Assembly (NCBI GenBank): GCA_000310025.1
Contig: FN649741.1
Coordinates: 1,111,634 to 1,175,633, forward strand
DNA: 64,000 bases
Reading direction: 5' to 3'
From: Ectocarpus siliculosus
Lineage: Eukaryota > Sar > Phaeophyceae > Ectocarpales > Ectocarpaceae
The notes below the pieces were generated by a model. It searched no databases, was not told where the DNA came from, and saw only the letters and a list, made by a program, of their open reading frames with translations. Position 1 is the first letter of the stretch. The number at the start of each line of letters is the position of its first letter. The position numbers and the translations under genes are program-made. This document shows, in pieces, positions 1-64,000 of this stretch.

Positions 1-157
1 GACCCCACGCACTCGTAGAGCTACCAGAGCGAGAGACTTCTGCAGCCCCCTCCCCTACTTCGCTGATTCCTCTCTTTCGGGTTCCAACAACCCTTTCGCG
101 GTTCGCCGGTCCGTCCCCTCCCATCCTAAGGAGTTCACAAAACGAACGAGAACAATG

Positions 158-550
158 CTAGCGCGATGGTGCAGGGCTCGAATTTGAGTCTAGCCACTTT
201 TGAACGTTCTCGTTCCGAATCCACACCTCCCCCCCTCTCCCGTCTGGTAAAAGCTTCATCTTGTCCCTGAAGTCTATGTAGCCATCACCATCCCTGGCGT
301 TCTTCCGCCTCCTGCGTTCCTCGTTTTCCATGAAAGCCTTCAGCGCTTCGTACGAGGCCCTCGTATCCCTTTGCAAGTCTGTGTCGATGGCGCCGTCACC
401 CGAAACAGCACGAAGTAGCGCGTCCTCGTCGAGAGTGCGGTCGACGATCTCACCCAACAACCCGTCCTGCACGTCCTTCAGGAAACCCGAGACATCCACG
501 TTCAATCCCGTCACCGCGTTCAGCGCCACCTTCGCGGTCACCAAGGTCAC
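158..550 (-). CDS. ROCO last exon with stop codon
   Basis: 393 nt including TAG at 158-160, with a TCCCAG acceptor. It reads VTLVTAKVALNAVTGLNVDV, then GEIVDRTLDEDALLRAVSG, then ASYEALKAFMENEERRRRKN, and ends close to ENVQKWLDSNSS. It is acidic to basic, helical, and without a transmembrane segment. Confidence 0.85.
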   Translation of the reverse strand: MTLVTAKVALNAVTGLNVDVSGFLKDVQDGLLGEIVDRTLDEDALLRAVSGDGAIDTDLQRDTRASYEALKAFMENEERRRRKNARDGDGYIDFRDKMKLLPDGRGGEVWIRNENVQKWLDSNSSPAPSR

Positions 551-3500
551 CTGGGAAGAGAACACAAAAAATTAGAGCGACAAAGAAATCAACCGCAGCT
601 CATCTTTACTACGGTTCAAGCATACCCGACCAACCCAGCCCCGTTATTCGGAGCCTTACAACTTAACAAGTTCTTCACGGGGAGGGGGGGTGTACTCATA
701 CGGAGGGGGGGGGGGATGAGAAGTGTAGAATAGAACGCCACCGGAAACAGCAGTGTCACCTACTCCAACCGGCCTCTTCCAAAACCCTTGTCTTACCTGA
801 AGGACAGGTGATATTTTCTTCACCCAGTCACGCATCTCCCGAAATCGATAGCCTTCACCACCAGGGCCGCACGGCACCTCAGTCATGTCGACCGGGCACA
901 AGAAGTGCAGGGTCATGTCCTTCTTTCCCATGCCACGAAGTTTGCTCGGGAGACACCTTTTCCACCCTGTGGCCCTCGAAGATCTGCCACCATTTCCATC
1001 CTTCTTGACAACCACAAGGCGGGGGTAAAGGTAGTTCGGGGCCTGTAAGTTCTTCAGGCGCATCAGGCTTTCCTGGGTGCTTTCTAGCACCGTGTCCAGC
1101 CTTCCCGTCATCACCTTCATAGCGATGGCCATGTCTTCGATCTTTCGCAACAACTCATCCTCGGTCTTGGAGCTACCCTGTGACAAACATGACGGAAAGA
1201 CAGGCGCAGGATAGCAACACTCAGAATATGACAGCAATTGTAGAACCTCTTCGCCCTGAAACAAGAACCACGATATTTCACAAACGGTGCGGATGAGTCG
1301 GGCATGACAGGGTGGTGGATGTACTGTTGTAGAGTAGCCATGTCAACATATGCTTCTGGACACCCTTTGTGACCGGGGGTGTTAGGATACATTCCAACAT
1401 GGCCCGTTTCGACTCATACCATCGGAACGTGATCGTGTCCTACACTTGTGCGGACAGATAGGAGTGAGGGAACCCGGCAATATCGGGATTGTGCCTCCGA
1501 TCACTGCCTGTGCTATGTACTGCTCTCTGTCTGCCTTACACAAGACCAAGCCACCGACGACACCAACCCGCATAACTAAAAACGCCACACCATGGCCCCT
1601 GTCGTCAGTGGGTAATGGGTTGGGTGGGTGACTGTGGCTGAGTACAGGTGGAAGGTAACATTTTAGACTGTCTGAAGTTGAAGTTGACGTCGCTTGGCTA
1701 TTCCGAGCAAGCGTGGGGGAAACTTCCCAATCGATCACCGCACGCCACGAGCAACGGGATACACATCACCTTACGTTTCAGAACGCACCGAACGTTCGTA
1801 AGGCTACTGAAACAGCCCAGAGATCGATGTAAGTTGGTTCGTCCGGTAGGGTCCACAAATCGGCACAGCTCGTCCGTGGAAGAACCCAAGGTTGTTTTTG
1901 TCCCACCGGATATTTCAGGAATACATGTGGCAATCCAATGGAAGACACGCCATCTATTCTCACCGTCGGGCAAGAGAAGTACTGACTCTCCAGGACGACA
2001 AACCTGGCCTTCACCTCCCGGAAAATCACGTCTGTCGTGCGACATGAGCGGAAGAAATTAGTCAGTGCCTACCTAACATTTTCTTCGCCTACGCACCATG
2101 TGATGCCCGCAATGCGGTTGCCCCGTGCGTAGCCAGCGAGGGGTGACGACAGCGGTCGAAGTCGGACTGGGTTGGGTCTGACCAAGTGCATTTGACCGCA
2201 CCGTTACCGACGACTGCACTTTCCGCACTGATTCTTGCGACATGTACACGAAAGCCAACCTCAATGACGACCCCCAGCACCAACGGCGGCAGAAACGGTG
2301 CCATTTTCTGGTAGCTTCCATTTTTGGCTACTGCTTCTGCTGCTGCTCCCCGCACCGCCTTCTCCCCCGCTATTGACCCCGCAATGGTGATATAGACAAC
2401 GCAACAGACCTATTGTAGCACCTCGTTATCATTCAAACGTCGTACACAAACTATCAGTAGGAGTGCTGGCTGAAACGCACGACTCATGGGTCAACCAAGC
2501 CCATCAAAAGACGCCGAAATAGGTCGAAATTTTAACCATTGCCGAAAACATGTGAGAGAATGCGCGGGTCGGAGTCATCGAAGAGGATTGTGCAAAACGA
2601 AATTTTCGAAGCAATTTGAACTCGGTTTCCCACAGGGGTAAGAGTTGGACAGAGTTGCGACGACTTGCAACACACTCCAGTAGCGGCCCGACCGGGTTTG
2701 TTTGTGGCATCGCCAGTGGAGCATGGGGGATATATTGCGTTGCAACGCTTTGTTGCAATGACATTCTCTCGCTTTTTGGTATTGGGGCTCTAACGCTGAA
2801 TGCATGCAATGCTGCACGAATTGCAGCGTGGCAGAATTATACAAGACTTGTCATCTGTTCGGTGGAAATAACGTGGTCAATTATCGGAGTACAACGTAAG
2901 AACACGTGGCCGTACCCATTATTTTCGTATAGAGCCGGTCGTTCTTCGTTCTTCCACATTACCAAAACCAAACTGGCAGTCTACCCTGCTTGCCACCACT
3001 TGTACGCCACTGGTTTCAACAAGAAATTCTGACGCGTCTGGTTTTGAGGGTGCATTAGCCTTATTGGTCACGTAGCAAGCGCAGTCTATCGTACAGCAAT
3101 ACACCCGTGGTGCATCCGATCTGATCCGATCCGATCCTTGGTGATCAATTCAATACCGGAGGTTGAACCATGGGCATGAAAAACAACTACTACACACGAG
3201 TATCGCGGGCACGATCTAATTCAGTACAACACATCGAAGCTATCGTGCGGGGTGTGCATGAACTAGCAGAACCTAGAGGTTGAATGTAATTCCTGCGCAG
3301 GGGTCAGAGCGATCGCGCAACTCGCACTTGTTTTACAGGGGATACGACAATGAACATGTTAGGCTGAAAAAAACATGGCCCACCCGTGCCTTCACATTGT
3401 CAAGCATACCTCGGTCCAGTCGGATATCCACCAAGCAGACCAGATCGATAGCCGCGGCCCCGAGGCCCCTGGTTTCAGGACTGCAACGTGGGCATTTGCG

Positions 3501-6500
3501 TTCCAGAAACTTGTCTCCAGCGCGATTCACCTGAAAAAATGGTGACATGCAAGAGGTTGTCCTGTTTATCAGTGTTACCAGGAGTGGGCAGACTGGGAGA
3601 TACGCGTAGAGCCGGATATTACGGCAAACCCCTATTGGGTCGTGAATTATAGTCTTGAATGCCAAGTGAAAAGGACACCACGCATGGCAGCAGCGAAAAC
3701 TATAAGTCGCATCTCCCGCATGCACGAGTACACAACCATCATAAACAAGAAAACCGAAACCCACATTCCTGCACCCCGGCTTCCCCAAACACCTCATGGC
3801 AAAGCGTAAAGCTCCAGCAACCACCGGAAAATTGCTATGGCGTGACAGCATAGACCCCGCACGAAACCAACACCTATTCAAATTTTGAGGTGGGACCGAA
3901 TTTTTGCACATTGCTGTGCTCCCAGTTCTCGAAAGCGCCTACATTGTACAACTATGGGATATCGACACAAGAAAAAAAAAATCTCCCGAAGTACAACTCA
4001 CAAAAAGGCACTGTACAACAGGAACCCCATGATGAAGCATCGCCAACCTGATGCGAGTGCACATTGCACGAAACAAATACGGCCAACTCCGACACAAGAT
4101 TGAGTGTTTCGATTAGCGTGCCCGACAATCGATGATAAGATGTTGCACAAAACCATCACCGCCAGGTCCGACATGAGATTGATAATTTCGTACACCGCGC
4201 GTCCAAACGATCGTAAGAGTACCCCTTGCTGGTGGCAGCTATGGGCCCCTAGACTACACGAGTGCGTGAAAAGGCTTACCTTGTTGGCGAAGGGCATCTC
4301 GTTACCATGCTGAGGACACTTCAAACAGCCTTTCCAGCGCAGTCCTGGAAAATCCACCAGCATCAAGCTCACGGCAGACATGACGTATGACAGCGCCACC
4401 CACGGAGCTGGAGTGCTGATATCGCCGAAAATCTGAGCAGTGAGCTCATTGTCAGTGGATGAGTATTCCACAACCACAGCGAATATCCCGCGCCCATCTA
4501 GGTCGCCGAGACCACCATGCACCAGAACCCCATATCGCCAGAAGGTTTGCACGTCACCAAGACCGCAGCACCGTGTCAGCACCTTTTCAATCGCACCAGG
4601 CGGTACACCGAGGAAAATCTCCCAACTGGCGCTGAATGCCGGGGTGTGCTTTGAGCAGAATGTGTCGATCACTTCGCCGACACTCTCGGGGCGGTGTGGC
4701 TCTAGCCTAAGCAGAACTACCAGGCCGGCATCAGGATCGCCTTCAAGCGGGAAAGTGAGACCAACGGATACAAGGGTAGGGAGGACATACTCCGACAGAC
4801 CATGCGGCCACATGGCATTCGCCAACCTGGGCTCAAGCACGCCCTCGCTCTTGAGCCTGTCCCACGAATCGATGTCTGACTGGTCGTGGAGGGTGATGCG
4901 CGTGTCGCCCGTGTCCCCAAGCTTCACGCGGCCGTCAAAGGTCCGTTGATCCTTGTGATTGAGCAAGGGCTTGAGGATTCTCGACAGCCAAACGACGTCC
5001 AGAAAGACAAATTTCTCGTGGCGGACGAGTGATCCGTCGAACTCCCTGCACGCACGATGTTGTCAAGCCAAGTGGCGGAGTTGGGAAATCCGCCCAAGAG
5101 TGAGTTCACAAAGCATGAGGAACCGTGCACAGAAGCGGCCTCGCCGCCTCTTTTCCGCAATGAGCCCAACACAAAGCCTGGTTGCTCATCATTCGAGTAG
5201 GTTCACAGAGGATAGCGATATTGTACCTACTATTGCCAGCAGGCCCCAACACGTGACGAAACCGGTGGCTCCATGTCGGACTTTCACTTTGATCAACGTT
5301 GTACCTAATGGAGAGAGCTCCCTCCAAGGCATTCATCATGTTTGTGACGGTGATTCCTCTCCGCTCAAGCTCGTCCACTGTTTCCTGCCATTTGGTGCCG
5401 AGCTCCTCGACCGTGATCCCCTGATACACGTCTGCTTTGCCCCCCGTTTCCGTCTCATCTCCTCTGTCAGGTTCGGGAGACTTGCGTAATACCACCTCCA
5501 CGGGATCTCTGGGCAACCAACGTCCAAACAAAACCAGGGTCAAGGGCTATTCATATATCCCGTCGCCGGTGCTTGTCGCGTGATAGTGTTCGAAGACTGC
5601 ATCCAAGCAACTGACAATATCGGCTACTGGTGCAACTAAGCCAAAAACCAACGCAACGAGAGTTCGAACGAAGGCGACTCGCGAACAACACAATCATATG
5701 TATAGATTCCACAACCGCAGAAAGCGAATTGGACGGGGTTTGGGCGGGAAGGCGAATAGCATTCCCGACGTACCCACCGCTCCACGTGGTAGTCACAAAA
5801 GTGTTCTTCGTTGACTTAGCTATCGAGACGGGACCGAGGTGGAACGATCGGTTCTACTTCCTCTTTGGGGGATTCAGTAGCCCTATCAACCTCAAGTATC
5901 CCTCGACTGTTCGCCGTGACAATTTAGGAACATTTCATTTCTGTAAGTGGCGAGCGTATAGGTGGGTCTCTCCGGCTATCTTTGACTTGGGGCCATGGGA
6001 CTACGTTTCGTTGCCATGACAAGCGCCGAAAAGCATGTACTGAGTAGAGGTCTATACTGACGCGAAGAAACAACCACGACCACGACCACCGCCATCACCG
6101 CCGACAACAAGACCGACAGCCAACAACGACGACCAACTGGGCTGTTACACCCCGCAGGCTCTAGGCTTGCTGTCGACACCCTCTCGTGCAGAACCCAAAG
6201 ACAGGGACCCAGATGGTATTCAGGTTCTTCCGTGTTTCAATACACTGTAGTGGCAAATAATGTCTAGGTACACTTTGAGTATTTTGTCGTGCCATGAGCT
6301 CCAAGTAGCGGTGCTATGGTGCGCACGAGCCTCCAACAATGAAGAGCTACACATATTGTTTTCGCGGTGGTGAGCAAACGAAAGCTTGTTTAGGAGCGCC
6401 GCGAACCCCAAAATATTGATGGTTTTTCGTCAGTGCTTCGAGGTGGACTTTCGCCAAATCTCCTCCATATGGGGGTTCAACCCTATCCCAGGAAGTGCGG

Positions 6501-9500
6501 TAAGCTACGTGTCCAGGTTGCCCCCGGCGTCGACGTACCAATGTATCCAAACTCGTTGTAGAGCCCAAGCATGAAGTCATGATCAAGCTCACCGTCCATG
6601 CTCGAGAGCTTCCAGAACAGCGAGGGCAACATCCCAGCTGCGAGGAAGCACCATCTGAGCTCCGCGGAGACCCCTTCCGTCAGGCTTGTTGACGAGCCGG
6701 TGAAGAAAACTGGGCGAGGGTTGATCGTCTTCCACGTTTCGCCAGTCGCACGCCCAACCCCCCTTCCACACATGGTTCCCAGCGCTTCTCTCGCCGTGCT
6801 CACCAACTCTTATTGGGAAGCAGCTCGTGAGGCAAACGTGAGGCTCCAACCGCACGGGCTGCATACCATTGCGAACCCAGCCCGATAGCCACGTCCGACA
6901 GGAATTCTCCATTCTACTGCCAATTTCCCCTGCGTTCCCGCCCACCAGGTCACACTTGGTGGCGACGAGGATGACGTCGTTGTCGGGGACGCGTCGAGAT
7001 ATCGATCGCAACCAATCGCAAACCCGCAATTCTTCCAGCTTGCGGCAGTCTTCCTGCTCAACCTCACCACAGTCTTCGCTACCTCGCCGCTGTCCGAACT
7101 CCCCCGCGTTGCACACGAGCACGCAAACCGACCGTGGCGTCAGGAACATCTGCAGCAGCCCCGTGTAGGCGACCTGTTGAACGTGCGTAATGTGGTTCAA
7201 ACATCAAACACCATCGACCTCGTGGCCTCTCATACTCGCGGAATGCACCTAGCCCAAATCTAGACCGGGGGGAAGATTCCATTTGGCGCGGTAAAGCAAG
7301 TACTTACAAAGTGTGGTCCACTCACAATACACGTTCAATTCCTGCACCATCAAGTGGCATTTTCAAGCTTGCCTTGCGTAAGCAACGTGATGAAAAAATG
7401 AGGGATTGACACCCAGTAAATATATAAACTACGCAGCGCACAGTATAAACCATACAAGCGCTGGAATCTTACCCCCTGGCGCAACAACACATTCGTATCA
7501 ACTATTCCGTGGCCACGCCAGATCAAGGTTGTCGATCTCGTGGCCGCAACCCCCAACGAGACGACACGGAACAACAGAAGCCGTGGGTTCTCTCCACCAG
7601 GGCACCCACTACAAAAGAGCCTTGGGTTCTCATTGGCTTAAGGGGACTCGCAAGGATGCGCTCCGAATGCTAAGAGTTTGGACGCAATTATTTCGGGGCC
7701 GGCCAAAGGAACGCACCCAAACGGCCTCGGTCGTTTTGCCGTTTCCCCCGACTGAGGCCAAACGCCTTGAACGAATTCGGCGCACATGCCTCGATGAGCA
7801 CAAACTTCATTACAGCCCCGCGACCTCCAAGCACTCTACACCCGTGCTGCCAACCCGGGTGATACATGTCGCAGGCCTTCGGTGAAGCAAGTCTTGCAGT
7901 GCATGATATGATGTACCAGGTATTTGAACTTATTCGGTGCCGCGTGAGACAACTCTCAATGGCAGGGCAAGCTCAAAGGTATTCGGAGATATTGAGTGCA
8001 GGATTTCGTTTCGTTGGCAATACTTTCTCCACGCATGTAAGGCGGAGAGCGAATGCTCCTGGGCGACGGTCTCACGCAACACCTCCGCCAAGCACCCATC
8101 GTAAACGCTTCGGTATGAACAACACCTGTCACCTGTCCAGCACAGTCGTACACCCGGACGGATGAGCCGTCTAGCTCCATGGGTTCCACGTTCGCAAACA
8201 CAGTGCTCTCCTCATTCCACTTGCCCGTAGGAGATGCTTTGTTGGCCTTCATGCTTTGGCGCAAGCTGCCACAAATAAGAGACGAGTTTCCAACAAATAC
8301 GCAGCATGAATGACGGGGAGATCTAGGAATAGGGTCGTTGGGGCGCAACAAAGTTGAACCGCCGCGGTTGGTTTGTGGCAGTCTACACTCGAAAGCATGT
8401 TGATGCGCGGGGGGGGCAAACAGAGTAGCACGGTGTGGGGCAGGTTTGGTAGGAGGAGTGAACTGGAGACAAAGAGTAGTCCAAACAATGTGGTTGGAAA
8501 AGAACGTGCAAAGTGTTTGGTTGAGGAGGACGAGGCGGGAGGGTGGGAAAGGAGAAAGGGGTGCCATTGATGACAACCTCTATTTAGCAATCCGTACAAT
8601 TGCGGCGCAGCGGCAATTTCAATTTGACCAGCGTAGGCCGAGGGTTGAGCCATACGGACAGGTAATCTTGAAGCGAATAGTAGATACAGTTGGAACCCTG
8701 AATGCGTATTGGTTCGTTTCCGAAACCGATTCAGATGTCCGTGTAAATAGTGGCTGGGTTGTTCTGTATGTGTATGACAATGTCATGACGAACTTGTCCA
8801 TGATGTCCTGGGTCACCAAAGGCTTTTCTAGCGATTACTCTGAGGAAACACCTTCCACCATCTACTTCTTCCCCAATTGCAAATTGGGGTTTTAGCCAGC
8901 ACAATCCCGCAAAAAAGCCATAGAGAAATCTTGCCCGAAAATTACATACTTTAATCAAGTGAAAAAAGTGATCGGAATCGATAGATTATTAAGTGAAAAA
9001 ACTGATCGGAATCGATAGATTAATCAAGTGAAAAATGTGATCGGAATCGGTAGATCAATCATGTGAAACTTGTCACACTTTCTCAACTCTTAAATCAAGT
9101 GAAACTTGTCCCACTTGCTCAGCTCTTAAATCAAATGATAACCAAACCTAGCCAAACCAAACCAAAGGCAACCAAAACCAACCCAACCCAACCCAACCCA
9201 ACCCAACCCAACCCAACGGCGACGAACGACGAAGCGACGGCGGCGAATCAACCCCAACCCCAACCCCAACCCAACCCAATCTAACCAAACCTAACCTAAC
9301 CAAACCAAACTGCTGTGAGCCAGCATGCAAGCCAAGCCAACCCCAAGCCAACCCCAAGCCAACCAAACCAAAAACTGCTGTGTGCGTGCCAGCACGCATG
9401 CCAACCCAACCCCAACCCAACCCCAACCCAACCCAACCCAATCTAACCAAACCTAACCAAACCAAACCAAAACTGCTGTGTGCCAGCACGCATGCATGCC

Positions 9501-10193
9501 CCTTTCTGGAGGAGGCACGCAGCGCCTGCCACCAGCAGCGCGGGTGACACACACGTGACACAACGACGGCGTTGAATCAGCTGCGTGCGTCTGGCACACA
9601 ACATACACATACATATACATATCTCTCTACTGCTGCTATGTGGACTTTGCGACCCCTGAGCCCGAAGAGCATGAACCCACCAGAAGTAGTTTCTTGGTCT
9701 GGACCAACATGATGATCATCTCAGATCGACTCCAATAATGGGACCTTTCGTCTGCGCGAACATGACCATGACAACAACTTTACACACTATTACTATTACT
9801 GCTGTGGGGTGTCGAACAATGAATGGTGGGTGAAACAACGGACCAGCGGGACAACAGCAGTATTATACTGCTGTGTGCAGCACGTGCTTCACTTCCTTCT
9901 GGAACGGGGCACGCGAACAACATAACGGAGGTTGCGTCCTTTGATTTTCCACGCGTGTCACACCGCACAGAGCGGCTACGTCGATCGCACATCCCTTGGC
10001 ATGCTGGTTCGAGACGTTGTCCCTCCACCTTACAATGCCGCCAAAGAAGAAAGCCAAGAAAATTCATGTTCCATGGCAAGAACGACAAAGAGATAACCCG
10101 TAATTTTTTCAGCACACGTAGTCCTGCTGACGAGTATGACGATCCAAACAAGTCATCCGCGTGGCCAGATATAGCTCAGTGGATCCATGTACT

Positions 10194-10229
<36 letters not shown>

Positions 10230-13200
10230 CTTTTTGGTGTAGTATATGCCCGGTGTGTCTCTTTTGTCTCTCCCGGACAGATACTTGTATGGTTGGAGGG
10301 GAAAAGGATTAGGAAAGGATTCCTGCGGAGGAAAATGGTTCATTACAAAGGGCATCATCATCATTTCCCGTCAGCTCAAGGTGCATTTCCGAAATCAGGG
10401 TACACTTCTAGAGAACAGTAACCACGGCAGGATTTACCCCACCCTTTGCAGGATGCGACGGGGCGAAAGTGGGCCTTCACCAATATCTGAGTTAATTTCA
10501 TGCTGTTGAATGTATGTACCCAGCTGAGGCGCTTTTCGACCTGCGTATACCGTTGTGTGTCGTTTGCCGAAAAGGAAAAAATGCAAATCTACATAAGTTA
10601 ACTACTAATATATGGATGGCGCGAGTGATCGCGCATTCTCCCACCGTAGACCGACTTTTAAAACTAAATTACTCCACAACTAAGAGAGCATCAGTGCCGA
10701 AACGAGAGGTTTGGAAGATCTCGTTCAGAACTTCCTTCGATCTCTCGCCAGGTTTTCGGCTTTGGAGCGATCCACCTAGCTGTGAGAGTCGGTCTCGAGG
10801 TGGTGTCATCAGTGTAGGTGCAAGACAAAAAGTAATCAGAGACGCGAATGGACGGTTCAGACGTGAAATGCCATGTGTGGCTACCGCTCTCCATAAAACA
10901 AACGATTCAGAGGTGAAAAGCGACAAATGTTGTGGTTGATCGATCTTGATACTATACCACACTGTGTCAACTGCGCTGTATCCAAAGATGCCGACCAACC
11001 AATGCTTGGTGCGAGTGCAGTAGTGGGTAACAGCAGGACCATCACATTGCTGACCTCGTTTTTCCCGCGCCTTCCTGCCCGACAAGTACAACCTTGACGC
11101 TGCTGCGCGTGATCCGGCAGGGCTCCGCATACAGGTCTTCGAAATATCCTCGGATACTCTTCGGACCTTTGGCCACGACCGACTCTGGTGGTTCAGTCCA
11201 TGGGTTGCCCCCGAGGCCAACGTACCTCGATGGAACAGGGTCGAGGACGTCAAGCAACCGGCACAGCTGGCTGGGCATTGTTCCACCTACTGAGCAACGT
11301 CGAGAACGCACACGAGATGGGATGAGTATCATGGCCCGCGCCACTAGTGATCACGAGGCCAGAGGGTAGTGGCTTCAGCGATAAGTCATGTTCGCAGTCC
11401 CCGCATAAACTATCCAGATTTCTCTTGAGGTGGATGCAGGATGGGTGACCACATTGAGACGTTACCGAACGAGACAGTGAAGCTACATAAGGCTGCATCG
11501 CGCAGCAGTCCCATCATCGACACACAAGGCCGTACGTACCACCAACGGACATCCCACGTAACCTTGGTGTGACAGTTTTGCTACGAGATGTTGCGCGATG
11601 TATCAGGCCTTTCATGGGTTCCACCATAGCCCAAATATTCGAAGCGGCACCCGTCAGTGAAATCGGCGGGGTCTTGCCGAGAATTATGAGACACGAGTGT
11701 GATTTACGGAAAACGAAAGGCGGCGGGGTTCCTATTTGCTGCGCAAAGATGGACGTGGCGGATGCTTTTCGTCGAGTACAAACTGGTCGCCCCGGTGGTC
11801 TGGTGGAAACCTCGAAACCGCCACTGGCAAAGTCGTGAGTTTGAACCCCCATGGAGTGAAAAAATTACAACGTTGCGCGTTGAAGCGAAAAAGCTGATTA
11901 CCACACTTCGACATTCGCACCGTTGACGAAGGAAAGGGACGGCTGGACCCTTCTCGAGAAAAAAAAAAATCAGCGCGCACCGCAGGAGGAAGGTGGGGCA
12001 CGATAATATAAAGAAAAAGAAGAAAAAATCCCCGGTGTTTATCTCCTCCTGTTTGACCCGGGATGGTTGTAGTTGTACGAAAAAATTCCAAGAAAAGTGT
12101 AGTACTCTACATGCACTGAAACACGTGTAGTACACTCTCACCACGAAAAATGGGGGACTGTCGCCGTAATAATAGGACGAAAACACACAACACACACATA
12201 TTGAGTCGGAAAAAGCACCCGTCTTCTCGTACGTCGTGGATGCCTTTCTGGTGATTGATTTTCTAGGATGGCATTTGGATGGAGGAATTCTCCTGGGTGG
12301 TGGTCCTCGGTGGCGTCAGCTACTGTACACTCTCACAGACATACGAACCAGTTCAACGTGAACGCGTTGCCGGAGGCGGACGAAATTGCACGCAACGTGC
12401 AGGTAAGAGTGTCCCCGCCTGGGGAGCCGGTAATAGGCACACCGCAGGGTGTTTCCCGTTTGAAGCCGTTTGCTGACGAGTATCTGGCATTTTCTTCGGC
12501 GACATCTACGTCGATGATATGATCAATCTGGAGGCGTGCCCTCATGGAAATGAAAAAAAATTACTTTTGCTTCTAGAAACTACTCTGTAGATCAGTTATT
12601 TCCGACCACCTCCGCATGCTTGGAAGCACAGCAGACAACCCCGTGCCGATAATATTGCAAAAGTAAATTCACAGACTGGTCGGTTCAGCAAGATATTTTG
12701 GGGTATGCAATAGACGCGTAGAGGATGACCATTGCGATTCCCACAAAAAGATCGAGGAGGCACTGGCGTTACTGGCTGAACGGCCGAACACGTATGCAAT
12801 AGACGCGTAGAGGATGACCATTGCGATTCCCACAAAAAGATCGAGGAGGCACTGGCGTTACTGGCTGAACGGCCGAACACGTGGGGGGGGGGGGGGGGGG
12901 GGGTTTTCTCCAAAATCCTGGCTTCCCGAAGGGGTTAAACCTTTTAAATCCCCTCAAAAAAGGGGAAAAAAACCCCCGGGTTTTCCCCGGACCAGGTTTT
13001 TTTTTACCCTTGGCGAAAGGCCCTGGGGGATTTTGGGAAGCCCCAAAAAAAGGGGCCCCCTCCCTGTTGGGGGGTTTCGGCCTTTTTGTTTTTTTTTTTT
13101 GGGAAGGGAAAAAACCTCCCCCCGAAAAAACAATTTTTTTTTTGGGGGTTTTCCTTTCCAAAAAAAATTTTAACCCTTTTTTAATTCCCCCGGGGGGGTT

Positions 13201-16200
13201 TGGGAATTTTAAAAAAACGGGGGGGAATTTCCCCCCTTACCGGGGGGGTTGTTTTTCCCCCCCCCCAAAAATGATTTCTCCCCCCCCCTTTTAGGGTTCC
13301 CCCCAAATTGGGGTCCTCCGGGAAGTTTTACTATTTTCCAATCCAGGGCCCCCTTTCCAATTTTTCTCCCCTTTGTCTTGGGAATTTTTTCTGGGGGCCC
13401 CGCCCCCCCCTTTTTTTCTTTTTNNNNNNNNNNNNNNNNNNNNNNNNNNNNNNNNNNNNNNNNNNNNNNNNNNNNNNNNNNNNNNNNNNNNNNNNNNNNN
13501 NNNNNNNNNNNNNNNNNNNNNNNCTAAACGGCCGACAAGGGGGGGGGGGGGGGGGGGGGGGTTGTACTCAATAGTCGTGCATGCCGGAGTGGTTAGACCA
13601 TTGAACATCCCTACAAAGACGGGATAGAGCACGCCAGGTTCTCACCGGACCAGGCTCTCATATCACCATGCGCGAAGCGCCGTGAGGTATTCGGCGAGTC
13701 GCATGAAGAGTGCGCTGCATCCTGCTGAGGGTGTTCGGCATCTTGTGCTTACTTCCTTGCGTACGGATGACAGCTGCGCACGTATGACTCAATTTATTTT
13801 CTGGTGCTTTCACTTCCAGAGACAATTGTAAGCACTGTGTAACTGCCTCGAGGGTGCTTGGCGATTTTAACACAACGTGGTGCGATCATCCCCCTTACGC
13901 GGAGTGATGGTTCTCGACCCCGCACAACATGATCTACTCGACCACCATTCAAGGTTACCCGCAAATGTGAGTCTCTCGTGTAGCTGTACGTATGTCCTAC
14001 TCGAGGTCCCCTGTCCAACTGTTCCTCCGCTTGCTCTGCGGATCTTTCCGTGCGGTCCGCGCGCACCCGTATGTCACTGTATGCACATACCCGCGTACCA
14101 CATATATACACTCAACCGCCCAGATGGTTGTTTATCGTCTCACGCCCAGGGAGATTCCCCGGTAGCGTGTCAGTGCTGCACCACGTCAGCACGCCAGCAC
14201 AGACTGTGTCTGTGTCACCGCCTAGTCAGGTCGGTTCTGCGTCATCAGGGCTGCCTCTTCACCCCTCCTCTGTCACTCTTCTTCTTTCCCTCTCTTCCTA
14301 GAGACCACACCGTTGGTTCCTCCTAGAGAACTACTCCTGTCCCGCAAGTCTGTGCACTAGCGGCTCCCCACCGTCGCTCCGGAAGTCTCCTCTGGTCACA
14401 CAGTCGAGAGAAGGTTCAACCCTTTCCGTCGGTCTGAGATAGGTCACCCTTACAAAAAAAAAAAAAGGAAACAAAAAACCCGGTAACCTGGTTGCCGAGC
14501 TCACGAAGTGATCGGCTTATTTTACAACGTCGTTGCCAAGCGACGAAAACCCAACCCCGATGGCAAACACCGGGGGGGCGATGGGCGAGGGCAAAATAAG
14601 TATGGAGTTTGAATGGGAAGTTACGACACCTAACCACGGTAGTGCGGGCAGGAAAGTAAATCGTGTGGCGGCTTGGGTTTGTCACGGGGCCTGCAGATAA
14701 CGATCAACACGCGTCGGCGGTCATGAAAGAATCTACCGTGATTTCTGGGTGAGGAGTTTTACGCGGATTTGGAGTGATGGGAGGTGGGCGGCGCGCCAAC
14801 GCTCATTGGCGGAGGGTGTTCTCTGTATTCCCCGTATTACGATCATGCGCAATGGGAGCCGACGCGGCCTTGGTTGCTACGCTCGAAGCTATACCGGGGT
14901 ATTGCAGCGAGCAGGGGGGTGGTGGAGGTACGATCTGTCTCAAGAGGAGAATTGTCGCTCTTCCGATACTGCTACTTGTTCTCGGCAGAATATGCTGTCC
15001 ATCAATCTCTTGCAAGCATTGCCGATGGTTATCAACGTGCACGTGATGATCGTCGTACTCAACGACTGGCCCGTCCTAATCGAGGAACTTGCTCCTTTCG
15101 CGGTGATAAACCTCCGCTGTGACATGGGTAAACCAGTGTGGGGGCACCCGGGAGCCACGCGCCGCGTTTATGATGAGATGGCTGGGCGTGTTGTAGATGA
15201 CGGGGGGGTGGTGTCTCGAAGCGGCACACATCCCTGGTAGTAGAACGTTTCGGAGGACGGACTTTCGCGGTGGGCACACGAGGATATCCCTCGCAAACGA
15301 ACTGAGCTGTCTCCTCCCCCTCATGTGAGTTGGCAGGAGGTCAGGCTGGGGAATTCATGTGGGATGGCATGTGAGGCTGAGCCTGCCCTTCAACTCCAAA
15401 ATTCATTCCTCACATGGTACACTTCCATACATACGAGTTCCGACGAGCTGAGTTTTTAGTACAATATGAACTGCTGTTGGCATCGAGGACAGCCGACATC
15501 ACGCACGCCCGTTCGCCATTGCGGTATACCAACCCACGCTGAATACCGCTAGGTCCACTCGCAGGCAGACAAATGACTGCGTCGAGGGTTCCACTGTGCA
15601 CATATTGCTAAATGCAGGCATACCTGACATGCTGTCACCTCTCTCTTTGGGGTCGATATCTTGAACATCTTGGGTATGGTCCCAGAGAGCTGCCAAGCGA
15701 ACCGAGATCGCCAACAGAGGTAGAAGCAGGCAGCCAAACAGAGAAGGGCCAAAGTGAATAGATTCAGCAAATATAGGGGTTTTGTCGAAGCGTAAGGTCG
15801 TGGAAAGGCTCGGGATACAGAAAGCAAAGTAGGTCAGAATCAAGATCGCATCATCGACGGGACTGTGGCCATAAGCCCACCGCGAAACCTGAGACTGCTG
15901 TATTGGCTATTCCTGATTCAAAACGAAAAACGACATGGCCGTTGATCGAAGCTCCAGCATGTGCGTGGCCGTTTACTTCTAGTCAGTCGTGTGGGGGCAC
16001 CCGCCTCTGCTCCTTGTCGAATTTCGATTTCTTTTATTCCTAGGCGATGAAATATGGTGAGGCATATCAATCATTCATTTATTCAGCTGAAACGGGAAAG
16101 CAGATCTTGCATTCGTTAAACCCTCCGGGGACCGTTTCGGTCGCTTAGGTGACAAGAAAATGAAGGGCAGCCAGCTTGCACGCATCTCGGAATAAGGGCG

Positions 16201-19200
16201 CCACCACTCAAGGAGACGCTCACACGGCATAGCTAATACTTTCCTAGTTACAATGCCCCTGTTGCGTGCCGTCTCATGCTCTGGCTGTCTCATTCTTTAG
16301 GCGAAATCTCCGAGTACCTGTGCGGCTTGAAGAAGCTGACGTTTCTTCCGGCGAAAATGAGTTCACGGGATGGATCAAACCCACCTATTGTCTTGCACAA
16401 AAACTGTTTTCCCATGCGAAAGTGGAAATTCAAAACGAGGGACCCACTTTGGACGCTTCCATACAAGAATTGTCCCGGTGTACACTAGCGTGTCAAAAAC
16501 AATTGTCTGCGTCGGCAGGACCATTGTTCTAGAAGCTGTGTCGCCCGAAAAATCATATTTTTAGGTTATCCCCGCTTACTTCGTATTCGCTCATTCTCTT
16601 GCAGGCTTCATCACCAGAGCTTGGAGCTCTCAAGAACCTATGGACGCTACAGCTCTCCATCGACAACCTCACCGGTACCTTTTTATTACGGTTGATACCC
16701 ACTGGTTCTATGGATGAACGACGCCGATGCGTACACAGGATTCATCTGCACATACGGCAACTTCACAGAAGAATGTTGGAATTGTGCGATATGGGCCCTA
16801 GGGACTCACCGCTCAACTCGTTCCCGATGAGGTATAGCCCTAGCAGTGCCGTGAGTTTTCCCAGCTCCGCCGGGATGGTGCCTGCCAGACGAAAGGGAAT
16901 AAGAAGTTAGCGGGGGAAAACAAAATAAATCCCCCGGCGTCAAGAAAAACGGTCCTGCCAACGCGTGCGCGGGATTCACCTTGAATCCAGATCGACCCTT
17001 TTTCGGTTCCTCACCTGTGAGCCGGTTTCCTCCGAGCAAAAGACTTTTCAGCTTACTCAGCGCTCCCAGCTCCTTGGGAATGAGTCCTGTACAAAAGACA
17101 TAGCAGGGGAAATTAGGTAGAGCAAAAGATATCCCGCGAGTTCCGCAATTTCGTACTCGCCTACGCATGGGCAGGACACATGCATATGTTGCAGAATATA
17201 CAAAAAAGAAAGGATTCAAATTTCAACACCTCTCTCACCGCTGAGCTGGTTGTAGGACAGGTCGAGCCACGTTACACTGTTGAGAGCGCCGAGCTGAGCG
17301 GGGATCGCACCTGCGTAGATATCGAAGTAGTTAGAGTTGCGGTGCGGTGTCTTCGATTCTAGAACATCGGACGCGTAGCAAAAGATGTCCCGCGAGTTCC
17401 GCAATTGTGAAATTTCGTACTCGCCTGCGTGATTAGTTGTTCTCAAAAGCGGGGACTTGTATTGTTTTTTCCCTGATCATCTCATTTTGCTCTTCTGCTT
17501 GCAGGCCCCATCCCACTGGAGCTTGGAGATCTCCGAGAGCTGCGGGAGCTGTGGCTCTACAACAACAAGCTCACAGGTAAGCTTATTATTTTGGCAGTCG
17601 TTTCAATATATTGTTAGCCTTGATTCTGGATGAACCTCGCTGATGCGTAGGCGAGTACGAAATTCACAATTGCGGAACTCGCGGGACATCTTTGCTACAC
17701 GTGTGGGTGAATAGGCGGAGAAGCATTTAGTCAATTCTCTGTTTTTCTCGTATTGCTCTCCTGCTTGCAGGTCCTATCCCTCCGGAGCTAGGGAAGCTTG
17801 GCGCCTCGAAGAGACTCGATCTCAGCAACAACAAGTTAGATGGTGAGTCCAGGAGATGAAATCCATTTTATTTACTATTATGTTGACACAAGGTACATGA
17901 ATCTCGCCGACGCATCGGCAGGATTCATGCATACACCACTTCTTCAGAAGTCGAAACAAAGTTCCTGAACTCACCCTCTAAAGAGTTGCTAGCGAGGTAG
18001 AGGTTCTCCAAGGCGCGCAGATTCCCTAGCTGTGGTGGGATGTGCCCTGTAGATAACGCAGCAAGTCAAAAGAACAAACCAAGGAAAGTATCGAATTTCG
18101 AATTGTTCTTGATGTTCGATCTCCGGAGATGCTGTTCCGCCCACTAGTGGGTGGGAAAAGATCTACGGAGATCGAATATCCCGAAAAAAAGAGAGCCGGG
18201 TGATCTATTTCTATATCCCCCGCCAATGTGTTACTCTTCTGCAGGTGCGATTCCGGCGCAGCTCGGCGCTCTAAATAAGCTCACGCTGCTCGACCTGTCC
18301 TACAACAAGCTTAGCGGTTAGAGAGCGGTAAGAGACTGATGAAATTTGATACTTTTTTTTCTCGAACATATTTATGTGTCCATTCGCGAGTAGGTAGTCT
18401 AGAAGCCGGGGGATTGTTGTTTTTTGTCCCGTGTCACGAACTGCTCTACAGCAACAACCTTACAGGTACCACGAGTTTTTAGAAATGAAACCGGGTTCCA
18501 TGGATGAATCCCGCGTATGCATCGGCGAGATTCATGCGGCGTGCGTGTCGTTCTTGAAAAAGTCGAAATAATATTTCACGTTCGATCTCCGGGACTCACC
18601 ATCTAACTCGTTGCTGGACAGGTTGAGCCACGTGAGCTTAGTGAGAGCGCCGAGCTGCGTCGGGATCGCACCTGTAGAAGAGTATTACATGTTTGCGGGG
18701 GAAATAAAAAACCACCCGCCTCTCCATTTTGAAGACGACTGATCTCCGAAGATCTTGTCCCGCCAACTAGTTGGCGTCCACTCACTGGTCTAGAAGCCGG
18801 GGCATTATTTTTGTGTTGACCCGCAACCATGACTCCGTTTTCCTTCTTCCACTTACAGGTCCCATTCCACCGGCGCTGGGAAAGCTCGCAGCGCTTCAAG
18901 ATCTATACCTCTACGGGAAAAAAAATCCCATGAATTTTCAACATGAATCCCGTGTACGCGTGCGCAGGATTCACCTTGAATCCAGATCGACCCTTTTTCG
19001 GTTCCTCACCTGTGAGCCCGTTTTTTCCGAGCCGAAGGTCTTTCAGCTTACTCAGCGCTCCCAGCTCCTTGGGAATGGGTCCTGTACAAAAGACATAGCC
19101 GGCGAATTAGGTAGAGCAAAAGATATCCCGCGAGTTCTGAAATTTCGTACTCGCCTGCGCATCGGCGAGATTCATCCATTGATAAAAAAATTAAACCGAC

Positions 19201-21994
19201 CATCAAAATAAATTAGGTACCTGTGAGGTGGTTGTCGCTGAGCCACAGCCTCTGCAGCTGTCGGAGATCTCCTAGCTCTGGCGGGATGTTGCCTGCCAGA
19301 TGAAGGGAAAACAAGAAGTTGGCGGGAGAAAACAAAATTAATCCCTCGGCGTCTAGAAAAACGGTCCTGCCAACGCGTAGCAAAAGATGTCCCGCGAGTT
19401 CCGCAATTGTGAAATTTCCGTAGGCGAGATTCATGTACGTTGTGTCAACAAAAAAGTAAATAAAATGGATTTCATCTCCTGGACTCACCATCTAACTTGT
19501 TGATGCTGAGATCGAGTGCCTTCAAGGCGCCAAGCTTCCCTAGCTCCGGAGGGATAGGACCTGCAAGCAGGAGAGCAATACGAGAAAAAGAGAGACTTGA
19601 CTAAATGCTTCTCCGCCTACTCACCCACGCGTAGCAAAAGATGTCCCGCGAGTCCCGCCATTGTGAAATTTCGTACTCACCTACGCGTTGGCAGGACCGT
19701 TTTTCTTGACGCCGGGGGATTTATTTTGTTTTCCCCGGCTAACTTCTTATTCCCTTTCGTCTGGCAGGCACCATCCCGGCGGAGCTGGAAAACCTCACGG
19801 CACTGCTAGAGCTATACCTCAACGGGAACGAGCTGAGCGGTGAGTCCCTAGAGCCCATATCGCACAATTCCAACATTCTTCTGTGAAGTTGCCGTATGCG
19901 CAGATGAATCCTGTGCACGCATCGGCGGGATTCATCTTGGAAACTTGAACTAAATCACTTACCAGTTAGTTTGTTCACCCCAAGGTCGAGGTACTCCAGT
20001 ACGGCGAGCCGTCCAAGCTCCACGGGGATGGGGCCTGCAATCGAAAGAGACAAAACGAAACACAAATACCCATAATGTAGCGGGAAGAATCAAAGCTAAA
20101 TGCCCCGGCTTCTAGAAACACTCACCCATGCAACGCGTAGCAAAAGATGTCCCGCGAGCCCCGCAATTTTGAAATTTCGTACTCGCCCAAGCGTTGGAAG
20201 GACCAATGGTTTAGAAAATCCGCCATACCTTTGGAAACTGACAAATATAAAAATAATCACGTTGACACCTCACGGCGTGGGTGAGTAGGTGAAGGTTTTC
20301 GAAAGCAGGGATTTTTTTTATTTTCCCGCTGACTCATCATTACTCTTCTGCTTGCAGGCCGCATCCCGCCGGAGCTAGAAAAGCTGGAGGCACTGGAGAC
20401 GCTCAGACTTTCGGGCAACCAGCTAAGCGGTGGGTGGCAAAAAACGAAAATCTGCAACAAAGAGGCGGGCATATGAAAATGACTACATTGGTAAAGTCCG
20501 AAGCTTCTCGACCTTGTGTTCTGCCTACGCGTAGCAAAAGATGTCCCGCGAGTTCCGCAATTGTGAAATTTCATACTCGCCTACGCGTTGGCAGGACACA
20601 GAAGCAAAGATAAGATATATTATGTGTTATGTCTTCTATAGAACAACGCAAAGATTCATTTTGGCACATTTCTCACCAGTGAGCTTGTTGTCCTGAAGAG
20701 CCAGGGACGTCAGGTTTGCTAGAGCTCCCAGCTCCTTGGGTATTGGCCCTGGACAAAGCAAAATAAGCACAGCGGGGAAAAACCAGAAGTAAACATGTGT
20801 GTGATGAAGCTTCTAGAACAGTGGTCCTGCCAACGCATCGGCGAGATTCATCCATGGATCAATGCTAGAAAATTTTAAGCCGACCATCAAAATAAAATAG
20901 GTGTACCTGTGAGGTGGTTGTCGCTGAGGCACAGCCTCTGCAGCTGTCGGAGATCTCCTGGCTCTGGCGGGATGTTGCCTGCCAGACGGAGGGAAAATAA
21001 GAAGTTGGCGGGAGAAAACAAAATTAATCCCCCGGCGTCTAGAAAAACGGTCCCGCCAGCGCGTAGCAACAGATGTCCCGCGAGTTCCGCAATTGTGAAA
21101 TTTCGTACTCGCCTACGCGTTGACGAGTAGGTGCGTTCTAGAAAAATGTCAGTTGTTCTCCGGAATTCCAGCAACAACATGCCCGTGCTTACTCCATACC
21201 ACAGGACGCATCCCGCTGCAGCTAGGAAATCTTGGCGCCTTGTGGGACCTCGACCTCAGCGGCAAAAATTTAGATGGTGAGCCCACGAGTGAACAGCATC
21301 TTAGTTCTGTATCATCAAAGTACAAAACCTCGCCGACACGTGGACGGGACCGCTATATTTGTCGCAACCTGTAATTTCTCGCTTTCAGTTGTAGCGCTGT
21401 GGTGACCTGGGCAGAGCCGATGCTAAAAGAGCCGGAGGACCTCACGGACCTGAAGGAGCTCGTGTTGCGCAACAGCAACCTTATAGGTAAGAGACAGTGA
21501 ATTTTTTTGTGTCTCCTCTGTATCTCGGGCGGTTCACCGCTCTGGAATGCATGTCCTGCACATGCTGACGGGATACGTGTTCTATGTGGAAGTACAGTAG
21601 CGGTCCCTGTTTAGTGCCGGTTGCCGGTACAGTGCCGGTGTTTTCGGCTCGCACACATTAAAATACCAAGTCGTTCTGTACTTGGAATAGTGCCGGTGTC
21701 CGGTTTAGTGCGGGTGGAATTTCGGCGCACCCTGGCGCTAAACAGGGACCTACTGCTGTATGTTTTCTCTCTAGAGGAAAGCACGCGCAAGCAGCAAATG
21801 CCGAAGAACTCCTGTAAACCTTGTAGGTTGTTCGACGACAGGTGAAGCCCGACCACTCGGCCTTGGTCGTTGACTTCAGCTCCATCCCATGTCGCTAGGA
21901 CAGCATCTGTGTCCCATTTGTCTCTTCGCTTCCATCCAGCCCCGCCGGTCGAACGAAACAGGGCAATCAGTGCTTCGCGATCCGTGGATGCCAT
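158..21994 (-). CDS. LRR-ROCO GTPase gene (whole locus, split by many introns)
   Basis: ROCO proteins couple a Ras-like ROC GTPase to a COR domain. In brown algae they carry an N-terminal LRR domain and are candidate pathogen-recognition receptors. The exons proposed here join in phase from the ATG at 21994 to the stop at 158-160: N-cap, 11 LRR cassettes, linker, ROC, COR and C-terminal region, roughly 1,250-1,300 residues. G1 (GQEGAGKTS, across an intron), G3 (DCAGQ) and G4 (TKCD) are all present. The introns hold opposite-strand LRR cassettes, SINE pieces, microsatellites and a scaffold gap. One C-terminal exon (about 1800-2031) shows a frame break against my memory of the family, and I could not resolve the exon structure between 1177 and about 1800. 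The copy may be a recent pseudogene, or the base may be an assembly error. The family call is secure; the integrity of the gene is not. Confidence 0.85.
797..1177 (-). CDS. ROCO C-terminal exon
   Basis: 381 nt, phase 0 to 0, with a TCACAG acceptor and a GTAAGA donor. It reads GSSKTEDELLRKIEDMAIAM, then RLDTVLESTQESLMRLKNL, APNYLYPRLVVVK and LHFLCPVDMTEVPCG. The first part looks like a coiled coil. The rest is the conserved C-terminal block of the family. No function is known to me for this block. Confidence 0.8.
1800..2031 (-). CDS. ROCO C-terminal exon with a frame break (approximate low end)
   Basis: It starts after a GACAG acceptor at 2031 in phase 1 and reads DVIFREVKARFVVLESQY up to SSIGLPHV. 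The family-like continuation PEISGGTKTTLGSSTDELC then lies in a different frame. As assembled, the exon therefore needs a one-step frame change to match the family. I compared it only with my memory of related proteins. I found no convincing donor and no exon linking this to 797-1177. Confidence 0.55.
2032..3409. other. ROCO intron, no further feature seen
   Basis: No exon-like frame with supporting splice sites was found. A 138-codon plus-strand frame here lacks any recognisable motif. Confidence 0.5.
3410..3530 (-). CDS. ROCO exon: Cys-rich segment after COR
   Basis: 121 nt, phase 0 to 1, with a TTTCAG acceptor and a GTATGC donor. It reads VNRAGDKFLERKCPRCSPE, then GLGAAAIDLVCLVDIRLDR. CPRC together with the preceding exon's CPQH could form a small metal site; this is inference. 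Confidence 0.8.
4280..5045 (-). CDS. ROCO exon: COR domain
   Basis: 766 nt, phase 2 to 0. It begins REFDGSLVRHEKFVFLDVVW and runs through LLNHKDQRTFDGRVKLG, YVLPTLVSVGLTFPLEGDP and WEIFLGVPPGAIEKVL to CPQHGNEMPFANK. COR is the dimerisation domain of ROCO proteins. FVFLDVVWLSRIL is the tryptophan-containing core expected there. No stops occur across 255 codons, so the exon appears to have been held under selection until recently. Confidence 0.85.
5305..5508 (-). CDS. ROCO exon: ROC-COR connector
   Basis: 204 nt, phase 2 to 2, with a GCCCAG acceptor and a GTACAA donor. It reads RDPVEVVLRKS, then ADVYQGITVEELGTKWQETV, then ELERRGITVTNMMNALEGAL. This is a helical segment typical of the start of COR in this family. 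It joins perfectly to both neighbouring exons. Confidence 0.85.
6593..7173 (-). CDS. ROCO exon: rest of the ROC GTPase, G4 motif
   Basis: 581 nt, phase 0 to 2. It opens VAYTGLLQMFLTPRSVCVLV and continues through VCDWLRSISRRVPDNDVILV to ATKCDLVGG. TKCD is the G4 guanine-specificity motif. The exon ends in LPRSWDVALAVLEALEHGR, leading towards COR. No stops are seen. With the G1 and G3 exons, the GTPase looks catalytically complete. Confidence 0.85.
8133..8265 (-). CDS. ROCO exon: ROC GTPase, G3 motif
   Basis: 133 nt, phase 2 to 0. It reads SLRQSMKANKASPTGKW, then STVFANVEPMELDG, then VRVYDCAGQ at the donor (CAG/GTGACA). DCAGQ is the Roc form of the DxxGQ switch II motif that positions the gamma phosphate. 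The acceptor is GTGGCAG. Confidence 0.85.
8953..9062. repeat. Tandem repeat of about 44 bp, three copies
   Basis: Unit contains AAGTGAAAAA, then GATCGGAATCGATAGATTA. Two diverged half-copies follow to about 9130. It lies inside a ROCO intron. Confidence 0.75.
9178..9445. repeat. Degenerate (CCCAA)n / (CCCCAA)n microsatellite
   Basis: Runs of CCCAA and CCCCAA with CTAACC interruptions, in two blocks split by a GCTGTGNNCCAGCANGC motif that recurs at about 9311, 9372 and 9476. It lies in a ROCO intron. Confidence 0.8.
10197..10226. repeat. (CA)n microsatellite
   Basis: About 15 CA units in a ROCO intron. Confidence 0.9.
10285..10575. mobile_element. Old, diverged copy of the fold-back element arm
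   Basis: Shares interrupted stretches with the right arm at 23398-23933, such as GGTTGGAGGGGAAAAGGA, TTTCCCGTCAG and GCGCTTTTCGACC, in the same order. Other bases have diverged, so the insertion into this ROCO intron is old. Confidence 0.65.
11055..11286 (-). CDS. ROCO exon: start of the ROC GTPase, G1 P-loop
   Basis: 232 nt, phase 1 to phase 2. It reads LLDVLDPVPSRYV, then NPWTEPPESVVAKGPKSIRG, then YFEDLYAEPC, and ends in VVLVGQEGAGKT. The Walker A/G1 loop GQEGAGKT binds nucleotide phosphates, and its final Ser codon is split across the intron. Joining to 8133-8265 gives GKTSLRQSMKANK, the expected G1 helix. The next intron is about 2.8 kb long and holds repeats. Confidence 0.85.
11783..11855 (+). 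mobile_element. tRNA-like head of SINE family 1 (partial)
   Basis: Carries CGCCCCGGTGGTCTGGTGG (A-box region) and GTGAGTTTGAACCCC (B-box region), matching the heads at 24676 (plus) and about 44921 (minus). The tail is missing. Confidence 0.6.
12703..12880. repeat. 89-bp tandem duplication beside the scaffold gap
   Basis: 12703-12791 and 12792-12880 are essentially identical. A third partial match (ACGGCCGAC) begins right after the gap at about 13527, so a longer array is probably collapsed here. Confidence 0.8.
12883..13423. other. Low-quality assembly sequence after a 21-G run
   Basis: After G at 12883-12903 the sequence becomes short homopolymer blocks (AAAA, GGGG, CCCC, TTTT) unlike anything else in the window. 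This is typical of failed single-read ends beyond poly-G. Open frames here should be ignored. Confidence 0.85.
13424..13523. other. Scaffold gap of 100 N
   Basis: Exactly 100 Ns, a conventional placeholder, followed by a second poly-G run at 13539-13561. The true gap length is unknown. It lies in the ROCO intron between 11286 and 15624. Confidence 0.99.
13575..13612 (+). mobile_element. Fragment of SINE family 2
   Basis: GCATGCCGGAGTGGTTAGAC followed by CATTGAAC resembles the tRNA-like start of family 2 (compare 45605-45722 on the other strand). Only the head is seen. Confidence 0.45.
15624..15689 (-). CDS. ROCO linker exon after the LRRs (LWDHTQDVQD)
   Basis: 66 nt, phase 1-1, with a TGGCAG acceptor and a GTATGC donor. 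It reads LWDHTQDVQDIDPKERGDSM. I recognise LWDHTQDVQD as the conserved segment that follows the LRR array in Ectocarpus ROCO proteins. Its phase matches the cassettes, so it can accept the last LRR whatever the repeat number. Confidence 0.75.
16301..16375 (+). pseudogene. Degenerate LRR cassette, plus strand
   Basis: It follows a CTTTAG acceptor and reads EISEYLCGLKKLTFL. Spacing resembles the LRR consensus, but the asparagine ladder and the donor are lost. It is the outermost relic on the left of the array. Confidence 0.45.
16605..16674 (+). pseudogene. LRR cassette, plus strand, 2 nt short
   Basis: It follows TTGCAG and ends before GTACC, but is 70 nt instead of 72, so it could not be spliced in frame. 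It reads SSPELGALKNLWTLQLS then DNLTG. Confidence 0.65.
16810..16881 (-). CDS. LRR cassette exon, minus strand (11, last before the linker)
   Basis: 72 nt, phase 1-1, with a GGCAG acceptor and a GTGAGT donor. It reads TIPAELGKLTALL then LYLIGNELSG. The whole module is an inverted near-copy of the plus-strand cassette at 19768-19839. Confidence 0.85.
17015..17086 (-). CDS. LRR cassette exon, minus strand (10)
   Basis: 72 nt, phase 1-1, with a GTACAG acceptor and a GTGAGG donor. It reads LIPKELGALSKLK then LLLGGNRLTG. It is a same-strand duplicate of 19010-19081. The module lies between ACGCGT at 16961 and ACGCAT at 17163. Confidence 0.85.
17239..17310 (-). CDS. LRR cassette exon, minus strand (9)
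   Basis: 72 nt, phase 1-1, with a CGCAG acceptor and a GTGAGA donor. It reads AIPAQLGALNSVT then LDLSYNQLSG. The module is bounded by ACGCAT at 17163 and ACGCGT at 17371. Confidence 0.85.
17371..17430 (+). repeat. 56-bp inter-module spacer
   Basis: Starts ACGCGTAGCAAAAGATG and ends TACTCGCCTGCGT. The right core is decayed. Confidence 0.7.
17505..17576 (+). other. LRR cassette exon on the plus strand, antisense to the ROCO gene
   Basis: 72 nt, phase 1-1, with a TTGCAG acceptor and a GTAAGC donor. It reads PIPLELGDLRELR then LWLYNNKLTG. It is fully intact as an exon but points the wrong way for the host gene, and no plus-strand N-cap or ROC exon exists to use it. Confidence 0.8.
17643..17702 (-). 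repeat. 56-bp inter-module spacer, inverted
   Basis: The same spacer in reverse, from ATGCGTAGGCGAGTA to TTTGCTACACGT. Confidence 0.7.
17771..17842 (+). other. LRR cassette exon on the plus strand, inverted twin of 19489-19560
   Basis: 72 nt, phase 1-1, with a TTGCAG acceptor and a GTGAGT donor. It reads PIPPELGKLGASK then LDLSNNKLDG. The exon and about 130 flanking bases match the minus-strand module at 19424-19632 in inverted orientation. Confidence 0.8.
17975..18046 (-). CDS. LRR cassette exon, minus strand (8)
   Basis: 72 nt, phase 1-1, with a CTACAG acceptor and a GTGAGT donor. It reads HIPPQLGNLRALE then LYLASNSLEG. The module lies between ACGCAT at 17910 and ACTAGT at 18143. Confidence 0.85.
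18114..18176. repeat. Imperfect palindrome between head-to-head LRR acceptors
   Basis: Centred on the perfect palindrome CCACTAGTGG at 18141-18150, with outer inverted TTCGATCTCCG / CGGAGATCGAA. It separates a minus cassette (17975) from a plus cassette (18245). A second such site, CGCCAACTAGTTGGCG at 18761-18776, separates 18600 (minus) from 18859 (plus). Confidence 0.75.
18245..18316 (+). other. LRR cassette exon on the plus strand
   Basis: 72 nt, phase 1-1, with a CTGCAG acceptor and a GTTAGA donor. It reads AIPAQLGALNKLT then LDLSYNKLSG. It is close to the minus-strand cassette at 17239-17310. Confidence 0.75.
18436..18465 (+). pseudogene. Truncated LRR cassette, plus strand (3' end only)
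   Basis: Only ELLYSNNLTG and a GTACC donor remain. The acceptor and the first half of the exon are missing. Confidence 0.6.
18600..18671 (-). CDS. LRR cassette exon, minus strand (7)
   Basis: 72 nt, phase 1-1, with a CTACAG acceptor and a GTGAGT donor. It reads AIPTQLGALTKLT then LNLSSNELDG. It is related to the cassettes at 17239 (minus) and 18245 (plus). The module lies between ATGCAT at 18517 and ACTAGT at 18766. Confidence 0.85.
18859..18930 (+). pseudogene. LRR cassette, plus strand, donor lost
   Basis: It follows CTTACAG and reads PIPPALGKLAALQDLYLYG, then runs into an A-rich stretch where the Asn-Leu-Gly end and the GT donor should be. Confidence 0.65.
19010..19081 (-). CDS. LRR cassette exon, minus strand (6)
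   Basis: 72 nt, phase 1-1, with a GTACAG acceptor and a GTGAGG donor. It reads PIPKELGALSKLK then LRLGKNGLTG. It is a same-strand duplicate of 17015-17086, including flanks. The residue differences lie mainly in the variable solvent-facing positions. Confidence 0.85.
19221..19292 (-). CDS. LRR cassette exon, minus strand (5)
   Basis: 72 nt, phase 1-1, with a GGCAG acceptor and a GTACCT donor. It reads NIPPELGDLRQLQ then LWLSDNHLTG. It is the intact sister of the cassette at 20907-20978. The duplication extends through both flanks (about 19150-19420 against 20828-21110). Confidence 0.85.
19489..19560 (-). CDS. LRR cassette exon, minus strand (4)
   Basis: 72 nt, phase 1-1, with a TTGCAG acceptor and a GTGAGT donor. 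It reads PIPPELGKLGALK then LDLSINKLDG. The exon and both flanks are a near-identical inverted copy of the plus-strand cassette at 17771-17842. Confidence 0.85.
19627..19688 (+). repeat. 56-bp inter-module spacer
   Basis: Perfect ACGCGT at both ends, 56 bp core to core. Internally it carries the short inverted pair GCGAGT / ACTCAC. Confidence 0.75.
19768..19839 (+). other. LRR cassette exon on the plus strand, inverted twin of 16810-16881
   Basis: 72 nt, phase 1-1, with a GGCAG acceptor and a GTGAGT donor. It reads TIPAELENLTALL then LYLNGNELSG. The module at 19683-19930 is an inverted near-copy of 16712-16966. Confidence 0.8.
19963..20034 (-). CDS. LRR cassette exon, minus strand (3)
   Basis: 72 nt, phase 1-1, with a TTGCAG acceptor and a GTAAGT donor, the best donor match in the array. 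It reads PIPVELGRLAVLE then LDLGVNKLTG. The module lies between cores at 19917 and 20133. Confidence 0.85.
20133..20194 (+). repeat. 56-bp inter-module spacer
   Basis: ACGCGT on the left, decayed AAGCGT on the right, 56 bp apart. Confidence 0.75.
20358..20429 (+). other. LRR cassette exon on the plus strand
   Basis: 72 nt, phase 1-1, with a TTGCAG acceptor and a GTGGGT donor. It reads RIPPELEKLEALE then LRLSGNQLSG. The module lies between cores at 20189 and 20527. Confidence 0.8.
20527..20588 (+). repeat. 56-bp inter-module spacer
   Basis: Perfect ACGCGT at both ends, 56 bp apart, with the internal inverted pair GCGAGT / ACTCGC. Confidence 0.75.
20677..20748 (-). CDS. LRR cassette exon, minus strand (2)
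   Basis: 72 nt, phase 1-1, with a GTCCAG acceptor and a GTGAGA donor. It reads PIPKELGALANLT then LALQDNKLTG, a full match to the 24-residue plant-type LRR consensus. The module is bounded by ACGCGT at 20583 and ACGCAT at 20833. Confidence 0.85.
20907..20978 (-). CDS. LRR cassette exon, minus strand (1)
   Basis: 72 nt, phase 1-1, with a GGCAG acceptor and a GTACAC donor. It reads NIPPEPGDLRQLQ then LCLSDNHLTG. It is a same-strand duplicate of the cassette at 19221-19292, with Pro for Leu in the conserved ELG triplet. The module lies between cores at 20833 and 21059. Confidence 0.8.
21059..21120 (+). repeat. 56-bp inter-module spacer
   Basis: GCGCGT on the left, ACGCGT on the right, 56 bp apart. 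This is the last spacer before the exon 1 side. Confidence 0.75.
21205..21276 (+). other. LRR cassette exon on the plus strand
   Basis: 72 nt, phase 1-1, with a CCACAG acceptor and a GTGAGC donor. It reads RIPLQLGNLGALW then LDLSGKNLDG. The module lies between ACGCGT at 21115 and ACACGT at 21336. Confidence 0.8.
21415..21486 (+). other. Divergent LRR cassette exon on the plus strand
   Basis: Exactly 72 nt between GGGCAG and GTAAGA. It reads EPEDLTDLKELVLRNSNLIG after a degenerate start. Splice sites are good, but the IPxELG core is lost. It is the rightmost cassette, next to exon 1. Confidence 0.65.
21820..21994 (-). CDS. ROCO exon 1: N-terminal cap of the LRR domain
   Basis: Begins with ATG at 21994 and reads MASTDREALIALFRSTGGAG, then WDTDAVLATWDGAEV, then LHLSSNNLQ. 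This is the standard N-cap of Ectocarpus LRR-ROCO proteins, related to the LRR N-terminal domain of plant receptors. The exon has 175 nt, so it ends in phase 1 (last base G before a GTTTAC donor), which matches the phase-1 acceptors of every LRR cassette. No signal peptide is visible, so the protein is predicted to be intracellular. Confidence 0.85.
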
Positions 21995-22473
21995 TGCTCA
22001 GGGAACCTTCACGGAGTTGATTTGGCGACACGGCGACACGGCTAGTTTCGATCCCGAAAACACCACTTCAACCCGCCTGCGATTTGGAGTCAGTCAAGTC
22101 ACCTCCTAATTAGCAATTATTACAGGGAATGCGAGAGATTGAAAAGAGCTGCGCGAGAGAAGCTCTACATACTTCGAAAATGCGTTTCCCGCGTTCCCGC
22201 AGATGTGGTTGGGGGATTTTGTTTTTTTGCTGGTCGCAGATTTGGACAAAGAGCGAGGACGGATGGCGTGCATGTAAACGCTCACACAGAGCGCTTGTCG
22301 GTAATTGGAAGGGAAAATAATAAGCGCAGCTGGCCGCGGCATTGTTTGCAGAGGAATAAACACCTGAGCACCTCGACCATAAGGAAATTTACTATAGTAC
22401 TACTACTACGTATGATACAATGTACTTACCCGAGGCAGGCAAGGGTGCGAAGAGCGAAGAACAAAGAAACAAG

Positions 22474-23933
22474 GGAAAACGACACAACAGGGTGTATGTC
22501 CCCTGTTCGAAAAGCGACACACCCGTGGGTACACAGTCATTAACAACAGTAAATGCACTCATATGACTGGTCAGCGCCCTATTTCACCCCGGTGCGTCCG
22601 AAAAGGTGCAGGGTATACCCTGCTGTGACTACTTTTCTCAACAACTGTACCCTGTTTTCGGAAATGTACCCTGACCTGACGGGAAATGAGCCCCTTTCAT
22701 CAAACATTTCCCCCGCAGGAATATTCCCAACTCCTTTTTCCCTCCAACCATGGGATACCAAACGGTAAATCTTCCCGCCGAATATCAACCATGGCGACGG
22801 GGCAGGAATCAGTTTCCGCTCCTGCGAAACAACGCCAACCATCAACTCCTCCGCTCTAAATCAACAATGGCCGGGCCAGCACAATTGTTCCGTTTGGAAA
22901 CATGCACACACGCGAACAATACCCCGTGGACTACTGCTTGCTGCAGTCTATATGCAAGATGCACGGGTCACGCTATGAAAGCGAGACCGATCCAGCATGG
23001 TTGACATGCATATGCATGTGCCAATGTGTGGCGCTGTGCTGGCGGCGAGCTCGCGCCCGCAGAGAGGGTGGAGGAGAGAGGCAGGACCAGCACACACAGA
23101 CACGCCCTTGACATCAATCATGCACACACAAGTCTTATCCTTACTCTAGCAGCAGGACACGGCTGTGTCGTGCAACTCAGTCACCCTCCCTGTCGGTAGA
23201 GAGGATAAAGAGTGCTCGCGTTGTATTTCATCGGCTGTATTTCATCGGCTCATCCTGCTGAAGCCTGACGTCTCCTTACAACATTGATTGATTGGTCGGC
23301 TTGGTTGGCTGGTAAGCGTGACCGCTGCTGCTACAGCAGTAGTTGAAGCAAGAAACACATCGCAATTGACACAACAGACAACACACGCACGCACACACAC
23401 ATGCATATGCATGTCAACCATGGCGGATCGGTCTCGCTTTCACAGCGTGACCCGTGCGTCTCGCATATAGACTGCAGCAAGCAGTGGTCCACGGGTTTTG
23501 TTCGCGTGTGTGCATGTTTCCAAACGGAACAATTGTGCTGGCCCGGCCATTGTTGATTTAGAGCGGAGGAGTTGATGGTTGGCGTTGTTTCGCAGGAGCG
23601 GAAACTGATTCCTGCCCCGTCGCCATGGTTGATATTCGGCGGGAAGATTTACCGTTTGGTATCCCATGGTTGGAGGGGAAAAGGAGTTGGGAATATTCCT
23701 GCGGGGGAAATGTTTGATGAAAGGGGCTCATTTCCCGTCAGGTCAGGGTACATTTCCGAAAACAGGGTACAGTTGTTGAGAAAAGTAGTCACGGCAGGCG
23801 CCTTTTCGGACGCACCGGGGTGAAATAGGGCGCTGACCAATCATATGAGTGCATTTACTGTTGTTAATGACTGTGTACCCACGGGTGTGTCGCTTTTCGA
23901 CCAGGGGACATACACCCTGTTGTGTCGTTTTCC
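22474..23933. mobile_element. Large fold-back (inverted-repeat) element
   Basis: Arms at 22474-23020 and 23398-23933 are near-identical reverse complements of about 540 bp, ending in GGAAAACGACACAACAGGG. The spacer of about 375 bp contains CA-rich sequence and a CTGCTGCTACAGCAG hairpin. No transposase frame is visible, so it looks like a non-autonomous fold-back or long MITE. High arm identity suggests a young insertion or ongoing arm conversion. It sits about 480 bp upstream of the ROCO start codon. Confidence 0.8.
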
Positions 23934-24675
23934 CAAGAAACAACTTGGAACTCACCGACGAAATAATAAAACACGGGTCGCAGCAAGTCGCAGGGGCAAG
24001 TGTGGTATCTCGCTCGCAGTATCACGCTCCTCGCGTTCATCAATGTCACCACTCGAAGACTTTGAACCCAGAGCTCCGGTAACTCCTCCCCTTGTTTGTT
24101 GTTTGATGCCGTCCCAATCTACACAGCACAAGCAGTACCTCCTTGTCTGAAATGCGGGCAACCCCTTGAACTGCCATTTTTTTCCGTCTACCTTTCGGAG
24201 GTGGGTGTGGGTATCATCAACGATGCCATCTGCGAGCCCCCTCAGAGGGCTTTTTCCCTCTTTCCCTACCCTCTTGCCCGCCCTCTCCTCACTCCAAAGT
24301 GTGCGTGTGCGTGTGGCGGCAGGTAAAAGGGTGGACTGGTTGGGACTGGTTGCTCGCGCCGCGTGGTTGAGGTTGTAAGGAGTTTACTTCATCAGCAGCA
24401 GCACATGATGACTCTTCGGTGCTGAATCCCCCCGCATCTCTCTCTCGGGGGTCGATCCAACCAAACCTGCGATGTGCGACACAGAGGTCTTCGGGAACCT
24501 CGGTGCTTTCTGTGGCATGCATGGTGGGCCGAATGGTATAGCTGGCTGGGGGAGGTGTCGCTTTTAGGTGAGCGGTCAGTGATGAGCGACAGCAGGGCGA
24601 CAGCAGGTGTGTCGCGTCGCGAATGTGGATGATTCTAAACCGTCGATTCACCTACCGCTTTCCACTATTTGTGTG

Positions 24676-24970
24676 TAGCCGGTCGCCCCGGTGGTCTAGT
24701 TGGTATCCTCGAAACCTTCCAGAGGTCAGGTCAGGGGTTCGAATCCCGGCGTAAGCGAGCTTTTCTTGCGAAGTGAGTTTTTCTCTCGCTTCCGCTCCTG
24801 GCCTAGTGATTAGCGCTAGTTCGTGTGTACACAGAAAGAGAGTGCTGAACTCTTCTCGCATTTAAAATCGAAGGCAAAGTACCGCAGGAGGGGAGGGAAG
24901 AGAGGGGCTCCTCTGTGTGACCACGGGTCGGAGTAAACGGCACTAGTGCTGTGAGCGCTGATTTGAAGTG
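24676..24970 (+). mobile_element. tRNA-derived SINE, family 1
   Basis: The head has GGTGGTCTAGTTGGTATCC (A box) and GGTTCGAATCC at 24736-24746, a perfect RNA polymerase III B box. The body runs to TTTGAAGTG. A second full-length copy is at 44621-44921 on the minus strand. The tRNA-like head is not a working tRNA gene. Confidence 0.85.
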
Positions 24971-25491
24971 TATATAATACAATACAGCAGTACAGCAGTA
25001 CACAAGTGCATTACCTCATTACGTCCGCTGGGGATGCTACACTGATGGTCGATGGATGATACCCCCGCTTGCACAGCTAGCTACCGGCCGGGGAGAGGAG
25101 GACCCGGGACAAGTTGTCGAAACCGGACGAACTGCTGTACAGGGCTTATGCTGCTGTAGTTCAAGTATATGTAAAGTTGTGTAACTGCTGCGGTACAGCA
25201 GTTGTACTATATGCACAGGCATCCACCTAGGATGAACGGGGTTTTGTTCTTAAATTCATAGGTAGTTCTACGCCGACTGCCCATGCAGAGGACACAGGTC
25301 GTTCTGCGCGGATTTGAACGCGACACTTAAAGAGCAGCGTGTTTAGCACCAGCAGAAAACACATGCTTTTCGAGGTACCTCTCAGGATCGAACGCCCCGC
25401 AGCTTCCGCGATCACTACTGCTGTACAGTAGAAGGGCGGACTCTGCATCGCCGTGGAATCAGAGGCATCAGACCAACATTCAACCACTTAC

Positions 25492-25689
25492 TGTAGTGGT
25501 CCACAAAGGGTAGCGTTGGGCGTGCATGTCCTCCCCGCTCTACTAACTCCCGTCGTAGCTGTACTGTTGATAGCCGGATCTTCTCGCTTCTCTGGGATGG
25601 CAGGACCTCCCCCCTCCTCTACGGTGTTCCCCTCCAGCAACACCCACGACCCTAACACCGCATCCGGGTCTCCATGACGCTGTAAATCG
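25492..25689 (-). CDS. Unidentified gene, exon B
   Basis: 198 nt, phase 2 to 2, with a CGTTAG acceptor and a GTAAGT donor. It reads DLQRHGDPDAVLGSWVLLEG, then NTVEEGGGPAIPEKREDPAI. It joins in frame to 25815-26093 across an intron of only 125 bp. I do not recognise the protein. The acidic, low-complexity flavour fits either a host gene or an unrecognised transposon frame. Downstream exons were not found. Confidence 0.5.
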
Positions 25690-25814
25690 CTAACGGCAGC
25701 TTCATGCTGTGTATGCTTTGTTCTAGCTCGAAATGCGCACTGCAGTCGTAAAGGTAGCGGGTACGCTGCTGAGGCTGCCTAGTCATCAGCCCACCAAACT
25801 AACCTATACCTTAC

Positions 25815-26093
25815 CTAACGAGTACTCCACGACGGTGCAGTAACGAATTGTCGAGAGCAGCGGGCGTAGATGCTTGAATGCGAAAACCGTCCGGAATCTC
25901 CATGCCGTGAATCGCATCGTCTGGGTTCATGCTATCGTCGTCGTCCAGCAGAATCAAATCGTCGTTCTGGCCGCGGTCCCGCAATGACATGTTTGAACGC
26001 CTCGTAATGTCAATCAGAGTGACACCTCTTCCATTCAACTTTGAAAGTTGTTCGAGCTCCCCAAGTGTCCAATGGGTAAGACATGGTCCCCCT
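25815..26093 (-). CDS. Unidentified gene, exon A
   Basis: Reads LTHWTLGELEQLSKLNGRGV, then RRSNMSLRDRGQNDDLILLD, an acidic DDDD run, and IPDGFRIQASTPAALDNSLL, ending AG/GTAAGG. The high end, after a CATGCAG acceptor, is approximate. Codon use and splice sites look genuine, but I assign no function. Confidence 0.5.
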
Positions 26094-26172
26094 GCATGCA
26101 CACAGCATGCACACAGCGTGGCACGCACAAGCAATGTCACGAAGCGGGGGTACAAATCGGGCGCCCCCCTCG

Positions 26173-26360
26173 ATTGGCCATCGGTGATCGGTCCTGTGGG
26201 AACAATGCTCCGTCCTCTCGAGGACGCGTGGTCAATGGTCTAACCGCTAAGGCATGCAAAACATAAGAGTACGCCCCCCGCCCCCTCTCCGGGCGTCCTC
26301 TCGAGGACGCGTGGTCAGTGGTCAATGGTCTAACCGCTAAGGCATGCACAACAAGAGTAC
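26173..26360 (-). mobile_element. SINE family 2, one and a half copies
   Basis: On the minus strand it reads CTTAGCGGTTAGACCATTG, then CGCGTCCTCGAGAGGACG, then CCCACAGGACCGATCACCGA. The first copy is 26173-26275; a shorter one follows at 26296-26360. The head resembles a tRNA A box, but no B box is seen. Confidence 0.65.
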
Positions 26361-27277
26361 GCCCTCCCACCTCCCCCCCTCCGCGCGTACAAGCACTGTT
26401 TCACGGGGTGCCCCCTCACCCCCGGCCCCGAATCTGAAACTAGCTGCTGTGTTGGAAGTCACCCCCCACCTCCGTTCATGCTTATCTTGCAGCCGCCGTA
26501 TTTTGGGGCTTTTGGTACAAAACATATGTTGCGTCTCTAGCCAGCGTCCATAGATAGGGCCGGGAGTACGAGTAGACGCTCACCACATAGACTACATACA
26601 GCAGCAGCGTGCATAGTGTCATGTAGACACTAAAGACTATACTGATGATGCTCTGATGCTGTAGGGTAGGCGTGAAGAAGCAGCCAGTATAGCGATAGAC
26701 AGGTACGGCGGTAGCAAAAATTGACATTCAAGCGAAAAAATACGATGCTGCATACAACAAGTCGAGTGGATGTGTGTGCAAAGGGAAGCACGATGATGAC
26801 CATGACCACTTAGAGTCTCGGCGAATTCCGCATGTAAGTACTTGGGCAAAAGCCTCGGCAACAAAGCCGCGCGCCGACTGTTCGCAACACAAGTCTGCCG
26901 GTTGTGTTTTTAGAACACTTCATTGGTTCGTTCGTCGTAGCCAACCACGCACGCACGCACGTTCAAAGGAAAGCGGACCTCGGATTGGTGGCAGCCCTGC
27001 TTGAGCAGGGCAACTTATGATATATTGCTTGTTCTTGACAGGAACTCCATGGAGCACCTGAGTAGCACGTGAATTCGTACCAAGCACATGTCACAAATGT
27101 TGAGTTTTTCTCGTGCGCAAGTACAGACAGCCGATGTCGCGCCTCTCCAACACCACATGGTGCGAGATACTGTCGCCTGCACACCAGTAACCCCAACCTC
27201 TATGGTGATGCCTCCACCCCCCGCCCAACCCACCATATAGGAGCTGGAGCGGATGTGGGCCTTCTATCGGAACGAGA
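26361..27277. other. Intergenic, nothing supported
   Basis: Mixed low-complexity sequence with short CAGCAG/CTGCTG hairpins. No coding exon or repeat family was recognised. Confidence 0.4.
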
Positions 27278-29391
27278 GTGACATGTGTGCCTCCAAGCTT
27301 TCCGACCCTCCACGACACGTCCACCTCCCTTCGGCACCAGCTCCACCGGGAGCTGGGCGGGATGGGGGGTGCATCTGGAGACCTTTGTTCCACCTCGGCG
27401 GGCGGCACCGGCATTGGTCATCAGGGCGGCGGTGGCGGTAACAAGAGTAGCAGCCGTGGTGGTGGCGGCGACGGCCCTGGCGTACCACGACGACGACGAG
27501 GGCTCTCCTGGATGGCCCAGACCTGCAGTACAGCAACCCGGTCGTTCGACTGGTGGGGTGCTGCGTCCGACCCCTCAGGTGGGATTGGGTTGGGTTGTGT
27601 GTTGGATGTCTTATATTTGAGGAGATTGGTAGACGACAATAGGGTACAGCCTCGACGTGACGGATGTACCTGCGCAAGGAGGTAAAATATGTAGCGTTGT
27701 GTGTGTTATACTAGCTTGTTGCACACAATCGCGTCTACACGCGGACCGACTGTGTTTGCCTATCCCGTCCGCCCCCCCCCCGTCCCCACTTCAGCATCTG
27801 CCCTACGTTGGCGTGGGTACCCCCCCTCCCCAGCGCGCGCTCGTCTCAACGAATGGTTTTCTGTGATCACTGCTGTCAACCAGCTGGTCGTTTTGGACCG
27901 TTTCGCCACACCGCCGACTCAAGCTTTGAACACCTGACTGAACGACCGCAAACCAGGAACACTTTGTCGTGGGCTGGAGTGGCGGCGGCGGCGGCAGCAG
28001 CGGCGGCAACAGCAGCAGCACCGGGGCCACGAGAATCCGCGGGCGCAGGTCAGCCTCGAGCGCGATGGCGGGCACCACGTCATCTTCACAGCGAGGACTG
28101 GAACGGGGGGGGTTCCGGCTGGGGTCCGTCCTCCTCGACAACCCCTGGCCCTTCTCTGCGGCAGGTGGTGGTGGTGGCAACGTGGAGAGCGGCATGGGCT
28201 TCATCGGCAACAGCAGCGGCCACGAAATCTTGACATGACCACGGAAGACCCGTACGTGCGGCCCTCCCTCAAGAGAGCCGTCGTCGAGCTGTACGACACC
28301 TGCCACCGGCTTCTGTCCTTCAAGGTGGACGAAGCCAGGGTTGCTTGTTGCTGCTTGCGCTGGTTGCTGCACCATCGACGGCGCGTTATACTTGTCGAGG
28401 CGGTATGAGGCTCCAAACCGTGAGAGACCCGCATCTACGTACGTATCATTGCACAGCAATCTACAGCAGCACATATCTTACTGCACACATCCTACAGCAG
28501 TAATGCTCTGTATTTCAACATCAACAACCGGCTACGACCGGACTTGTGACTGTAGGTAGTAGCGGAACGCCTAACTTCTGCTGCTCTTGCTTCTCGGGGT
28601 ACGCCTTCCTAGCAGATGCTATCCTCGTGGCGGCGAACGCCGTTGTGGAGAAAATGTCTTCGGACGAGGAATTCAGGTGAGATAGATTAAATGCTTTGGT
28701 GTACATGTATAGTTTTTGTGTCGTCCAATACATTATTTTCGTTGTCGGTGCATGTTTTTATTGTGATCAGAGTTGTTTCGGATTTTGTTCAACGATTATC
28801 TCTAACAGCAGTCAATACACATTGACTACGGTCCAACGGTTCCAGCTTTAGCGTATTGTACACCACTGTTCGAGGAATGCTCCTAGTCTTGTGTGGTACT
28901 TGAAACGAGAACATGCACAAGCACGTGCGATATAGAAGTATGAAAAGCACTTTTTTCGTGAATAGGCACTAGGAACGGACCTATCAACGTCTGCAAAGGC
29001 ATCTAGCATGTTAACATGAGCGCGTCGCGACCGATGTGCGCAAACGTATTTTGTGGTGCGTTCCTGGCCGCATCAAACGGTTTTGATGAAACATATACCG
29101 GGTGCTTGCGTGCTCTGTTTGCTCCTCCGGTATAGTGACGGGCAGTCAGCCCATCACACCGTTCATTGTGAACAACGGCAGACGTGAGGACAGTTCACGA
29201 AATACGCGTTACAAGACGTCATATCGAGTGCCGGGGAAGCCTACACCATCGCGGCTGCGCGTCTTACCAGCGAAGAGCTTGTCGATCTGTACCGTCTACT
29301 CCAGCTCCCCCTGGGTGTGCAACTCCATCGACATACAAAATGTAGTTCAAGTCGCATTCCCAAACATACCTGGAAAATGCAGGTAACTTAG
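27278..29391 (+). CDS. Unidentified multi-exon gene (Gly-rich N-part, helical C-part), boundaries approximate
   Basis: Exon-like pieces on the plus strand: a Gly-rich piece ending at a CCTCAG/GTGGGA donor near 27582; 27969-28338 with SSSTGATRIRGRRSASSAM, then (after a one-base frame offset near 28215-28240) TTEDPYVRPSLKRAVVELYD and TCHRLLSFKVDEAR; 28615-28677 with AILVAANAVVEKMSSDEEF between TAGCAG and GTGAGA; and about 29197-29391 with KYALQDVISSAGEAYTIAAA, then TSEELVDLYRLLQLPLGVQL and a stop at 29389-29391. The phases do not all match, so at least one exon or base is wrong or missing. Amino-acid composition and splice sites indicate a true gene. No family is recognised. Confidence 0.5.
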
Positions 29392-29449
29392 AGTATGTTT
29401 GCACAAGCCCTTGACCGTTTCAATCCCTGTAGTTGCTCAGTACCCCGGT

Positions 29450-30117
29450 GTACTTCTTTCAATGCCCTGCTCTTCGCTTTTTGGGCCTATTTGATGCCCC
29501 GTGCGTTGTAGGGAGCATACAGCGAGGTTCATGAATGAATATGAGGACAGTCGGTATAGTCGGGACAGTCGGTATAGTGGGGACAGTCGGTATAGTCGGG
29601 ACAGTCGGGGACGTCGGGAAAGCGGAACGAAAAATGGCAAGGGCACCATACAAGACTCGGAGTTTGCCACACAAACGGGAGAAGGATTGAAGCTTTTCAT
29701 CATAATTGACCAGGTGAGGAAAGCGACGTCTTCCTCACCTGGCCACTCTTCCTCACCTGGCCAATTACGTCTTCCTCACCAATTATGATGAAAAGGACTT
29801 CCTGACGTGGCCAATTATGATAAAACGCTCCAAACGTTCTCCCGTTTATGTGGCGAACTCCGACAGAAGGTTTGGAGCTTTTCATCATAAAAAATGCCTT
29901 TTTGATGAAAGGACCAAAACTTTCTCCCGTTTGTATGGCAAACTCCGAGTCTTGGATCTTGCCCATGCCATTTTTCGTTCCGCTTTCCCGACGTCCCCGA
30001 CGGTCCCGACTATACCGACTGTCCTCAGATTCATTAATGAACCTCGCTGCATGCTCCCTACAAAACACGGGATATCAAATAAGTCCAAAAAGCGAAGAGC
30101 AGAGCACTAAAAGAAGT
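29450..30117. mobile_element. Second fold-back element with an internal minisatellite
   Basis: Arms at about 29450-29705 and 29860-30117 are inverted copies sharing GCTCTTCGCTTTTTGG at the outer ends and TTCGTTCCGCTTTCCCGACG inside. The left arm holds an 18-bp tandem GGTATAGTCGGGACAGTC (about 4 copies); the right arm has fewer. The centre carries repeats of CTTCCTCACCTGGCCA. No transposase is visible. Confidence 0.75.
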
Positions 30118-30215
30118 CAGTACAATATGCAGATAACACGAGCTGGATGGTCGGACTGTCTTTGCCTAAGGTCTAACTGCCAAATTGATGGACCAGGTCC
30201 TCTTGCGCTCTGTTG

Positions 30216-30713
30216 ATGAACCCTTTGAGCTCACTATTCTGCCTCGATCTCTGGCGCATCGGGGCGCAAATCCATTCAAGCGTTTACTGTTCCGTACGGT
30301 TGAACAAGATTGCAATTCGTCGGGTTACACATATAGAGCATATTGGGAAGATGTTCCCTCCCGTGCGTCGTTTGTGGCCGAACTTGGACCCCACGAACAT
30401 ACGCGTCGATTGGGACGCGGCAGAACCTGATTGCTTTCCATATGGCCGTCGGCCTGACGGGTACAACCATTCAATTTCCCGGTCGGTGGGCCAACCATTT
30501 GATGACTTCTACATGACTGCTCACAATGAGGTCTGTGGGACTGCGCCACAAAATATAGCTACCACGATGCGTCTATTGCTCGCTTGTGGCTTGTCTCTTG
30601 ACGCCTATGTGAATGCGTGCACCGGAGGATATCTGCTCCTGGTAATTGACCCCCCGCGTACGCTTGGCCTGGCATACGGCCACATGCTTGATCCTTGTAA
30701 GAAGTTGCTGTAG
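30216..30713 (+). CDS. Hypothetical open frame, 165 codons
   Basis: Runs from ATG at 30216 to the stop at 30711-30713. It includes WDAAEPDCFPYGRRPDGYNH and TMRLLLACGLSLDAYVNAC. No splice evidence, domain or family was recognised. It could be a chance frame. Confidence 0.25.
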   Translation: MNPLSSLFCLDLWRIGAQIHSSVYCSVRLNKIAIRRVTHIEHIGKMFPPVRRLWPNLDPTNIRVDWDAAEPDCFPYGRRPDGYNHSISRSVGQPFDDFYMTAHNEVCGTAPQNIATTMRLLLACGLSLDAYVNACTGGYLLLVIDPPRTLGLAYGHMLDPCKKLL

Positions 30714-32578
30714 GGAAAGCATCGCCACCACGGACAAAGCGTGACCCACCGCCTCCGCCCCCTTTCTCTCGACCTTGTTGACGTTGTCGCGAAGGCATCA
30801 AGATACAAGTTTTCCTACACCAAAGTCATTCTTCGCGCTCAGAGTGCACATGAGGACGCAGCACGATAGTCGAGATACGATGTCAGCGAAGCAGCGGCAT
30901 CTGCAGTTGCTGCTCCATCACGGGCTGGTGCTAAAACTGCAAGTGTCGGCATCAACAGCGGCACCGGCAGCACCAGTCGCAGAGATGCCCGAGGAGGAAG
31001 GTGGGTGCACAGACCGTCTGAGTCGATGGTGTTCATCATGCTGAGGAACCGGAGACTCGTATCACGGCCGTGCCTGGCTTGCTTCAGGTTAGTCCAACGT
31101 GTCAAGGGTGACACCAACAAGTCGTCGATGTCGTCAACGTCAAGCCGTGTTCGGCGTGGACTATGAAAGGCAGATTCTCTAGATTTTCCGACGTTCGGCT
31201 CGTAAATTACTTGATTGTGGCCAGGAGCGCTTGGTGTTTACCCTGTACAAGTGAGACACATAACGACCTTTCAGGTGCAGAGTATCTCAAAAATGTTTTT
31301 GGCTTGTTGTCCAGATCAGTGTTCGACCTGAAACATTTCCGAGAGATTTTTTACGAAATTTCCGAGAAAGTTCTTCAAGCGTTAGTCATCAGAGAAGCGC
31401 TCTTGTAGACCAGTCAAAGAGTGTCTACAGTAGTGTATCGAACGTGGGGAGAAATCGAAAACGCAACAGAACTCGCCGTGAACGGTTGTGCATGAAGACG
31501 GGCGCTATTGCCATGGATTTTTTGTTATTTTTTGTGTCCGGACCAAAGCACCCCCGTCTCGAGGAACATGGTATCTGTATGATGACGAGAGTAAGGGGGA
31601 TACGTGCATGGTCATAGATTGGCGTGAGTGTAGACGCTTGCGAGACGCGATATATCTAGCGAATACTGAAACAGGTCGAGAAAATCGCGACTGAAAATCT
31701 TTGGAAAACAACACGGACCCCTCGCGAATCATGCTCATGGTTACAACGCGAAGGCTGCGGTGGTTGACCAACCCCCCAGGGACCTTCATGCATGCCAAAA
31801 GGAACCTACTGTATTGAACACTTTCCATGGCCTCTAACGCAACGTACGTGGCTGGAACAGCTTCCGTTGTTGCTCGGAAACCGGTTGTACGGAGTAACTT
31901 GTCCGGCCTGGCCGTTGTTTGACCCCACTGCTGTTGCTCGCGCTTCTTGCGTTCCCCTCTCTTTCTTGGTCGTCTGGTGAGTGCAGCAATCAAGGTTCTG
32001 AGGTGACACGATCGGCCTAGGAGAGCGGGGTAGCGGCCGCCAGACCAAATAGAGGAGGAGAGTCCTCCACCAGCGTCGCGAACGAAGTGCATGGCAACCT
32101 ACCCAATGTGAGGTCAGTGTGGGACACACATCTGTTGGTACTGTCCAACGGCCTAGATACGTGTCCAAAGAAACGCTTAAGCCTGCCCATTGATCGTCCC
32201 AACCAGCAAGCGTACTTGTATGGCACCTATTTGAACGCGAGAGAAATCCGGGCTTGCGTCCGGGGCTCAATCCGATTGGTTGTTGTTGTGCGCCTTCTCA
32301 TCTGTTGGTCCTTTCTATTGAACGAGCTACCCGGTTGAGTTGATTGAAGGGGCTGCGGACTCCGCATAAAGCTCGTGAGCGTTTTTCGTGTGAAAATGCA
32401 CTCGCGCTTGCTTGTGCGATACTATCAAATTGGACACACCACCGTGCACGAGGCGTACCGTACTATCCGTCGAGAACGCCCCCTCTCATGTGAACGCCCC
32501 CCGACAAAAACAAATACGGCTGGGGTAGCACAGACACGTCAAAGTTGACCCGCGGTTTGTGTCATAGACCCGACATTC
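30714..32578. other. Intergenic, nothing supported
   Basis: Several frames of 60-195 codons on both strands lack splice support or recognisable motifs. Confidence 0.4.
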
Positions 32579-32858
32579 TTGGGTCAGCGCTGTGGTTTGT
32601 GTACCGGTGCCTCACACCAGAAAAGTGGGACTACACCACCGAAGACGTTTCGTCCAGGGACCCTACTACATTTGTTTGAAAATATCGTTACGCTACCTTT
32701 GAGAACGGCACGGAGTGATTTTTTTGCCAAAGAACAAGACCGCGTCCCGAGGCGTTCTCAAATGATACTACGGTGTAAATGTCCCACGCGTGTACGACTC
32801 CTCCGCCGCCCCAACATCCCAATCCCTCTAACCACGGCCGCTCTGTGGCGAATTCACC

Positions 32859-33975
32859 GTGGCATTCAGGCGTGCCTTCGATGGCCAAGACATTATGTCG
32901 TACCTTGCAGAGTTGGTGGATCATGACCAGTACCTGCTCATCGCTCCGGTGTCAAAGGCGTTCAGGCGCGCGTGGGGGCCTCGAGCTACGATAACCCGCC
33001 CGGTGATGGCCGACATGTCCATCACGCAGCTTAGGTACTGCTTGAAGCTCGGCCTGCCCTTGGGCATCCGGCGAACAAGCATCTGCAACGCCGCTGCCCG
33101 CTTCGGCAAGCTGGGCGTCCTTGAGCTTGCGAAAGAGTCTCTTGCGGGTGGACCCGGCGACTTGTGCTTAGGCCTCCAGGGGGGGACACCTTGGGATCCT
33201 CAAATGGCTTCGCGCGCAGGGCTGTGGCTGGGATGAAGTAGCATACGGTTGCCCCCGTCGGATGCCATTCCCGGGTCCTGGAATGGGCGCTGCCACCAAC
33301 CGAAAACTGGCCGTCGGGGATGGAGGGCCCGAATGCGTGCCCTTGGGACGAACGGGCGTGCGCCGGTGCTGCCCTAGGCGGGTGTCACGATATTCTGGTG
33401 TGGCTTCCGAAATACAGCTGCCCTTAGGATGAAACGACATGCGCATCGGCCGCACGTCGCGGAGACTTCGACGGTCTCTTGTCGGCTTTTTCTGAAGGAT
33501 GCCGTTCGACAAGGAATCCTGTTTCTGGGCCGCTCGCAGAGGAGATGTGCGCATGCTTAAATTCCGGGATCACGACTGTCCTTGGGATTTAGTAGATGAC
33601 GGGTGCCCATGGCCGGGGCTGCATGTGGCGGCCATCTTGAAGTCCTAAAGTGGGCGAGCAGGAATGGATGTCCATGGGACGAGCGGACTCGTACGGGGGC
33701 AGCAAAAGGCGGGCATATTCAAGTTTTGCAGTGGGCAAGAGAGAATAGGTGCGCGTGGGACAGCGACACTTGCGCGGGGGCTCCCTGGGGACAGCACCTT
33801 GATATTTTGCGCTGGGCAAGAACGAACGGCTGTCCGTGGGATAAACGGGCTTGCTCGATTGCGGCCAAACGCGGGAACCCTCTCAACAGTCTGCAATGGC
33901 TGCGTAGAAACGGTTGTCCTTGGGATAGTGACACTGCACGCAGGCAGCCGCGGGTGGGCACCTTGGATTTTTGAC
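32859..33975 (+). pseudogene. Ankyrin-repeat protein pseudogene
   Basis: The start resembles the N-terminal module of Ectocarpus ankyrin-repeat proteins: YLAELVDHDQYLLIAPVSKA, then MADMSITQLRYCLKLGLPLG. Repeats of about 28 residues follow, with the hallmark GGHLEVLKWASRNGCPWDE, IQVLQWARENRCAWD, LDILRWARTNGCPWDK and LNSLQWLRRNGCPWD. Between 33180 and 33600 the repeats continue in changing frames. Several frame breaks make a single product impossible. Relatives are very numerous in brown algal genomes, so this is probably one decayed member. Confidence 0.75.
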
Positions 33976-34097
33976 TTGGGCCCTAGCCGATGATTGCGCA
34001 TGGGACTGGCGCCTTTCCCACGCGACAGATGCCAACGGTTTTGGTTACATTCGTCACTGGGTGGAGAGTCACGTTTGGGGGGCACTCGCAAGCCACC

Positions 34098-34316
34098 ATT
34101 CAGCTCGATATCGACTTGTGAAGCTAAATAGGCGAAGTGTGTCGAATGCGTTAGATAGACACAACGCGGGGCACTCGCACGTTCAGCTCGACATCAACTT
34201 GTGAAGTGTGTCGAATGCATTAGATAGACAGAACGTTGCCACCGTTCAGCTCGACATCAACTTGTGAACTTATGTAGGCGAAGTGTGTCGAATGCGTTAG
34301 ATAGACACAACGTTGT
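34098..34316. repeat. Tandem repeat of about 85 bp, three copies
   Basis: Unit contains GAAGTGTGTCGAATGCNTTA, then GATAGACA, CAACGT and TCAGCTCGACATCAACTTGTG. It follows the ankyrin pseudogene directly. Confidence 0.75.
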
Positions 34317-34593
34317 ACAACTGCTGTAGCAGACTCTGTATTTGTACGCTTGGTTTGGTGTTGTGGTGCTAGTGTTGGGGTTGCCAGCGGGTTGAGTTCC
34401 GACATCGTGTGGGTCAGCGTGTTAACGCTGTGTTGTGTTGGACAGCAGGTGCATCACATCAGACGAGAAACTACGCCCCGGGGGCCTTTTCGCTCGCGTT
34501 TTTTTTTGTTGTAGAAAGATCGCCCCTCTCCATGTTTAAGAGTACACATACAAGCTGGGCCAGCCAAGACGGCTACAAAATGGTTGAAAACGA

Positions 34594-34853
34594 TTTACAC
34601 CACGATTTTTACGAGTTAGAATCTGAAATTTTGACACGTGGTCGGTGTTAGTATAACGAAGACCTTGACTGGCCGTACTTTTTTTTTTTTTTTTCACGAG
34701 GTAGCCCTATTAAAGGGAAAATGGCGTCTTGATTGGTCGCGATAGGAGGACTAAAAAAAAAAAAAAAAGTACGGCCAGTCAAGGTTTTCGTTATACTAAC
34801 ACCGACCACGTGTCACAATTTCAGATTCCAACTCGTAAAAATCGTGGTGTAAA
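34594..34853. mobile_element. MITE with inverted arms of about 100 bp
   Basis: 260 bp running from TTTACACCACGATTTTTACG to its inverted match at 34853. The arms (34594-34695, 34753-34853) are nearly identical and end internally in poly-T / poly-A next to GACTGGCCGTACTTT. The inner segment is about 57 bp. It has no coding capacity, and no clear target duplication was seen. Confidence 0.8.
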
Positions 34854-34859
34854 TAGAAA

Positions 34860-35947
34860 ATTGCTTACTGGCCTCTACACCTGGGCGCAGGGACAAAAAT
34901 ATATATAGGGATATACAGGAAAATGTTGTATTGTAGAGGATATTTTACGAGGCCATAACTTTCGATGGAAGATGACCTGAGCCTTGTAACTACCATCATT
35001 GTTCTCGCAATGCTCCCAGGTAAGTGCACACCAAATTTCGGCTTAATCTGTAAAAACGTTTTTTATACTGATTTCAGCACCGGAAGCATCCCCCACTACA
35101 CCGCCAATTGAGCATTTAATACCCAATCAACTCAGATTCGAAAAATTCTGGCACCGGCGCATCCTCTATTGTCTTCTAAGAGTAGGCACAAAATTTCAAG
35201 CCAAAACTCGTGGAATTGGCAGCGTGAGACGCGAAACAACGAAAGTGAGCTTCTTGGCTGGCCCAGCTTGTAGCGTGACTTCGTGCTGTTTGTTGCTTCT
35301 GTGCGGGTCTTTCCACCGCCGTGTGGTGCACGAGAATGTTGTGCTTTGGACACCCCCATCTACAGGTAGATTCTGGCGATAAGGCAACATGAACTCGCCA
35401 ACGAGAAACAGCAAGTTGATTCCGTTCCTTCGCCGTGGGAAGAACATGATGTTCCACCCCTGCGAAGTAACGCCTCGGATTCATGTCGTACCCCCCAAAA
35501 GGGCAAACAGTTTTTGTGACTACAAAAGAGGTGCTGCTACAAAACCGCATCGCCGCTGTGCGCTGCGCTGCCAGACCTGGCACTGATTGACTGGTCGCCG
35601 AGTGCAGACAACGGTAGCGGTGCCAACAACAAACCCATTTAACGATTGTATAAGGGCCACCTGCAGGGATTAGTTGGCGACCCATCCTCGGCGCACTGTG
35701 GTGCAGCACAAAACGGTGGTCCGATGGAGCAACATGATCCCGCAGGCAAGCAAGTTTGCCGCCGTTTCGCACGTACGGCAGTATGAAAATAGCTTCGTGT
35801 CGAGTGATCGAGGAATGATGTAGGCTGCCACGTACACCCTCCCGCCTGAGAGATTGCTTCCAGATCATGACAGTGTTGTCTGTAGTAATCCTTCGGTGCT
35901 CCAGTGATTCTGCCGCCGCCGTCGGTGCTGTTTCTGAAAAGTACTTC

Positions 35948-35978
<31 letters not shown>

Positions 35979-37480
35979 TGCTACTTATAGAGTACTGCTG
36001 CACATGAATAGCAGTGTCGACACACAATGTCATGTCCAGACATGTTTCCACCTCCCAACCTCTGACCCTGAGCGTCAAAGCAACTGATATGCAGGAGGAA
36101 AGTGATGACAGCAACGTTTATTACACCCTTTGCACCTAGCCTATGTATGTATAGAGTACTCTTGAAGGGGTTCCAGAACACAGCAGCACGGTAGTTGAGC
36201 TATGCATGCAGCAAAGAACGACTGTTGATGTAGACTACACAGCAGTACAAAGAGTAATTTTGAAAAACGCAAGAGCACTACAATAACGCACAAGAGACAC
36301 ACAAGACCAGTCGGAAGGCATCGCGAAAAACAGAAATCGTTGATTCTCGCACAGGGCGGCAGTAGAGGCTCCTCAAACACAATTTCACGCGTCTACCTCG
36401 GCACGCATCCTTTGAAATCAAGATATAAATCACACTACGCTACATTCAAGTCAAGAGAGCCAAAACGGCAGGCAGGCGCTCCAATAAGGTCTGTGTTGCC
36501 AGGAACCTGGTGCATAGTACTTTGAAGTATATCTCTAGAGGGCATCCTTTAGCAGCGGGGGGTGCGCGTTGGCGCTCTCAAATTTGCTCCTTTCTGTGGT
36601 GGCGATATCGAGGGTCGTACAGCAGTAGCAGTAGTGGCCTACAATCTCCGCAAATCTCCGCAAATTAGACCGACACCCAGTATCTTGTACTGCTTGTGCT
36701 CGCTGTCACTGACCCCAATCTCCTGCACTGCGGGTTTACAGCAGTAGCTGATGCCACTAGCTACTGCGCTGGCAACCTCCGTTCAGGGGTTTACGGTCCG
36801 TGGCGGTGAGCACGCCTGTGACAAATGTTGGATGCCACTTGGTTCTGGCACAGATTTCGGACTGTTTTCAGAGACTGCTGCGACCTTCGATATTTCAGCT
36901 CCAGCACAGAAGCAAACCTGAACGTGCCAGCACGCACCACGCCTCTTGATGGTGTCCTCTACTGCTACTAGTACGAAGTACCAGGTTCCTCCGGCGGGAA
37001 GGTTGTTTTCTTCCTTATGTTAGATTAAAGTATGAGAAAAGAACTAGCGTCAATACCCCTGTTCTGGAACCCCTCAAGTTTTAGGCGAGAGAATGTGGAG
37101 TCTACTGGTAAGTATTACATGTTTTAGGAGAGAGAATGGAGGGTCGTAGTCTGTGTTGGTTCCTGGTTCCCCCCGGTTCCGCCGCGGGGAACCAACCAAG
37201 GTGGCGGGACAGAGTTCACTTGGCCAATCAGCTGTCACTATTCACTTGGCGCCTTTTTAGCGTCTTGTCAATTTTCGAGTAGTTTTGACAATTACACCGG
37301 CTTTCGAACCAGTCAGTTCAGGCCGCCTCTTCAACCGACAGGGAGCTGCAACTGGCGCATATCACACGCCCACAACAGGATAGAACCAGCAGACCTCTGT
37401 CTGGCCAGTGCGTGTTTGAACAGCGAGGAGAGAGGAGAATACCACATACGTACGCGCACACACAATATTCCACTCAACAA
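34860..37480. other. Intergenic, nothing firmly supported
   Basis: Contains a (CTG)n run at about 35955-35981 and CTGCTG/CAGCAG hairpins. A 312-codon minus-strand frame (35176-36114) lies here but is not convincing. Confidence 0.4.
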
Positions 37481-37489
37481 GTATTCGCG

Positions 37490-38480
37490 GGCTTCGCCCG
37501 CGTAAACCGCTTTTTATGGGAGCACAATTTTGCGAAGAAAGTTTCAAGTTTTTTTGCAACTTTTGGTCGGGAACTTTAACTTTTATCAATAACTTGCACG
37601 TTCACTAGGGGTGAAGGAAGTTTTCTTCACGTGGAATGCGGGGACATGTTTTTTTTTTTTTTTAGCAACGGCGAAGCAGGCACACCCCTTCATACCACAC
37701 CGCGAAGAAACCGGCCAGAGCGTGCGGGAGAGGATAGTTCTGACCGTTTTTCTCCCCACGCACGATACCCCAAGGCAATTAACCTGGTACCAGAGAAGCT
37801 GGGTAGAACTACCTCCCTTGGAGTGGCATTGCTGTTCCTGTTGCTTCTTCCTTCGAAAAGTTATCGCTGGAATACCAAACCCTGAGCACACTAACCCCGC
37901 GAACTTGAACCAACCGCTCTCTGACGTGGTTTTTTTTAGGGTCAACCAAAACTTTTTTCCCGACGCGCACGATACCCCACCGTGCCAAACCCTGGGCATG
38001 AAAGATGGAGCAGAGAGCTACCTCCCGCCGATTAGCCTTGCTATTGCTGTTTCTTCCTCCTCCGGAAAGTTGCCGGTGGAAATCAAACCGGTGGCGGTTA
38101 ATAACATCGAACTTTTGAACTAGTCGCTCCCGGGCGTCACTTTTTTCCCCGGCGCATTCGGCGCCTCACGGCGCCAAACCTTGGCATTGCCCAACAGCCC
38201 ATGGCATCACCTCCTTCCAAATGCCATTCATGAGGCAACTCGTTTAGTATTGTTGGAGATGTCGGTGAACATGGTCCCTTCCAATCGAAGCTGCAGAGGG
38301 GGCCTAGGTAAGAGTAGGTGCTTGACGTGGATTGGCGAAAGTATCGCCGCGTAACTTTTGTTCGATTCCTTCGTCGCGAGAAAAGTTCGCGAACTTTTTC
38401 TCCAGATGACGCGATTTTTGTCCAAAGCAAAAATTTCAAAACATTTGGCGCAACTTTTTGCTCCCATAAAAAGCTTACAT
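37490..38480. repeat. Repeat unit with inverted ends and an internal tandem pair
   Basis: CTTTTTATGGGAGCA near 37510 recurs inverted near 38460. Inside, two diverged tandem copies (about 37748-37900 and 37960-38095) share GCACGATACCCCA, AGCTACCTCCC and GGAATACCAAACC-like ends. It may be a decayed non-autonomous element. Confidence 0.5.
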
Positions 38481-38561
38481 GAGGAGCGGTGTAGTTAACT
38501 TCCAAAAAACTTGGTCCGGAAACATTAAAAATATGCCGGTTTATCTATGATCTGGTCGCAG

Positions 38562-40036
38562 GAAGCAGCCGGTGCATTGGCGCCTTCATTGTGGCCCTTA
38601 ACGAGACGTGTGGCGGAAAGAAATGGTACATCTCGACGGTGCAACTCCAGCTCGCATCGGTGGAATTCTGCGTGGCTTGCCGAAGCGTTCCTACGTTGCA
38701 CTTGACTGTGGAGGAAGGCACGCCTAGGCATCTTTGGGCTGACAACTGCGGCGATCAGGGCAACGCCCGCGGGAGTAGTGGTGGAAGTTCCGACGGGCGG
38801 AGCGTTCTTGTGCGCGTGCCTCCTTTTCGACCCCGCGAGGTGACATGGAACCTTCCACCTTCGATGCTGAGCGAAGCGAGTAAGGATGCTTTCACAAAAC
38901 TGGAATGCTTGTCGTTCAGCGACGCAGTCGAGCGCAGTGGCGACAGGTTTGACGGGGTCACCCTACCTCGTGGTTTAAAGAGCGTGGTCTTCGGTAGATG
39001 GTGCTATCAGCATGTCGACAAAGTTTTGTGGGCGGCATCCCTGAAGCAGATAACCTTTGGCAACACGTTCAACCGCTCGATCAAGAGAATAGTCTGGCCA
39101 ACATCGCTGGAACGAGTTGTATTTGGATGGAACTTCAACCAGCCAGTGGAAGGGGTCCATTGGCCAGCGTCACTACGACAGCTCAACCTCGGCGAATGCT
39201 TCAACCACCCGGTTGAAGAGGTCGCGTGGCCGTCATCACTGGAAGAAATCGTGTTCCCGGGAAGCTTCGACCAGCCAATTACAAGGGTCAAGTGGCCAGC
39301 GTCATTGCGACATCTCAAGTTTGGGTCTGGCTTCAATCAGCCAATTCACCAGGTCAGTTGGCCGGGATCGCTGAAAAAACTCGTGTTCTCAGAAAAATTC
39401 AACCAGCCAATTCACCTCGTCAGCTGGCCGACTGCAGTGGAAGTGATGAGTTTAGGCTTGATGTTTGACCAGCCAGTCAATGAGGTCAGCTGGCCGGCAT
39501 CGCTGAAACAGCTTGTGATCTCGGGAAGATTCAACCAGCCAATTCACCTGGTCAGCTGGCCGACTTCACTGGAAAAGATGCGTATTGGCTTATTGTTCGA
39601 TCAGCCCATCAGTGAGGTCTCGTGGCCGGCATCGCTGGAAGAGCTCCAGTTCCTAGGAAAATTCAACCAGCCTATTCACCTGGTCAGCTGGCCGACTTCA
39701 CTGAAAAAAATGGTTTTCGGCAACTCCTTCGATCAACCTATCAACGAGGTCTCGTGGCCGGCATCGCTGAAAGAACTCCAGTTCCAAGGAAAATTCAACC
39801 AGCCAATCCACCAGGTCAGCTGGCCGACTTCGCTGGAAAAAATGTTTTTCGGCAACTCCTTCGATCAACCCATCAATGAGGTCTTGTGGCCGGCATCACT
39901 AAAAGAACTTGTCATCACGGGAAAGTTCAATCAGCCACTGCACCAGGTCCGTTGGCCGACTTCACTGGAAAAGTTGGTTTTAGGCGACGCTGAGGCTACC
40001 CCCCTTTCAACCAAATTCAACCAACTACGTAGTTGA
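38562..40036 (+). CDS. FNIP-repeat protein (last or only exon)
   Basis: FNIP repeats are short LRR-like units found in large families in Dictyostelium and brown algae; I infer a protein-binding solenoid. From about 38960 there are about 16 units of 22 residues, such as WPTSLKKMVFGNSFDQPINE and WPASLKELQFQGKFNQPIHQ, with invariant Trp-Pro, Ser-Leu and Phe-(Asn/Asp)-Gln-Pro. The stop is at 40034-40036. The frame is open from about 38562 behind a GTCGCAG acceptor-like site. The first in-frame ATG is only at 38864, so the true start probably lies on an upstream exon. Central units are almost identical in DNA, suggesting recent unit duplication or conversion. No transmembrane segment is visible. 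Confidence 0.85.
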
Positions 40037-40989
40037 CGGCGCCTCATACGGGCTGTTCTCAGCGAGTGACTGGGTGGGACACAGCTGTAGGACCTGCCAC
40101 GGCTATCGACGGGGCAAGGAACAAACGACGCGGGGAGTACACCGTGTCAAGACCAGCATCAGCGCGGGTGAACGTTCGCAGCACGATGATGATTGAAGGG
40201 CAGAGGGTCGATGCCGCGAGGATCCTACATAGCATCGCTTCGCCGCCTGATCGGAGGGTAAGCAAGCATCCGACCGAGTTGCTGGTCATCAAATACCCCG
40301 ACATCCTCGCCCATGCTCTTCTGGTGTAGTTTTCGCTGGAGAACCTGTTTTGTCCTTGATAGGTTGGCGGAATCGCGTGGAAGGCTGTGGGGAACCACAT
40401 CACTAGGTGGCTGAGTACGAACCTGTTTTGACGAGTCTTGACTCCAGCAGAGCGGATGGACTGACATTCGATCTCATTACGTAGGCGCTCTTCGGTGGGA
40501 TACGTACGCGCTCGGGCTTGTTCTGTGAACATAAATGCCGTAAATAGAGGTGTAAAAGGTTGATATTCGGGGTGGACGAGACTGCGGTCATTCATCGAAA
40601 ATCTCCATCGATGAATTGACGAGTTCGCTATGTCGTGGTTTCTGTGACAAGAACAACCAGTACCAGGTCTGTCGTACGTGTATGCAAGAGAGCAACATGG
40701 GTGTCATCATCACTCAACCCTTCCCTTGCTGTATTGCCGTAGAACTCCAATAATCAAATATCTCTTGAGATTGATTGGTCTCGAACGGTTAACGTCTTTC
40801 TGTGGCGTTACGTTCACTGTTAATAAGAGAAAAAACGCGTCATATTGTTCAACATCAAACGGCCACCCGAGGCTGACCCCAAAGGTCAATTGTGTCCTCA
40901 ACCATTGCGTCGTCTACAGTACGCACATTATTCAAGGTTGTGGTCGAATAATAGAATGTGGTGGTCGGGGTGCTTGCTACAGGAGAGCT

Positions 40990-41115
40990 CGATTTTGGTG
41001 CGGGGCGTACTCTTCATGTTTTGCGTACCCTAGAGGTTAGACCAATGACCACGCGTCCTCGAGAGGACGAAGCTTTGTTCCCACAGGACCGAATACCGAT
41101 GGCCAATCGTTCCTT
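40990..41115 (+). mobile_element. SINE family 2 copy
   Basis: Plus-strand copy containing GAGGTTAGACCAATGACCAC, then CGCGTCCTCGAGAGGACGAA and GATGGCCAATCGTTCCTTCC. The last part extends the match to the copy at 45605. Confidence 0.7.
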
Positions 41116-41274
41116 CCTGCTTTGCCAAATTTTGGTGCCGGGGGGTCCCAAAACAAAAAAGCGGTGCCAACGGTGAGATAGCTTGGGAGTCTTTCTCCGT
41201 CTTCCCACCGAACGCTGGTCGGTGGCCATGTTTGCGTGTTTGCTTGTTCGTTAGTGGTCTCTCCACCGTGTCCC

Positions 41275-41435
41275 TGTTTCTGCCTCTTATTTCTTGTTGT
41301 TTTCGGCCTGGTCCCTTTTTGTCCTCGCTCTTTTTCATTTTATTTTCATTTTATTTTCTCTTCTTCATACTACTGTTTCCATTTTTTATTTGTTGTCTTT
41401 TTTCTCTCTTCTTTTTCTCTATTTTTCTGTGCCAG
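41275..41435 (+). repeat. Pyrimidine-rich tract
   Basis: About 160 bases of almost pure T and C on the plus strand (CTTTTT, TCTCTTCTT, TTTCATTTTATT). No function can be assigned. Confidence 0.7.
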
Positions 41436-42771
41436 ATGGCCTTGTCTCTGCTTGCGTTGTGAAGTACCAAGAATGAACCAAGGCGGTGTGCCTCTTTCTC
41501 TCCGGCCCGTGATAGATAGTGACTCCTAGTCTCAGTTGATGCCTCGCATAGCGCGCAGAGGGAGTGGAGGATTCCAGAATATCTGTCGTTGATTTCTATT
41601 GACTTGCGGACCCCTCGGGGCCAGTTTATTTGAGTGTACCTTTTTAGGGTAAGTTAACCTGTGACCACGGGAATCGACCGCGTCGAGTGTTGGATCAGTA
41701 CGGACATACGAAGGTACTGGGTAGAGAGAGATCGGAACGGTTTTTAATGTGAAGACAAGAACAACAACAACAAAAACAACCGAACAAGATGTTCACAGGT
41801 TGGGGCCGTACGCCATCGTGGGAAAAAACTCTGCAATCTGAACGTTTTCTGGTGGTCGAAAATCCCGCCAGCTGACCCACAATGGCCACCTACCGTACGT
41901 TCCGACGGTTTTTCGGTGTTTTTCCAACGAGGTGGGCAATCGATGCTTATATTGTCTTGAAGGCGTGTGAGGTGAAGCACAGTCTATTGGCTGCTGAACA
42001 TGAGGCGAGGTCTGCTCTATGAAGCGGCAGGCGACGCGAACCCTGGTACTCAACAGAGAAGGAGCTGTATCGCCGAAAAACGCCCGATCTCAAATTTAAG
42101 GCGGGCGCGGTTGACCCACAAGCGTCGTGAAGGCTCCTTGCCGGGTACAGTTGAAAGGGCCAGCATCACGTGGAAACTGACACGCTGCCGTTGTGACAAC
42201 ACCCATAAAGGCAAGAGCTAGTGACCCATTTCACTTTTTCGCTTCCTTTTCTCGATTTCCAAGGGCTCGCCAGACACGGTGTTCTTTTAGATTCGCCAAG
42301 CGCTACTACGGCAGCAATAGCCTTTCGACGTGCCATGCCTCCAATCTTCGAACGGTGCTCCTCGTTCCGGAATCTCCATAGAGAGAAGTGCGTTCGAACA
42401 ACCCACACCTTTTGCCTCGCACTTTCTGCCTCCCTTGCGGTCTGTTTTTCGTATATACCGAGGCACAACTATCCAGGGGTCCCACAGAAGAGGTCTTCCG
42501 CAGTGCATGCCGTCACCTTCGTCGCGAAAAACGTTGGAGACCTTCCCTCGGTCGTCATCAAGAATACCACGCAAGTCCAATTCGTGCACGTACGAACGAG
42601 TACGTACTTTCCACACTCGGCCGTCCAGCTTCACACCTCTCAAACGCTTTTATGTGTGAACCAACTTGTACTAGGCCCCCACAATTACCAACTTGTACTA
42701 GGCCCTCGCAATTGGAGACTCTGTTCCTACTGTTCAGGGACTACTACTTCAGCGGCCTGCAGGGTCGTCGT
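41436..42771. other. Intergenic and likely 3' flank of the eIF3k gene
   Basis: A GT(A/G)GGTAGAG..ACAACAACAA segment at about 41705-41780 is loosely repeated at 51300-51375. A minus-strand stretch at 42500-42640 reads SYVHELDLRGILDDDRGKV, which could be an exon, but no splice partners were found. Confidence 0.35.
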
Positions 42772-45700
42772 TTAAAAGCTGGAAAGCTTGTCGATGGTCT
42801 TGAGAATCTTGTCGAACTCCACCGACTCCTTGAACTTCTTGGGCTGAATCTGGTTGAACTCGTTCAGAGCAAACTTGAACTGCACCCAAGACGAAACAAG
42901 GAGGAACAGGGTTGAACTGAGGTACTGTGAGCCATTCTGACGTCTATATGCATGCAACACAACAGCCCTGGGAAAAATATATCAGACCGCGTCTTTGTGT
43001 CGTTGCGACCCGGGTATGGTGGGTCCAATCATACACGAAACAGCCGGAGTCTCTCGGAGAGTGATAAGGGTCGCCCCCCTGCAAAGTACAAGTTGCAGAT
43101 GGATAACCAAACAACGTCCAACGAGTACCGTTCTACAGCCCACGAAAAGACAAACTGCTTGTGCATGAGCACTACTCACTGCTGTTGGGTTTCAAAATGC
43201 AGGGAATGACAAACAGGGTACGCGCGTGAGAAGCGATGAAGAAACCAAACAGGAGGGGCTACTCTCGTGGGGGGGAGCGACAACAGCGAATGATTAACAT
43301 TGCCTTCAAAGGTGCACCGACCATTGCCCGCACTGGCGGCTGCCTGGCTCAACACTCCCGTCTGAAATCACGAACAATTTTGTTCATGGCGATTCGGGAG
43401 ATTTCGCATCGACTCTGTCCCAAGGCTGGTCGTTCTCTCTCTCTTCATAAACGGATGAAATCGTCCATTTTTTTTTAATGTGGGGATTGACGTCCGCAAT
43501 AATCACACGCCCACAGCCAGGGACCACGTGGAGGTGATGCGGTCGGGCCTTGCATCCCCATTACCCCGGCGAAACAACCAAACAAAGGTCAAAAGGGAAG
43601 GCAAATAAACAATGAGTGGTACTTGGAGAGGGGCCGCCTCTTACCTTTGATCCGTCCGGCGACGCCGATACGACGTCCGCGTTCGCCTCCACAAACGACG
43701 CTAGCTCGGCTCCGTCCTGAAAGGACCACAGCGGCAAGCATGCCACGTCGCGAGGCCGCAAGCAAAACACACAAAAGGAGAAGAAGCGGTGGTGGGCGGT
43801 TTGGGTCAACGCGGGAACACGGGGGAGAGTTGGTTTGGCATCGTCATTGGGGAGAGACGTTCAGCAAGAAAAAACACGAAGAACCCGGTCATGCGTTAAA
43901 GAAGTGAGACACTTCTACTGTATCCCGAGGAAAGGGAGAAAAAGTCGATAGCAGAAGCGGTGGGTTCGAAGTCAGTTGCAGCACGCCACGGAACACCGAC
44001 TCTCGGCAACGGGCTCGGCGGCTGGAGAACTTTTTTGCTCCGAGAGGACATCTACTATCAGATTTACTGAAAACATTTCCACATGATGTTGGTGATGTCC
44101 TGAGAATCGAAAGTCGAGGGCTGGGCGCCGTTCCGACAGGTGATCAACCATTCTCACCCACTGCAAGAAGACAAGAGCTCAAGCACCGCCGGAATTGTTG
44201 TAGTAACCTTTTTTGCTTGAGCTTCTCTCTTGCAGAGAAAAAAACACTCGCCTCTTCCACCACGGTTCTGTCAGCAACATCGCACCATCCACTACTACAG
44301 TAAATAGTAAAAAAAGCAGTGCCCCCGAGAAACAAGGATACTACACTTCAAAAATATCTCTTGATGTCAGGAAGGCAAGTCGCTCACCAAGTCGAGGCAC
44401 TGCTCCATGTTCTGTCGCGTCGAGTCTTGGAAGGTTGTGGCCAGGGTGTGGACGATAAACACACGCATGTGCTTCTTGAACCCGGGTACGCTCTCTATCA
44501 AGGCTGGCATGTCCCCGTCCGCGCAGGTCTGCCGCACCGAAGACCAAAAAGGTGAACAACGGCTGTGTCAGGAAGATACAATTCAAGCGAATATATCCAC
44601 TACCGTGATTTTTTTTGCTTCACTTGAAATCAGCGCTCACAGCATTTGTGCCATTTACTCCAACCCGTGGTCACACAGAAGGGTTTCCCCCTAACCACCC
44701 CTCCTGCGGTACTTTGCCTTCGATTGTTCATGCGAGAAGAGCGCAGCACTCTCTTCCCTCTGTGTGTACACACGAACTACCGCTTTCCACCCAGGCCAGA
44801 AACGGAAGCGAGAGAAAACCCACTTTGCACGAAAAGCTCGCGTACGCCGGGATTCGAACCCCTGACCCTCACCACTAGAAGGTCTTCGAGGATACCAACT
44901 ACATAGACTACCGGGGCTTCCGGCATGGCGTCCGTGATCGGCTTACGAAAAAAATCGTTTCGGCGTCTGGGAGGGGATGGCCTGTCGCCACGCAGGTCGT
45001 CTCTTTCTGAGCAGGATCAGCACGCAACTGCTCGGAGGAGAAGTGATGAAACCGTCACAAACAATTGGTCGTGAGGGCTTCTGCAACCACCTTCACAACC
45101 ACTGGCACAAAACTTCGAGGGTTTTTGAACATGTGCAGGAGTGTCATCATTCTTGTCTCTTCTCTGCTCTCACCTGCCAAAAGTCGACAAATTTGGCCGT
45201 CTCCAACGAGTCCGCCGCCCTCTTTAGCGAGTGCACAGGCTCGCACCGGTGCAGGTTCGGCGGCACGATGTACATCAAGGCCATGAAGTCCGTGCTCGGC
45301 ACGTTCATCAGCGCCTGGAATGATATCGGCGAGCGGGAGGGAGGGTATGTGGTGGTAGTTTGCCTCTCGCCGCGGCGTCGACATGGCACCCCTTTGAAAC
45401 AGTACAGAAGGAGGCGGTCGGGAATTGTTGGCCAAGCAATGTACGGTCGGGGGGGGGGACCAAGTGTTGCCGAAACCCGTTGGCACAGCTAGACTAATCA
45501 AGCTGTTACATATACGTTGAAGGAGGCGGTTCCTCGATATAAGGCGGTCGCGTTCAGCAGCCCCCCTCCACCTTACGTCGACCCCCTCCCATGCTGACAA
45601 ATTAGGAAGGAACGATTGGCCATCGGTGATCGGTCCTGTGGGAACAAGGCTCCGTCCTCTCGAGGATGCGTGGTCAATGGTCTAACCGCTAAGGCATGCA

Positions 45701-46756
45701 AAACATAAGAGTACGCCCCCCCATGCTGTAGGGCCAAATGAGCTACATGCGTAGCAGCACCAGATTTAAGCAGACAAAATCATAGCCGTGTCCAGAAAAC
45801 CTAATCGGTCGACCTTGCTGTATCGTTGAATCAGGTAGACCCACCGCTAGCTTGTGTCAAGGCGGGGGGATGTTGGTGCTAGTGATGACCTACTGTATGC
45901 ACCTTCGCGAGAACGAGAGCAACCTTCTCCGGCTGGCACAGGTCCGGAAAGAATTGGTAGAGCTTGAGCAAGGCCTTGTTGGCCTCGAAGTCATATGTCC
46001 CCGATTTCACCTGCGCGACGTTTGTTTCGTGTGCCAAAAAAGCAACACGCACGGCAGCGGGATAGGTGAAGGGAATACCCCGACATATTCTAGCTTACTC
46101 CACGAGATCCGCGCATGACGGCGGTGTAGCATGGGACGTCGCTATGGAGGAGTCCCGGAGGGGGCATGCAAACAGCTTACAGCAGTGCCGCACCACAGGA
46201 AAACCCACCAAACCATGTGCGGCAAAACAACGGCCATGTTCAATACAGGCACAGCCGATCTTGAAATAGGAACGGGTTACTTCTTCATGTCAAAGGGGTG
46301 CATGGTCAAATCGCCCAAGGACCAGACGCGCGACGAGGGACGATATACTCCTGCAGCCTTCCTTGGACACTACCACTCCGTCTTGGGAGAGACGTATGGC
46401 CGACGATTCAATGATACATACACGAAACATACACGTTTGGTTGCCCTCGACAAGCGGCGGCGAAGTCGCCTCCCCCGCGCCGCCCCTCAAGGGCTTTGTG
46501 GTGATTGTAAAATCCATCCTCCGCCTGGCCCTTTCAAACGCAATGGTGGTGTTATGACACTCATTTGCGGCCAGGCATGCTGTTGAGTGCGCCGCCCTAT
46601 GTACCCCACGCCCCGGCCCCGTTGGATCTGTCTCCTCGCCTGCTCTTCAAGATACTCCTCCAGCTGGGGCACCGCCCTGTGGTCGAAGTACTCGTGCTCC
46701 ACGACCGGCCTCAAAGCCTCGTACGACGCCGGGAAGTCCATTTGTTCCAGCGGCAT
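42772..46756 (-). CDS. EIF3K: Eukaryotic translation initiation factor 3 subunit K (six exons)
   Basis: eIF3k is a small PCI/winged-helix subunit of the eIF3 scaffold on the 40S ribosome. Six phase-0 exons (46640-46756, 45903-46010, 45174-45314, 44388-44528, 43645-43716, 42772-42879) join to 228 residues, against 218 in human. Matching blocks in order: PQLEEYLEEQ; TYDFEANKALLKLYQFFPDL; ALMNVPSTDFMALMYIVPPN with DSLETAKFVDFWQ; SVPGFKKHMRVFIVHTLATT; DGAELASFVEANADVVSASP; and a C-terminal PKKFKESVEFDKILKTIDKL. Intron 1 appears to use a GC donor. The start is the ATG at 46756; an in-frame ATG at 46741 is an alternative. Introns hold SINE copies of both families (44621-44921, 45605-45722). I recognised the protein from conserved segments, not from an alignment. 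Confidence 0.88.
44621..44921 (-). mobile_element. tRNA-derived SINE family 1, full-length copy in an eIF3k intron
   Basis: Reverse-orientation copy of 24676-24970. The B box reads GGTTCGAATCCCGG on the minus strand, and the head ends near CTACCGGGGCTTCCGG. Confidence 0.85.
45605..45722 (-). mobile_element. SINE family 2 copy in an eIF3k intron
   Basis: Minus-strand copy, nearly identical to 26173-26275. It extends further at the GGCCAATCGTTCCTTCCT side, where it matches the copy at 40990. Confidence 0.75.
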
Positions 46757-47884
46757 GATGAACGAACGATGAAACAGGTAGTCCGGAACGTCGCCGCACG
46801 ACGAATAAGGAGACCTGCATGGTTTGCCGGCAGCACGACGACCGGCGGTACATGAGTTGCACTCCATTGCTGGCTGTACACGTACCGCGGTAACGACCAC
46901 TCACTATCCCCGCAAATGGAGATCGATTTATCCATGACGGCAACCCGGCGGTGTCATTGTGAATACTTGCACGAGCGTACGGGAATCGTGCCATTTGGGT
47001 TTTTACCCCCTTACCACGCACAGAAAATTCGGCGTTCATGCGAAATTTGTGAAATGTAAGAAAAAGAGCGAACGACGCCTGCTGATTGGATGGTGCAGAC
47101 AGTTCCATCCCTGGGTGTAAGTGCAAAGCTGCCTTCCCACTGGAGTCGTCTCTTGTGTATAATCCCTATCAATTGTTCCCTCGATACGAGGGGACATTTG
47201 ATAGGGATTATACACAGCAACTGGCGGGAGCGTGGTAAACGGGGCACGAAAAGGAGATTTTCAAGATATTTCTCTAGAGGGAAAGCGAGACCTTCTAACT
47301 CAAGCCCTAGGTTGCTCGGTGCCTCCGATCAACGGTGGTCTAGGTACTTCTTCCGCGCTTGCCCCTAGTAGCGCTTTCCACCCAAGGATAGACAGACGCG
47401 GCGCAACTTCACTGTTGAACCCGCGGCGTAATCGCCCCGCGATTCGACCTGTTCATTGCCCTCATACTCCTCCACTCTGCAAAGCATCCATACTAGACTT
47501 GAGTCGTCCCTGTGTACCCTGGCAACCCCCTGGTCGAGTAGTGCAAAGGATGAGACAATCATGCCATTCTTCGCGAGGTAAAGCAGGTGAAGAAGATGGG
47601 GACAAAAAGTGTCCCCAAAAGGCGATCCAGCCCTAAAGGGGTCAAGAGACGCGTCTGTCGGTTGAGAAAGCGGCCGACATTGGGGGGGGGGGTGGTATGC
47701 TACATGTTTCGACGATATTACCTGTAGACCTTAGGTAGGACTGCACCTACGGCTGTACATAGTCTAATGCAGCCGTTTGTCTGCTTTGGAGAGCAATAAT
47801 CTCCAACATTTATAGGAGACGGTTGCGCATGACGACTCAATCTCGATGGTGCAAACCATGTAGACTTGACTTGAGAGGTGTCAC
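46757..47884. other. Between eIF3k and the next minus-strand gene
   Basis: Apart from the hairpin at 47155, no exon is firmly supported. Further exons of the gene starting at 48094 may lie here. A short G run is at about 47682. Confidence 0.4.
47155..47215. repeat. Near-perfect 61-base hairpin
   Basis: The outer 18-bp stem is GTGTATAATCCCTATCAA with its exact complement. An inner stem of about 10 bp (TGTTCCCTCG / CGAGGGGACA) surrounds a three-base loop. It could be a tiny MITE, a small-RNA precursor or an insertion footprint. Confidence 0.75.
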
Positions 47885-48094
47885 CTTCCTCACGTACGTA
47901 CTCTCCATCCAGGTCTTCGGCAGAGACTAACACCTGCTTTACATGTTGCGAATCTCTGCAAAAGTTTTAGCGGTGGCTCTCACCTGGAGACATGGTCGTA
48001 AAGGTATTCCTAAATGGCACACCAGTGCATTCTCCGTCCTAACACAGACACTACTGTCCAGCAAGGCAGCCAGCCGCAAGTCCGCTACAGCCAT
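47885..48094 (-). CDS. Unidentified gene, first two exons
   Basis: Exon 1 (47984-48094) starts with ATG and reads MAVADLRLAALLDSSVCVRT, then ENALVCHLGIPLRPCLQ, ending CAG/GTGAGA. Exon 2 starts after AAGCAG at 47933 and reads VLVSAEDLDGEYVREE, with a possible donor at 47884 (phase 1). The exon 1/exon 2 join is in phase. I recognise no family. The start lies 555 bp from that of the plus-strand gene at 48650, so the two may share a promoter region. Confidence 0.5.
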
Positions 48095-48649
48095 TGCTGT
48101 CACACACCTTTTTCAAATGCTGTCTCCTTGATCAAAGCCACCCACACGTTGCGCTAGACCTTGCAAAACAGCTGCCTTCCGACCTTACTCGATAAACGCT
48201 CTACGCGTGCTTGGAACCGACTGGAGCAGAGGAGAGAGCCGCAGGGGAAGTCAGACAGCAAGAGGGGCAGCCGGCAGCAGCAGAGAGACGCACACGGAGT
48301 CGCCACGGCGGCCCCTTGTTGCGCGCGCGAAACCTCGGCCTCCATACCCACAAAAAAAAATAGCGAAATTCCGCCGCATCCATCCATCCGTTGTTCGCAC
48401 GGCAGTAGCCCCACACATCGTGTTGGGCAGCGTGCATCCGACAACAAAGCTCCCCGAGTCCGTCCACCTTTCTCGCCTCTTGTTTGTACCTTGTTCTATT
48501 GATAGCCGCCGTCGCTGACGCTTGGGGCGTCAATCCTGCCAGGTTACCCCGAGTTTAATCGGGGCGCCTCAGTTGCCTCAAGTTGTATAGCATTCGAAGA
48601 AAGCAAGCAACCCTCGAGACAGCAGTCTCACAGCAGTCGACGGAAGGAA

Positions 48650-51600
48650 ATGCAACTGTGTGTAGGGCGGTCTATGGCGATGCTGGCGATGGCGCTGAGA
48701 AACGCCAGCGGCTTCGTGGGGCCTGTTCGGTTCACCGCTGCGAGGTCGGCAGGTGAGCACTCGAGGGTTTTTGTTCGTACAAGGGTGTGGTGTCTACAAG
48801 CGGCACCTTCCGTTCAGCCGATATCGTTTATCAAGTTGAGGTTGAGGTCTGTTGGCAGCGCGGGAAGCTTCTGCTGCGATTCCCCGGCCCTCTTTGTCGC
48901 GCTGCGCAAATCTTACCCCGGCTCATTACAATGCTGGTGTTCTTCTCTTCCACCTTGCTTCAAAAGTATCTCGACCTCCCCACGGAGACTTGAAAATCTC
49001 CAATTCCACATCCATGTTGGTTGTGTTGCTGACCTTACGTGCGCCAGGTGGCGTCCTGAGGATGAGCTCCGGGCCAACGGCTGCCTCGCGCCCTAGCGTG
49101 CCGGTCCTCGACGCGCAGGCTGCGGAGCTCAAGGCCGAGCGGCTATGGGGTATGGCGGACGCCCAGAAGCCGGGGCTGTCGGTACCATCTGAGAGATTAG
49201 ACGTTGGGGAGGTGAGGTGCTGCTGTTCTGACTCTGCTGCGTTTTTCGTTTTTCGCGTTGTTTGCTGCGTCCACGCATCAAATCCACGGTTGCTCTCACA
49301 CACACGTATTGCTCGGCGATCGATACACGTGGGATTTCAAAACACTTTCCCGGCCTTTTTATAGTGGCGTTGAATTTTCCACTCGCCAATTAACGAAAAT
49401 GGATGATCAAGAGTTTGGTGTCGTGCCCATTACCTTTCTAGATCGTCAGCAACATCTGCTGTGCATTGACGATCGTTCGGCACCTCCGACTGGACAACAA
49501 TTTAGTTACTCTGTCGAGCGAAAACGCGGGCAACGACAGGCGGCTTTTTCACTCGCTGCAACAGCCCTTGAGTTCAGCGTAATCGTTTCCAACACATGGC
49601 TGGCGGCGGATTGAAAAATTGACAGCATGAAGCAGGGATTACTTTGGAAACCAAGGCCGCCTTCCGTCTACCGTCTTGGTACGAGTTCGGATAGGTAGAT
49701 ACTCCAGTTACAATCTAGTCGGCGGGTGGTTGGTTTTCCGCACGATGTGCGGCAAAGTTCCCTCTCTGGACTCAGATAGGGTTGTGGCATGTGCCACCAA
49801 CAGAAACCTTTGAGTGCCCGCAGTCACGACGCTCCTTTTCTATGTCTCGTGCGTTTTGACATCGATGCAACCGTAATTTGAAGTTGTGGTTGTTTTTTGT
49901 TATTTGGTTTTGTCCCCGCTCATGTCTACCTTTTGATATCCATACCGGCGACCTCAGTTTGACTGAGGGCGGTAGATAATACTTGTACTTGGCGCTTCCT
50001 CATCACACACCGGTCAAAAGAAATTGGCCTTGCCTCCTGTGGTAGGGTAATTTAATACCACTTTTTGCGATGCTTGGAACCACCATGTTGGCGTTGCTGT
50101 CGGACTTTTCCCTCTCCGCTGGGCCCCGGTTATGTAGGTCGTGTCGTTCCTCGAGGTGGTGTTCTTCACCTTGGCCATGGTGAGGCTGTTTCAACACAAA
50201 TTCTCTTCTTCGAGCTTTTTTTTTAGAGTCCTCAGCTCTCAAGTTCCGTGACTCAAGTGGGAGTAGCCTACCAGCTGGAGGCACGGTCAGTTTCTTTTGT
50301 CGGCGCGAGGGTAGGAAGTGCCACATGTTACCGAGCGGATGCAGTTGATGATAAAGTGGAAAGAAGTAAAAATAACACGTCGCTTCCGCTCGGTATGGGA
50401 CGCCAAACAGAATAAGAAGTACAAGATAAAAAAGAACCACCCATCAAGACAATAACAATCGCATATTTCTATTTCTATACCCCTGACTCTCAATAGGACG
50501 GGGTATACAGCAGTCACCGCCGGAGTTGCACCAGCCATGCCATTCCCAGACGCACAATCGTTTTAACAACGTTTGGGGGGCTCAAGATCAAGACACCGGT
50601 GATACCTGTATGCTCGATTCCAACACCAGCAGACAAACTCGCCGCATGGTGTCCCCCGTACCATGCCTGGGATATACGCCATGCCAGATTCTCGCCGGAC
50701 AGGCTAGGCCCCGCCATACGGAGACACGCATAGGGTTTCCGCGTATTTTATTAAGTACCCATGCATGTACATTGTCGGAAAAACGTAACTAAACAACAGT
50801 GGTGAACACACGGGTGTTTGGGTGCGGCAGCTTCGTCAGAGGCCGAAAGATAAATATTTTGACTCAAGACCTTGATTGATTAGCACCCCAAACATCTGGG
50901 AAGGATGCAGGAGTTTATCAAGGAATAGTTCAGTAGGCAACTTTTTTTTGTTAGTATCCTATTTACGTTTACGTTCCTATGAGCTTTTGCTACACCTTAA
51001 ATTGGCTTAGCTTAGACGCGGAGCTTGTTTTTCGCCTCATTTTTTCCACCTGTAATGAGGGAGGATGGTTGATTTCCCTTTAATTAGTGGGGATGAGGAA
51101 TTCGCCGCTGCCGACCCGTTTTCCTTGACTTCTGTCCCGCTGTCAGACCGGTTTGTGTTGAATCGTGTATTGGTCGTTGGCCTCAAGGAAGAGCGGGAGA
51201 GTGGGCAGCGCAGCCCACAAACAGCTCCATGACACAAGGCTCAACGAATACATATTCCCATTCAACATAAATATTGTCATTGTTGGATGAATAAAAGGTA
51301 TTGCCGCCAAGAGGATGGTGGGTAGAGGTAGAGATGATAATGGTTTTTGAAGTGAAGACAACAACAGCAACAGCGTGCCAACAACATTAACAACGAGACA
51401 CGCACTTGTTCATAGTTCATATCCATGTTCAATTGCCTACCGGATGTAGACTCTTCCCACATGACCTTGCTCGTTACACAGCGGTCAACGTCGTAGTGGA
51501 AGTCCTCTAAAGTCTTAACTGCCCTTGAAATTGAACGAAATAGGTCCAAGCGGCTGCTGAGAGCACGCCGCGGCAAGATTCGGTGAGCATCCCTGGCATG

Positions 51601-51753
51601 GGTGTTTTCGGCAAGAGGGAGAGGGACGACTTCATCGAAGGAGAGGGGGAAACATCCGCGTTGCGGCGGTATCAATACAGCGATCAGCTTTTGACGGACG
51701 ACGACAGCGGAGAAGAGAGCAGGGAAGACGACGGCAACGAGTACTACATTTGA
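48650..51753 (+). CDS. Unidentified gene with organelle-type N-terminus (three exons supported)
   Basis: Exon 1 (48650-48752, phase 0 to 1) encodes an Arg/Ala/Met-rich start such as MAMLAMALRNASGFVGPVRF, then TAARSAG, which resembles a mitochondrial presequence. Exon 2 (49048-49211, phase 1 to 0) reads VPVLDAQAAELKAERLWGMA and GLSVPSERLDVGE. A C-terminal exon (51544-51753, phase 0) ends RYQYSDQLLTDDDSGEESRE, then NEYYI and a stop. Linking the last exon to the first two is inference from strand, phase and order. A possible small exon at 50236-50286 (SSSVTQVGVAYQLEA) has an unmatched phase. No family was recognised. Confidence 0.5.
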
Positions 51754-53420
51754 TTGTTGCCTCGAATCCGGACATAGTTAGACTGTAACGTACGTGTACC
51801 TCACGCCACCGGGATAGTGGTAGGCTTAGGAATTTCTCTGCGAGGTGCAATCAATCCGCCGCGGACCGCTCCGGCAAAATCTGTCGGCTGGGTTTGCTTA
51901 GTGTTGATTCTACCACCGTTTTTTTTTTATCCTGATGGCTTATGTAGCCGCAACTCCGCCTCGTCTCTTTGGCAGTGTTTTGAATGTGGCTTGACTTGTG
52001 CTAGCTAGTAACTACTGTAAGTGTGTATGAAACCTGGGAACCCTGAGGCCATGAAGTGGAAGCTTGGGCTTTAGCTTTGGGCCTGATGGGTTGCGGCCGA
52101 TCTGCCTGCAACATATTCGTTTGCGAGTTTCGGGAAATGTTTCAACTTGACGAAGAAGGTCTTGATAGGAGAGAGCCGTTGTACAGGCAATTCATGAACT
52201 TTGCAAGGCGTTTGAGGCGGTGCTAGCGTCCCGCCGGGAGGACGGGAAATTCTGGTCTGATCGCAGGGAAACAATCAAATCAAGAACGTTGGTTGTGTAG
52301 TGGTTTCTTTTTCCAGTGTTCCTGTACTACCATGCACTCGCCTGTCTCGCCTCTCTGCGGAATGCATGTGCTATACATGCTCGCTTTGGTGGCGTTTGGT
52401 CTGCTGCTTGTTTGAAGTCATGAACCCGAGTGGGGTGCAGCGCTTCGCGGTTTAAGGCCTAACTCATGCATACGGGCAGGTCAAGTGGTTTAAGTCGAAA
52501 TGCGAATTTCCGGGTAAACATTCATGCCTGGGGCGGCATGCTTCTGCTGGTTCTTTTCGTACCCGGCACACTGTTCGAGAAGGGGAGATGTTTGCTGCGA
52601 AGGGCTTAACGCTCTGTAAAGGATTTTAAATGCAAGCACGTGCATGGTTGGCCCTAAATTACTCCGAAAATATTCAGTCCCATCCAGACAAGGAGGATGG
52701 CTTCAAGTACTGCTGTCGTTCTTGGAATCAAAATAATACTGCTGTCATCGCGGGTATCTGAACAGGAGAGAAAAAGTCATATCTCTTCTCTCTTGCTATG
52801 GCATGCTGTCCATTCCGTTTGACCGAGCATTGGAGGCTTGGCACGGCAGCGGTCTTGGGTGGGTTGCCATATCTTTAATGGAGATATCTTGATCCACCCC
52901 GTTTGGGGGGCGCGTTTTGAAAACTGAACGCTATACGTGTATGTAGCCGAGCAATCGGCGACACTCTAAGCTACTGCTCGGTGAGGAAATTGTTGTTGTT
53001 GTCTTCGTGTTGAAGGCAGAGCGTGGTTGGTGGGGAAGTACAGCAGGCCAAGCAAGGCTGTAGCTGTGTTCATATTTGGGGAGGGGGGGGGGCACCAAAC
53101 AAAAAATGCAATTGCACTATTGTACTCAACCGTTTTCGAAATCATGATTTCGCGCCCCCCCCTATCCGTAGATTTCGTAGATCCACAGCAGAGGCATCCA
53201 CCTGACTGAGGCTTCTCGTTCATCTACATCTAGCTCTGTCGAGCTTGCGCATTGCAAACTGCTGTGAAGGCAAGGCTTAACTGGGGCACTCGGGTCTTGC
53301 TACTGGCTGATTGCACCAATCGAAAACGTTGAAGCTACATCGTCGATCGAGTCTTCAGCGAAGAAAGACGAACACACGAGGCAGCCGGCGGGGTGCTTCG
53401 CCGGCCTTCATGATCAACCC
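51754..53420. other. Intergenic, upstream of the YidD gene
   Basis: No exon is supported. It contains a short G run at 53083-53091 and poly-T stretches. Any promoter of the YidD gene should lie at the right end; no clear TATA box was identified. Confidence 0.4.
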
Positions 53421-53584
53421 ATGACCCGAACAACAACTACGCTCCGAGCGCCGCTGGTGCTATTCTTCTCGTTGGTGGTGGTATGGCTTCCGGGTTGCTT
53501 CGGTGGTGCTACTAGAATCGACGGTCGTCCTGCTCGCCGCCACGTCGCGCGAGCAGCCGACTACAGCCTTGGGAACGCACCGGT

Positions 53585-53622
<38 letters not shown>

Positions 53623-54134
53623 CTGTTCGGCGTAGTCGTCGCCACCGCACGCCGGTTGTCGCGTGCATGAACCACTGCACTCCTGGGGGAGTGGCAGCGT
53701 TGGCGAGACCGTTTTGGCCAGACCGGGGCCAAGGCTCGGCACAACCTCGTGGAAGCCCACCGGCCCTCTGGACGTTGGCATGTGCGGCCGGGGTGGTGGC
53801 AGTAGCGTCGGCCAGGTCGGCGGTGTCGCGACTGGTGCTGGCCAGCGACGACGGGGAGCAGGACGGAGGGGGAGCTGCCGTCAACAAGGTTGGAGCGGCC
53901 ATGATCTCCTTCATCAAGGCGTACAAGAAGGAGCTGTCGCCTTTGATCCCTCCGGCGTGCCGCTTCTTGCCGACATGTTCGGTGTACGGCGTGCAGGCAA
54001 TCGAGAAGTTCGGCCCGACGAAGGGGGCGGTGCTGACGGCGTGGCGGTTGATGCGGTGCAACCCTTTCGCCGGGTACGGGGTCGATTACCCTCAGTGGCC
54101 TCCCCCGGGCTGGTTTGCGGGAGAAAGGTGGTGA
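53421..54134 (+). CDS. yidD: YidD-family membrane insertion factor, probably plastid-targeted
   Basis: YidD is a small bacterial protein that aids YidC-dependent membrane protein insertion; algae carry a plastid form. This intronless 237-residue frame starts at ATG 53421. Residues 1-30 look like a signal peptide (APLVLFFSLVVVWLPG), followed by CFGGA, where Phe near the cleavage point fits the stramenopile bipartite plastid presequence. A run of about 12 Ala codons and an Arg-rich stretch follow, then a hydrophobic segment near residues 115-135. The YidD domain begins at residue 161: MISFIKAYKKELSPLIPPAC, CRFLPTCSVYG, AIEKFGPTKGAVLTAWRLMR, CNPF, and ends PQWPPPGWF. The paired Cys and the RxxRCNPF core are intact. 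The domain call is firm; the location is inference. Confidence 0.9.
53586..53621 (+). repeat. (GCA)12 tract inside the YidD presequence
   Basis: Twelve GCA codons in a row encode alanine between the signal-like region and the mature domain. As a trinucleotide microsatellite it is likely to vary in length between strains without breaking frame. Confidence 0.9.
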
Positions 54135-55465
54135 ATGCATCATGTACTACTGCTGCTGTCGCAAGCGCAACTTTCCGCACGCAGAATTCAACAGTATACT
54201 TGTACAAAGAAGAGTTAGGGTCACTTGCGGTGGTCGACGACGGGGCGAGGCGTAAATACTGTCCTACAGCAGTAATAGCTGTTAGACAATAGGCTGCGTT
54301 TTGGCGACAATGGGGTCGCCGGTAGTCTGTATAATGCGGCACCGAGAGGTGATGTTCAGGCCCCAACCGTATAGGCTTTGTTCCACTGCCGTGTGTGTGT
54401 TGCTTGCGTAACGGTTGTGAAAATGTGGTCGCACTTGGGGCGCTTATGTACGTGTGTGCACCATTGTTTTGCGTCGTTCTACAAGTACAAAACCCTCACT
54501 CGAACCTTCGTCATTCGTGAATAACTGGCTGTTGTGTGTTTTGCCTTGCAGCTGTCGGGCAAGAGCACCATTCAGTGGCAGTCAGGCCTTGCTCGTCTTG
54601 TAATCCTTGTTGCGATGCCGTTCGTGAACGGCGTTGGAATCCGATACATGTGCTGTGGCGTACGCTGACAAGATCGCAGCGCATGAACCTAATCGATTCG
54701 TTCGTTGTGGTTTCGGCGTCAACGGCATTGCGTGAGGCTTTTCATGGAGAGCGGAAGACTCATCTTGCTCAAAACTGTTGTCATCCTCCTCGGGTGAAAC
54801 ATCGCTTATTATTTCGGGGCTGCTCTTCTTGGGTCATGAGGCCTACGTGCGAGGTTGTTTTTCGAAGATGCCAAAACACACAGACCAGCAGTCGAACTGC
54901 GCGTCCCTTTTCGTGGAACGGGCATGGCGACTACATGCGCAACCTACTCGCTCTTTCTTGAACGAAAGTGATTTTAAGAGTAAATACATGTGCCGACTTT
55001 TGGCCTGGCGCCACGGCGTGGGTAGTGTCCGGCATCTTGTCACTGCTGTAGGGAGCAGGGCGCCGGTCCAACCCACCTTGGTGACAAGCGACAACCCCTC
55101 CGCACCGTGAAAATGACGGGACAAACCTCGCCTACATCTAATGCAGCCTTATGGTTGCTGGTACAACACGGGTCCCAAAGAATGTACTTCCCTGGGCATT
55201 CATCAGCTCATTGAAAGGAGCCTCCACCAAGTCATAGAATCCATCGCGGAACAAAGTGGTCAATCGCTTGTCACGTGTTTAATATTTTTTCGAATCAACA
55301 CGCCATATCTCCCCCGTTGCTTTGTACATGATACCGCGCGATGCTCTATCAACACAGCGCACCTTACACCTACCCGCGCGCAAACACCATTACCGGTGTG
55401 CGCAATATCTTTTGGAACCTATTATTTTGGGTACAACTCATGCTTCTATCAACACACGATCACTT
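54135..55465. other. Intergenic between YidD and the HD-domain gene (convergent 3' ends)
   Basis: No exon is supported. The frame at 54536-54961 has no recognisable motif. Confidence 0.45.
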
Positions 55466-58005
55466 TTACGAAAGCCTCCTCTCAGCAACTTGTTCCGTCC
55501 TCTCAACAACTTGCTCCGTGCATCCGGTAGGAATAACCCCTGCGTTGAGCATCTCCACCTCAGCTGCCACATTTTCTCTCGCTTTTGCCTCAAAGGTTCG
55601 TTGGTATTCGTCAGTGGCGAATATCGAGCCTGTCGAGAGAAATTCGCGCAAAATTTCCGCTCGCTTTTTGCAGTACGTGTCGGCTGGAACATGGATGTAC
55701 TCTTCGCGAATCTGGGTTGACGCCAGGCGGAAGAAAGAGCCGTGGGGGGATGGTGGAATTTGCACATTTCTTCGTTCGAAAAATACATAATATGCTTTAT
55801 GCGGGTGAAGAGACGCAATGTATCTTCACCAGGTCGGTGAATCTCAATCTTTCGCCAGCTCATCATATCGTTGAAGTCTTCTGGCCAGCGTCGAACCAGA
55901 AGGAGTTCAATGCAAGGTCCGAAGAGGAAAAGAATCAGCTTCTTCGATGCAAGAAAATGAAACAATGCACATGCCGAAATGCAAGGTACAAGTATGGAAC
56001 CAAGAAGCCTTTCAGCACGTTGATGTTGCAGCCACGGCTGTTGCACGGCGGTAGTTGACAGTCACTCCAGTGCCGTCAAACACTTTTTTTTCAGCAAACA
56101 CAGCAGCGCCATGCCAAACACAACGGCTTGCACATCGTTGCGTTTTGGTTCACCTGTGAAGCGTAGGTGAGATATCCGCTACGTTCTCTCCCGACAACCG
56201 CCATGTCGAGGTCGATGAAAGCCCGCAGGTCTTGGTCGTCCGACCCGGAAACGCTATGTCGTTTCGTGGCGATGATGTAGTCCGAAACTGTAGTCGAGTC
56301 TGAAGCGCTCAATCCCACTGCCTCCGAAAACTTTCTGAACAACGCTTCGCTGTCCTCCTCGTTGCTCCCGCTCTTGGGGTCGTAGACGACGCTGTGGGGC
56401 ATATTGGAAGGCGGGAAAGATTAAGGTTTAGGTACCAATTTTGGGAGGTAACTACCCGCCGAGAGATGCAGCCGTCTGTTCGATCCCGTCTACAACAATC
56501 AGGACTAACTAGAGAGGTAACAACACCTGGTTTGTCAGTACAGCTTGCATGCATCTGCTGCTAAAGACTACGTGTGATACGCTAATTGCTCCGGGATGCG
56601 CGGGCCGAAGCCCAAGTTGAGATCTATTGCGCTCGGGTGCGTACGCGGGGAGGCGGGGCATTGAAGCAAACGAAGGGAATAACAATTCGGTTTCGTGTAC
56701 CAGACCCGGTGGGCATTTTCACGGCCGACGTTGTCAGTGCAACTACACCTCTAAGTGGTAGCAACATTGAATATACTTAGTAGGGTCGCGTTGAAGGGTG
56801 GTACAATCATCTGCGGCGGGACCACAAGCTTCGGGGGTGCTGCTCTCACTCGTGGAAGAAGATCGCCAGCTGAACAAGCCGTGGATGTCGCAGGTTAGGA
56901 AAGTCTCTGTCGGCCTGTTCCAGCATGTCCGCGACGTGCTCAAACGTATGGTAGTGGCGGCCTTCCTCGCTGCATTTTTGTGTTGGGGGCATTTGGTCCA
57001 CATCCAGTTAGAGAGCGGTGACATGTTGATTAAGAAACCGCTTTCTCTACCACTTCGTCGCCATATCCTTGTGAAATTGGTACATTGCATGCTAGCTCCG
57101 GAGCCTGTCGAGTGCATAGAAACACGGTCCACAACAAGTTCGAGCTGAGACCATTCTCCAATTGCAAATTGGGGTCTCAGCAGCTCGATGTTACGCATCT
57201 CTGAAGAAGCAGGTGTACACTGGAATGCAGCAATTCTTATTGTGAGATACATTGTATGCAAGGAGGGCAATTGGGATATGCCCGATTCCCGACGGTCTCA
57301 TGCATGGGGGTGTTGAGTTTCTTCTGCGGAGCGAAGGTGCGGAGCGAAGAGACACCCCTGCCGTTTGTAAAGTACTCCCCGGGTCTTCGCGAGTGTTTCT
57401 CCTCTCGTGTACAATTATTCTGTAGAAAACAAATTCACGCCATGGCCGCGTACAAAAACACCCGAAACCAATCAGAGAGTCTACTACAACGAATAGACGA
57501 CAATGCAAGTCTAAATGGATGCGCGAAAGCCTGCTCACAATAACTACTGGTGTAGGGGGTAGCAACACATTTTGCACACAGCTTCCAGCAGTAGTGTAGG
57601 AATCTGAAATTTCTTCCATGTGTCTGGGGATGCCCTACCGCTCTTTCTCCAATTAGACCCTTGGTGTGCGCTTCCCTCTTTGCTATACTACCACCACCAC
57701 CCCCTCCCAATCTTCCTGTCCATGTTTACCACACCTTGGGGCAATTGATGGAGCATGGAGTCAGCGTAGAATACAACACTCTTTTCTATGATAGAAATGG
57801 ATTCGTTGTGTCATACTAAGAAAAATAAAAAAAAACAATCGACCTCCAGCAATAGTACTCACTCAACCCAAAAATAATTTGTGTGTCAACGATACCTGTA
57901 TCCGTCTCGCAATGTTTCGCCCCATTCCTCGGAGGGCGCGTTGTCGATGCCGAGTGCGTGGCAGAGAGAAACCCACCGCCGCATCACCAGCTTCTCTCTT
58001 GACAT
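55466..58005 (-). CDS. Predicted metal-dependent phosphohydrolase, HD superfamily (four exons)
   Basis: Four exons join in phase (57896-58005, 56850-56969, 56154-56391, 55466-55711; 714 nt, 237 residues plus stop). The protein resembles the bacterial family of predicted HD-superfamily hydrolases (COG4339 type). The start MSREKLVMRRWVSLCHALGI leads to GRHYHTFEHVADMLE and LVQLAIFFHDVVYDP, where His and His-Asp are the metal-ligand candidates. NEEDSEALF, YIIATKRH and FIDLDMAVVG follow, then IREEYIHVPADTYCKKRAEI, all in family order. The C-terminal tail (about 15 residues, Glu/Arg-rich) is extra. Substrate is unknown. No targeting peptide is obvious, so it is probably cytosolic. It is divergent from the gene starting at 58726, with about 720 bp between them. 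Confidence 0.85.
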
Positions 58006-58725
58006 CTCTGTCGAGGTGTTGCACAGTAAGTTGTTCGCTCCTGTCTTAGACGTGTTGGTTGATCACTCGATCGGTGGGGGACCGCAAATGGATGTTGTCT
58101 GACAACCAGATACGTGGGAATACTCTCTTGTGCGTGTGCCCCTCACGCAGAGCATCACTCCCCACGACACTACAATTACACGACAACAAGGGATGGGCCT
58201 CTAGTGCCGGGACACCCTAGGAACCCGAGGTAAGTGGCGGGAGATTTTCCTTCCACTTGTTCTGAGTCATTGACTCTAGGGTTGATATGGGATCGGGCCG
58301 TTGTACGGATTGGTGGAGTTGATCACCATCGCGTACGAATGATTTTTCCTCCTTTAGACAGTCTGGCGAACCTTCACGACGCCTCGTTGCCATCCACAGG
58401 CAAGCGCGGTGTGCAACATTCGGGGAGAGAGAGACACACGCAAGAGTAGACTATTGCTGCGCTCCCTGCTCCTATTATAGCTTCGACCCAAATCCGGGGC
58501 TATCTTCGGTAAGGAGTGTTCCGCTGATGTGTCGAAAAATGCGTAACAATGCACGTGCGGTGCGAACACGACATTTTCTTTTGGGCCTGCTGCTTCGTCG
58601 ATCTTTTGGCCTGCTGTTCATAGGGCAAGGAAGGAAGGAAAAGCCCCAAGCACGCTTGCCCGAGGCTGTGCGAGGCCGCAGGTGGTGGTTTTTCTTGGTG
58701 CCTCCTGGAGGGCTGTGCAGCAGCC
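58006..58725. promoter_or_regulatory. Shared intergenic region of two divergent genes
   Basis: Lies between the start codons of the HD-domain gene (58005, minus) and the basic nuclear-type gene (58726, plus). A bidirectional promoter is inferred from layout only; no TATA or defined element was recognised. Confidence 0.35.
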
Positions 58726-61700
58726 ATGTCGGGGAAGAGGATATCGTTGTCAGCGTACAAGAAAAACAAGGCTTTAGCTGTCACTCCCAAGAAAAAGGAG
58801 CGGAGACTGGGCTTCGGCGAATCGGTCAGCACACGGGAGGTGACTATGATATAATACAACAGCAGTACTTTATTAATCCCCTTGGTATTAAGTAATACAT
58901 ACCACAGCAGTAGATTAGTATTGGGAAATGCCTATCGGCAGCTATCGCGTCCTCATTTAGACCTGGGGTCAAATTATGCAACCAGCTAACCACCCGGAAG
59001 AGGGTTGCGATTAAGCTTGCCTTGGTTGGTGTTCGTCGCCGTGTTCCCCACAAACGACGGTGGCGTAAACTGGTTCTCGTCACGCTGGGAGATCCACAGC
59101 GTCGCGAAAAACTGCCTACACAGCAGTGAAGGCGGTGGTGTTGCTGCTGCTTGAAAATACCAGCACCCGTAGTAAATGTGGCAGGTTTCGGCAGTGGGTG
59201 CTTCCTTTTCACGATAATTTGGGACGATTTCTACCTGTCACAAGCTCACATTAATGAAGGAAGTAGACAACTGCCTGCGTAGTCCACTGCTGAAACCCCG
59301 CACCTGCAATTTCTGCGTAGTCTGTTCATGTTTAGTTCCCTCAAAGAATCGTTAGCGCCTGTTTTGGGTAAGAGCGCCGTGTGTGCGCCCCCCCCTTCCA
59401 ACCCTGCTGCTGCAGGGTATCAGGCCCGAGGGGAATATCGTGCATTACGCGTGCGCCCGCCATCAAGCAAGAAGATACCCAAATGATACCATTGCTAGAT
59501 GTGCCAATCGTTTAATCTAGGCTTGTAGAGGTTCGACAGAGAGATCGTCGATGGACCGTCGAGAGCTTCCCCCCTTGCACACCACATGCTCGACTTGAGA
59601 AAACCTTGAAGACGGGTAGGGTACGGAAACACACGAGACACATGAACACGTTAAGGGTAATGCTTGTGCGAAGCTTGGGGGGTTTTGTCGGCATCCTGCT
59701 GTTCGTAGGTGGCCGTGCGCAACAACAACACATCGTTGTATGTTTTCCGGGACGGGTTGGCTCTTCCCCACGAACGCAGGCGCGCGCGCACGAGCTCCAG
59801 CTAGAGACCCAAGTTATCGGGCGGCTCGACAGCCTGCTGAAGCGGTGCGGGAGGGATCCGGGCAGCGACCAGGCAATCAGCAACTGGCTCTGCGCGGAGG
59901 GCCTCGAGGGCCATGCCAAGAAGGGGCTGTCTAGGATTTTATGGTGAGCGCAGGCGAGCGAGAGAGAGTCCTGCAGAACCGCCCCCCGATAGGAACCTAC
60001 CCACCCGCAGGCAGACAAAACCAGCACCTTTTTCTGTCGTAGATCCTGCGCCTCTATCTCCAGCCAGTCGAATGCCGCGTCTAGGGATGTATTGGCATGT
60101 GTACCAGTGGTGAGCCGATGCGCGCGAGATCAGGAACAGGTGCATGTTCCCCCGTACCACGGGAGGGTGGTTGGGATTTTATCGGCGGCGAGCGCGTGGT
60201 GACTTTGCTTGTCTCACGGCGTGCGCGCTTCCGTTGCCCTCGGTGCAAGATCGACTGCCGTGCTTCGGTATGTTGCTGCACGCGTCGCATCTTGCGTGGT
60301 TCAGGCGTCAGGCCATGCAGCATGCTGGCTTACCTCCTTGGCAACACCCATCGCCATGGAATGTTGAACATTGGCTCTTGTGTTGGCTCTTGTGTTGGCC
60401 CAATAGTTGTACCGTTTCCCAGAGAGCTTCCTTCGTTCTTTTGAGGCCCCGTCCCGTTGACAGTCCCCCACCACCACAGACGGTATCGGCTCCACCATAT
60501 TGATCAGCAACGTTCATGTGGCTGGGTAGTTTTGAGAGTCGGCTAAGGGCCGTTTTTGCAAATTGCGGCAATCCTGTTGCAAGTTCGCGGTGACACTTCG
60601 TTCAATAGTGATCCCAAATACACCCCGCCCCACTTTGCATCCGATGCGCAGCCGGTGTACGAACGTACCAACGCACGAATCCTGACTGCAGCAGCACGTA
60701 TGCTCAAAACAAGTTTTTCTGCCGAGATCTACAAAGGTCTCGTGTCGTTTGCCCTTGTTGCCGGAAGCAATGTCCGTCGCCACCCCTGTTGTACATATTT
60801 CGGTTGATTTGGCCCCGTTGCTCAGCTACCCACATTGCTGACGGATTTGTCCTGCCGCCCCCTCTGCGTGTGCCGTTGCCGGCATCTATCCATGACGGCG
60901 CGCGCGGCCTCTATTGGTCAGCTACGTTAGGGTGTGGTCCAGAACGTTGCGGGCGGAGGGCGTGGCGCCAAAGGACAAGGACAGGGACAAGGCGGAGGTC
61001 AAGGCGAGAGCCGCGTTCGGCGCCTGCGTGTGCGCGATAAACGCCGTGGACAGTCTCTCCTACAGATTTGCCGAGGTGAGTGAGGGAGAGGTGGGTGTCA
61101 TTTTCCCGCCACTGGCTAGCTAGGCGGTCTACAGTAGGGTGGCTTGTTAGCTGTACCCTTCGAAAGATGAAAGACGAAAGACTGCACGATGCCTCAAGCC
61201 TGTTTTCAGCAACACATGAAAGCGATCGCCAGTTAAAAGCTGGGAGGTGTGCTTTTTTTTTCTTTTTTACGGTCGTTTGTCGCTGGAGCTTCAGCCAGGT
61301 CGCGTGCGACTTGAATGAGACATCAAGATTGCAAGTACACGAAGAGTATCTAGATGCCCGAGAAGATGCCGCTGCGTCGTGTACTTTACTTTGCCTTCCC
61401 CTCGACTCCGTAAAGTCAACGGGTGGTTGGGGATCTAGGTAGTGCATTGCTTTTACCGTGCTCGATATATTTGATATCCCGGGCGCCCCTCAGCAACAAC
61501 TGCTGAACCGTTGCCACGGGGGACGGTTGTAAAATTGTTGCCCTTAAGCCGAAAAGGCCCTGGTAGCGTCTTGAGTGTTCTAATATCCTATTCCGCTCCC
61601 TGAGCTTGGGGCAACCGAACCTTCTTCAGTTCTCACCTTGCTGCTTCTTGTCCTTCCCGCCCGGCCCGGCGCTGCCCTCGATTTCACACACAAGAAAAAG

Positions 61701-64000
61701 ACGCCGGATGCCGAGAACGAGCTGGTCAAGACGGCGGGCGAGGTGCTGGCCGGCATGATGGAGGCCGTCGTCGGGGCGGGATCCAAACCGCGGCGTCGGG
61801 GCCTGCACCCCACGGAGCACGCCCAGCTGTCTAGAATGGTCGACGCCTGGCTGCGACGCGGCTCGGTTCCCTCGCCGTCCCTGGAGAGCATCGGGAAGCA
61901 GCTGCTGGCTCTCGATCCCGGCGGCGACGCGGTCGTTTCGCCCGACCGCAACGGTGCAAGAGCCGGCAAGGGCAAGAGCTCGAAGAAGCGAGCCGCGTGG
62001 GTTCGAGTGCCGGCCGCCGCCGCCATCGGTGATTCCTCGGAGGGCAAACAATCGCCAGGAGACGTGGCTCGCCTGTCGCCGCCGCGTCACCCTTCCTCCG
62101 GTGGTGCTGGTGGTCCGGCAGCGTCGGCGGGTGCTGCTCCGCAGACGGAGGCCGAGCGCCACGCGAGCCTGGAGTCCGTTCTGACGGACTTGCTGGCTCG
62201 CAACGTGGCTGTGCCCGGGGCCTGGTGGGCGCAGGCGTTCCAGGGTGGCGGGCCGTTCCCGCAGGGGCCGGAGGGGTGCTGGTCGCTGCAGTACCAGAGG
62301 GCCAACGAAGACCCGGGGCACCGTCGAAATCAGGTCACGGGGCTGATCGGGGCCAACGGGGATCGTCGCCTTGGGGCCGGCAGCGGCGTAGACCTGGGGA
62401 GCGTGAAGACGGAGGCGGCGGGCGCCGATGGGCTCGACAGTGACGGCGGGGCTCCGTCGACGCCGTCGACTGTTCCGAGCGAGGCGTCGCCGTCGCCGGA
62501 AAGGGTGTCCCCGGTGCCGGAGGTGAAGACGGAGGGGGGCAAGGACTCGGCGACTATTAGTCCCGCCGCCGCTCCCGCCACTGTCAGGAGCGTTGAGAAC
62601 GGGACGGCGGCGCCGGCAGCAGCCCGGGCGCAGAAAGGGGGAGCGGGGGGCGGCGCCGGCTCGAGCTCGCCCAAGAAGGCCAGGCTGTCGAAGCGCGAGC
62701 AGGAGCAGGAGGACAGGCGTCGTCGGAAGGAGGAGGCCCGTCGCGCCGGCAAGGAGAAGGGCAAGGCGAAGGCGCTGGAGAGGGAGCGGCAGAAGAAGGA
62801 GAGGGAGATGCAGAGGCAGGAGATGATCGCGGCGTCGAGGAGGAAGAAGGCGGAGGAGGAGGCCGCCAGGAAGGAGGGGAAGGAGGCCAAGGAGAGGGCT
62901 GACAGTCTCGCGCGCCGTACCAAGCTGGAGGAAGAGGAGGAGGACGCCGCTGCCGCTGCCGCTGCTGCGCGAGGCCGCGAGAAGGACCGAAGGCGGGACC
63001 AGGCGAGGGGGGAGGCGGGAGAGGAGAGCCGCGGCAACGATAGTAGGTCCAGGGACGGGCAAGACCGCGCCGCCAAAGACAGGGAGAGGAGAGACAAGGG
63101 CGGCGCTGACCGGAGAGGTGCTTCGAGGGACAACAAGGAACGCACGAACGGGCGTGGAAAAGACGAGGGCCGGTACAGCGACGCTGCCGGGAGGCTGGAC
63201 AAGGAGGAGCGGGAGAGGGGAGGTGCCGAGGGGGATCGTGCGTCGGGTCGGCGCGACAAGGCTGAGGGCCGGCGGCATCACGATCTCGGCGAGGGCTCTC
63301 GAGGGGGTAGAGAGCACGAGGACCCGTACGAGCGGCAGCGTGGTGAGGAGAGGGGGAGGGGGGACGAGTGGAGGAAGAGGGGCTCGTCGTCGCAGCGGGC
63401 GAGAGAGCCGGACTTCGCGGCCGAGGGCGTCAGGAGGAAGTCCGACAACAGCCGGGAGCGCGAGGGCGGTGAGCGGAAGCGGAGGAGGAGTGACCTCAGT
63501 GAGTCGGAGGGGGCCAGCGTTAGCGCCAGGCACGACGGGGACAGGCACCCGGACGACCACGCCGAAGACGACCGCAACAGCAGCAACACCCACCGGCCGA
63601 GCAAGAAGAAGAGCAAGAAGGACAAGCGTGACAAGAAGGACAAGAGGGGAGACCGGCACTCGGAGCCCCACCACCGGCCGGGCCGGGCGGGGAGCTCGGA
63701 GTCATCGCGCAAGCGCTCGTGCGACTTCGACGCGGCCCCGCAGCTGGAAGGCTACGCCGCCGTCGCCCTGCAACCGGACCCCCTTCATCGCAGCGCGGAA
63801 ACCCGCAGGCACCGGTCGGAGCAGGAGTCGGGACGCACCAGCAGCGAGCTCAGAGACGCACCGCGACGGAGTCGCTCGAGGGCGGACTCAGGCCTGTCGC
63901 CGAGGCGGGACGATGGCCACAGCGGGTCGGAGAAGCGTGCCAGGCGCGGTAGCAACGGTGGCAGCGGAGACGGCTACGCCGGTCAGGGACGAACCGGCAC
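58726..64000 (+). CDS. Large Lys/Arg/Glu-rich, probably nuclear protein (four exons, runs off the window)
   Basis: Exons join in phase: 58726-58839 (MSGKRISLSAYKKNKALAVT, ends STRE), 59780-59943 (ARAHELQLETQVIGRLDSLL, phase 0 to 2), 60922-61075 (YVRVWSRTLRAEGVAPKDKD, then VCAINAVDSLSYRFAE) and 61695 to the window end. The last exon is over 2.3 kb and GC-rich. It first encodes HPTEHAQLSRMVDAWLRRGS and PGAWWAQAF, then from about 62670 a long charged helical stretch (SKREQEQEDRRRRKEEARRA, a probable coiled coil), then Arg/Asp/Ser-rich repeats and a poly-basic SKKKSKKDKRDKKDKRGDR typical of nuclear localisation. The final acceptor (CACAAG at 61694) was chosen by phase. No domain was recognised. 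An RNA-processing or chromatin role is a guess from composition. Confidence 0.75.

Follow-up and report, generated by a model that had tools for sequence, protein, structure and literature searches.

Why would a gene for a receptor-like protein carry LRR exons on both of its strands, and how could such an arrangement have come about? The window considered here, that is the whole stretch of 64,000 nucleotides of Ectocarpus siliculosus DNA that was analysed, holds a locus of this kind, in which a sequence-only reading had described eleven 72-nt LRR exons running with a minus-strand ROCO gene and about eleven more running against it, had taken the latter for a reserve of silent cassettes and had likened the array to a bacterial shufflon more than to ordinary tandem duplication. 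Shuffling of LRR exons in brown-algal LRR-ROCO genes was reportedly described by Zambounis in 2012. As that reading also stated for the shuffling, passages of PMC11378527 present LRR exon shuffling, alternative splicing and diversifying selection as published for this brown-algal family, and they recount that the somatic recombination proposed in 2012 was regarded as unproven in 2024; LRR exons also occur in noncoding DNA, according to a passage of PMC4104024. Our answer, which concerns a single locus in a single haplotype and one assembled sequence, is that single cassettes have probably been inverted and duplicated at palindromic sites in the course of evolution, driven by short homology and with no dedicated programme.

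Architecture of the gene

According to a motif search of all six frames, the N-cap motif (21941-21982), the C-cap motif (11186-11206) and the P-loop (11057-11080), G3 (8133-8153) and G4 (6949-6966) motifs lie on the minus strand and only there. The N-cap belongs to an exon at 21820-21997 (MASTDREALIALF...NNLQG), delimited by motif search and reading, the LRR C-cap and the ROC P-loop share a piece at 11045-11350, and the G3 and G4 pieces of ROC fall in open frames at 7959-8579 and 6592-7203 respectively, all on the minus strand; read along this strand, the order is N-cap, eleven sense LRR exons, C-cap and ROC pieces. When joined, the N-cap and the eleven sense LRRs match LRR_1 (2.2e-41), the ROC pieces, joined by hand, match PF08477 (2.2e-13), and the ROC GTPase domain lies downstream of the LRRs on the same strand. 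All eleven sense exons carry LRRs of one phase in separate units of 72 nt, and this phase is the one described for brown-algal LRR-ROCO genes in passages of PMC11378527. As for a COR domain, the open frame at 4001-5062 matches no Pfam family up to E = 1, and the tRNA and Rfam scans of the window gave no matches. The locus is probably one minus-strand LRR-ROCO gene and, as such, a candidate brown-algal immune receptor.

The surroundings of this gene hold some features of their own. Directly upstream of the N-cap, at 22473-23934, lies a long inverted-repeat element whose arms measure about 540 nt and consist of three pieces (94-99% complementary), and AAGAAACAA flanks it on both sides, resembling a 9-bp target duplication; we take this element to be Mutator-like. 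An open frame at 38495-40036, within a 132-nt tandem repeat array, contains ten FNIP repeat stretches (PF05725, 4.4e-56), another at 53268-54131 has a YidD domain at its end (PF01809, 2.9e-24), and an 89-nt unit at 12703-12882 is present in two perfect copies near a 100-N gap (13424-13523), possibly as a trace of the assembly. The G+C content reaches 0.707 at 62001-64000, with strong skews, compared with 0.48-0.58 in the rest of the window.

Sense and antisense cassettes

Cassettes were called on both strands by a consensus scan with a maximum score of 23, and the splice sites and frames of the exons were checked. Five simulated sequences gave the level expected by chance, with means per 64 kb, both strands together, of 0.4 hits scoring at least 15, 4.8 scoring at least 13 and 73.4 scoring at least 11.

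On the minus strand the scan found eleven LRR cassettes, from 16808 to 20979, with scores of 21 to 23, which is the number that had been read from the sequence alone. Their exons, at 16808-16882, 17013-17087, 17237-17311, 17973-18047, 18598-18672, 19008-19082, 19219-19293, 19487-19561, 19961-20035, 20675-20749 and 20905-20979, are all intact, each with 72 nt, an open frame, and AG and GT at its ends. Nine cassettes on the plus strand score at least 14.5, and the figure of about eleven antisense exons is reached by including two fragments whose scores, taken alone, do not exceed chance, one at 16300-16374 that keeps only its 5' part (score 12.5) and one at 18393-18467 that keeps only its 3' part (score 11). 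Seven of these eleven, as had been claimed, have 72 nt, AG and GT ends and an open frame: the exons at 17504-17578, 18244-18318, 19767-19841 and 20357-20431 are intact, those at 17770-17844 and 21204-21278 are intact except for one structural Leu and the structural Asn respectively, and the one at 21414-21488 is degenerate, its frame open and its splice sites present. Among the others, the cassette at 16602-16676 has no AG where it is expected and appears by eye to be about 2 nt short, and that at 18858-18932 is without its 3' end and donor. Damage thus affects four of the eleven antisense cassettes, with one further degenerate, and none of the eleven sense cassettes.

Since no cap or GTPase motif was found in the six-frame search on the strand of the antisense cassettes, these cannot be expressed as they stand, and to this extent the idea of a silent reserve is borne out. 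The part of it that is not supported is a usable and actively switched reserve, given the difference in damage between the two classes. Structural LRR positions are equally well kept in the six good antisense exons, with two violations, and in the eleven sense exons, also with two. A neutral simulation gave P = 0.088, 0.79, 0.12, 0.48, 0.009 and 0.20 for these six; as the five damaged or degenerate cassettes were excluded from it, the intactness of the six is no evidence for a selected reserve.

Orientation and descent of the cassettes

Cassette orientation along the array is random, with 13 runs against 12.0 expected for the 11 sense and 11 antisense cassettes, the two weak fragments being counted. 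It has also changed repeatedly. In a tree of the 17 intact cassettes, built from 105 columns and with some long branches, orientation has to change six times to account for the six antisense rows, which is the maximum (shuffled labels average 5.2), and the well-supported branches force five. Scattered over the tree in this manner, with six changes for six rows, the antisense cassettes are not one old class. The closest pairs of cassettes are found 6 to 13 cassettes apart. Random orientation, scatter over the tree, distant closest pairs and the palindromic site that recurs at the joins, described below, together make the cassettes unlike ordinary tandem duplicates, and on this point we agree with the sequence-only reading.

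One candidate pattern was rejected. The cassette order F1 F2 F4 F5 had seemed to be conserved three times regardless of strand, and post hoc label patterns for such collinearity gave P = 0.011, 0.017 and 1e-5; in an unbiased chain test of strand-independent collinearity the order was not significant (P = 0.18, 0.094, 0.056, 0.080 and 0.30 at five gap costs, and 0.67-0.79 for the reversed order). A cassette order conserved regardless of strand, as in-place flips would show, is suggestive only.

Palindromic junction sites

The 22 cassettes are separated by 21 intervals, 19 of which contain at least one candidate centre of a palindrome, the exceptions being 16375-16601 and 18319-18392, where none of the 24 centres lies. 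A typical junction site consists of two inverted half-sites of about 10 nt (GTNGGCRRGA) that flank a 2-nt centre, and this central dinucleotide is GC in 20 of the 24, TA in two and AC in two. Read outward from the centre, the half-site is (G/A)T N GGC RRG A (41 of the 48 half-sites, the seven D-type arms being excluded). Its positions 1-2 were used in picking the sites, and the information amounts to 0.58-1.25 bits at positions 4-10, is near zero at position 3 and does not exceed 0.37 from position 11 on.

A leave-out test, in which positions 1-2 were ignored and arms of at least 60% identity were removed from the training, placed 15 of the 24 sites in the top 0.1% and 10 of them above all 19,539 sampled positions outside the locus; nine sites failed, seven of them with a D-type arm. 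When the 14-nt pattern GCCNACGCRTNGGC was scanned with up to two mismatches, 34 matches were obtained against 12.6 expected, and 32 of them are in the locus, at 17 places. Matches without any mismatch include a tail-to-tail site at 17906-17919, a head-to-tail site at 20829-20842 and a site at 17159-17172, all three with the core ACGCAT, as well as a site with the core ACGCGT at 20579-20592 that adjoins a D element. This element is a unit of about 50 nt without an exon between two cores, as at 19624-19697 (plus strand), a 74-nt repeat with six copies in the locus; the D sequence gives nine matches, all of them inside the locus. The two sites with a TA centre are found at 18762-18775 (core ACTAGT) and 18143-18148. 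Two head-to-head introns, 18103-18188 and 18720-18790, carry a second type of palindrome, with the core ACTAGT and GATCTCCGGAGATC-like arms.

Across the five tail-to-tail joins without D, TTCA occupies positions 11-14 from the centre in all ten arms. These joins keep their register to the single base, a precision not expected from random end joining. Short sites delimit the segments of the array, with the exceptions noted above, and recombination may well have taken place at them. In searches of viral contigs the D element had no exact match, and none of the pattern matches to the C-cap/P-loop piece (22) or to the N-cap/LRR chain (15) was confirmed. The tail half-site pattern occurs in one viral contig, and the 22-nt site pattern in 5 viral and 20 bacterial contigs, at one place each, which we took as chance matches.

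Recent copies of single cassettes

Four pairs of segments in the array are 91.5-96.3% identical and contain one exon each; two pairs are inverted and two direct, and two also carry D. The cassette 16808 with its flanks (16722-16966, minus strand) and the cassette 19767 with its flanks (19683-19927, plus strand) are inverted copies of each other (96.3%), as are the cassette 17770 with D (17645-17912, plus strand) and the cassette 19487 with D (19419-19686, minus strand; 93.0%), and the direct pairs, found by the same alignment, are 16961-17172 with 18956-19166 and 19158-19418 with 20834-21104. Of the eight ends of these blocks, six fall no more than 7.5 nt from a centre, and do so in each of the two copies. 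A stricter scoring leaves 9 of the 16 copy-ends at most 6 nt from a centre, a distance at which 8.3% of intronic positions lie, and none of these nine belongs to the fourth block (19158-19418 / 20834-21104). The nearest copies differ by about 4-9%, so that those events of which two copies remain are not fresh.

No close counterpart among the sense exons exists for several of the antisense ones. Among the neighbours of the copied cassettes, one combination in each of two recent pairs, out of four, reaches an exon identity (0.79 and 0.76) above the 90th percentile (0.67), which leaves room for an older duplication of several cassettes. The cassette 16808 is an intra-exon mosaic, the acceptor half and the start of the exon being common to the family of 19219 and 20905 (87%; 16859-16966 and 19270-19378) and the rest not.

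The copies differ more in the exon than in the introns in two pairs (5/72 against 4/173 and 9/72 against 6/135) and less in the other two (4/72 against 15/195 and 2/72 against 13/189). Over the four pairs together, the exons have 17.5 differences at 205 non-synonymous sites and 2.5 at 71 synonymous sites, and the introns 38 at 692; this mainly non-synonymous excess in exons would fit the diversifying selection published for the brown-algal LRR-ROCO family.

How the cassettes may have been turned and copied

The anatomy of the array suggests that single exons were repeatedly flipped or copied as units during evolution. Three mechanisms would leave such an anatomy, namely template switching or short-homology recombination, a site-specific recombinase, and the transposition of units with inverted ends. 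The first ranks highest for us, because it works without postulating an unobserved enzyme, it produces copies, and at a palindrome it is indifferent to orientation. The unit cassette would then be half an intron, the 72-nt exon and another half intron, with neighbouring cassettes meeting at the palindromic junction site. Replication template switching or short-homology recombination at the palindromes, in the germline, would copy or flip these cassettes singly and repeatedly by exchange at or near the centre of the site, with the outcome that neighbours are joined head to tail, tail to tail or head to head and that orientation is random. The sense cassettes would be expected to be spliced into the receptor, and the antisense cassettes would lie within introns, silent until a further rearrangement turns them. 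Such flipping, even if it is evolutionary only, would offer receptor repeat arrays a simple route to gain and lose units.

One point against template switching is the sharp 10-nt half-site, which exceeds its needs, and together with the constant register this sharpness keeps a dedicated recombinase in play. An enzyme of this kind, for which a tyrosine recombinase as in phaeovirus integration would by analogy be a candidate, would flip or insert cassettes at the junction sites in the manner of a shufflon, possibly by way of circular cassettes, and we see a limited chance that it did. Several features are consistent with it: the half-sites, inverted about a 2-nt centre, are some 10 nt long and end sharply on the outside, the joins keep a constant register in ten of ten arms, and orientation is random, as expected from a core that is nearly symmetric. 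In passages of PMC13236599, phaeoviral elements of Ectocarpus are integrated by a tyrosine recombinase at a CC dinucleotide between inverted repeats, and FsV-158 gives GC-GC junctions. However, the viral att repeats are AT-rich in the same passages, which the junction half-sites are not, no recombinase family was matched in the 47 scanned of the 119 open frames of at least 120 aa in the window (a scan that intron-split genes could escape), and the passages of PMC11378527 on this question report neither recombined loci nor such recombinases in brown algae. A pure inversion system, moreover, makes no extra copies, yet copies are present.

That site-specific recombination is a working system in brown-algal ROCO receptors, with intronic sites of about 22 nt and a GC centre at which a recombinase, possibly of phaeoviral or Crypton type, flips and inserts single cassettes in the germline or in body cells and switches antisense cassettes on and sense cassettes off, is in our view unlikely. 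If true, a working system of this kind would be the missing mechanism for the 2012 idea of somatic diversification. The defined junction site makes the proposal of somatic recombination directly testable, by genome searches and by the joins found in long reads.

It appears very unlikely that each cassette behaves like a small, non-autonomous transposon that has the half-sites for terminal inverted repeats and inserted at the ends of other units, in which case it would be the exon-carrying counterpart of an introner. Most units do have inward-pointing half-sites at both ends, the two ACGCGT cores on either side of a D unit give it the look of an insertion, the copies are single units in either orientation and at a distance, and introners with terminal inverted repeats and target duplications of 3-9 bp are described in passages of PMC9860276; but within the window such units were seen in the array only, neither an empty site nor a transposase was seen there, and the shared centre has 2 nt (or a 6-nt core).

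We give little credence to the view that the sense exons receive sequence from the antisense cassettes by gene-conversion-like copying, in the manner of the lamprey VLR genes or of chicken Ig pseudogenes. VLR donor cassettes may lie in either direction with respect to the gene, according to a passage of PMC3308329, two of the four recent pairs have diverged further in their exons than in their introns, and the similarity of 16808 to 19219 and 20905, worth 84 score units, is confined to its acceptor half. Against this, the two remaining pairs have diverged less in the exon than in the introns, most of the excess is non-synonymous and is explained by the published diversifying selection, and the germline gene is already complete.

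A role of the antisense cassettes as RNA, by pairing with sense cassettes in the pre-mRNA, altering splicing or feeding small RNAs, is highly improbable: the predicted duplex energies of -518.9 and -390.3 kcal/mol, compared with -128 and -83 for shuffled arms, and the alternative splicing of tandem LRR exons published for the family (in passages of PMC11378527) would agree with it, but only two antisense cassettes at the locus have a close inverted partner, and such pairing arises with any inverted copy as a side effect. Random inversion and duplication of an ordinary kind, or in part an artefact of an assembly that the 100-N gap shows to be imperfect, with sites that are remnants of one ancestral intron from which the half-sites could descend, is equally hard to credit, as the inverted copies are 4-7% apart and so not chimeric duplicates of one read, several antisense exons are without a close sense counterpart, and joins in constant register are not what random breaks would leave.

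Comparison with known systems

A bacterial shufflon (Rci/sfx) consists of several segments of alternating orientation that are delimited by short sites, and it inverts its units and does not copy them. The likeness drawn by the sequence-only reading is only partly supported: it holds for the anatomy, as the locus too has several segments of alternating orientation with short delimiting sites, and it fails in the content of the segments, which has changed by four single-cassette duplications, two of them inverted, that left copies diverging by 4-9%. No recombinase was found in the 47 of 119 open frames scanned. Phaeovirus integration sites resemble the junction sites in having a 2-nt core (CC, and GC in FsV-158) between inverted repeats and differ from them in that AT-rich repeats join a viral genome to its host, whereas the sites of the locus join exon cassettes (passages of PMC13236599); by analogy, this integration names a class of enzyme that occurs in brown-algal genomes.

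The 90-bp LRR exons of Tetrahymena show massive shuffling of equal-length phase-2 LRR exons, which is attributed to ectopic recombination and retrotransposition in PMC6564038, and the term 'orientation' is absent from that text. Introners, as passages of PMC9860276 describe them, are likewise mobile units that carry splice sites, but they carry introns and the units of the locus carry exons. Closest in kind are the brown-algal LRR-ROCO genes themselves, for which passages of PMC11378527 describe 72-nt exons with one LRR each (nucleotides 3-71, 23 residues), a downstream ROC GTPase, shuffled exons and diversifying selection, all as at this locus; unlike the locus, these passages make no mention of antisense cassettes within a gene or of palindromic junction sites. 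In the literature searched we found no published report of strand-random cassettes or junction sites for the family, which the 2012 study may mention, and in the parts consulted of the published text on it no named sequence on which somatic recombination would act. Strand-random cassettes and junction sites are apparently new, the shuffling of LRR exons in the family being already known.

In the VLR genes of lamprey and hagfish, LRR cassettes lie in either orientation with respect to one receptor gene, as a passage of PMC3308329 describes. Their germline gene is incomplete, is completed from donors and has these donors on its flanks, whereas the locus described here has a complete row of sense cassettes with the antisense cassettes interleaved. 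With this difference, the VLR locus is its nearest functional analogue.
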